A stretch of 39,157 nucleotides of DNA from Anaerolineales bacterium. GTDB taxonomy: Bacteria; Chloroflexota; Anaerolineae; Anaerolineales; UBA4823. Location: contig JAFGBV010000112.1 in the NCBI GenBank assembly GCA_016932955.1, positions 1 to 39,157 on the forward strand, given 5' to 3'. The notes beneath the pieces were generated by a model. It worked only from the letters and a program-made list of their open reading frames with translations, did not search any database and had not been told where the DNA came from. The position numbers were made by a program, and so were the translations under genes. Positions 1-39,157 of the stretch are shown one piece after another (position 1 is the first letter of the stretch; each line of letters starts with the position of its first letter).

Positions 1-724
1 CCGGCGGCAGGTGCAGCAGTTGGGTTACCAGCGGTGAATAGACCAGACCCCAGAAGATGCGCACCCCCAGCGCCAGGATGAAGCCCAATAGCCAGAAGTA
101 AGCGACCAAATGGCTCCGCTTTGGCGGCGCATCCTGCCACAACATCTCCTCGTCAACCAACAACAGGGGTAAAGCGATGAAACTGCTGTAAGCCAATGTA
201 TAGTATGCCAATACAATGGGGGCGAGGAAGAATTGCGGCGATAGGATTACCGCCGTGAGAACGCCGGTAAAGATCAGCCCTTCGGTCAGGCTTACCCCCC
301 CTGCCAGGAAGAACACCTCTCGAAAGGAGAGCTGGTATTTTCTGATCATCAGATAGGCGATGTAGGCCAGCGGAATGTAATCGCCTTGCGCCAGGATGAA
401 TGAGGGCAGGGTCTGCGGGTGGATGCCGCCGATCCCTTCACCGGTCACGGTCAGGCTGGCTTCGAACAGCATCCCAAACAGCCAAACGAGAAAGATATAG
501 GCTGCCGGTGCCCAGCGCTTTGGCAGGGCGAGCTTCTTCCTCAGCGCCCAGCGCTGGTTTGCCCACAGGCCAAAGATCATCAGGCCGTAGAGCGCCAGCT
601 CTGTGAACCAGTACGGTGACCTGATCTCATCGCTCCCAGTGAGATTGAGGAGCATAAAGAGCAGGCCCACGCCGATCCAGATCTTCACAAGGTACAATGC
701 ACTTCCTCGCCCGAAAAACACCAC
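1..724 (-). CDS. Multi-pass membrane protein, partial (C-terminus beyond window)
   Basis: The reverse strand is open from about position 724 to the left edge and was recovered by direct translation. It encodes a hydrophobic protein with about six or seven membrane segments, for example LVKIWIGVGLLFMLLNL near the start, then AAYIFLVWLFGMLF, VSLTEGLIFTGVLTAVIL and FWLLGFILALGVRIFWGLV. I do not recognise the family. The start is uncertain. A GTG lies at 724, but a TTG at 697 has a better ribosome site (AGGAA five bases upstream). An in-frame TAA lies about 70 bases upstream of 724. The reading frame between that stop and 724 also looks coding, so an N-terminal truncation at the edge of the neighbouring transposon remnant is possible. 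The C-terminus is outside the window. Confidence 0.6.
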   Translation of the reverse strand, partial: MVFFGRGSALYLVKIWIGVGLLFMLLNLTGSDEIRSPYWFTELALYGLMIFGLWANQRWALRKKLALPKRWAPAAYIFLVWLFGMLFEASLTVTGEGIGGIHPQTLPSFILAQGDYIPLAYIAYLMIRKYQLSFREVFFLAGGVSLTEGLIFTGVLTAVILSPQFFLAPIVLAYYTLAYSSFIALPLLLVDEEMLWQDAPPKRSHLVAYFWLLGFILALGVRIFWGLVYSPLVTQLLHLPP

Positions 725-904
725 GTTCTGCCAGGTAAGCAAGCCACCCGGATTCCACGTCGAATAAATTTTGCCAACATTTTTACCACAGAGGGATGAT
801 GGTTATGGCGGAACTCATTCAATTTTAGCATCATTTCCTCCATTTTTGTATTCATCAGCAATAGGCAATAGGTTGAACAAAGATGTTATTGCGATGAACG
901 TCGT

Positions 905-1150
905 TTGCGACAAAGAGCCCCATATATGGCAGAAATTTGCTTCGTTGTGCACTCAATGACAGTGATGGGAAAGCTGCAGATGTTCAAGCTATTCTTGACG
1001 ATTACAGAAACGAGCCATTTTTATACCAAAAGTGGGAGTGTTATCAAATTTTCTTTCTTTGATAAATTAGACGACGTAGAATCTGGGTACAAAAGACTAC
1101 TTCAGCGCCTCAAATGGCGCTTTGAAGCAGATCATCGGCTCAATTGGTAA
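905..1150 (+). pseudogene. Possible decayed coding fragment, frameshifted
   Basis: The 446 bases between the membrane gene and the end of the tniQ frame contain no clear gene. Two plus-strand frames give protein-like pieces that join through one frame change near 1058-1064, in a T-rich run. Before it one frame reads LNDSDGKAADVQAILDDYRNE and ends FFL. After it another frame reads FFDKLDDVESGYKRLLQRLKWRF and stops at 1150. This looks like a short acidic helical protein broken by an indel, but there is no family match I can name. It may be cargo of the adjacent transposon remnant. Confidence is low. Confidence 0.25.
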
Positions 1151-1170
1151 GGTTCAACGTTGCTGGGACT

Positions 1171-1362
1171 TCATCCCAGCGGAAAACGCATTCTCAAGTT
1201 AGCGGAAGGCAAAGCTCTCATAAACTCTTCTATTTGCTTCCGGCCAAAAAACGGAAATTTGCCCCAACGGGCCACAGGCTCCAGTAAACCGCATTCAAGC
1301 CAGCGTTTCACGGTAACAGGGCTAATCTTCAGAGAATTGATGATTTCAGCTTGTCCAAACCA
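1171..1362 (-). pseudogene. In-frame 3' continuation of tniQ after a stop (fourth HTH unit)
   Basis: Directly after the TAA of the tniQ-like gene (1363-1365), the same reading frame stays open for 63 codons to a TGA at 1171-1173. The encoded peptide begins WFGQAEIINSLKISPVTVKR and continues with a MerR-like recognition helix and wing, LECGLLEPVARWGKFPFFGR. That is a classic small DNA-binding helix-turn-helix unit. No start codon with a ribosome site precedes it. The upstream protein already carries about three divergent units of similar size and pattern, so this is best read as the lost C-terminal HTH unit of TniQ, cut off by a nonsense mutation. Expression by readthrough or by a separate start cannot be excluded. 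Confidence 0.6.
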
Positions 1363-3033
1363 TTAATTTCCTTCGATGATCATTTGGGCAAGTTGGTCAA
1401 GATCGTCGCCGAGAAAAATCCACTGGTCAAAACGCTCATCAAACTCATCTTCTCGAAATGCTTGTAAGGTGCCCGTCACAACTCCCGCAATCAACGACGC
1501 CACAGTAACACCAAATCCTTTCATGTAGTCCGACGCAGAAATCAAATCCAACCTGTATTGATCGAACTTATTCATCACTGGTAGTTTGAACGTCTCGTTG
1601 CCCATGAAATCGATGACTGATTGCCAATTGAACAACCAATCTTCGCTTCCGTCCGCTGCAATTGGCCCTCGCTCAGTAATAAAGAAGCCCATCTTGGCCA
1701 AGTCGATCACGGCTTCAGGCGGGATCCCAAGCACCCGGCCAGCACGATCAGGGGACAAGCTTTGCCTCCAACTATCAAATATCAACGCCACATCGCGGCG
1801 TCTAACCCAAACCGGTAGAGACGCCTTTGATGCGAGAGAGGTAAGTTTTCCGGCCTGGATCAGGCGGTAGATGATATCATCATTCACACACAGTGCGTCC
1901 GCGGCACGTTCAACGGTCATATATTCGAAACGTCTGGAAAGCTCGGGCCTCTTCGGAGAAGGTTTGGTGGGGTCATTCTCTCTCTGCTCAATAAACTGTC
2001 GGTAAGCTTCCTGTACGAACTCAAATTCTGGCAAGCGCCATTGGTACTCCAACCAACGGTAAGCCAGACGGTCAAGACCCACACCATCGAAACGCCTGTA
2101 GTGGCGCGTCGTGTAAGCCCGGTATTCACTCAAAAAATCGTAAAACCCATTAGGCCAATCCACTAATCCTTTGAAGGCGGTGGCATAGAGAACATACGAA
2201 CTGGTGGGCTTCAGATACCTCTTTGACCAATACCTCGACGGTTCAGCCTCTTTTGGGAGCATATCCGACCAATACAGATAATTCCAATTCGTGCGGTTTT
2301 CCAGGCTGGAATACAGACCGAATAAGATGCACCATAAAACCTCTGGGGGATGATCAGGCAAGCCCCATTCTGGAGACCGCGTGAAAGAAGATAAACCCAG
2401 CCAGGATGAAATGGCTTCCTGGACAAATACCCCAAAGGAATCATCCCGAATTGGAATTGGAGGAGCGGTAGCCAAATCGGCCTCACAGGCATCACAATGT
2501 CGTTTCACCAAGTCCACCATATTCAGTCGTTTGCCGCACTGCCAACAATCCTCAAGCAGAAAACATCGATGGTTAAGACAGATTGCCACAGCTTCAGGGA
2601 ACCATCCAAGACGATGGTAGGCAGCTTCGGCCAAACATAGTGGACAATACTGAACATCATCCTCCGCACGGAAATCGTCCCGGAGATTCTTGTCAATCAA
2701 AAGGAGAGGCTGTTCGTTTAGCAAGATCACTGTTTGGTTTGTACCCATCAAATTCATCCTGGGTGCAAAACGATGAATACTGGCGGATGCCAACTGCTCA
2801 ACCGTTGTTCCCGTAAGCGTTGCCAATATCTCGAACGTTTGAGGCTGGGTTGGACAGCCCAACGAATCGCAAATCCCCAAGGAAGCCAAACGTTGAGTGC
2901 AGAAGCCGGTAAATAAACGGGGTGGATCATATCTGTTGGCAAGCATCAAGCGAGCTAATAGAGAGGGCAGTGATTCGCCAGGCAACCAGGGTACCCGGCA
3001 GAGACAAGGCCGCAGACTGCCAACCTTGAGCAT
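1363..3033 (-). CDS. tniQ: TniQ-family transposition targeting protein
   Basis: This 556-residue protein has the TniQ/TnsD layout. The N-terminus contains the hallmark RVPWLPGESLPSLLARL (about residues 13-29). A zinc-binding region follows at about 129-187, with C-x2-C (YCPLC), a CLNH-x-C segment, CWQCG and HCDAC. The C-terminal part, from about 370, holds three successive MerR/excisionase-like HTH units, starting near YMTVERAADALCV, LSPDRAGRVLGIP and LISASDYMKGFGVT. TniQ proteins link the target site to the AAA+ regulator and the transposase. The start ATG at 3033 lies 8 bases after tniB, so the two are co-transcribed. At 556 aa it is longer than the compact TniQ of CRISPR-associated elements and closer to TnsD-like site-recognition forms. 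The stop may be premature, because the frame continues into a fourth HTH unit. Confidence 0.85.
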   Translation of the reverse strand: MLKVGSLRPCLCRVPWLPGESLPSLLARLMLANRYDPPRLFTGFCTQRLASLGICDSLGCPTQPQTFEILATLTGTTVEQLASASIHRFAPRMNLMGTNQTVILLNEQPLLLIDKNLRDDFRAEDDVQYCPLCLAEAAYHRLGWFPEAVAICLNHRCFLLEDCWQCGKRLNMVDLVKRHCDACEADLATAPPIPIRDDSFGVFVQEAISSWLGLSSFTRSPEWGLPDHPPEVLWCILFGLYSSLENRTNWNYLYWSDMLPKEAEPSRYWSKRYLKPTSSYVLYATAFKGLVDWPNGFYDFLSEYRAYTTRHYRRFDGVGLDRLAYRWLEYQWRLPEFEFVQEAYRQFIEQRENDPTKPSPKRPELSRRFEYMTVERAADALCVNDDIIYRLIQAGKLTSLASKASLPVWVRRRDVALIFDSWRQSLSPDRAGRVLGIPPEAVIDLAKMGFFITERGPIAADGSEDWLFNWQSVIDFMGNETFKLPVMNKFDQYRLDLISASDYMKGFGVTVASLIAGVVTGTLQAFREDEFDERFDQWIFLGDDLDQLAQMIIEGN

Positions 3034-3041
3034 GATCTCGC

Positions 3042-4034
3042 CTACTTGGTGGTCAGAGTTGCCGCAATAGAAGGTGGACGCTTCTGCTGCAGGCCATCGG
3101 ATGAGGATTTGTTTTTGTCAGCAGGGGGATTGAAAGTCTCGTTTCCTGGTTCAAATGGATTGATTTTGATTCGCAGGTGTTTCCCAATACGTTTTTCGAA
3201 CGAAATAACCAGGTCGGTCAGATCAATAACCGACCGCCCGTTTTCTGAGGCAATCAGCGCCGCATAGCGCATCAGGTTCATCATATGGCCGACCACACCA
3301 TCGGTTGCATAGTGAAGCCGATAAAGTAATTCTGTTCTGGGCAGTTGCCTGGAGAGTGGCATCCCCACTGCTTTCTCGGTGTACAGTACGAACATAGCAA
3401 ACTCTTTGAGGCTATCCTGATCCCGGGCATCCCAAGCGAAGGGATGGAGAGTTTCTCTGAATGCAAATAAACGGGACAGTTGGGGGTTGGCTTGCAAGAT
3501 GCGATCAACCTTTCCGTCCAACCCAATCACCAAAAAAGGCACATCGGTTTGCTTGATCAACATCTTGAGCCAGTCTGAAACGGTTGCCAGAATGTGATTC
3601 GTCTCGGTGTCGATCAAGTTGGAGAATTCGTCCAGAATAACCAATTCCACTTCACAGACGCGGATAAAGTGAATCAGGCGAGAATTCATCGACCACAAAG
3701 TTCCTCTTCCAGCCAGCGGATCCCCCAATTGTTCCAATAACGCGGCGGCTGTCCCTTTGACTGTAGCCGGGGATGGAATCTCAGCATAGAAAACCGGGAT
3801 GACAGTGCCGCTCTGGGTTTCGCACCGCGGAATAGCAGCCGCATAATCCTTGACCAATGTTGACTTTCCGGCGCCCGTTACCCCTTCCAGAGACATGCAT
3901 TGAGGTTCCCCAGCGATCTTAGATAAGCTTTGGCAACGTCGGATCTCCTGGTGCAGTTCCTTGAAACGTGGGTAACGGATGAGGGCGGTGTGCGCTTGCT
4001 CTAGTTCCGAAGGAAATGGATCATCGGCTATCAT
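3042..4034 (-). CDS. tniB: TniB/TnsC-like AAA+ ATP-binding transposition regulator
   Basis: The 330-aa AAA+ ATPase has Walker A GVTGAGKST (about residues 51-59), Walker B LVILDEF (about 132-138) and an N-terminal stretch YPRFKELHQEI typical of TniB. Family role: it forms ATP-dependent assemblies on DNA that connect target selection (TniQ) to the TniA/TnsB transposase. The C-terminal 40 residues are polar and probably disordered. It lies 16 bases after the surviving tniA stop and 8 bases before tniQ, the standard tniA-tniB-tniQ order. The ATPase motifs look intact even though its partner transposase gene is destroyed, so the decay is probably recent or the ATPase persists by chance. Confidence 0.88.
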   Translation of the reverse strand: MIADDPFPSELEQAHTALIRYPRFKELHQEIRRCQSLSKIAGEPQCMSLEGVTGAGKSTLVKDYAAAIPRCETQSGTVIPVFYAEIPSPATVKGTAAALLEQLGDPLAGRGTLWSMNSRLIHFIRVCEVELVILDEFSNLIDTETNHILATVSDWLKMLIKQTDVPFLVIGLDGKVDRILQANPQLSRLFAFRETLHPFAWDARDQDSLKEFAMFVLYTEKAVGMPLSRQLPRTELLYRLHYATDGVVGHMMNLMRYAALIASENGRSVIDLTDLVISFEKRIGKHLRIKINPFEPGNETFNPPADKNKSSSDGLQQKRPPSIAATLTTK

Positions 4035-4050
4035 ATCGTCACCGGCTTTC

Positions 4051-4155
4051 TCAAGAAGTTTTTCGCACTTCTTCTTGGGCGATCTTCAGCAAACCATCTG
4101 GCACAAGTTCCCAACCATTGTCATCGGCGTCTGGCAGGCGTAAAATGAAATAGGA
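4051..4155 (-). pseudogene. tniA transposase, C-terminal remnant only
   Basis: Immediately upstream of tniB the minus strand reads YFILRLPDADDNGWELVPDG and on to a TGA at 4051-4053. This is consistent in position and character with the last 35 or so residues of a TniA/TnsB-type DDE transposase: a charged C-terminus followed by a short gap to tniB. The frame stays open a further 40 bases or so into the next gene's territory before a stop. No catalytic domain is present anywhere in the window. The break near 4155 therefore marks a deletion or rearrangement that removed most of the transposase and joined the module to the protease fragment. Assignment rests mainly on gene order. Confidence 0.55.
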
Positions 4156-5460
4156 ATGGCTATCTCGGATTTTAATTATGGGTATGGACCTCGACGTAGA
4201 GGAGATTTAGTAGATCGCCGGGAAAATATTGTTTGGGATCTGATGAATTATAAATCTAGTTTATGGCTTTCGCCTTTTACTTGGGAGTCGTGGATAAACA
4301 ACCCAAGGCCACCGGATATATCAGCCCAATATTTAACTATTAACAATGAAGCACCTGATTACCTGTATGTTTCTGGCTGGGTATCATCTGAGGATGTGGC
4401 TGGTTTTAATCCTGTTTGGAAAGGTGACATGCCTATCAGCCCTCCAATTGGGGATTATTGTATCCATGCCTTGGATAATAGTGGCATTGAGATCAACTCG
4501 GTTTGTTTTGCTATAAATTTCTCTGATCCCGAATCTGGCAATCCCACTGATGTCGGTTATTTCTTGGCATCATTACCCTATAATCTGGAAATATCACAAC
4601 TTCAGCTTACACACAACGGGTCAATACTAAATGGGATTGTAGCGAATTCCCCACCCACTGTAACATTAACCCACCCAAATAATGGTGGAATATTAGCAGG
4701 TGACCTCTACATTACCTGGACTGGGTTTGATGCCAATTCGGATCCTTTGCATTATCGTGTGTTATTTAGTCCAGATTATGGATCAACATGGAATGTTTTG
4801 GCGTCTAATTTGACAGGTAGCACTTATTTGGTAGATGTCGCTGACCTTCAAGGGACCGGTGGGGGATTGTTCAGGGTGATGGTATCTGATGGATTTAGTG
4901 TGGGCGAGGATCAGAGTGATGCATACTTTTCTATTGCTGGCAAACCACCTGTGCTCACTGTCAGCTCCCTGTTGAATGGAGGATCAGGAGTACAAGGAAG
5001 CTGGTTCATCTTGAGCGTTTCTGTATATGATAAAGAAGATGGATTAATACCGCCTGAGTCAATATCCTGGATGTCTGACATAGATGGACTGCTTGGTACT
5101 GGGAATTTGCTTGAAGTTGTATTATCTCCTGGAATCCACTTGATCACCGTCACAGCTGCCGACCAGGATGGAATGGTTAGTGAAGAAGGATTTTACGCGG
5201 AAGTACTCTCTGATACTGACAATGATGGCATGCCTGACCGCTGGGAGGCTTCTATGGGGCTCAACTCCTCGGTTGATGATGCGCTGGGGGATCCGGACAA
5301 TGAAGGACTGACCAATTTTCAGGAATATTTATATGGGACTGACCCGTTCAACCCAGATACGGATTTCGATGGATGGGATGATTACTCAGAATTCTTATAT
5401 GGCAGCCCTCCCCCAGAGGAGGAGATAAATGTCGTTCATCTCCCATTAGTACACAGGTGA
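4156..5460 (+). pseudogene. Secreted metzincin-like protease, 5'-truncated
   Basis: The 434-aa reading frame has no signal peptide and begins inside what looks like a larger exported protein. Near residues 28-43, WDLMNYKSSLWLSPFTW resembles the Met-turn region following the zinc site in metzincin-type peptidases, where DIMSY-like motifs are usual. The expected HExxH segment upstream is missing. Residues about 165-260 and 265-350 look like two Fn3/PKD-type beta-sandwich domains. Residues about 355-425 carry calcium-binding TSP3-like DxDxDG repeats (DTDNDGMPD, DPDNEG, DTDFDGWDD). The protein ends HLPLVHR, a tail seen in many exported Chloroflexota proteins. Base composition is more AT-rich than in the genes to the right. 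The 5' part was probably lost at the junction with the transposon remnant. Confidence 0.65.
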
Positions 5461-5747
5461 TGTAATCTCTACTAGTTTCACAGAAATGCGGTTGCCTGGG
5501 GCGGTTTTTTTTCACTTGCCCCAGTTGACTCATGTGCTATGCTGATATCGAAAGCCTACTAATTTACATGCCTCCATGCACGGATTGAGCGGCATTTGAA
5601 TAGTATCTTCGCTCATCGTTCGAAATTGTGTGCTATTCAATAGAAATCTGCCTATACCTTGGATCTCACCAATTATTTGGCAGCCATAATGATGCTGGGT
5701 GGTTGTGTTATGCGACGGGAAATCTGGGGGTTGTGGGCGTGAAAACG
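5461..5747. other. Intergenic stretch with weak hairpin and partial repeat core
   Basis: No gene is visible. Bases 5496-5524 form a 7-bp stem (CTGGGGC/GCCCCAG) around a loop containing eight T residues, just after the protease stop. This could terminate transcription, but the T-run lies inside the loop rather than after the stem. At 5703-5716 the segment TTGTGTTATGCGAC is a partial tandem copy of the core of the 41-bp repeat that begins at 5748. Confidence 0.4.
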
Positions 5748-5788
5748 CTTGTTATGCGATGGGTTTACGGCTAAAATAGTCGTACAAG
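5748..5788 (+). repeat. 41-bp direct repeat, copy 1 (candidate recombination site)
   Basis: The segment begins CTTGTTATGCGAT and ends GGCTAAAATAGTCGTACAAG. It matches the copy at 10950-10990 at 37 of 41 positions without gaps and in the same orientation. The ends are imperfect inverted arms: CTTGT-n4-CGAY on the left against GTCG-T-ACAAG on the right. Similarity extends weakly upstream, where an ATTATT-GGCA and ATGC-GGG pair also occurs before copy 2. The two copies bracket the fic/ATPase block. Confidence 0.75.
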
Positions 5789-5836
5789 AGTAATTCTATG
5801 AGTAAATTCCCCCTTCAGGCATCGGCTGCCAGAAAC

Positions 5837-6430
5837 CTAAAGCAGCTCGAAGTACTCGTCCGTATCCAATAGTGGGATGATTTCATCCACCAATTCTTGC
5901 AGCGGCCCGCAATCGCAAATATTAACCCATTCCGGCAGGCTGGACACATAAGTGGCTCGCTCAGCACAGAAGGTGCGATCGGCTGTATTGACCAGTTTGA
6001 AATGTAGCATCGGGCTGTACTGAGCATTCTTATCCAGCAGCGACTGCATGCCTTCCAATAGCTCCTGCCGCGAGTACATGAGCAGGGTTTTGCCAAAGAT
6101 GTCAGCCATGTCTTCTGCATCCGGCCCCAGCCGTTCATAAACAACAATCTGCTTGCCTTTTGCTGAGACGCGGTAATTATTCCCCTTCGGGTGGCGGTGC
6201 AGAGCATCCTCCACAAGCTGGGTTTCCTCAGGCAAGATCAACTGTTGGCGATCCTTAACCAGCGAAACAATGCCGTTCACGCTCTCCTCGATATGATGAC
6301 CGGCAGGAACTTGCTCTAGCGCGTCCGGCGCTGCAGTTTTTGAGAAGAAGTAACGCGGTTTGCTAGTTTTGGTAATCCCCTGGTGCAAGAAATAGGTTTG
6401 GCCTTTGCGGTTGGTGTGCGAAATGGGCAT
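5837..6430 (-). CDS. Conserved hypothetical protein (MPISHTNRKG type)
   Basis: The 197-aa protein begins MPISHTNRKGQTYFLHQG, followed by a TKTSKPRYFFSK segment and ESVNGIVSLV. I recognise this N-terminus as that of an unnamed conserved family often found next to a protein like its upstream neighbour, but no function is known to me. It has no signal peptide, membrane segment or catalytic motif that I can identify. It is the last gene of a three-gene minus-strand operon (fic, 382-aa protein, this gene), starting 17 bases after the preceding stop. The C-terminus is acidic, ending DTDEYFELL. The start at 6430 is supported by the conserved N-terminal motif. Confidence 0.75.
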   Translation of the reverse strand: MPISHTNRKGQTYFLHQGITKTSKPRYFFSKTAAPDALEQVPAGHHIEESVNGIVSLVKDRQQLILPEETQLVEDALHRHPKGNNYRVSAKGKQIVVYERLGPDAEDMADIFGKTLLMYSRQELLEGMQSLLDKNAQYSPMLHFKLVNTADRTFCAERATYVSSLPEWVNICDCGPLQELVDEIIPLLDTDEYFELL

Positions 6431-6447
6431 GGTTTGTCTCCAAACTG

Positions 6448-7596
6448 CTAAATCCAGCCTTTGGTATGCCAGCGCCCCATCAGCGCCGAGCGGGCAGAGT
6501 ATTTCTCGGCCAATCGACGTAAGCGCTGCTGGAAGATATCGCGTGTATCCTGGAATTCGGACAACTGCTGGAGCTTCTCTAAAAGTCCAGTGGCTTCATC
6601 ATATACTGAAGCGATCTTACGGCCATTGTCCAACAGGTCTTCCACTTTTCTCCAGGTCTGCTCTTCTCGGGCAGCCAGGGCTTTCATTGCGGCAATGTGC
6701 CTTTGGCGGGCAGCTTCCGCCTGGCGTTTCTGTTCAGCTTTGTTAAGTTGTTCGGCGCGTTGCAGGATCTGCTGGATCGTGCGTGGTTGACCAGCCTGGG
6801 GCTGTTCGGGCTGCGGCAAAAAAGCCGCCAGGCGCTTGCGCAGCGTCAATGCCACGCCCGCTTCGCCTTCGGCCAGGCGGGTGAGAAAATCATCGCACTC
6901 AGAGCGCGATAAACGGCCCACCAGGCTGGCATAATCTATCGCCAGGGCTTTCTTGGGATCAGGGCTGGCCTCGGCAGCGGCCTGCACCAGGAAGGGATCG
7001 ATCTCGAAAACGTGCACAAAGCTCTGCAGCGCCGGTGAGAGCTTCTTCAAGCCGGGTGGGACGGGCGGCTCGTGGTCATAAGCTGGGCTGTCAGGATCAT
7101 CTTCGTCATACTCGTCATCGTCTGGCACACCGTAGAAAGTCATCGCTTTCAGCCAAGCCAGGTACAGCAGGCGGTAGTCGCCATCCAGGATATCGGCGCG
7201 CAAGCGGATGAAATGGGAAAGGCCGGCATCTGCTTCCATCCAACCGCCGCCGTCTTCGGGGTTGAAATCCAGGTCAAGCACCTGGTAGTCGCCGATGGTT
7301 TCAAACGAAATGTACTCGTCCACGCAGTACGGTTCGATATCAGCCTCGTCAAGCAGCCCTTTCGGGAAACGGAACATCAGGCGTAAGCTACCCCAGTTAG
7401 CCAGGTAGAAATGGGCATCGAAGTATTTCAGCAGTACTTCTTTGGGGTCGTGTTTGAAATCGCTCCAATCATAAGTAACCACTGCCTGGCTGGAGCTAAC
7501 ATCTATATGGCTGGAAAGACGATTCACCGCGGCCTGCTCTTCGGCCGTGAGAATACGGTCTACTGTTTGCCATTCGTAATATTGGTACTCGCTCAT
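6448..7596 (-). CDS. Conserved hypothetical protein (MSEYQYYEWQ type)
   Basis: The 382-residue soluble protein has an N-terminal domain (about 1-165) starting MSEYQYYEWQTVDRILT and containing DWSDFKHDPKEVLLKYFDAH and YLANWGSLRLMFRFP. An acidic linker (DDDEYDEDDPDSP, about 173-185) follows. A C-terminal helical and coiled-coil-rich half then has Gln/Ala/Arg-rich stretches (about 285-370). The N-terminal pattern belongs to a conserved family of unknown function that co-occurs with the downstream 197-aa type. The start is 3 bases after the fic stop, implying translational coupling. The pairing suggests the two hypotheticals act together, but the fic link could be local. Confidence 0.8.
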   Translation of the reverse strand: MSEYQYYEWQTVDRILTAEEQAAVNRLSSHIDVSSSQAVVTYDWSDFKHDPKEVLLKYFDAHFYLANWGSLRLMFRFPKGLLDEADIEPYCVDEYISFETIGDYQVLDLDFNPEDGGGWMEADAGLSHFIRLRADILDGDYRLLYLAWLKAMTFYGVPDDDEYDEDDPDSPAYDHEPPVPPGLKKLSPALQSFVHVFEIDPFLVQAAAEASPDPKKALAIDYASLVGRLSRSECDDFLTRLAEGEAGVALTLRKRLAAFLPQPEQPQAGQPRTIQQILQRAEQLNKAEQKRQAEAARQRHIAAMKALAAREEQTWRKVEDLLDNGRKIASVYDEATGLLEKLQQLSEFQDTRDIFQQRLRRLAEKYSARSALMGRWHTKGWI

Positions 7597-7599
7597 GGC

Positions 7600-8751
7600 T
7601 TACACACTCTCCAGTATCTTCAGGACTTCATCCGCCCGGTAGACGCGGTTGCGCCGCCCGCCGGTGATCTCACGCAGCAGGCCGGCCTGAACCAATTGGT
7701 TAATCAAACGCTGGGCGGAGGGGAAATTGATCTCTAAAGCGCTTTCCACCTGACGGGCGGTGAGCACCGGCTGGGCAAAGAGCAGGTCAATCACGCGCAG
7801 CAACCTGGCCGGGGCGCGCCGGGTTTGGAAATGGGCCTGGTATTGAGCGCGGAGGGCTTGCATGCGGCCGATGCGATCCACGGCGTCCAGGGATTGCTGT
7901 TTGATGCCTTCCATGAAATACAGCATCCAGTCTTCCCAGGCGGCGCGCTGGCTGACCGCCAGGAGCAGGTCATAATAGTCGCGGCGGTTGCTCTCGAAAT
8001 AGGCGCTCAAGTAGAGCAGCGGCTGGGGCAGGAGTTGCCAGGCGGATAGAAGCAGCGCTACCAGCAGGCGGCCCACCCGGCCGTTGCCATCCAGGAAGGG
8101 GTGAATGGCTTCGAACTGGTAATGGATCAACCCCAGGCGGATTAGTGGCGGCAGGTCTGATGGGGCATGGATGAAATTCTCCAGGTCGCCGAGCGCCGTA
8201 AACATCTCATCCACCGGTGGTGGAACATAAGGGGCGGTTTCGAGCGTGCTGCCGGCGGGCCCGATCCAGTTCTGGCTGCGTCGGAATTCACCTGGAGTCC
8301 AGACATCGCCACGCATGCCCTCCATCAGCCTGGCGTGCAGCTCACGGATCAGGCGCAGGCTGACCGGCAGGGTTTTGATGCGCTCCAGACCGTATTCCAG
8401 GGCGCGCACGTAATTATGCACTTCGCGTACATCTGAGCCTGACTCGAGGAATGAGAGTTGGGTAGCCTCATACGCCAGCAGATCGTCCAGCGAGGCGCGT
8501 GTACCTTCAATGCGAGAAGACAGTACGGCTTCCCGGCGCGCCAGGGGCCGGATGAGCAGGTGGGGATTGGCCAGCGCGCCGCCCAGGCCGCGCAACTCAC
8601 CTAACGCACGGTCTGCAGCAGAAAGGGCAGTTACCAGCGCTGGCGAAAAGGTCAGCGCGGGCGGTAGGGGCGCTGGCAGAAAGGCCCAATAGCCTTGCGG
8701 CTGGCGGACAACTTTTCCTGAGGGGGAAGTCTGGAATTTGGATGGATCCAT
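7600..8751 (-). CDS. Fic-family protein (putative AMP transferase) with C-terminal winged helix
   Basis: The 383-aa Fic protein has the complete catalytic motif HPFLDGNGRVGR at about residues 217-228. An N-terminal inhibitory helix motif SSRIEG (about 78-83, matching S/T-x3-E-G/N) marks a class II self-inhibited enzyme. The family transfers AMP, or occasionally another nucleotide monophosphate, from a nucleotide to hydroxyl side chains of proteins. The N-terminus (KVVRQPQGYWAFLPAPLPP) matches the Fic_N-type segment. The C-terminal 80 residues contain a winged helix (QPVLTARQVESALEINFPSAQ), a common arrangement in regulators that bind their own promoter. A consensus-like promoter lies upstream with an 11-bp inverted repeat across its -10 box. 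All key residues appear intact. Confidence 0.92.
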   Translation of the reverse strand: MDPSKFQTSPSGKVVRQPQGYWAFLPAPLPPALTFSPALVTALSAADRALGELRGLGGALANPHLLIRPLARREAVLSSRIEGTRASLDDLLAYEATQLSFLESGSDVREVHNYVRALEYGLERIKTLPVSLRLIRELHARLMEGMRGDVWTPGEFRRSQNWIGPAGSTLETAPYVPPPVDEMFTALGDLENFIHAPSDLPPLIRLGLIHYQFEAIHPFLDGNGRVGRLLVALLLSAWQLLPQPLLYLSAYFESNRRDYYDLLLAVSQRAAWEDWMLYFMEGIKQQSLDAVDRIGRMQALRAQYQAHFQTRRAPARLLRVIDLLFAQPVLTARQVESALEINFPSAQRLINQLVQAGLLREITGGRRNRVYRADEVLKILESV

Positions 8752-8772
8752 GCGCGATTTCCTTATGCTCAG

Positions 8773-8805
8773 AAATGATAATAAGCCACATCTATATTAT
8801 CATTT
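8773..8805. promoter_or_regulatory. 11-bp inverted repeat overlapping fic -10 (operator candidate)
   Basis: Arms AAATGATAATA (8773-8783) and TATTATCATTT (8795-8805) are perfect reverse complements separated by 11 bases. The right arm covers the -10 hexamer of the fic promoter. A repressor dimer bound here would block initiation. The winged helix of the Fic protein itself is the obvious candidate, by inference. Confidence 0.7.
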
Positions 8806-8822
8806 TGTACGGAAAATGTAAA
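8794..8822 (-). promoter_or_regulatory. Sigma70-type promoter of the fic operon
   Basis: On the minus strand TTTACA (8817-8822) and TAATAT (8794-8799) are separated by exactly 17 bases. They lie 43 bases upstream of the fic ATG at 8751. The -10 box is embedded in a perfect inverted repeat. Confidence 0.75.
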
Positions 8823-8917
8823 TAAGGCGATTGCTAATCCTGTACCTCATAAAAACACTTCCGTGTGCTTTGATGTTCACCCTCTCGAAAAAAGCACACT
8901 CCAACAGACAAACATAG

Positions 8918-8946
8918 TTGATAGCAAGGCGAATTTCTGCTATACT
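8918..8946 (+). promoter_or_regulatory. Sigma70-type promoter of the ATPase gene
   Basis: TTGATA (8918-8923) and TATACT (8941-8946) have a 17-base spacer and lie 47 bases before the ATG at 8994. The -10 box overlaps the inverted repeat ATACTAG/CTAGTAT. Confidence 0.75.
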
Positions 8947-8977
8947 AGTCATATAGCTAGTATGTCATTTGACTAGT
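8942..8977. promoter_or_regulatory. ACTAG inverted repeat plus third half-site (operator candidate)
   Basis: ATACTAG (8942-8948) and CTAGTAT (8957-8963) are perfect inverted 7-mers 8 bases apart. A further ACTAGT sits at 8972-8977. The cluster runs from the -10 box through the expected transcription start, the position expected for a repressor site. Confidence 0.6.
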
Positions 8978-8993
8978 GTTGCGGAGGCTTGCC

Positions 8994-10733
8994 ATGCTGG
9001 AATACATCTACCCGGAAGAAGAACAGCGTTTTTTCACCAACCGCCAACATACACTGGCTGTGCTCGGTTTGAGTCGCGAACTGCTTGGCCAGGGGGTACG
9101 CAAGCATCTGGCACTCAGCGGTTTTCGGCGTGTGGGGAAAACAGTCGTACTCAAAGAGTTCTTGCGCCGCAGCCTGCAAGGTGACCGCGACCCGGACAGT
9201 CGTCTGGCGTATATTGACCTGCCGCGCCTGGCGCTGACCCCAGAAGCCTTTGCTTTACAATATTTGGGCTATTTGATCTATTGGATGAGTGATGAAGCTC
9301 AAGGTGCAAAAGAATTCCCCGAAGGTCGCTCTCAGGGACGGGCAGAGAACCTGCTCAGTCCCCCCGCACAACTGACCACTGTCGGACAAATGGCTTTCCC
9401 TGCTTTTAGCGAGCATGTGGTACGTTTGCACCAAGAGCTGCAAAAAGAGAAACCCGATCAACATCTGCTGCTAGAGCTGGCCTTTAATGCTCCGGAGGTT
9501 TATGCCCAGGCTTCCGGGCGACGGGTGATGCTCATTTTGGATGAGTTCCCCGAGATTTTAGCGTTGAACAACTATCCGCAAATCCACGATGTGCTGGCGC
9601 TTTTCCGCTCTGTGCTCCAATCTCAATCCAGGGTCAGTTATGTGGTAGCTGGCTCGATGATTTCACTCATGGAACGTATCTTCTTAGAGGCTGACTCGCC
9701 ACTTTTTGTTCACTTTCAAATGGAAACAGTAGGGCCATTTGGACGGGAAGATTGTGATACGCTCACGCGTAGGCGTCTGACGATCGTTGCTGACCCAGTT
9801 CCAGGGGATGTGCTGGCCGCTATCTATCAGGTGACGCGGGGCCATCCATTCTACGTCTATGCCACCTGTATGCGCGTGATCGAGAATGTCTCACTGTTAA
9901 ACAAACCCCTGACTCTTGCAACTGTGCAGGAAGCCTTCACTTTAGAAACATTGAGCAGCACTGGCCGTATCTACAACCTGTGCCGTTATGTGCTGGAGCA
10001 ATCCCTGCAAGGGGTACGAGGTGAAACGATGCCCCAGGCAATCCTGCAAGTGCTGGCGCAGGAACCGGCTGGCATGGGGTTATCCGAGATAGCCAACCGG
10101 CTCAAACGCCCCAGCGGAGGCATTCGCCAGGTATTAACCTGGTTGGTAGATGTGGATCTGATTGATCAACGCGATGATAAAACCTACGGATATCGAGACC
10201 CAGTATTACAAATCTGGGTGGCCTACTACTACTCTGGATTGCAGCTCACTGGTTTGCCCAGCCAAAAGGCGCTCAGTGGCCTGGTAGCCGAACTGATGGA
10301 AAAGTACGAGCGGGTTGCCAACGAGCTGGGGCTAGCTAAAGAAAGCCAGGTGCGAGAGCTCCTGCAGGCCTTTGCCGGGCAGGAAGTAGGTGGCCAGTTG
10401 TTTGGGCTAGAGAGCACAATCAGGCTGCCAATTTTTGAACATGTTGCACCCTACTTGTCCCCGGATGGACAGGTGCAGGTGGATGCCTTGGCGATAACCA
10501 GCGATACTGAGCGACAGGAACGCTGGGCGGTGGAGATCAAATGGCGCGGGCGATTGAGTGGGCGCAAGGAGCTAGAAAAGCTGGTCGCTAATGCCCGCAA
10601 GCTGGAGGCGCGACCGTGGTTTATCTCCAAGGTTGGTTTTACCCCAGAAGCCCTGGAATTTGCTCGCCAGGCGAACATCATGGTCAGCAGCCAGGCAGAG
10701 CTTGAAGAGCTATCTAGGTTGGCAGCATCATGA
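8994..10733 (+). CDS. AAA-type ATPase with winged helix and C-terminal PD-(D/E)XK-like domain
   Basis: The ATG at 8994 is chosen over a GTG at 8976 because GGAGG lies 6 bases before it; this gives 579 aa. The N-terminal ATPase resembles the archaeal-type ATPase/DUF234 group. It has P-loop GFRRVGKT (about residues 43-50), Walker B RVMLILDEF (about 180-188) and a sensor-like VSYVVAGS. A winged helix follows (MGLSEIANRLKRPSGGIRQV, about 362-381). The C-terminal region carries VDALAI and WAVEIKW, spaced like the D and ExK of a PD-(D/E)XK nuclease fold, as in DUF234 proteins. The function of these ATPases is not established; mobile, defence or toxin-like roles are suspected. It diverges from fic and lies just inside the second 41-bp repeat. 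Confidence 0.85.
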   Translation: MLEYIYPEEEQRFFTNRQHTLAVLGLSRELLGQGVRKHLALSGFRRVGKTVVLKEFLRRSLQGDRDPDSRLAYIDLPRLALTPEAFALQYLGYLIYWMSDEAQGAKEFPEGRSQGRAENLLSPPAQLTTVGQMAFPAFSEHVVRLHQELQKEKPDQHLLLELAFNAPEVYAQASGRRVMLILDEFPEILALNNYPQIHDVLALFRSVLQSQSRVSYVVAGSMISLMERIFLEADSPLFVHFQMETVGPFGREDCDTLTRRRLTIVADPVPGDVLAAIYQVTRGHPFYVYATCMRVIENVSLLNKPLTLATVQEAFTLETLSSTGRIYNLCRYVLEQSLQGVRGETMPQAILQVLAQEPAGMGLSEIANRLKRPSGGIRQVLTWLVDVDLIDQRDDKTYGYRDPVLQIWVAYYYSGLQLTGLPSQKALSGLVAELMEKYERVANELGLAKESQVRELLQAFAGQEVGGQLFGLESTIRLPIFEHVAPYLSPDGQVQVDALAITSDTERQERWAVEIKWRGRLSGRKELEKLVANARKLEARPWFISKVGFTPEALEFARQANIMVSSQAELEELSRLAAS

Positions 10734-10949
10734 AACTTCGCCAAGCAGACCTTAGAACAAACGCGGTTTAATCTGCTCGGCAGCCTTGCAAACTAAGGGT
10801 CGCCCACGTTCATGATAGAAAAATTACATTGTGCTCTGATAAGGGTGGATGTAGGGGAGAATTAGTACCAGCTTGCAAGGACAGAATGGGCTTGCTGGAT
10901 TGATTTTTATTATTCGGCATGAATTTCAATCAATGCCGGGCAAAATTTG
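10734..10949. other. Intergenic region with bulged hairpins before repeat copy 2
   Basis: No gene is visible. CCAGC-TTG-CAAG and CTTGCTGG (about 10869-10898) can fold into a stem with a 3-base bulge. CGGCAT and ATGCCG (about 10916-10938) form a second stem. Together with the adjacent 41-bp repeat these give a roughly 120-base run of imperfect palindromes, which looks more like a recombination or structured-DNA site than a terminator. Confidence 0.4.
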
Positions 10950-10990
10950 CTTGTTATGCGACGGCTTTGAGGCTAAAATAGTCGTACAAG
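10950..10990 (+). repeat. 41-bp direct repeat, copy 2 (candidate recombination site)
   Basis: The segment begins CTTGTTATGCGAC and ends GGCTAAAATAGTCGTACAAG, the same orientation as copy 1, with four mismatches in 41. The left arm CTTGT-TATG-CGAC and the right arm, read on the other strand as CTTGT-A-CGACT, are imperfect inverted repeats differing by a 3-base bulge. It lies 217 bases after the ATPase stop and 283 before the first WD40 kinase. Confidence 0.75.
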
Positions 10991-11176
10991 GTGGCTTATT
11001 CGACTGGAATCAAGCGATAGTATTTCCGCCGCGACAACCAAGAATTTGCGTAAAAAACCTGCCAGTATATGTGCTGGTACTCAGTTCATAAGTGTATTGG
11101 CATGGGAAAGTCAGGCGAAGCAGATTGCTCGATTGGCGCAGTTGGTCGAGAAGACTGCTCTTTAACTCAATTTAAG

Positions 11177-11191
11177 CTGGTCCTGGACCAG
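11177..11191. promoter_or_regulatory. 15-bp perfect palindrome upstream of the WD40-kinase operon
   Basis: CTGGTCC-T-GGACCAG is a perfect inverted repeat lying 83 bases before the start codon of the first WD40 kinase. Possible roles are an operator or an mRNA-leader hairpin. No T-run follows, so a terminator is unlikely. The rest of 10991-11273 shows no gene. Confidence 0.4.
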
Positions 11192-11273
11192 TGGCTGAAA
11201 TCACCCCGATTTATTGAGATGATACGCTATAAATAATGCTTTAACAAAAAACCTGTTTATTCCAGGAGAAACG

Positions 11274-14200
11274 ATGAGCAAGGATCAAACCCCAAGAGAA
11301 GCGCAACAAAGCTCTGATGGTTCTACGCCAGGAGCCACAAGAGCTTATGATCAGCCGGTTGACCAGAAGATTCTTGCCCTGGCTGAAGCGTCGGTTGCAT
11401 CGGATTGGAAGGTCGGTGATCTGATCCTGGATACCTATGAAGTAAGAGGCGTCTTGGGGGAAGGCGGTATGGGTGTCGTTTATATGGTTCACCATATGCG
11501 TTGGGATATGGATCTGGCGGTAAAATGCCCCAAGCCGGAAGTTTTTCTTACAACCAATGGGAAAGATAACTTCATACGCGAATGTGAGACCTGGATAAAC
11601 CTGGGGCTGCACCCACACATCGTGTCTTGTTACTACGTACGTACTTTAGGTGGCACGCCGCGCGTCTTCGCGGAATATGTACAAGCGGGCAGCTTGAAGG
11701 AATGGATTGCGAGTCACAGACTGTATGATGGAGGAAAAGAGAAAGCCATTAAACGGATGATAGATATTGCGATCCAGATAGCCTGGGGATTGAATTATGC
11801 ACACGAGCAGGGAGTAGTACACCAGGATGTTAAGCCCGCGAATGTGATGATTGCCTCTGATGGTACCGCTAAGGTGACTGATTTTGGTATGGCGAAGGCG
11901 CAAGCAGCGGCGGGAGTGGTGGTTCAAACTGGTCAGAGCATCCTGGTTAGCTCGGGAGGCTTGACACCGGCCTATTGTTCGCCCGAGCAAGCTGATCACC
12001 AACCCTTATCGCGTGAAACGGATATCTGGAGCTGGGGAGTGAGTGTCCTGGAGATGTTCACCAGTGAGGTGACCTGGTTATCCGGAGTAATTGCGCCGGA
12101 GGCATTGAAGGATTTTTTGAAAATGAAAGCAAAACGAGATGATATTCCCGAGATTCCAGGCAGCATTGTAAATCTCTTAATGCAGTGTTTTCAAAATAAC
12201 CCTGAAGATAGGCCAGCGAATGCAGGGGTCATCACAGCGAAACTGAGGGAGATCTACCAGCAAGAGACGGGGGATGTTTACCTTCGTGCCGACCCGGCAG
12301 GGTTGGAATTGATGGCGGATAGCCTGAACAACCATGCTCTTTCGCGGCAAGACCTGGGAGATGAAGATGGGGCCCATCAACTCTGGCAGAAAGCACTGGA
12401 AGCAGATCCGTTGCATCTGGAAAGCATCTATAATCTGGGTCTGCAAAACTGGCGGCACGGGGAGATCTCCGATCTTGAACTGCTGACAACGCTACGACAG
12501 ACTGGCGCTTCCGGAAAGGACAATCGTCAACTTGCCTGGATGCAAGCTCAAGTAGATCTGGAGAGAGGTGATTTTGAAGCTGCCTACCAGGGACTGATTA
12601 AATTACCGGAAGGAGAACATACTCACCCAGATATTGCGCCGTTATTGCAGCGAGTGACCGATCTACGACCAGGTACAGAAATTAGTCGGAGCTTTAGCAT
12701 GGGACATACCAATTTCGTGACTTGGGTCAGCTTGAGTACCGACGGGCGCTTGGCTCTATCAAGGAGCTGGCAGTATCTGATCTTGTGGGATGTATCCACC
12801 GATCAACATGTGCGTACATTTGAGGGAATAGAAAATGTCAACTCCTTCTGCATGAGCGCAGATGGAAGCCTAATTCTCCTGGGAAGAGATAATAACACCC
12901 TGGTGCTTCTGGAAGTGGCCAGCGGGAGATTCTTGCGCACCTTTAAGGGACATACTGATATCGTGAACTCAGTCAGCCTGAGCGCAGACGGACGCCTTGC
13001 CCTTTCAGGTAGTCGAGATAATACCCTCAAACTGTGGGATGTGCCCAGCGGGGCATGTTTACGCACTTTCTATGGACATACCAGCGCGGTGAACTCAGTC
13101 TGCCTGAGTGCAGATGGACAACTGGCTGCTTCAGGTAGTTACGATAGAACTCTGAAACTGTGGGAGGTTTCCAGCGGGGAATGCCTGCGTACTTTTTTAA
13201 CTGGACACTGGGATTCGATAACTTATGTTGATTTGAGTGCAGATGGATGCCTGGCTATCTCAAAGGGTAAGGACGGCAACCTGAAACTGTGGGATGTTTC
13301 CAGTGGCCGATGTCTGCGCACCCTACAGATATTTGGGCCTGCCTGTATGAGCGCAGATGGCTGCTATCTCCTTACTGGGAATGGAGATAAAACCTTGAAA
13401 TTATGGGAAGTCGCCAGGGGAAGATGTCTGCGCACTTGGACTTGTACCCACCCCGAACATACCGTTGAATCAGTCTACCTGAGCAAAGATGCACGCTTTG
13501 CACTCTCTGGTAGTTTGGAAGGCAGCCTGATATTGTGGAAATTGGACCCAGAAAGGGATTCTTATAGTGCTCATCCGGTATTTAGCCGTGTAAGCCTGAC
13601 CCAGGATATGGATGAGAGCCATGCGCTATTCATGCAGAAAATGGAGGATGCCAGACAGGCACTTGTACAGAATAACGACCGGATTGCCCTGTCCAGCCTA
13701 AAACTGGTTCGCGAAATCCAGGAGTATGTGAGGAATGCCGAGGCGATGGAACTCTGGAAGGCGTTGTATATCCGGCAGGTGAAATCCAATTTCTCTACCG
13801 GGTGGCAAGCATCTGTCAACTACGAATTCCTCAACGGCTGGCCACCGAACTCTATTTGCCTGAGCGCGGATGGGCGTCTGGCACTCTCTGGTTTTTCTGA
13901 CAATACCCTAAACCTTTTGGATGTGTCCAGCGGGAGATGCCTGCGCACCATCACTATATCCGGTGATAATTTTGGGAACACAGTTTTTTTGAGCGCAGAT
14001 GGGCAGATGATCCTTTCAGGGGGAAAAAGTGATAAAACCCTGAAATTGTGGGATGCGCTCACCGGCAGATGCTTACGCACGTTCACGGGACATATCGATA
14101 GGGTGAACTCAGTCTACCTGAGCGCTGACGGAGATCTGGCCCTTTCTGGAAGTAACGATATGACCCTGAAAGTGTGGGAGGTGTCCAGCGGGAAATGCCT

Positions 14201-14978
14201 GCGTACCTTGCAGCGGCACTCTGGCGGGGTATTCTCAGTCTGTTTCAGTGCAGACGGACGCTATGCTCTATCCGGGAGTGGAGATAAAACCTTGATCATG
14301 TGGGATGTATCGAGCGGTCAATGCCTGCGAACCTTGAAAGGACACGCTGGCGTGATTACTTCAGTCTGCCTGAGCACAGACGGGCGCTACGCCCTCTCCG
14401 GGAGTATAGATAAAACCCTGAAGCTGTGGGATATACCCAGCGGGAAATGCCTGCGAACTTTCGTGGGGCATACCCAACCGGTGACCTCAGTTTGCCTGAG
14501 CCTGGATGGGCGCTTTTCCATCTCGGGCAGTTACGACAAGACCCTGAAATTATGGGAGGTATCCAGCGGTCAATGTCTGTACACCTTTGAAGGGCACTTC
14601 GGTAAAGTAAACACAGTTTGTCTGAGTATGGATGGACGCCTGGCCATCTCGGGTAGTGATGACGGTACCATGAAATTGTGGGTTCTGGATTGGAACCTGG
14701 AAGTGCACGAACCGGCGGATTGGGATGAAAGAACCAGACCTTATCTGACCAATTTTTTAACCTTGCATAGTTCACTGACCATAAAAAGCGAAGGGCTTCT
14801 CGGATTGAAAAAGGTCTATGTTTGGGAATTACCCATATGGGACGAGAATGATTTTCAGGAACTGCTCTTCACCCTGGGTTGTGCGGGCTACGGCTGGCTG
14901 CGTCCGGAGGGCGTACGCCATGAACTGGAGAAGATGGCCGGCGAATGGCAGGGCCCGCCCCGGCTGCCTGGCACATAG
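11274..14978 (+). CDS. Ser/Thr protein kinase with TPR and two seven-bladed WD40 propellers
   Basis: This 1234-aa protein starts at an ATG with AGGAGA 5 bases upstream. The kinase (about 55-325) has GEGGMGVVY, the ATP lysine in LAVK, catalytic loop HQDVKPANV and VTDFG. The loop has HQD instead of HRD, which is unusual for a bacterial Hanks-type kinase. TPR-like helices (about 350-460) follow an IYQQETGDVY linker. Seven WD40 repeats (about 472-760), a helical linker (about 765-850) and seven more (about 851-1140) follow, many ending LKLWDVSSGxCLRT. The last 90 residues contain ENDFQELLFTLGCAGYGWLR, shared with the downstream paralogue and unknown to me. No membrane segment is present, so it is probably a cytoplasmic signalling scaffold. 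It is the first gene of a three-kinase plus-strand operon. Confidence 0.92.
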   Translation: MSKDQTPREAQQSSDGSTPGATRAYDQPVDQKILALAEASVASDWKVGDLILDTYEVRGVLGEGGMGVVYMVHHMRWDMDLAVKCPKPEVFLTTNGKDNFIRECETWINLGLHPHIVSCYYVRTLGGTPRVFAEYVQAGSLKEWIASHRLYDGGKEKAIKRMIDIAIQIAWGLNYAHEQGVVHQDVKPANVMIASDGTAKVTDFGMAKAQAAAGVVVQTGQSILVSSGGLTPAYCSPEQADHQPLSRETDIWSWGVSVLEMFTSEVTWLSGVIAPEALKDFLKMKAKRDDIPEIPGSIVNLLMQCFQNNPEDRPANAGVITAKLREIYQQETGDVYLRADPAGLELMADSLNNHALSRQDLGDEDGAHQLWQKALEADPLHLESIYNLGLQNWRHGEISDLELLTTLRQTGASGKDNRQLAWMQAQVDLERGDFEAAYQGLIKLPEGEHTHPDIAPLLQRVTDLRPGTEISRSFSMGHTNFVTWVSLSTDGRLALSRSWQYLILWDVSTDQHVRTFEGIENVNSFCMSADGSLILLGRDNNTLVLLEVASGRFLRTFKGHTDIVNSVSLSADGRLALSGSRDNTLKLWDVPSGACLRTFYGHTSAVNSVCLSADGQLAASGSYDRTLKLWEVSSGECLRTFLTGHWDSITYVDLSADGCLAISKGKDGNLKLWDVSSGRCLRTLQIFGPACMSADGCYLLTGNGDKTLKLWEVARGRCLRTWTCTHPEHTVESVYLSKDARFALSGSLEGSLILWKLDPERDSYSAHPVFSRVSLTQDMDESHALFMQKMEDARQALVQNNDRIALSSLKLVREIQEYVRNAEAMELWKALYIRQVKSNFSTGWQASVNYEFLNGWPPNSICLSADGRLALSGFSDNTLNLLDVSSGRCLRTITISGDNFGNTVFLSADGQMILSGGKSDKTLKLWDALTGRCLRTFTGHIDRVNSVYLSADGDLALSGSNDMTLKVWEVSSGKCLRTLQRHSGGVFSVCFSADGRYALSGSGDKTLIMWDVSSGQCLRTLKGHAGVITSVCLSTDGRYALSGSIDKTLKLWDIPSGKCLRTFVGHTQPVTSVCLSLDGRFSISGSYDKTLKLWEVSSGQCLYTFEGHFGKVNTVCLSMDGRLAISGSDDGTMKLWVLDWNLEVHEPADWDERTRPYLTNFLTLHSSLTIKSEGLLGLKKVYVWELPIWDENDFQELLFTLGCAGYGWLRPEGVRHELEKMAGEWQGPPRLPGT

Positions 14979-14995
14979 CGTAGAAAGGATGATTG

Positions 14996-17900
14996 ATGAA
15001 CAATAATCAAATGCAAGGAAAAAATCCTCAAATACCTGATTCTACCCAACAGGCAACAAAAGCCTACAGCTGGCAGGCAGATCAGAATGCACTGGCCCAG
15101 AATGAAGCATTGGTTGCTCCGGTATGGGAAATTGGTGACGTCATTCTTGATCTGTACGAAATCAAAGAACTGTACAGCGGAGGCGGAATGGGCCTGGTGT
15201 ATAAGATCCATCACCGAGGTTGGGACGCTGACCTGGCGGTGAAAAGCCCGCGCACGGAGTACTTCCAGACCGATGAGCACCGGAAAAACTTCGTCCGCGA
15301 AGCTGAAACCTGGGTAAACCTGGGGTTGCATCCGCACATCGTGTGTTGTTATTATGTTCGCACCCTAGGAGGCATCCCGCGCGTGTTTGTTGAGTACGTC
15401 GAGGGCGGCAGTTTAAAGGAATGGATAGACCGGCGAACGTTATACCAGGGTGGACAGGAGCAAGCGCTGGAGAGGATGCTGAATGTGGCGATCCAGTTTG
15501 CATGGGGATTGCAATACGCGCACGAGGCCGGGCTGGTGCACCAGGATGTGAAACCCGCCAATGTGATGATGAAGCCGGATGGCACGGCGAGAGTGACGGA
15601 CTTCGGCCTGGCCAAGGCGCGCAGCACGACCGGTGAAGTGCCAATCATGGCAAACCAGAGCATCTTGATGAGCGCGGGTGGTATGACCCCCGCATATTGC
15701 TCACCGGAGCAAGCCGAGCACCAGCCACTCACCCGCAAGACAGATATCTGGAGTTGGGGTGTCTCGATACTTGAAATGTTCGTGGGTGAAGTGACCTGGC
15801 TGGCTGGGCAGGCAGCTGCGCAAGCACTGTCCGGTTACCTGGAGACCGGGCCGGAAGACAAGGCGATTCCAGCGATGCCTGCTGCTTTATCTGCCCTTCT
15901 CCAGCGGTGTTTTCTGCATAATCCAGATGAGCGCCCCAGGGATATGGTAGTAATTGCAGCCACAATGCAGCAGATTTATGCCCGGGAAACCGGGCAGGCC
16001 TATGCGCGGCCTGCGCCGCAAGCTTCCGAGCTGCAGGCAGACAGTATAAATAACAAGGCCTTGTCGCTCTACGACTTGGGCCACACAGCTGAAGCGGAAG
16101 CACTCTGGCAGAACAACCTAAAGGCCAACCCGATGCATCTTGAAACCTGCTATAACCTGGGTCTAGTGGAGTGGCGCGCCTCGAAAAAAGACGACCTGAA
16201 GTTTTTGAAAGATCTACAGGCCGCAACTGCCTCACAGGATGATTGGCGTTTGGGCTGGCTGATGAGTCAGGTACATTTGGAGCGCAGGGACATTGTTCAG
16301 GCAGCGGCGATTTTGGAAAGGTTGCCTAAGGATGCAACCGCCCGCCCGGAAGTGGCCACAGTGCTTCGCCACGCTGGAGAATTTTCCAGGCCAAAGCCCC
16401 GGCTGGGCTGGACAGAGACTGAATATGCGGGAAATGTGAACTCTGTTTGCCTGGATGCGGTTGGGCGTAATGCCCTCTCGGGGAGCAATGATAATACACT
16501 TTCGCTATGGGATGGAGCCACCGGTGATTGCGTGCGCACATTTGTTGGGCATGGGGATGTAGTCGAATCCGTTTGCCTGAGCGTGGACAGGCGGTTTGCT
16601 CTATCGGGGAGCAGCGATTGCACCCTCAAATATTGGGAGGTAGCCACCGGGAGGTGCCTGCGTACCCTCGTAGGGCATACATATTCTGTGAACTCCGTCT
16701 GCCTGAGCGCGGATGGGCGGTATGCCCTTTCGGGCAGCGGGGATAACACCCTCAAGTTCTGGAATGTCTCGTCAGGCCAGTGTATGCGGACGTTCACTGG
16801 GCATACAAATGGATTGTTATCTGTCTGCCTGAGCCTGGATGGGCGGTATGCCCTTTCGGGGAGCGCGGATAAGACTCTAAAGCTCTGGGAATTGGCCACG
16901 GGGAAGTGCCTGCGAACGTTTACAGGGCATACGGAATTTGTGAACTCTGTCTGTCTGAGTGCGGATGGTTGCTACGCACTCTCAGGAAGCAATGATAGGA
17001 CACTCAAGCTCTGGGAAGTGGCGACCGGGAAATGCGTACGTACGTTTATAGGACACTCGAATTATGTTCTTTCCGTGTGCCTAAGTGCGGATGGACGGTA
17101 TGCGCTTTCGGGGAGCGAGGACAATACCCTCAAACTTTGGGAAGTGGCAACCGGGAGGTGTGTGCGAACGTTTGAAGGACACTCAAGCTGGGTTCTTTCT
17201 GTGAGTCTGAGCGCAGATGGGAGGTATGCACTCTCGGGATGTGATTATGCAATCTCGGGCAGCGGGGATCATACCCTTAAACTCTGGGATGTCTCGCCGG
17301 AATATTGTGCGGCGTTTGCTGTCTCGCATATCGTCACCAGCGCCACCGCTTCCCAATTTGAGCGTTTGCTGGCAGAAGCGCAGGCGGCCCGGCAACGTGG
17401 CGAGCGTGAGGCTGAACTGCGCGCCTTGCAGAATGCCAGGCTGGTGCCCGGTTACGAACACAACCCTGAAATCAGAGAAGCATGGAGCCAACTCTCCCGG
17501 CAGGTGCGGCGTGCTTCGTTGCGAGCCGGTTGGCTTGCACGCACATTTATTGGGCACGTGGATGGAGTCAATTCAGTGTGCCTGAGTGTGGATGGACGGT
17601 ACGCTCTCTCGGGGAGCGGAGAAATATACCCAGACTCGCAGGGCACAAAATATTGCCTGAAGCTCTGGGATATGGCAACGGGGAAATGTTTGCGGACGTT
17701 TGAAGGGCATAGATCCCTGGTGACCTCGGTGTGTTTTAGCGCGGATGGGCGGTATGCCTTCTCGGGGAGCGAAGATAATACCATCAAGCTCTGGGAGTTA
17801 GAAACGGGAAAGTGTTTGAGAACGATCGAAGGGCACACTTCTAAGGTAATGTCCGTGTCCCTGAGTAGGGATGGACGGTATTGTTTCTCAGCGAGCTTGG

Positions 17901-18814
17901 ATAAAACTCTTAGGCTGTGGGACATTTCGGCTTTGCTCAATGATGCTGTGGGAACGGCCAGGTGTTTGTGGGTTTACGAAGGGCATGGGGACGAATATCA
18001 TCGCACCGTTTGCATAAGTGCAGATGGGCGCTTTGCGCTCTCTGGAAACAATGATAAAACCATCCAGCTTTGGGAATTGGCGACAGGTCAGCTTGTGCGG
18101 ACATTGGCAGGTCATGGAGCCGTAGTCCAATCCGTATTCCTGGGTGGGGATGGGCGCTATGCGCTCTCAGGAAGTTTCGATAAGACTCTCAAACTTTGGG
18201 AGGTGGCGACGGGTCGGTGTTTGCGGACATTCGAAGGTCATACCCATTATGTAAACTCCGTGTGCCTGAGTGCGGATGGACAGTATGCGCTCTCAGGAAG
18301 CAAAGATACAACCATCAAGCTCTGGGATGTGGCAACGGGTCAGTGTCTGCGGACTTTTGAAGGGCACGCGAATAGTGTGATCTCCGTGTGCCTGAGCGGA
18401 GATGGGCGGTATGCGCTCTCGGGAAGTGAGGATAAGACACTCAGACTCTGGGAGCTGGATTGGGAACTGGAAGATATCCCGCTGGCCGATTGGGATGAAG
18501 GTGCACGGCCATACCTACAAAACTTTCTCACTTTACGTACGTCAGTTGCCGGTGAACTTCCCCAGGGTCCCAGTCCAACCGAAAAAGAAACCAGCCATGT
18601 GCTTACGCGGCGCGGCAAACCTGGTTGGAATGAAGATGATTTCCAGCAGCTGCTCTATATGCTTGGCTGCGCGGGTTATGGCTGGCTGCGGCCGGAAGGT
18701 GTGCGGAAGGAACTTGAGCATATGTACGAAGAGAGTCAAGCTCCATCGTCGCTGAAAGAGCAGACCTCTCCAAGCAAAGGTTCCTGGATCTCTCGCCTGC
18801 TTGGAAAACAGTAA
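14996..18814 (+). CDS. Ser/Thr protein kinase with TPR and two WD40 propellers (paralogue 2)
   Basis: The ATG at 14996 is preferred over an in-frame TTG three bases upstream because AAAGGA lies 5 bases before it; this gives 1272 aa. It has the same order as the upstream gene: kinase (about 53-330, SGGGMGLVY, LAVK, HQDVKPANV, DFG), TPR-like segment, seven WD40 repeats (about 476-768), a helical linker rich in Ala/Glu/Arg, seven more repeats (about 850-1155), and the tail EDDFQQLLYMLGCAGYGWLR. Blades are very similar to one another at DNA level (for example those around 16690-17170), which suggests recent repeat duplication or homogenisation. Blade 7 contains an extra partial repeat (YALSGCDYAISGSGD). 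The glycine loop is degenerate at its first glycine. It lies 17 bases after its paralogue, so the pair arose by tandem duplication. Confidence 0.92.
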   Translation: MNNNQMQGKNPQIPDSTQQATKAYSWQADQNALAQNEALVAPVWEIGDVILDLYEIKELYSGGGMGLVYKIHHRGWDADLAVKSPRTEYFQTDEHRKNFVREAETWVNLGLHPHIVCCYYVRTLGGIPRVFVEYVEGGSLKEWIDRRTLYQGGQEQALERMLNVAIQFAWGLQYAHEAGLVHQDVKPANVMMKPDGTARVTDFGLAKARSTTGEVPIMANQSILMSAGGMTPAYCSPEQAEHQPLTRKTDIWSWGVSILEMFVGEVTWLAGQAAAQALSGYLETGPEDKAIPAMPAALSALLQRCFLHNPDERPRDMVVIAATMQQIYARETGQAYARPAPQASELQADSINNKALSLYDLGHTAEAEALWQNNLKANPMHLETCYNLGLVEWRASKKDDLKFLKDLQAATASQDDWRLGWLMSQVHLERRDIVQAAAILERLPKDATARPEVATVLRHAGEFSRPKPRLGWTETEYAGNVNSVCLDAVGRNALSGSNDNTLSLWDGATGDCVRTFVGHGDVVESVCLSVDRRFALSGSSDCTLKYWEVATGRCLRTLVGHTYSVNSVCLSADGRYALSGSGDNTLKFWNVSSGQCMRTFTGHTNGLLSVCLSLDGRYALSGSADKTLKLWELATGKCLRTFTGHTEFVNSVCLSADGCYALSGSNDRTLKLWEVATGKCVRTFIGHSNYVLSVCLSADGRYALSGSEDNTLKLWEVATGRCVRTFEGHSSWVLSVSLSADGRYALSGCDYAISGSGDHTLKLWDVSPEYCAAFAVSHIVTSATASQFERLLAEAQAARQRGEREAELRALQNARLVPGYEHNPEIREAWSQLSRQVRRASLRAGWLARTFIGHVDGVNSVCLSVDGRYALSGSGEIYPDSQGTKYCLKLWDMATGKCLRTFEGHRSLVTSVCFSADGRYAFSGSEDNTIKLWELETGKCLRTIEGHTSKVMSVSLSRDGRYCFSASLDKTLRLWDISALLNDAVGTARCLWVYEGHGDEYHRTVCISADGRFALSGNNDKTIQLWELATGQLVRTLAGHGAVVQSVFLGGDGRYALSGSFDKTLKLWEVATGRCLRTFEGHTHYVNSVCLSADGQYALSGSKDTTIKLWDVATGQCLRTFEGHANSVISVCLSGDGRYALSGSEDKTLRLWELDWELEDIPLADWDEGARPYLQNFLTLRTSVAGELPQGPSPTEKETSHVLTRRGKPGWNEDDFQQLLYMLGCAGYGWLRPEGVRKELEHMYEESQAPSSLKEQTSPSKGSWISRLLGKQ

Positions 18815-18857
18815 GAGGTCATCACACTTCACATCAAGGCATTTTATAGGAGGTCTC

Positions 18858-20345
18858 ATGCCGGGTAAAATCATGCTCAAAGCCACCCAGGGCAAATCTC
18901 AAGGCAAGGAATTCGCCTTTTACGAACACGATACCTTTCTATTTGGACGGATGGACGATTGCCATATCTGCCTGCCAGACGATCAGCGTGTCTCTCGCCA
19001 TCATTTCATCTTGGAAGTCAATCCACCCGATGCCCGCCTGCGCGACCTGGGCAGCTTGAATGGCACCTATGTTAATGGTCGGAAATACGGTGGTCGCGAG
19101 AAAACCGAAACGCCCGAGGAAGGTGCCAAGCATGAGCATCCACAAGTAGACCTGCGCGATGATGATGAAATCAGGGTCGGGGATACCCTCTTGAAGGTGG
19201 CAGTCGAACTGCCGATGGAGTGTGTGGAATGCGGTGTGGAGATTCCAGAAGTGGCTCGCGAAGCATGCGCGTGGGTGGGTAAGACGTATATCTGCACACG
19301 CTGCAGACTAAAACTCGAGCAGGCAAACAGACCCCCGGCAACCCCAATGCCACCCGCACCGCTGCACTGCCAGAAGTGCGGTCGAGATGTTTCGTTTGAA
19401 GTTGGCCCAGGTCGCCACGGCGATTACATTTGTGAGACCTGCCGACGGCAGGTTCAAGATGATCCAATGGCACTCCTCAAGGGATTACTCCAGGGGGTTC
19501 GAAAGCCAGAGATGGGGAAACTCCAGATTCCGGATTATGAGATTGAAAAAGAGCTGGGAGTGGGAGGCTTTGGCGCAGTATACCTAGTGAGACATATAAA
19601 ACAAGGCACGCGAGCAGCTCTCAAGATCATGCTCTCAAAAGTAGCGGTAGATGAACGAAACCGGCAGACCTTTCTGCGTGAAACCGAAAACATGCGTAAG
19701 TTACACCACCAAAATATCGTCGAATTTCTAGACTGCGGCTCAGCAGGTGGTGTCTTTTATATTGTGTTGGAATATTGCGAGGGCGGCAGTGTGGGTGATC
19801 TGATGAACCGTCGTGGTGGCTGGCTGGGGCTGGATGAAGCCGGGCTAATCATGCTGCAAGCTTTGAAGGGGCTTGCCTTCGCCCATACAAAGGGCTTTGT
19901 TCACCGCGACCTCAAACCCCAAAATGTGTTGCTGACACAGAAAGAAAAACCACGAACAGCAAAGATTGCCGATATGGGGCTGGCAAAGAATTTCGCTCAG
20001 GCTGGTTTCAGTGGCATGACAGCCACTGGCAGTTTCGCGGGTTCATTTCCGTTTATGCCGCGCGAACAGATCACAAACTTCAAGTTCGTCAAACCGGTCA
20101 GTGATGTCTGGTCCATGGGAGCTACTTTATACAACATGCTTACCGGTCAGTACCCACGGGACTTCAAGCTTGGGCAAGATCCAATGGAGGCGATTCTAAA
20201 CGGCGAAATAATTCCAGTGAGTAAGCGCAGTTCCAAAATACCCAGACAGGTGGCAGAAGTAATCGATCGTGCCCTATCCAACAAGACCAGCGATCGTTTT
20301 CAAGATGCAGGGGAAATGCTCCGGGCGCTAGAAAAGGTATTGTGA
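18858..20345 (+). CDS. FHA - double zinc-ribbon - Ser/Thr kinase
   Basis: The ATG at 18858 has AGGAGG upstream. A longer in-frame start at 18801 would overlap the previous gene, and the FHA fold begins only after 18858. The 495-aa protein opens with an FHA domain (about 1-105, FGRMDDCHICLPDDQRVSRH, LGSLNGTYVNG), a phosphothreonine-peptide reader. Two Cys4 ribbon-like units follow (CVEC...CTRC and CQKC...CETC, about 115-195), then a kinase (about 225-490) with GVGGFGAVY, AALK, HRDLKPQN and DMG in place of DFG (IADMGLAK). It ends the plus-strand operon, 43 bases after the WD40 kinase. By its domains it could read autophosphorylated neighbours and relay the signal. Its kinase is more distant from the other five. 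Confidence 0.92.
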   Translation: MPGKIMLKATQGKSQGKEFAFYEHDTFLFGRMDDCHICLPDDQRVSRHHFILEVNPPDARLRDLGSLNGTYVNGRKYGGREKTETPEEGAKHEHPQVDLRDDDEIRVGDTLLKVAVELPMECVECGVEIPEVAREACAWVGKTYICTRCRLKLEQANRPPATPMPPAPLHCQKCGRDVSFEVGPGRHGDYICETCRRQVQDDPMALLKGLLQGVRKPEMGKLQIPDYEIEKELGVGGFGAVYLVRHIKQGTRAALKIMLSKVAVDERNRQTFLRETENMRKLHHQNIVEFLDCGSAGGVFYIVLEYCEGGSVGDLMNRRGGWLGLDEAGLIMLQALKGLAFAHTKGFVHRDLKPQNVLLTQKEKPRTAKIADMGLAKNFAQAGFSGMTATGSFAGSFPFMPREQITNFKFVKPVSDVWSMGATLYNMLTGQYPRDFKLGQDPMEAILNGEIIPVSKRSSKIPRQVAEVIDRALSNKTSDRFQDAGEMLRALEKVL

Positions 20346-20444
20346 AATGCAACAGGAACAGCCCCCATTTTTAGCGAATTACAATCTCGATACTCAAGAA
20401 ATTCGTTCAAGTGATGGCTCATGTGCTATAAAGTTCATAACAGG

Positions 20445-22376
20445 CTAATCTGATCCGATACTTGTCAAAAGTTGGGCTTCATAAGCGCGCTCATAGAAGG
20501 AAACTGCCTCTCCAAAACACTTCATTTGGATCAGACAGCGCGCTTTTCCTAACAGCGCATCTTCCAAGTAAGGATTATTCTGAATAGCTGCATCATAGCA
20601 CTGGATGGCCTCGTCGAAGAGCCCGCTGAACTCCATGCACAGCCCCTTGCCCTGCCAGGCCGGAGAGAATGCATCTACCTGTTCCAGGGCTTTATCATAG
20701 CAACGATATCCTTCCTCATAATTCCCCAAGGCCACCTGCGAAGCCCCCCTGGCAACCCAGTCTAAGTGGGTTAGCTCCTCAGATTTACTAACCATATTAT
20801 AAGATTCGCCTGTCGCCTGCTCATAAATATGAACCAATTCCAACAATATCTCCTCGAAAGAGGAGTAGCGCTCATCCGGCGACTTTGCCAGGCAGCGCTT
20901 TATAAGCTCAGACAACTCTTTTGGGATATCTTTATGTTTCCGACGAGGTTCTTCAGGAGTAGATGAGAAAATTTCCTGTACTGAAGTAAATGGCAAGCTG
21001 CCGGTAAATAACTCATATAGAAGAACGCCAAAAGAATATACATCTGAGCGGACAGACACAGGTCGTGGAGTAACCCCATGATGAATTTGCACCTTCTCGG
21101 AGAATTGCTCCGGTGGCATGTAGGGCCATGTCCCCATGCCACGCGACATCTGCGTATCGTTAATGTCTAAATCATCGTTGACTGTTGCTTTCCAAATGCC
21201 CGCAAGCCCAAAGTCGGTTACTTTGGCTGCATAACCATACCGGAAACGGTTATCCTTTGCTAAAAGAACATTTGCTGGCTTGATATCGCGGTGCACAATA
21301 CCAGATTTGCAGTAGGCGTAACTCATCCCCGTGCAAAACTGTATAGCGTAATCGAGCGCCTGGGCTACAGGTAGCTTACCCACCCACTGACCAAGATCCC
21401 CTCCATCCGCATATTCCAAAAATAGGAACGGTTTCCCGCCGATTTCCCGAACCAATAAAGCGAAAATAATGTTAGTATGTCTTTCTAGGTCCATCCAGGT
21501 GCGAGCTTCGGTAATAAAGCGCTGGACGGCCTGTTGGTCTTCTATCAATTCATCATTCAGTTCTTTTACTGCAAAGATCCTGCCGTCCCGCAGCACGAAC
21601 GACACCTTTCCCATTCCGCCTTGCCTGACAGACAAAACGTAAAAATCTTCAAGTGGATTGCCTTCGCCCACCTTGGTAACGCCTCTAGAGCCTCGAGCGG
21701 ATTTTATTTTGGGCTGAGTGGAACTTGTTTCCAAGTTCGAAAACACCTCTGATAACACACGGCCAAGCTGGTAGTTTACCCTGTTTAGAGCTTCCGATTG
21801 GTGCTCCAGGGCAAGGTTCAATTGGGCGGAGGCAGCATGCAACCTTTCGACTAATTCTGGGCTCATACTGGCGGGGAGATCTTTTTCCAGATATTGGGTA
21901 ACATAGGCTAAACGGCGCGCACTTTCCAATGAGGTAATCTTTTGTTTGTCATTGGGGTCTTGCTCGTGCTCCTGAGCTTCCTTTTGCATTTTCTCAATAT
22001 CTATCTGGTTCAGACCATTCGCAGCCGTTACAGTGATCTTCTGGCCTTTACCTGTGGCTAGATCGTAAGCAGAAACATTCAGAACACCATTGGCATCTAT
22101 ATTTATGGACACCTTGACCTGCACAGCGCCACGAGGAGCTGCGGGTAGCTCATCCAAGATGAATGATCCCAGATGCCGATTGCGATTGGCCAACTGGCTT
22201 TCGCCTTGAAGGAGATTAATCGCCATTTTTGTCTGCAAATCGGATGCTGTGGTGAATACCATGCTTTTCTGGCAAGGAATCACAGAGTTGCGCTCAATCA
22301 ATTTGCGAGATAGATTGCCAGTGGTGCGAATTCCCAATGACAATGGAGTTACGTCAAACTCGAGAACATTTCCCAT
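20445..22376 (-). CDS. Hsp70 substrate-binding domain - Ser/Thr kinase - TPR fusion
   Basis: The 643-aa protein begins MGNVLEFDVTPLSLGI, which is the Hsp70 interdomain linker and the first strand of the DnaK substrate-binding domain. The match continues (KLIERN, QTKMAINLLQGE, LGSFILDELP, INIDANGVLNVSAYDLATGK) through about residue 115, with a helical lid-like region to about 210. The Hsp70 ATPase domain is absent, and an in-frame stop lies just upstream. A kinase follows (about 245-515) with RQGGMGKVSF, FAVKEL, HRDIKPANV and VTDFG, then a YEQATGESY linker and three TPRs (about 540-640). I infer a kinase whose input is an unfolded or hydrophobic peptide bound by the DnaK-type pocket. It lies 117 bases downstream of the Clp gene and is convergent with the FHA kinase. 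Confidence 0.93.
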   Translation of the reverse strand: MGNVLEFDVTPLSLGIRTTGNLSRKLIERNSVIPCQKSMVFTTASDLQTKMAINLLQGESQLANRNRHLGSFILDELPAAPRGAVQVKVSINIDANGVLNVSAYDLATGKGQKITVTAANGLNQIDIEKMQKEAQEHEQDPNDKQKITSLESARRLAYVTQYLEKDLPASMSPELVERLHAASAQLNLALEHQSEALNRVNYQLGRVLSEVFSNLETSSTQPKIKSARGSRGVTKVGEGNPLEDFYVLSVRQGGMGKVSFVLRDGRIFAVKELNDELIEDQQAVQRFITEARTWMDLERHTNIIFALLVREIGGKPFLFLEYADGGDLGQWVGKLPVAQALDYAIQFCTGMSYAYCKSGIVHRDIKPANVLLAKDNRFRYGYAAKVTDFGLAGIWKATVNDDLDINDTQMSRGMGTWPYMPPEQFSEKVQIHHGVTPRPVSVRSDVYSFGVLLYELFTGSLPFTSVQEIFSSTPEEPRRKHKDIPKELSELIKRCLAKSPDERYSSFEEILLELVHIYEQATGESYNMVSKSEELTHLDWVARGASQVALGNYEEGYRCYDKALEQVDAFSPAWQGKGLCMEFSGLFDEAIQCYDAAIQNNPYLEDALLGKARCLIQMKCFGEAVSFYERAYEAQLLTSIGSD

Positions 22377-22493
22377 GACAGGCTCACTCCCTAGAAGGCA
22401 AGAATATCACGTTTGCACAACAATATTGGAAAAACCGATGCCTAAGCCAAGAGCATTCCAATAGGTTATGCACATTTTACTCTTTGCCCTTGA

Positions 22494-24863
22494 CTACAGG
22501 GGAACGAAAGCCAGAGCTTCCCCATCACTGACAAGCCGCCATTTCCTTTGTTTGGCAAAATTTCCGCCCAGAATCAACTTGCTTAATGGCACCTGGACCA
22601 GTTTATCTACTGTCCGGCGAAGTTCCCGCGCGCCGTATTGCGTGCTATATCCGGCGTGGGCGAGAAATATTTCAGCCTGTTCATCAACCTGCAGGGAAAC
22701 CTGGTGTTGTTCTTGAAGGTTCTCGCAGATCTCCTTGAGCATCGGGTTCAGAATTTGTCTTAAGTCACCTTCATCTAGGGAACGGAAGGTGATCTGTTCA
22801 TCGATGCGGTTGATGAACTCGGGGCGGAATTTCTTGGCAACTTCCTGTAGCGCGGAATCGCCGGTCTTCTCAAAATCCAGAAAACCCAGTCCGGCGTGTT
22901 TTTTAACGGATATATTGGAGGTCATGATAAAGATGGCATTCCTGGCATCTGCCGTGCGGCCTTTCGAGTCAGTCAGGCGTCCTTCCCCAAAAACCTGCAG
23001 AAATAAGTCAAAGATACGCGGGTGAGCCTTTTCGACCTCGTCGAGCAGCACAATCGTGTAAGGCATCGTACGCAGTTTGCCGGTCAGTTGTCCCTCTTCC
23101 TCATGACCGACATAACCAGGAGGGGAGCCGATCAGCCTGGCAACACTATGCTCCTCCATGTACTCGGACATGTCCAGACGGATCATCTCGGACGCATTGC
23201 CAAAGAGGAATTCGGCTAACGAACGGGCAATCTCCGTTTTCCCAACCCCGGTAGGGCCTAAAAACAGGAAGACCGCCAGAGGTCCCTGCCTCCTTACCAA
23301 GCCGGCATGCGCCATAAGCAACCGCTGGCAAACACGCTCGATCGCATCATTCTGGCCGACTACTTTCTTTTTCAGGTATGCTTCCAATTCGAGTAGCCGG
23401 GATTGGTTCATTCCTTCCAGGTGCCCCATAATCACTTCCAGGGGTACACCGATCTTTTCCGCCAGAACCTGGGCGATGGTGATCGCGTTGACTTCACTGT
23501 TCAACTCGTTGATCCCCGTTGGATCCGCCGGCAAGTTTCCCATTCCATCCCCGCGCATACTGAGCACGGGGATCCGGGTGCGTGCGGCGGCTTTATCTAC
23601 GAGGTCAATCGCTTTATCGGGAAGCTGGTGATCGCCGTCGAAACGAATGGAGAGATTCACGGCGGCCTGAAGAGCCTGGTCGGCGATGCGCACCCGATGA
23701 TGTTCCTCCCATTTTTGCCGTAAACCCTTAAGTATCTCCAAAGCCTCCACTGGGCCGGGTTCGTTGATGACGATCTTCTCGAAGCGCCGCTCCAACGCCG
23801 AGTCTGATTCGATGAAACGACGGTATTCGGTGATGGTGGTCGCACCGATGCAGCGTAGATCGCCGCGCGCCAGAGCCGGTTTCATCAGTTGGGCAGCATC
23901 CATGCTGCCTTCGGCCCGTCCGGCGCCCACTACGGTATGGATCTCGTCAATAAAGAGGATCACTTCCGGGTTTGCACGCGCCTCCTCCAGGATGTGTGTC
24001 AACCGCTCCTCGAATTCGCCGCGGAATTTTGTTCCGCCGGTTAGGGCACCCATGTTCAACTCGATGATGCGCTTGCCGCCCAGGATCTGTGAGTCTTTCC
24101 CTTGGACAGCACGTACCGCCAGTGCCTCCACAATCGCTGTCTTACCCACTCCAGCTTCGCCTACTAGCACCGGGTTGTTCTTGGAACGGCGCGCCAGGGT
24201 CTGGATCACCTGCAGCAATTCCTGCCGGCGTCCGATGAACGGGCCCAGCTTACCCTCCCGGGCGGCCTGGGTTAGATCGCGCCCGTAGCGTTCCAAGAAA
24301 TGCGGTCCGTCCTGGGCTGGTTGGGGTGTACCAGGTTGGACTCTGATTGGTTCGCCATCTGCCGGTGCAGGGGAAGGGAACTTCGCCATAACAGCTCCCA
24401 ACAGTGCGCCAGGCTTTACCCCAGCTTCTTCCAGCACAGAGGAGACGACCGCAGAGGGCTGCTCGAGGATTCCTGCCAGGAGGTGGATGCAAGTGGTCTC
24501 GTTACCCCCGCCAGCCAGTTCACTGGCGCGCTGAAAGAATTGTTTGCATGCCGGGCTGCGGTGAACGATTCTGTCGGCGTTCTGGATGTTACCTCTTCCC
24601 AACCTCTGGCGTATCAAGCGTCTCAGCGAAGTTGTATCGAGCTCGAATGCACTCAGGATCTCCTCGATGGCGGTTGTCTCAACATAGAGCGCTTTTCGAG
24701 AGAGCGGATCCAGGTCATTCGCCGCGCCACTCAGTTGGATCTTCTCTAAGCTGCATATGCCGATTAGAAGATGCTCCACTTCAATCAGAGGATGCTTACC
24801 AGCGGCTGCTTCCTGAGCGGATATCTGCCAGGCGGCGGAGGCTGTGAAGGATAGTCCTTTCAT
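22494..24863 (-). CDS. ClpC/ClpA-like double-ring AAA+ unfoldase lacking the long middle domain
   Basis: The 789-aa Clp/Hsp100 ATPase has an N-domain (about 1-160) and D1 with Walker A GEAGVGKT (235-242) and Walker B VILFIDE (301-307). D2 has GPTGVGKT (536-543), IVLLDE (604-609) and RPEFINRID. Only a short linker of a few tens of residues follows D1 (about 425-465), so the coiled-coil middle domain of ClpB is missing. In D2, AGLGF (about 657-661) sits where ClpA/ClpC carry the ClpP-binding G-F/L loop, so docking to ClpP is possible. The substrate is unknown. It is embedded between kinase genes, 38 bases after the 892-aa kinase, implying co-expression. A housekeeping clpC elsewhere in the genome is likely, making this a specialised paralogue. 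Confidence 0.9.
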   Translation of the reverse strand: MKGLSFTASAAWQISAQEAAAGKHPLIEVEHLLIGICSLEKIQLSGAANDLDPLSRKALYVETTAIEEILSAFELDTTSLRRLIRQRLGRGNIQNADRIVHRSPACKQFFQRASELAGGGNETTCIHLLAGILEQPSAVVSSVLEEAGVKPGALLGAVMAKFPSPAPADGEPIRVQPGTPQPAQDGPHFLERYGRDLTQAAREGKLGPFIGRRQELLQVIQTLARRSKNNPVLVGEAGVGKTAIVEALAVRAVQGKDSQILGGKRIIELNMGALTGGTKFRGEFEERLTHILEEARANPEVILFIDEIHTVVGAGRAEGSMDAAQLMKPALARGDLRCIGATTITEYRRFIESDSALERRFEKIVINEPGPVEALEILKGLRQKWEEHHRVRIADQALQAAVNLSIRFDGDHQLPDKAIDLVDKAAARTRIPVLSMRGDGMGNLPADPTGINELNSEVNAITIAQVLAEKIGVPLEVIMGHLEGMNQSRLLELEAYLKKKVVGQNDAIERVCQRLLMAHAGLVRRQGPLAVFLFLGPTGVGKTEIARSLAEFLFGNASEMIRLDMSEYMEEHSVARLIGSPPGYVGHEEEGQLTGKLRTMPYTIVLLDEVEKAHPRIFDLFLQVFGEGRLTDSKGRTADARNAIFIMTSNISVKKHAGLGFLDFEKTGDSALQEVAKKFRPEFINRIDEQITFRSLDEGDLRQILNPMLKEICENLQEQHQVSLQVDEQAEIFLAHAGYSTQYGARELRRTVDKLVQVPLSKLILGGNFAKQRKWRLVSDGEALAFVPL

Positions 24864-24901
24864 AATCTATCTCCTGGATGATCGATTTCCTAAAACAGCT
24901 G

Positions 24902-27580
24902 CTAGCCACCCAATCTCTGCAAACGTTGCCGGGCAATCTCGATTTTACTTGCATATTGAGGTGTCGCGAGCGAAAGGAATTGCTGATAGGATCGTAGAGC
25001 AGCTTTTGGTAGATTATTATAATCTTCAGAACTCGCCTTGATGAACCAGGCGTCGATATGGCGCGGATTCAACTCAAGTACTTTATTAGCACAGGAAATT
25101 GCATCATCAAACCGGAACAGCAAGAAATAGCATTGTGCTTTATTGCTCCAGGCAAATACAAGATTGGGATTTAGATCAAGTGCTTTGTCGGAATAGGAAA
25201 TTGCTTCTGTATATCGCTTAAGAAGCATGGCACACATTCCTTTGTTATTAAACGCCATAACATTTTGAGGATCCAACTCAAGCACTTTATCAAAGCACAT
25301 AAGTGCTTCTTCATTAGGTCTGAACTTGGTGAGACAATTTCCCTTATTAAACCAGGCAATTAGCAAACCAGGGTCCAATTCAAGGGCCTTGTCATAACAC
25401 ACCAGGGCTTCTTCAAAACGGCCCAGTGCATCAAGGCTATTCCCTTTATTAACCCAAGCGGCAGTTAAGGACGGGTTTAATTCAAGTGATTTTTCAAGGC
25501 AATAAATCGCCTCATCGAAAAGGCCACGCTGATTAAGATCGTTTCCTTTGTTGTTCCAAGCTTCTGCAGTTATCGGATCGGGGGTATTGGCTCTGCTTAC
25601 AGGCATCTTAATTTGGGTAAGTCTTTCACGAGCAAACCCCAATAATTGCGCCCATTGGCACGAATTTGCCTGTTGGGCAGGCACCAAGGCGATGAATCGC
25701 TGGTAGGAATCCGTAGCATCCGGGATTTTGACAGCCTCCTCCTCTGATAAACCTTTGTAGAACCAAACTAAAGCTTCTTGTGGTTCAATTTTCAAAGCTT
25801 TTTCATAACACTGTATGGCCTCGTTGAAATTCTTGAGTTGGTGTAGACAATTCCCTTTGCTGACCCAAGCTTTAGCGTTACTTGGGTCAAGCTGGAGTGC
25901 TTGGTTATTGCACTGAACCCCCTCCTCGAAACGATCAAGGTCAGTGAATGTAAGGCCTTTGTAGTACCAAGCTAGAGTATAAGCAGGATCGATCTCAAGT
26001 GATCTACTGTAGCAACTGATTGCTTCATCAAATTGTCTCAGGCTTCTTAGGCAGACCCCTTTTTCATACCAGGCTCTTGCATCTCTGGGATCAATCTTGA
26101 GAATTTGATTGTAACAATCAATAGCTTCAGAAAACCGATTGAGGCAGGCAAGGCAATTACCCTTATTCTGCCAGGCGCTAGTGTACCGTTGGTCACGCTC
26201 AAGAGCCATTTCAAGGCAACCGATCGCTTCATCGTAACGACCAAGCGTGTAAAGGGCTCCTCCCTTATTGCTCCAGAACATTGCAAGGGAAGGATCAAGC
26301 GCGAGAGCGTGGTCCAAATAACCAAGGGCTTCTTCTTTGCGACCTAGCGCGATCAGGCACTGCCCTTTGTTATTCCAAGCCATTGCCAGGTGCGGGTCAA
26401 TCTCCAAAGCTTTTTCATAGCATAGGATGGCCTCCTCATGCCGAGCCAGACTATCCAAACTTGCGCCCTTGTTGATTAACTCCCCGGTCTCTAATTCCTT
26501 CAACTGTGGAAGAATGATTTCTTCTCCGGTCTGATTCTTCAGTATCGGTTCCAGATCACCTCGCACATCTTTGAAAGCCTGGTACCGCTTCTCCGGTGAC
26601 TTCTCAAGACAGCGCTGGATAATCGGAAACAGAGGCGAGTTCAAGTGCGGTACGGGGGAATCACGATGAAGCTGGTACATCGTCTGTAAAAACTCTACCA
26701 TTGCTTGGCCAGAATTATCTTTTGGTAAAGGGGCAAGGAAGGGCAATCGATTGGCTGCTGCCATCTGGTAGAGAATGATCCCAAAGCTGTAGATGTCGCT
26801 GCGTTCATCACACCCGGCGGCATTTTCGAATTGTTCCGGGGGCATGTGGGTGGGAGTGCCAAACCCAACTCCAAGCATCGTCTGTCCGGAGAGAGCAGGT
26901 CCTTTCGATCGAGCTCCCAAACCGACTGAGCCCATTGTTGGTGATTCACTGAGCACACCTGCCAGACCGAAATCTGTGATCTTGACGGTTTTATCCTGGC
27001 TGATCATTATGTTGGCCGGTTTTAGGTCACGATGGGCGCGCACGCCTTTTGAGTAAGCATATTCCATGCCGTGGCAGATCTGGATTGCCCATCGCAGACT
27101 CTGCGTCAGGTCAGGAGGCCGCTGCTGCAGGTAGCCATCTAGTGTATTTAACCCCTCAACATTTGGGGCGATGTATTCCATCGCTATAAAAATCCTGCCG
27201 GATATCTCGTCCACGTAACTGGCCCGTACCAGGTAGGGGTGACGCCCAAGCTCGATCCAAATACTCGCCTCCCGATGGAAACGCTTTCTAACCTCTTGAT
27301 CTGAAAGATATTCACCTAGGAAGGTTTTCAGAGCGTATATTTCTCCTCTTCCGTAGGAATCAACCGAATTGACCAGATACACAATGCCAAAACCGCCTTT
27401 GCCCAATACTCTGTAGACTTCATATTTCTGACCGATAAAATCCCCTTTCTGGAATGTTGCTGTTGGTTGGGGATATTGCTCTGGTGTTAAGTTTGGCGCA
27501 GCCACTCGGTCTAGCCTTGGTTCCGATTGAGAGACTTTCTTGAATAACTTACTAAACCATTTACCAGAAGAATCGCTCAT
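24902..27580 (-). CDS. Ser/Thr kinase with two TPR arrays (14 repeats)
   Basis: The 892-aa protein has a short N-tail (MSDSSGKWFSKLFKK) and a kinase at about 50-345 with GKGGFGIVY, YALK, AHRDLKPANI and ITDFG. A LKNQTGEEI linker leads to TPRs from about 368. Eight repeats (KG-C-L/ALE-DP pattern) are followed by a capping segment ending AQLLGFARERLTQI, then six more repeats and a second similar cap (IEIARQRLQRLGG). The internal cap indicates that two complete arrays were joined. TPRs bind peptide partners, so this is probably the main protein-docking kinase of the cluster. A GGAAG ribosome site lies 8 bases upstream of the ATG. The gene lies 69 bases after the 609-aa paralogue and 38 bases before the Clp gene. 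No membrane segment is present. Confidence 0.92.
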   Translation of the reverse strand: MSDSSGKWFSKLFKKVSQSEPRLDRVAAPNLTPEQYPQPTATFQKGDFIGQKYEVYRVLGKGGFGIVYLVNSVDSYGRGEIYALKTFLGEYLSDQEVRKRFHREASIWIELGRHPYLVRASYVDEISGRIFIAMEYIAPNVEGLNTLDGYLQQRPPDLTQSLRWAIQICHGMEYAYSKGVRAHRDLKPANIMISQDKTVKITDFGLAGVLSESPTMGSVGLGARSKGPALSGQTMLGVGFGTPTHMPPEQFENAAGCDERSDIYSFGIILYQMAAANRLPFLAPLPKDNSGQAMVEFLQTMYQLHRDSPVPHLNSPLFPIIQRCLEKSPEKRYQAFKDVRGDLEPILKNQTGEEIILPQLKELETGELINKGASLDSLARHEEAILCYEKALEIDPHLAMAWNNKGQCLIALGRKEEALGYLDHALALDPSLAMFWSNKGGALYTLGRYDEAIGCLEMALERDQRYTSAWQNKGNCLACLNRFSEAIDCYNQILKIDPRDARAWYEKGVCLRSLRQFDEAISCYSRSLEIDPAYTLAWYYKGLTFTDLDRFEEGVQCNNQALQLDPSNAKAWVSKGNCLHQLKNFNEAIQCYEKALKIEPQEALVWFYKGLSEEEAVKIPDATDSYQRFIALVPAQQANSCQWAQLLGFARERLTQIKMPVSRANTPDPITAEAWNNKGNDLNQRGLFDEAIYCLEKSLELNPSLTAAWVNKGNSLDALGRFEEALVCYDKALELDPGLLIAWFNKGNCLTKFRPNEEALMCFDKVLELDPQNVMAFNNKGMCAMLLKRYTEAISYSDKALDLNPNLVFAWSNKAQCYFLLFRFDDAISCANKVLELNPRHIDAWFIKASSEDYNNLPKAALRSYQQFLSLATPQYASKIEIARQRLQRLGG

Positions 27581-27649
27581 ATTAGTTCTTCCTATTTCTA
27601 ATTCATCGTAACATCTGATACCAATGATACGAGAATTCTTAACGAATTG

Positions 27650-29479
27650 CTAGCCGATTAATTCCTTGAGGCGCTTACGGGCATATTCGATTCTTTTTAC
27701 ATCCGATGCAGGGGCAAGTTCCAGGTAATGTTTATAAGATAAGATTGCATCCTGCCTTCGGCCAATTTTATCCTCGGACAATGCTTTATTGTAATGGGCA
27801 TTAACCTGGAGCGGGGCAAGCTCAAGAACTTTATCAAAACTACGGAGCGCCTCTTCGTATCGTCCTAGGGTGTGGAGACTGTTTCCTTTGATGAACCAAG
27901 CCTCAAAATCTGCTGGATCGATTTTTAGGGCCTGTTCAAGGCAGATGATGGCTTCTTCGCTGCTTCCTAGGTTAAAAAGACTGAGACCTTTGTTGTACAA
28001 GGCATCTCGAAGGCCGGGGTCAATATGCAGGGCATCATTTAAATAGCGAATAGCCTCATTGTAACGGCCAAGCGAATTGAGACTATTGCCCTTATTTATT
28101 AACGTACTGATATGGTTTGGATCGAACTGCAAGGCCTTGTCATAACAACTGATGGCGTCTTCGAAACGGCCGAGCCCATGCAGGCTATTTCCTTTGTTGT
28201 TCCAGGCTTGGACACTAAGCGGATCTAACTTCAGGGCCTGGTCAAGGCTGAGTATGGCATCTTCGTACCGCCGAAGCTTGTTTAGACTATTCCCTTTATT
28301 CGCCCAGATCGCTGTAAGATTTGGGACAAGATTCAAGACTTGGTCATAATATGCAATGGCTTCTTCATAGCGCCCCAGGCTATCAAGACTGACCCCTCTG
28401 TGGCACCATTCCAAAACCCCAGATTCATTCGATTGTGGCGGAATGATCACTTCCCCAGTGTGATCTTTCAGTAGTTTTTCCAGATCTTGGCGCGCCTCTA
28501 AAAATGACTGGTATCTCTTTTCAGGAAGTTTATCCAGGCAGCGCCGGATGATGGGGGAAAGGGGGGAATCCAATGGCGGAACAGGTGACTGCGCGTGCTG
28601 TCTTCGTATCTCCTTCCAGAAATCTGCGCCTATGGGAGCTAGGAACGGCAATTTCCCGCGGCTGGCCATCTGAAAGAGTATGACCCCAAAACTATAAATG
28701 TCGCTGCGCTGATCACATCCGGCAGCATTGTCGAACTGTTCTGGAGCCATGTGAGTGGGAGTACCAAACCCTTGTCCATAGATGGTTTGGATTGCGCGGA
28801 TGGTTCCATTAAGTCCGGCGGCCAAACCAGGGCGTTGCACCGACGGCAATTCATTTAGTACACCTGCAAGGCCAAAATCGGTGATCTTGGCGGTCATATC
28901 TTTGCTGATCATGATATTGGCCGGTTTGAGGTCGCGATGGGCACGTACACCTTTGGAGTAAGCGTATTCCATGCCATGGCAGATGTGAATCGACCAACGC
29001 AGGCTTTGAGTCAAGTCAGGTGGATGCTGCTGCAGGTAACCATCCAGTGAGTTCAATCCATCTTCGTTTGGGGCAACATACTCCATCGCGATGTAAAGCT
29101 TGCCCGATACTTCATCAACATAATTGGCTTGTACCAGATGGGGATAGCTTCCGAGTTCTATCCATATGGTTGCTTCCTTATGAAAGCGCTTCCTGATCTC
29201 CTGGTCCGCGAGGAACTCATCTTGGAAAGTCTTCAGCGCATATTCTTTTTTCGTTTCGTGCGAATAGACCAGGTAAACGACCCCAAAGCCACCTTTTCCC
29301 AGGATCCCCTTGACCTCGTATTTCTGGCCGATGATATCCCCCTTTTTATAGGAAATGCCAGGCTGATGGTCGCCCAATTTGAATGGCATGGGACCGGCAG
29401 ATGTTCCCAGACCTTTATCTGGTTTGGACTTTCCTTTATTATCTGACCTGCGAAACCAGCTGCCAAAAAAACCACTCAT
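27650..29479 (-). CDS. Ser/Thr kinase with single TPR array
   Basis: The 609-aa paralogue of the next gene has an N-tail MSGFFGSWFRRSDNKG, a kinase (about 52-340: GKGGFGVVY, YALK, AHRDLKPANI, ITDFG) and a LKDHTGEVI linker. About seven TPRs follow (from about 355, repeated NKGNSL motif), ending in the cap IEYARKRLKELIG. Active-site residues are intact. The ATG at 29479 has GGAGA 6 bases upstream (TAGGAGATCAAG). It is the first intact gene of the minus-strand operon kinase-kinase-clp-SBD-kinase. A truncated third N-terminus lies immediately upstream. The repeats are highly alike, pointing to recent internal duplication. Cytoplasmic location is inferred from the lack of signal or membrane segments. 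Confidence 0.92.
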   Translation of the reverse strand: MSGFFGSWFRRSDNKGKSKPDKGLGTSAGPMPFKLGDHQPGISYKKGDIIGQKYEVKGILGKGGFGVVYLVYSHETKKEYALKTFQDEFLADQEIRKRFHKEATIWIELGSYPHLVQANYVDEVSGKLYIAMEYVAPNEDGLNSLDGYLQQHPPDLTQSLRWSIHICHGMEYAYSKGVRAHRDLKPANIMISKDMTAKITDFGLAGVLNELPSVQRPGLAAGLNGTIRAIQTIYGQGFGTPTHMAPEQFDNAAGCDQRSDIYSFGVILFQMASRGKLPFLAPIGADFWKEIRRQHAQSPVPPLDSPLSPIIRRCLDKLPEKRYQSFLEARQDLEKLLKDHTGEVIIPPQSNESGVLEWCHRGVSLDSLGRYEEAIAYYDQVLNLVPNLTAIWANKGNSLNKLRRYEDAILSLDQALKLDPLSVQAWNNKGNSLHGLGRFEDAISCYDKALQFDPNHISTLINKGNSLNSLGRYNEAIRYLNDALHIDPGLRDALYNKGLSLFNLGSSEEAIICLEQALKIDPADFEAWFIKGNSLHTLGRYEEALRSFDKVLELAPLQVNAHYNKALSEDKIGRRQDAILSYKHYLELAPASDVKRIEYARKRLKELIG

Positions 29480-29527
29480 CTTGATCTCCTACAGGTTCAA
29501 CCAAGTTAGAAGAGCCTTACTTATCCG

Positions 29528-29590
29528 CTATTCAAGTTGTGGATTCTTCTTGAGCACCTTGCTAAACCAATTGTCAGAAGAACCGCTCAT
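29528..29590 (-). pseudogene. 20-codon N-terminal stub of a third kinase-TPR paralogue
   Basis: A minus-strand ATG at 29590 opens MSGSSDNWFSKVLKKN and stops at 29528-29530 after 20 codons. It aligns with the first residues of the 892-aa kinase (MSDSSGKWFSKLFKK), and GGAGAAAATAGAG precedes it. It is either the scar left when a third tandem paralogue was deleted down to its N-tail, or a leader peptide derived from one. It lies 48 bases before the start of the 609-aa kinase gene. Confidence 0.65.
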
Positions 29591-29959
29591 CTCTATTTTC
29601 TCCTTTGCCACGTACATCCCAGGGGAATGGTTTTTCGTTAAGATAGTATGTTTTTGGCAATCGAAAAACCAACCATTTTAATCACGAAGTACTCTTCGCT
29701 TCGGCAGATTGCATGTAAAAACTTCACGACGAGAAGCCATCAAGGGGTAAAAGCATAGTGGTGATATGCACACCACAGCATGTGTTTTCACAATACAACG
29801 GGTTAGCCATTGCCAAGTTTGCCAATAAAGGTGTTCGAAAATCTGTAAACCTTTAGTGTGATAAAGCAGATGTGACGAGCAGTATTAATGCTTCGGGTTC
29901 TTTATATGCTCCATAAAATTTGACGGCTTCTTGAGACTCTTCGCACAAAAAAGCTTGTT
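29591..29959. other. Intergenic region upstream of the kinase/clp operon
   Basis: No gene is visible. A 6-bp hairpin GTGGTG/CACCAC with a 7-base loop lies at 29758-29776. A weak minus-strand promoter candidate (TTGGTT about 18 bases from TACTAT, around 29645-29680) would serve the kinase/clp operon. Composition is AT-rich. Confidence 0.3.
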
Positions 29960-30988
29960 TCAGGGGGAATCGCTGGTGCTTTTATTAGGCGTATTCGTCG
30001 CCGATGGTGATAAGGGCTTGTAATTTGATTCGGGCTTGTCAGGAAGGTCGGAGATGGTATTATCAATTTCAGATCGCACTTGTTCCAACCATTGAGATCT
30101 GCGCTCTTCATCATGGTAATACCACCTCAGAATCCTGATTAATGCGTTCGCGACTGCATACTCCTCAGGTGTCCAACGCTTGGGTTGGGGAGTTGGACTG
30201 CTAGCGTGTTTTTCCCTAATAACGCCTGTTTGGAATTCTCCTGCTGCCCACCCTATTGAGAGAATCTCGCCCTCTGTTTGAAGGAATTGATCTAAAGCAA
30301 TGATATCGTCAAGAAGTATTCTGTCAGTTAATCCAGTCTCCAAGCGGCTCAACGCGCTGCGAGAAATCCCTGTTTTGGCGGCAAATCCTCTGAGGGATAT
30401 GTTTAGACTTATGGCTGTGCGAAGGCTGCGGGCGTAAGCCCCAATATCAGCCGGAATTAGAATACCACCCTCTTTGAAGACAACCTTGATTTCACCGGCA
30501 GGTATATCTGCTGGGTAGGGAGTTGATCGATAACGATATAATGCTGGGTGAATCGGTCGAGACCTGTACCTATCGGATACTGGATGTGATTTGATCCTTT
30601 CCCTGTATTGCGTAGTGCTAGGGTCAGGGAGATTATTTACACCTTCCTCGAGTATTCCGGCTGCTGCTTCATTATCCTGTGAATACAATTCCAAAAACTT
30701 TTCAACATCTGCTAATACGAAAGTGGAAGATGAAGAATGGATCACCCTCATGCTCTGGCATTTGGGCATTGATTCATATATCTCAAGTTCCTTGGCAAGC
30801 TCTGGCAAACTAATCTCTAAACCATGACAAATGCAGACAGCTGAGGATAGCGTAACTTGGGTAAGGTCGTTCTCAATGCGACTTAACAAGCTGGTTGCTA
30901 AACCACTTTTATCACTTATATCTTGTAATTCAAGATTGTGTATCCGCCGATAATTTCTGAGCCAATCGTGGAATTTCATAAGATTCAC
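29960..30988 (-). CDS. Tandem XRE-type HTH regulator
   Basis: The 342-aa protein contains two Cro/C1-type HTH domains. The first is at about residues 8-70 (LELQDISDKSGLATSLLSRI and on). The second is at about 180-245 (ISLRGFAAKTGISRSALSRL). They are separated by a region containing a Ser-rich stretch (VIHSSSSTFVLADVEKF), and a Pro/Ser-rich disordered C-tail follows. It diverges from the tyrosine recombinase, whose promoter lies in the 123-base gap, so it is a likely repressor of that recombinase and of itself. Two in-frame ATGs occur (codons 1 and 4); no strong ribosome site decides between them. The final third has no recognisable domain. Confidence 0.82.
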   Translation of the reverse strand: MNLMKFHDWLRNYRRIHNLELQDISDKSGLATSLLSRIENDLTQVTLSSAVCICHGLEISLPELAKELEIYESMPKCQSMRVIHSSSSTFVLADVEKFLELYSQDNEAAAGILEEGVNNLPDPSTTQYRERIKSHPVSDRYRSRPIHPALYRYRSTPYPADIPAGEIKVVFKEGGILIPADIGAYARSLRTAISLNISLRGFAAKTGISRSALSRLETGLTDRILLDDIIALDQFLQTEGEILSIGWAAGEFQTGVIREKHASSPTPQPKRWTPEEYAVANALIRILRWYYHDEERRSQWLEQVRSEIDNTISDLPDKPESNYKPLSPSATNTPNKSTSDSP

Positions 30989-31006
30989 CTATTTATTGAA
31001 AAACAT

Positions 31007-31035
31007 TTGACAAACACACATTATGCGACTATAAT
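31007..31035 (+). promoter_or_regulatory. Consensus sigma70 promoter of the recombinase
   Basis: TTGACA (31007-31012) and TATAAT (31030-31035) are both perfect consensus hexamers with a 17-base spacer, directing transcription of the recombinase at 31127. A promoter this strong next to a divergent HTH gene implies tight repression. Confidence 0.85.
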
Positions 31036-31058
31036 ATTGTTGTCCCTATTATGCAAGT
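31020..31058. promoter_or_regulatory. Repeated ATTATGC half-sites at the recombinase promoter
   Basis: ATTATGCGACT (31020-31030) and ATTATGCAAGT (31048-31058) are direct half-sites 28 bases apart, on either side of the -10 box and start region. The first contains the TTATGCGAC core also found in the 41-bp repeats at 5752 (one change) and 10952. They may be bound by the HTH regulator or by the recombinase itself. Confidence 0.5.
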
Positions 31059-31126
31059 GAGACACAATTGCTGAATAGAATGGTTCTTGAGAAGATTATT
31101 TTGCCAAGCAAGTGAGAGAAAACCAT

Positions 31127-31567
31127 ATGTATACCCAACAGACATCCCTTCCTTCAAAATACTCTGATTTGCTCGAGGAGTTCTCCCAATATCTGCTCCT
31201 CCAACGAGAGCGGGACCCATCAACGGCAGCCAGCTATCGTTATGATGCTCGGATTTTTCTAAACTATCGCCTCTCCAAAGGGGAGGTCGATCTACCCAAT
31301 TTGATCACACCGGAAGTCTTTCCTGGTTTTGTTATCTACCTGCGCAAGCGGGGCTTGAATAACTCCACCATCAAGCGCCGACTGATAGGAACAATGCGTT
31401 TTTGGAAATTCTTGTACAAACGCAAGCTTGTCGTCCACCCACCCGTGTCGCTGGATGATATGGATATCACGGTGAAGAAAGTCTACAACCAGACGCAGCC
31501 ACTCTCCCCAACCAATTTCGCCAGAGTGCGCCAGGAGGCGACCCGTGAATTACGCCACATCTACTAA
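31127..31567 (+). CDS. Tyrosine recombinase ORF 1: core-binding (SAM-like) domain
   Basis: An ATG at 31112 gives 151 aa; the ATG at 31127 (MYTQQTSLPSKY) is equally plausible, and neither has a strong ribosome site. Residues about 12-95 (LLEEFSQYLLLQRERDPSTA, ITPEVFPGFVIYLRKRGLNN, TIKRRLIGTMRFWKFLYKR) form the helical N-terminal DNA-binding domain of phage-type integrases. The text then enters what should be a catalytic domain (QPLSPTNFARVRQEATREL) but stops. The next frame overlaps it by 23 bases and carries the catalytic residues. It is either a split recombinase produced by a frameshift or two coupled subunits. Confidence 0.75.
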   Translation: MYTQQTSLPSKYSDLLEEFSQYLLLQRERDPSTAASYRYDARIFLNYRLSKGEVDLPNLITPEVFPGFVIYLRKRGLNNSTIKRRLIGTMRFWKFLYKRKLVVHPPVSLDDMDITVKKVYNQTQPLSPTNFARVRQEATRELRHIY

Positions 31568-32495
31568 CTTTCTTTACACCCGTGACATATCCATCACCTG
31601 GATCGTCCGCGATTCCGATTTGCCGCTCAAGCTGGTCTTGGGGACTCGGCGTTTGGATGTCTTATGGGATCACTCATCCCTTCTCTTGCACGATGTGCTG
31701 ATTTGCCCAACCCCCCCTTGCTGGCCTGATTACATTGACCTGCGCGATCGCCTATTCCCTGAAGCGGAGCCGCTTTTCCCGACTGTGGATGGAAACCTCT
31801 ATCGCCCGGTTAAATACCTTGAGCGGCTGAAGAAGATGCTCTCAGATGCCAGGCAAGATACGTCTCTGTCGCATCCCAAGGAGATGACAGAGGAACAACT
31901 CCAGGCTGTAGCAAATCTGCACTTTCTGATCCAGCGCCAGGCTTATCAAGCCACCCTGGCGCTCGCCTTTTGCAGCTTGCTGGGTATGCGTCCGAGCGAA
32001 GTAGCCAAGTTGGAAAAACGGGATGTGGATTTCAGTGCCCGGCTGTTGCATCTGCGCGATACCAAGTCGCAGGAAGACCAGAAACTTCCATTGCTCACTT
32101 GTTTGGAAGAACCTCTGCAGCGATATACGATGTACCTGGCTGATGCGTACTCGCCTCTTTTTGTCAATTCAAAGGGCAGGCCATGGGAGCGGCGAGACGC
32201 TAGCCGGACAATTGCCCAGTGGGGAGTGGAGAATAACATTCGATGTCTCACCCCCCGTAAGCTGCGGGCCTCGTTGGGCTCGATGCTCTCGCGCATGAAA
32301 GTCGAGCCGTCTTTAGTGGCGCTTATCCTGCGTCATAAGGATCCGGCTACTGCTTTACGGCACTACAACGAGCGTGAGATCCAAGAAGCTTTCTGCTGTT
32401 TGGAAGGGGTGGGGGAGGCTTTCGACACCCATGCTGTGAGCAGTGGACAAGGAGACTATGATCATGTGGGTGAAATGACCGAGAGGCACATATGA
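31545..32495 (+). CDS. Tyrosine recombinase ORF 2: catalytic domain
   Basis: A GTG at 31545, inside the end of ORF 1, gives 316 aa. The first 115 residues (including LRDRLFPEAEPLFPTVDG) are not clearly a separate domain and resemble part of another integrase catalytic domain. From about residue 130 a recombinase core is seen: first Arg in LLGMRPSEVAKL, Lys in DTKSQEDQKLPL, the second box TPRKLRASLG, His in LILRHKD and nucleophilic Tyr in LRHYNE. The usual His of the HxxR box is replaced by Arg (RKLR), while R, K, R, H and Y remain, so activity is plausible. It overlaps a further start codon by ATGA at its stop and ends about 107 bases from the rnpB 3' end. Confidence 0.78.
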   Translation: MNYATSTNFLYTRDISITWIVRDSDLPLKLVLGTRRLDVLWDHSSLLLHDVLICPTPPCWPDYIDLRDRLFPEAEPLFPTVDGNLYRPVKYLERLKKMLSDARQDTSLSHPKEMTEEQLQAVANLHFLIQRQAYQATLALAFCSLLGMRPSEVAKLEKRDVDFSARLLHLRDTKSQEDQKLPLLTCLEEPLQRYTMYLADAYSPLFVNSKGRPWERRDASRTIAQWGVENNIRCLTPRKLRASLGSMLSRMKVEPSLVALILRHKDPATALRHYNEREIQEAFCCLEGVGEAFDTHAVSSGQGDYDHVGEMTERHI

Positions 32496-32602
32496 ACCGA
32501 AAAGTCATCCCTGGACGACCGCTTTGTTTGCCAAAATTCCGTGAGGTTGGCGTTTCCCGGTATGATGTTGTTAATGTTCGCAGTTACAATCGAATGCAGT
32601 CC
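32492..32602 (+). pseudogene. Possible truncated third ORF of the recombinase operon
   Basis: An ATG overlaps the recombinase stop (ATGA), which normally marks translational coupling. It opens MNRKVIPGRPLCLPKFREVG and continues about 37 codons before the frame runs into rnpB. The remaining frame to 33046 is the antisense of rnpB and is not coding. This could be the beginning of a gene cut at the rnpB boundary, or a chance frame. Confidence 0.35.
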
Positions 32603-33026
32603 CCAGGCCGACCACTAAGCCGCATTCTGTGCGCGGGCGCAGCGCGCCCGGCGATGGTCATCTCTCTGGGACCTGTGTCTCCACAGGCCTCTAGCGGCCT
32701 ACCCGAGACTGTGGCAGCATGCGCAGCGCACTGCGCATACCACCCGGAGACGAGCAGCCTCCGCACAACCCCTGGTTGTGTTCGTCCCTGCTTGGCCTTG
32801 CTCCCGGCGAGGGTTGCCTGGCCGCAGGCATTGCTGCCCGCGCCGGTGGTCTCTTACACCACCTTTTCACCCTCACGCCCCACCCTGAAAGGGTGGGGAC
32901 GCACTATGTCTCTGTGGCCCATTCAGCAAGGTTACCCCTGCCCGGGTGTTACCCGGCGCCGTGCTCTGTGGAGTGCGGACTTTCCTCTGGCACCGTCTGA
33001 TGCCAGCGACCATCCGGCCAGCCTGG
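32603..33026 (-). ncRNA. rnpB: RNase P RNA
   Basis: The minus strand holds the conserved bacterial RNase P RNA signatures: GAGGAAAGTCCGCACTCC near the 5' end, GGGTAACACCCGGGCAGGGG, a GGTGAAAAGGTGG segment and the 3' ACAGAATGCGGCTTA. Terminal segments CCAGGCTGGCC (5') and GGTCGGCCTGG (3') pair over 11 positions, two of them G-U, as stem P1 and define the ends. The length of about 424 nt is slightly above the usual 350-400. This RNA matures the 5' ends of tRNAs. It lies between the recombinase operon and the diguanylate cyclase gene. No T-run terminator was seen after the 3' end. Confidence 0.97.
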
Positions 33027-33034
33027 GGAATTTC

Positions 33035-33040
33035 ATCATA
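33035..33040 (-). promoter_or_regulatory. -10 element of rnpB
   Basis: TATGAT on the minus strand lies 8 bases before the first base of stem P1, as expected for a stable-RNA promoter. The -35 region falls in the 17-bp palindrome at 33047-33063 and has no good consensus hexamer. Confidence 0.6.
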
Positions 33041-33046
33041 CCATAA

Positions 33047-33063
33047 AATTCGAACTTCGAATT
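33047..33063. promoter_or_regulatory. 17-bp perfect palindrome between rnpB and the GGDEF gene
   Basis: AATTCGAA-C-TTCGAATT is a perfect palindrome. It occupies the -35 region of the divergent rnpB promoter and lies 37 bases before the cyclase start codon. It is an operator candidate for either gene. Confidence 0.55.
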
Positions 33064-33099
33064 GACGCCGCTCCCGTTCTGCTGTACACTCAGCATAGA

Positions 33100-35106
33100 A
33101 TGGATTGGCAAATTTCTCTTTCTGTCCTGTTGCTGGGAGTGGCAGCGCTGTTAGATGTGTTGCTGGCAGGGCTTGCCTGGCGCTGGCGCCGCCAACCTGG
33201 CGGATGGCCGTTTTTTGGCATGCTGGTCGCTGCGGGATGGTGGTGCCTGATGGCGGCGCTGGTCATTGCTGCAACTGCTCTCCCTATCAAATTGTTATTT
33301 GCCCGTTTCCAATTTTTGGGGATCGCAAGCCTGGCGCCATTGTGGATGATTTTTGCATTGCAGTATACCCAGCATACCCGCTTGCTAACTCGCTGGAACC
33401 TTGCCTTGCTGTGGGTGATCCCGGCTGTCACGGTGGGGCTGGTCTTCACCAATCGCTGGCACGGCCTGATCTGGGCTAAGATTATCGCTCCTCCGCCAGG
33501 ATCTCTTGCAGCGCCGACCTATATCCACGGGGCCTGGTTTTGGGTAGAGGTTTCCTATACCTATTTCTTGTTACTGGTTGGCACCATTGCCCTGGTTTGG
33601 GCGGTGCTGCGCTTCCCCACTGTCTATCGCTCGCAGACGCTTGGGCTGATTATCGGCGCATGCATCCCCTGGATTGCCAATGTGCTTTATCTTGCCGGGA
33701 TCAAACCTATTGCCGCGATGGATATCACCCCATTGGCTTTCATCCTCAGCGGGGTGGTTTATACCTGGGTGTTTTTGGGCACCCGCCTGCTGCGCCTCAC
33801 GCCGATTGCCAGGGAGCTCTTGGTGGAAAACCTGCAAGATGGGGTGCTGGTGGTGGATACCACGCGCAATATTGTGGATCTCAACGATAAAGCGGTGGCG
33901 ATCATACAGAAGATGGGCATCGATGCAGGAAAGGATGATCTGCTGGGGCGGAAGTTAGAGGATGTGTTTGCAGGCTGGCCTGATCTGCTGAACAAGTTTT
34001 CCCCGTTGACGGAAGTGCACGAGGTTATGCGCGTGGATGTGGGGGAAAAGATGGCTGTGGATCTGCAGGTTACGCCGTTACGGGATGGACGCGGCCAGTT
34101 GATCGGCCGGATGGCAGTGGTACGCGAAGTGACAGAATTCCATCATTTGCAAGAGCAATTGCGTCTGCAAAGCGTGGCGCTGGAGGCGGCTGCCAATGCA
34201 ATCGTGATTACGGATTTGGATGGCAATATCGAATGGCTGAATCCTGCTTTCACGCGCATCACCGGCTACGAGGCTGAAGAAGTGTTAGGTCAAAACCCGC
34301 GGGTGTTGAAATCTGGCAAGCACCCTGCGCAGCTCTATCAAAATTTATGGAAGACGGTGCTGGCAGGCGGGGTATGGCATGGCGAGATGATCAATCGTCG
34401 TAAGGATGGGCGGCTGTACACGGAGGAAATGACGATCGCGCCGGTGCGGGATGAGCAGGGTGAGATCACCCATTTTATTGCGGTTAAGCAGGATGTGACA
34501 GCCCGCAAACTGGCCGAAGAAGGTCTGCAGCAAGCCAATGAGCAGTTGCGCGCCCGGATTGGGCAAATTGAGGAACTGCAGGAGCAGATGCGCGAACAGG
34601 CCATCCGCGACCAGCTCACTGGACTTTTCAACCGTCGTTATCTGGAGGAAACGATGGGGCGAGAACTGGCGCGTGCTGCCCGGCAAAGCACGCCGGTGGG
34701 GGTTGTTATGCTCGACCTGGACCACTTCAAGATGATTAATGATCAATATGGTCACGAGGCTGGCGATCTGATGCTGCACCTGCTGGGCGACCTGCTGAAC
34801 GACCTGGTGCGTTCTGGGGATATTGCTTGCCGATATGGCGGGGAGGAGTTCCTGGTCATTATGCCGGGAGCGACCAAGGAAATTTCCCGCCAACGGGCGG
34901 ATGAATGGCGGATGGCTTTTAGCGTGATGAGCATCCAATACCAGGGGGATACCCTCCAAACTACGCTCTCTGCGGGTGTGGCTGCTTACCCGGAAGATGG
35001 AAAAACGATGGAAAAATTGCTGCGAGCGGCTGATCGCGCCTTGTACCAGGCAAAGGAGAATGGTCGCAACCAGGTTGTAGTGTGGAGAGAGCAGGAGCAT
35101 CCATAG
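33100..35106 (+). CDS. Membrane diguanylate cyclase, 7TM-PAS-PAS-GGDEF
   Basis: The 668-aa protein has seven or so N-terminal membrane helices (about 1-225) of the HisKA_7TM type. A PAS domain follows (about 238-350, NLQDGVLVVDTTRNIVDLND), then a second with PAC segment (about 355-475, NAIVITDLDGNIEWLNPAF), a short coiled coil and a GGDEF domain (about 505-665). The active site is GGEEF (about 580-584), and RSGD five residues before it is an intact inhibitory I-site. Expected reaction: two GTP to cyclic di-GMP, at the inner membrane face and controlled by a PAS ligand or redox state. No strong ribosome site is seen at the ATG. A deleted duplicate of parts of this gene lies at 37501-37699. Confidence 0.93.
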   Translation: MDWQISLSVLLLGVAALLDVLLAGLAWRWRRQPGGWPFFGMLVAAGWWCLMAALVIAATALPIKLLFARFQFLGIASLAPLWMIFALQYTQHTRLLTRWNLALLWVIPAVTVGLVFTNRWHGLIWAKIIAPPPGSLAAPTYIHGAWFWVEVSYTYFLLLVGTIALVWAVLRFPTVYRSQTLGLIIGACIPWIANVLYLAGIKPIAAMDITPLAFILSGVVYTWVFLGTRLLRLTPIARELLVENLQDGVLVVDTTRNIVDLNDKAVAIIQKMGIDAGKDDLLGRKLEDVFAGWPDLLNKFSPLTEVHEVMRVDVGEKMAVDLQVTPLRDGRGQLIGRMAVVREVTEFHHLQEQLRLQSVALEAAANAIVITDLDGNIEWLNPAFTRITGYEAEEVLGQNPRVLKSGKHPAQLYQNLWKTVLAGGVWHGEMINRRKDGRLYTEEMTIAPVRDEQGEITHFIAVKQDVTARKLAEEGLQQANEQLRARIGQIEELQEQMREQAIRDQLTGLFNRRYLEETMGRELARAARQSTPVGVVMLDLDHFKMINDQYGHEAGDLMLHLLGDLLNDLVRSGDIACRYGGEEFLVIMPGATKEISRQRADEWRMAFSVMSIQYQGDTLQTTLSAGVAAYPEDGKTMEKLLRAADRALYQAKENGRNQVVVWREQEHP

Positions 35107-35167
35107 AGCTATTTAGGGATCAAGGGTTAAGGAATGCAACCGTTGTACACCAGGAAGGATTTCGACA

Positions 35168-36514
35168 ATGAGAGCAAAGCAATACATTCCGCTGATCTTA
35201 CTCATCCTGCTGGCGCTGGCGTGCCAGACCATCACCGGCTCCGGGGCGCCCACTCCAACCTCCCAGGCTGCTGTGCAGGGAGCGACACAGGCACTGGCAA
35301 TGGGCGCTACCCATACGGTGGAGGAGGCCACGCGTGTGTTCGAAGCCGCTGAGACGCTCATCCCTGATGCAGTTTCCAGCCCATCCCCGGCTGCACCGGA
35401 AGCTTCTTATACCCCAGTAGCATCCGAGACACCCATTGAACAGGTTACTGCCCTGGATGTCGAATTCAGCGTGCAAGACCCGCCCCTGATCGACGACCGT
35501 GTGGCGGTGATCAAAGAGACGCTGGCAGGCCTGGGATACGAAATTTGCCTTGGGTTGGACGAGTTTTACTCACCCTTTTATAGCGCGCAAACGGCGGCGG
35601 CGGTGAGGCAATTCCAGGCTGCCAATGACCTGGAAACCAGCGGGATCGTGGATGGGCTCACCTGGGAAAGGCTGTTCAGCCCGTCTGCCATGCCCGTCCC
35701 GCAGAGCCGCGCCCTGGAATTTGATCTGGTGGAGGCCTTTCCTGGCGGCGCGGGAGCGACCGATATGGTGGCAATCGGAGGCCAACTGTGGATGATGTCC
35801 GAAGGCTTTGGCTACGTCGAGATGTTCGACCCGGCCTCGCCGGATCTTTTCATGGGCATCTACGCCCTGGAGCCCCTACTTGGAGAAGAGGGTTATATCC
35901 CCGTGGCGCTGGCGACGGATGGCACGCTGTTATGGGTGGCCTTCCAGGGCAACGCAGACGGGATGGTATTAGCCTATGATGTGGCCAATGCCGTCCCGGT
36001 GGAGGGTCTGCTCAGACCGGTGATGTTGGAAGCCATCCATTTTGAGGCCTTCTTTATTCGCGGTATATCTCACGATGGCAAGCGCTTATCCATTGCGGTG
36101 GAAGACAGCCACGGAGCCAGTATCTTATCGTTGAACACTGAAAAACTCAGCGAATTGCATGCTACTGCGCTGCCCATGGAGAATTTCCCCGCTGCACCTG
36201 CCTTCGTTCCCGAAACGCAATCGCTCTGGGTTCCGGTGGAAGGTGTGTTGGGCGACCATGCCATTCTGGAGCTCAATGCCAGCGGGCTGACGGGCAACCT
36301 GCTGGGTGTATGTGGTCTGCAGGTGGCCTATGATGGCACGCTGCTTTGGGTGGTCAAAGCAGATCGGGTGGTGGGTGTGGCACCGCTCAGCGGAGAGGTC
36401 CGCACGCAGGCCCTATTTGATGCGCCGATGATGATCTGGGCGATCACGGTTGATGAGGGGAGGTTGTGGCTATTGGCTGCAGATGAGGTGGTTTATTATG
36501 TGGAGATTGACTAA
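35168..36514 (+). CDS. Lipoprotein with peptidoglycan-binding domain and propeller-like C-terminus
   Basis: The 448-aa precursor has a lipobox LALAC with Cys19 after a hydrophobic signal. A Thr/Ser/Pro-rich linker follows (about 25-90). A PG_binding_1-like domain lies at about 95-180 (VIKETLAGLGYEICLG, TAAAVRQFQAANDLETSGIV). About 250 residues of repeated beta units (LWMMSEGFG, LWVAFQGNA, LWVPVEG, LLWVVKAD, RLWLLAAD) then suggest a beta-propeller. It is anchored on the outer face of the membrane and probably contacts the cell wall. It lies 61 bases after the cyclase and abuts the MscS gene with no gap, so the three are probably one transcription unit. The specific role is unknown. Confidence 0.85.
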   Translation: MRAKQYIPLILLILLALACQTITGSGAPTPTSQAAVQGATQALAMGATHTVEEATRVFEAAETLIPDAVSSPSPAAPEASYTPVASETPIEQVTALDVEFSVQDPPLIDDRVAVIKETLAGLGYEICLGLDEFYSPFYSAQTAAAVRQFQAANDLETSGIVDGLTWERLFSPSAMPVPQSRALEFDLVEAFPGGAGATDMVAIGGQLWMMSEGFGYVEMFDPASPDLFMGIYALEPLLGEEGYIPVALATDGTLLWVAFQGNADGMVLAYDVANAVPVEGLLRPVMLEAIHFEAFFIRGISHDGKRLSIAVEDSHGASILSLNTEKLSELHATALPMENFPAAPAFVPETQSLWVPVEGVLGDHAILELNASGLTGNLLGVCGLQVAYDGTLLWVVKADRVVGVAPLSGEVRTQALFDAPMMIWAITVDEGRLWLLAADEVVYYVEID

Positions 36515-37333
36515 ATGACCCCTGTTTCACAGGCTTTACAAGAACTTCTAACGGCGTTCATCCTGTTTTTACCCAAAATAATCGTGGCTTTGGTTGTCTT
36601 TGCAGCGTCTTTGCTGGTGGCTGCGCTGCTAGCGCGAGCAGTCAGGCGGTCAATGGAAAGGCGAGGGTCTGAGGTGCAGATCACACTGCTGATTACCAGG
36701 CTGACGCGTTGGGGGATGATTATATTAGGAGTCGTTTTGGCTTTGCAGCAGGTTGATTTTGATGTCACTGCTTTCCTGGCTGGCTTGGGGGTCGCTGGGT
36801 TCACCATTGGTTTTGCGATCCAGGATGTGAGCAAAAATTTCGTCGCTGGGATGCTATTGCTTCTTCAGCAGCCCTTTAATATCGGGGACTTCATCGAGGT
36901 GGGTGATTTCAGCGGAACTGTACAAGCGATTGACCTGCGCGCTACTCAATTGCGTACCGTGGATGGTAAGACGGTGCTGATCCCCAATGCAGATGTTTTC
37001 ACTAGTGCTATTGTGAGTTATAGCCAGGCAGCTGAGCGCCGCCTGGATTTGACTGTGAGCGTGCCATATGAAAGCGATCTGGACCAGGTGAGTCGCACAG
37101 CGATGGAAGCGATCCATGCTGTGGATGGTGTCTTGCAGAATCCAGCGCCCACAATGGGTTTTAGTCAATTTGGGGCTTCGGGGATCAATTTCACACTCTA
37201 TTATTGGATCGATACGGGGAAAACCGATTACCTTACGGCACAAGATGCAGGGGTGCGTGCAATCAAGCATGCCTTAGAGAAGGCCGGGATTGCCGTAGCT
37301 TATCCAGTGCAGCTGGTGATCGCCCGGCAGTGA
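36515..37333 (+). CDS. mscS: MscS-family mechanosensitive channel
   Basis: The 272-aa protein has three N-terminal helices. The pore helix TM3 (FLAGLGVAGFTIGFAIQDVS) carries the Gly/Ala pattern of MscS. The beta domain follows (QQPFNIGDFIEVGDFSGTV, TQLRTVDGKTVLIPNADVF) and then the C-terminal alpha/beta domain. Length matches the small MscS type (about 280 aa). It releases solutes on hypo-osmotic shock and acts in the inner membrane. The start codon directly follows the lipoprotein stop. A GC-rich hairpin 23 bases after the stop may terminate the operon. Confidence 0.93.
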   Translation: MTPVSQALQELLTAFILFLPKIIVALVVFAASLLVAALLARAVRRSMERRGSEVQITLLITRLTRWGMIILGVVLALQQVDFDVTAFLAGLGVAGFTIGFAIQDVSKNFVAGMLLLLQQPFNIGDFIEVGDFSGTVQAIDLRATQLRTVDGKTVLIPNADVFTSAIVSYSQAAERRLDLTVSVPYESDLDQVSRTAMEAIHAVDGVLQNPAPTMGFSQFGASGINFTLYYWIDTGKTDYLTAQDAGVRAIKHALEKAGIAVAYPVQLVIARQ

Positions 37334-37355
37334 GGGGAGACTGGTAGAGGAATCA

Positions 37356-37381
37356 AACAGGGGCGCTGCAGTGCCCCTGTT
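37356..37381 (+). terminator. Hairpin after mscS
   Basis: AACAGGGGC and GCCCCTGTT form a perfect 9-bp stem with an 8-base loop, 22 bases after the mscS stop. The following bases (GATGTTTGAGG) are only modestly T-rich, so termination strength is uncertain. The remaining 37382-37500 shows no gene. Confidence 0.6.
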
Positions 37382-37500
37382 GATGTTTGAGGTGCCTCGC
37401 TTAGCCGCTGCTGCTTTTATTATGCTTTAGCTCCAGCGTGATCTTTGGTGTGTACTCCAGTTCTGGCAGCCAGTGGTGCGGGTTGGGGAAAGATGCTTCT

Positions 37501-37699
37501 TGGCGCTGGAGGCGGTTGCCAATGCAATCGTGATTACGGATTTGAATGGCAATATCGAATGGGTGAATCCTGCTTTGACGTGCATCACCGGACTTGTAGA
37601 GCGGTTGATGGCGCCTTGTACCAGGCAAAGGAGAATGGTCGCAACCAAGTTGTGGTGTGGGGAGAGCAGGAGCATCCATAGGGCGATTTTGGGATCAAG
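37501..37699 (+). pseudogene. Deleted duplicate scrap of the GGDEF gene
   Basis: Bases 37501-37590 copy the second PAS start of the cyclase gene (about 34175-34265) with a handful of changes. Bases 37598-37699 copy its last 80 bases and the sequence just after its stop (about 35022-35125). Roughly 760 bases between them are missing, and the second piece is out of frame with the first. It is therefore a non-coding remnant of a duplication of the cyclase region. Confidence 0.85.
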
Positions 37700-37714
37700 T
37701 GTGTTGGGGCTTTC

Positions 37715-39157
37715 TCAGCGCCCCAGCATCACAGCAAAAAGCCCGCTCCAGATCATGACAAAGATCTGCAAGCTGCAGAGAGCGACCAGCACCAGTCCCA
37801 GGCGGCGGGAAATCCAGCGCCCGCGCTTGCCCATGGCGATCAGCTTCACCGCCCCCGCGATCGCCGCCCCAATCCCGGCTACCTCCAATACCCAGAGGAA
37901 CATCCACTGCCACCACCAGCCGGTGAGGTTGGTGTAGGCGAGAATTGAGCCGGTGGTGAGCAGGATGACGGTTGGGATGAGCAGGCCTGGCTGCGCCAGG
38001 GCATACATCAGGCAGCTTAGGATCAAGCCCACCAGGCCCAGTTCCATCGGCCACAGTGCACCAAACACTGAGCGCGGAGTGATCGCATCCATGACGATGG
38101 CGACGATGTTGGCCATGATCAGCGCCAAGCCGGAGCTCACCGCCAGCGGGACGAGCCACTTAGGTTGGAGGTCTTTATCGCTGGGCTCATGGGATAACTT
38201 GAAGAAGAGTTTTAACCCCTCTGGCCCAAAGCGCTGGCGCAGGTCGGAGTCGGTGACATCATTGGCAAACTGGCGGTCGGTGATGTGCTCGCGCGCCGGG
38301 CCGGAGAACACAGCCCCTGCTGGGCGCTCTATTTCTGCCTCGGGCGCAGGCGAGCGGCTCTCTATCGTGGGAATCGCAGAGAGGGCCTCCGGGATGGTGA
38401 CCGCGGCTTCTTGGGCAGTTTCCACCAGCGCCTGCTTCATTTCGTCAGCGCTCTGGTAGCGGTCATCGGGGTGTTTGGCGAGCGCTTTCAGCACCACCCT
38501 CTCCATTGCTTCGGGGATCTGGGGGTCAATCTTGCGCGGCAACACCAGCGGATCGTTGAGGTGCTTCATTAAGATTGCCAGCGGGGTGTCGGCATCGAAG
38601 GGGGTGTGCCCGGTGAGCATCTCGTAGAAGACGATGCCGAGGGAGTAGATATCGGAGCGCGGGTCGCAGTGCCCTTCCAGCCCTTGCTCGGGGGCCATGT
38701 AATTGAGCGTGCCCATCAGCGCGCCGGTGACGGTGTACTGCGTGCCGCCGATGATCTGGGCGATGCCGAAATCGGTGATCACTGCCTGGCCGCGGCCGGT
38801 GAGCAGGATGTTGGCGGGTTTGATATCACGGTGAATGATGTTTTCGCTGTGCGCATAGGCGAGCCCGTCGAGCACGCCGATCAAGATGTGGATGCCCTCG
38901 CCCAGCGGGATGCGCTCGCCGCGCGTGCGGTAGGCATTGAGGTGGGCTTTGAGTGTATCGCCCTCCAGTAATTCCATCGCCATATAGTACAGATCATCCT
39001 GCACGTCGAAGTCGTAGATCTGCACGATGTTGGCATGGCGCAGCCCGGCAACTGCGCGCGCCTCGCGTTGAAAGCGGGCGAGGAATTCCTGCTCTTCCAC
39101 CAGGTCAGAGCGCAACACTTTGAGCGCCAGGTAGCGATCCAGTTGGGGATGGTAGGC
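37715..39157 (-). CDS. Ser/Thr protein kinase with C-terminal membrane domain, partial (N-terminus beyond window)
   Basis: The minus-strand frame is open to the right edge. At the edge it reads AYHPQLDRYLALKVLRSDLV, where ALK contains the ATP-binding lysine, so the glycine loop lies outside. The kinase continues with HRDIKPANILL, ITDFGIAQ, a GTLNYMAPEQ activation segment and DPRSDIYSLGIVFYEML, all canonical. After a disordered Pro/Glu/Ala-rich linker the last 170 residues contain about five membrane helices (LAVSSGLALIMANIVAIVMD through LQIFVMIWSGLFAVML). It is a canonical Hanks-type receptor-like kinase but with the membrane domain at the C-terminus. It is convergent with mscS and separated from it by the pseudogene scrap. 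Confidence 0.93.
   Translation of the reverse strand, partial: AYHPQLDRYLALKVLRSDLVEEQEFLARFQREARAVAGLRHANIVQIYDFDVQDDLYYMAMELLEGDTLKAHLNAYRTRGERIPLGEGIHILIGVLDGLAYAHSENIIHRDIKPANILLTGRGQAVITDFGIAQIIGGTQYTVTGALMGTLNYMAPEQGLEGHCDPRSDIYSLGIVFYEMLTGHTPFDADTPLAILMKHLNDPLVLPRKIDPQIPEAMERVVLKALAKHPDDRYQSADEMKQALVETAQEAAVTIPEALSAIPTIESRSPAPEAEIERPAGAVFSGPAREHITDRQFANDVTDSDLRQRFGPEGLKLFFKLSHEPSDKDLQPKWLVPLAVSSGLALIMANIVAIVMDAITPRSVFGALWPMELGLVGLILSCLMYALAQPGLLIPTVILLTTGSILAYTNLTGWWWQWMFLWVLEVAGIGAAIAGAVKLIAMGKRGRWISRRLGLVLVALCSLQIFVMIWSGLFAVMLGR

Follow-up and report, generated by a model that had tools for sequence, protein, structure and literature searches.

The window, by which we mean the whole stretch of 39,157 nucleotides analysed here, carries at least seven Ser/Thr kinase genes. 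Six of them lie between positions 11274 and 29479, two with WD40 repeats, one with an FHA domain, two with TPRs and one in which the kinase is joined to the substrate-binding domain (SBD) of an Hsp70, here called the SBD-kinase; a further one is found at the end (37715-39157). A Clp unfoldase is encoded among them (Table 1). Signs of mobile DNA are present around this kinase island, with transposition genes (TniQ and TniB), a Fic gene (SoFic model, PADLOC) and a phage-type integrase at 1363-4034, 7600-8751 and 31545-32495.

Table 1. Position of the SBD-kinase gene, its domains and its neighbours in the window
Feature	Position	Strand	Remarks
WD40-repeat kinase	11274..14978	+	
Second WD40-repeat kinase	14993..18814	+	
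FHA-domain kinase	18801..20345	+	convergent neighbour of the SBD-kinase, ends 99 bases away
SBD-kinase gene	20445..22376	-	643 aa; Hsp70 SBD followed by Ser/Thr kinase and TPR
C-terminal TPR helices	20463..20768	-	residues 537-638
Hanks-type Ser/Thr kinase	20817..21644	-	residues 245-520; K271, E290, HRD 362-364, N369 and DFG 388-390 in place
Lid-kinase tether	21663..21713	-	residues 222-238; low confidence, probably disordered
SBD-alpha helical lid	21726..22013	-	residues 122-217; R in place of the latch acid D540
Linker start and SBD-beta clamp	22026..22367	-	residues 4-117; shares 56 of 110 aligned residues with E. coli DnaK
In-frame TGA	22407..22409	-	11 codons upstream of the SBD-kinase ATG
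Clp-type AAA+ unfoldase	22494..24863	-	next upstream gene, 117-base gap to the SBD-kinase
Kinase with many TPRs	24902..27580	-	38-base gap to Clp
Second TPR kinase	27650..29479	-	69-base gap

Clusters of a related make-up occur elsewhere. In a Dehalococcoidia MAG (L003/L109) the row consists of a TPR kinase, Clp, a WD40 kinase, a 257-aa ORF and an FHA kinase, and its Clp is 65% identical to the window Clp along its length; the SBD-kinase was not found in the genome of this MAG at E 1e-65. The 257-aa ORF between the WD40 and FHA kinases (L109 16294-17067) does not match any of the window parts with which the search was made. The genome G434 has a TPR kinase and then a Clp match spanning residues 1-482, while in a MAG named Methanoperedens Clp lies near a TPR kinase whose kinase domain is 47% identical to that of the window SBD-kinase. 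Since such clusters exist in these three genomes, the SBD-kinase looks like an extra member of a kinase-Clp cluster, which to judge from its matches is probably of chloroflexotal origin. The window Clp itself scores below the NCBIfam cut-offs for ClpB, ClpA, ClpV, ClpK and ClpG and resembles the Clp of L001 and L003. It has an LGF tripeptide in its second ATPase domain, which might be a ClpP-binding loop.

The SBD of the window protein is complete, with both the beta clamp and the helical lid, and begins at the interdomain linker. It spans positions 387-593 of the HSP70 profile, its beta domain aligns with that of DnaK without loop deletions, and a structural comparison agrees with the SBD fold. 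A sequence-only reading of this DNA had described an Hsp70 SBD starting at the linker and followed by a complete kinase and TPRs, and had named the structural comparison with the DnaK SBD as the check; these points are all borne out. The kinase fold is present together with the catalytic Lys and Glu, the HRD Asp, the Asn and the DFG Asp, and by sequence and model the protein is a Ser/Thr kinase with intact catalytic residues. Against the NCBIfam models for DnaK (NF001413) and HscA (TIGR01991) the window protein scores 185.4 and 132.9 bits, below the respective cut-offs of 648 and 708.55. It is not a PASTA kinase of the PknB/Stk1 type (167.8 bits for an NCBIfam cut-off of 450, with PASTA absent among the 11 Pfam families listed), nor the defence kinase MAD6 (111.8 bits to the NCBIfam model antiphage_MADS6, cut-off 460), and the PADLOC matches shown, which might have suggested a defence system, fall on the kinase part only.

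What the protein lacks is the N-terminal actin-like ATPase domain (NBD) of an Hsp70, and none was found within the 39,157-nt window. The in-frame TGA located shortly upstream of the start codon excludes a hidden ATPase domain in that reading frame, as the sequence-only reading had maintained.

The window protein is not unique. A search of 5.8 billion proteins gave 3453 matches, and the best 120 of these contain 10 further proteins with both SBD and kinase (P0002-P0010 and P0016); a profile search with 120 matches listed returned the same 10, so that the family has at least 10 further members among the matches listed. Six of them are called without an ATPase domain (P0005, P0007, P0008, P0009, P0010 and P0016), although this is by gene call, and two of the six look partial, P0009 being without the clamp start and P0010 stopping inside the kinase. 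The remaining four (P0002, P0003, P0004 and P0006; 1022-1023 aa) do have an ATPase domain; one of these, P0004, is named as coming from a Chloroflexi MAG. The kinase catalytic residues are intact in all 11 members, with one further site, R503, gapped in P0010.

The ATPase domains of these four proteins are altered at sites that are nearly invariant in DnaK. We take D8, T11, E171, D194 and T199 (E. coli numbering) to be catalytic residues of the Hsp70 ATPase. The replacements D8S, T11L, T12S and K70Q occur in 4/4, while the DnaK comparison rows have D8 in 105 of 106, T11 in 107 of 107, T12 in 106 of 107 and K70 in 117 of 117 rows with a letter at the site, the 118 rows being proteins returned by the searches, many of them close kin and not a random sample. 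The transition state is stabilised by K70, which touches the gamma-phosphate (PMC8215388). In addition G198 and D201 are each lost in three of the four, and P0006 has D194N and T199S as well. On the other hand, E171 is still present in all four and D194 and T199 in three. With catalytic residues replaced in this way, the family ATPase domains would not run the normal Hsp70 cycle. Thus, as far as can be read from the sequences, the ATPase domain in the SBD-kinase family is either absent from the gene call or without its catalytic residues.

In a tree of the kinase domains, a branch with SH-aLRT 100 sets the 11 fusions apart, adjoining plain TPR kinases (P0011-P0015 and P0017-P0021), which are the nearest kinase plus TPR relatives and differ in having no Hsp70 domain listed. 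When a tree of 10 fusions (P0010 omitted) is rooted on these TPR kinases, the four ATPase carriers form a 100/99 clade nested among the rows called without ATPase, which implies that the ATPase domain was either gained once or lost at least four times. The clamp-only form might even be the older one on the kinase tree, with a dead ATPase domain gained later in one clade. The SBD tree places nine family rows in one starred clade; the position of P0016 in it is uncertain because of its long branch.

Three other proteins, P0059, P0258 and P0259, also have Hsp70 followed by kinase, as in the family, but contain a full Hsp70 and have no TPR domain listed. Their ATPase residues are present at the checked sites in P0059 and P0259, whereas P0258 has T199S and D201S, and their origin is likely separate from that of the SBD-kinases. 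The P0258 cluster has 14 members, with a longest contig of 486 kb. We also came across an Hsp70 C-terminal part, P0065 (on a contig of 1765 bases), with three consecutive SBD-beta-like copies after the end of an ATPase domain and three Pfam HSP70 stretches.

Wider searches did not add fusions to the family. Two scans of viral contigs gave pattern matches with no relative confirmed, and plasmids gave no match by tblastn at E 1e-40. Among the best 80 of 571 confirmed stretches on GTDB contigs none matched beta clamp and kinase together; three began within the lid (L046 at 170, L044 at 184 and L078 at 195), and in these tblastn of residues 1-225 at E 1e-15 did not find the clamp. No fusion was detected in 400 genomes of the phylum of G003 (E 1e-70), where two matched, one with the kinase side and one with the SBD side, or in 393 genomes of the class of G002 (E 1e-65), where 11 matched with one side only; in both scans up to only two or three candidates were scored per genome. 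When P0059 was used at E 1e-180 to search the genomes of 14 planctomycete loci, all 12 matches were limited to the Hsp70 part, and a protein search with part of P0016 gave, among 150 matches, P0016 itself and 119 Hsp70 proteins without a listed kinase domain. At nine betaproteobacterial loci (L023, L025, L027, L028, L030, L035, L037, L040 and L043) kinase and SBD matches are roughly 2 kb apart; for L023 and L027 the SBD match near the kinase is a full-length dnaK-like gene.

The sequence-only reading had stated that the clamp follows DnaK closely. As stated this is not supported: 56 of 110 SBD-beta residues are identical, but the central pocket, the arch, the linker and the lid latch are systematically changed. 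We compared the family with 124 DnaK SBDs, which were returned by the searches, are in many cases closely related and do not represent a random sample; P0065 was removed because of its triple SBD. Several counts are out of 10 rather than 11 members since P0009 lacks the first clamp residues. At position 436 in the central pocket, M is found in nine and I in two of the 11 members and V in all 124 DnaKs. Together with position 472 the members have M/V (nine) or I/I (two) and the DnaKs V/I (120) or V/V (four), a pairing that we read as a partial volume swap between two pocket walls, although the 11 rows are kin and the pattern corresponds to few events. The arch residue 404 is N, A, E, T or G in 10/10 members and L or M in 122/124 DnaKs, and the linker residue L391, present in every one of the 124, is kept in a single member out of 10. 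In the lid, an acidic residue (D or E) at the latch position 540 occurs in 1/11 members as opposed to 124/124 DnaKs; the alignment is anchored there by a Y at the nearby position 544 in all 11. N537 is kept in none of them, and R467, the salt-bridge partner of D540 in the latch, is still R in eight. Position 526 (D in 4/11 members and 124/124 DnaKs) was given no weight because the lid alignment has an indel at this site. The window protein has M436, V472 and T404 in DnaK numbering, with T and A forming its arch, so that the V436 and M/L404 of DnaK are both replaced, and of the R467-D540 latch it keeps R467 while position 540 is R.

Other parts of the pocket have been retained, namely T403, T428 and Q433 (10/10 members each), I or L at 401 (10/10) and F426 (8/10). 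Residues that contact the NBD in DnaK also remain in part, with R at 414 in 10/10, N415 in 8/10 and L484 in 9/11. For the groove as a whole we used 13 peptide-contact positions of DnaK (Zhu et al. 1996). These match DnaK at 0.50 compared with 0.55 in the remaining beta domain, and 3409 of 5000 random sets were equally high, which argues against a specially conserved groove. Of the 13 positions, PMC8604352 names 401, 403, 404, 426, 427, 428, 429, 436 and 472 as residues of the site, the arch or the backbone contacts, and PMC8215388 names 438. Overall the sequences indicate that the clamp of this family is re-cut at the central pocket, the arch, the linker and the lid latch.

The two residues that replace V436 in the family are the same as those found in the specialised E. 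coli paralogues: position 436 is M in HscA and I in HscC, and both lack N537 and D540. HscC retains its ATPase. HscA retains an active ATPase too, unlike the window protein; its sole known client is IscU, and the M at the V436 position makes its pocket much shallower (PMC8215388). According to the same review, good peptides bind DnaK with a 40-fold higher KD when it carries V436F, and the D431-H544/R467-D540 latch is weak in HscA, with one hydrogen bond left. Thus, like HscA, the window protein has M436 and has lost latch residues (D540 and N537 are replaced). There are also differences. R467, missing from both HscA and HscC, is retained by most SBD-kinases, and the large hydrophobic arch of HscA (M/F), which makes up for the shallow pocket (PMC8215388), is small or polar in the window protein. 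Moreover, its SBD-beta is nearer in overall sequence to DnaK than to HscA (47/110 identical residues), so that the likeness to HscA concerns functional sites and not descent. What is shared with DnaK is the SBD-beta and lid fold and the position of the linker; the ATPase domain, V436, M404, L391 and D540 of DnaK are altered or missing, and the kinase and the TPRs are additional.

It has to be considered how such a clamp could serve a kinase. The sequence-only reading suggested a direct sensor of unfolded peptides. As a general stress sensor, the clamp would recognise hydrophobic segments that become exposed in any misfolded protein, and this would turn the kinase on or off. Such a role would fit with the retained SBD fold and most of the hydrophobic floor, with the Clp unfoldase gene adjoining on the same strand, and with structure entries in which isolated DnaK SBDs were crystallised with peptides. 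However, V436 is M or I in 11/11 members, L/M404 is lost in 10/10 and the latch acid in 10/11, and changes of this kind accompany the restricted clients of HscA. We therefore consider a general sensor unlikely and, in view of the HscA- and HscC-like changes, less likely than a reader of one dedicated peptide. At the other extreme, the groove might no longer bind peptide at all and the SBD persist as a structural relic or scaffold, used for dimerisation or spacing of the kinase. The contact sites are conserved no more than the remaining sites and both arch and latch are gone, as one would expect of a relic, but the combination of M436 with V472 in nine members and I/I in two is a coupling not expected in a decaying pocket, even if the related rows stand for few events, and T403, T428 and Q433 are invariant in 10/10. 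We regard this as rather improbable.

It would be a quite different matter if the nucleotide cycle were supplied in trans, by an Hsp70 ATPase domain or a co-chaperone from another protein that still opens the clamp. The remaining NBD-contact residues (R at 414, N415 and L484) and the four relatives with an ATPase domain in cis are compatible with such a partner, yet the linker residue L391 is kept in just 1/10 members, the cis domains are without catalytic residues and no Hsp70 ATPase domain was found in the window, which makes the idea very improbable. Finally, since full-length relatives of about 1022 aa exist, the gene could be an assembly chimera or a truncated version of a full Hsp70-kinase. 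This can practically be dismissed given the in-frame stop and the complete Clp gene upstream, a GC3 that is alike in the clamp part (0.500) and the kinase part (0.498), and the independent relatives that are also called without an ATPase domain.

The explanation we prefer, and to which we give about an even chance, is that of a Ser/Thr kinase whose N-terminal Hsp70 SBD reads a dedicated peptide without ATP and thereby docks or switches the kinase. The preference over a general sensor comes from the changes in pocket, arch, linker and latch that resemble HscA and HscC. The clamp would reversibly bind one kind of extended peptide segment, and the weakened lid latch would permit peptide exchange without a nucleotide cycle. 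The re-cut pocket (M436/V472) and the small or polar arch would select fewer ligands than DnaK does, as in HscA. Peptide binding would then either present the bound protein as substrate to the tethered kinase or alter kinase activity. The TPRs may dock a partner, for which the Clp unfoldase and the other kinases of the cluster are candidates. Several points speak against a dedicated reader: R467 is retained in 8/11 members, the contact positions are not specially conserved and the likeness to HscA is limited to few sites. Furthermore, peptide binding by the window clamp could be weak or absent because both of its arch residues are small or polar, unlike the compensating large arch of HscA. A more complete version, in which the clamp has become a ligand-specific receptor, freed from its ATPase, loosened at the latch to equilibrium binding, re-cut at the pocket to fit a dedicated peptide and setting the kinase output by its bound state, is put forward tentatively and with some doubt.

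The combination of a kinase with Hsp70 has been known for some time. A protein of Pirellula sp. with a kinase and HSP70 homology (gi|32474490) has been in print since 2005; it resembles the proteins described here in joining a Ser/Thr kinase to an Hsp70-like domain, but with the HSP70 homology C-terminal to the kinase (PMC1262709). The converse case, a separated Hsp70 part that keeps the ATPase and is missing the clamp, occurs in a signalling or conflict setting, where HSP70 proteins without a peptide-binding domain belong to GTPase-centred conflict systems (PMC7159879). A literature search, which had most subscription papers outside its reach, did not turn up a paper describing a kinase that carries just the SBD of Hsp70. 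The sequence-only reading, whose author had not seen such a protein described, was thus too broad as regards kinase-Hsp70 fusions, while a clamp-only kinase is without an earlier description in the literature searched.

Hsp70 clamps are usually understood as working via nucleotide-driven opening. If the proposal made here is true, a naturally occurring family has retained the clamp in re-cut form, with its ATPase missing or dead. This would mean that the clamp can act as a plain receptor, and a chaperone peptide code would be tied to phosphorylation in bacteria.
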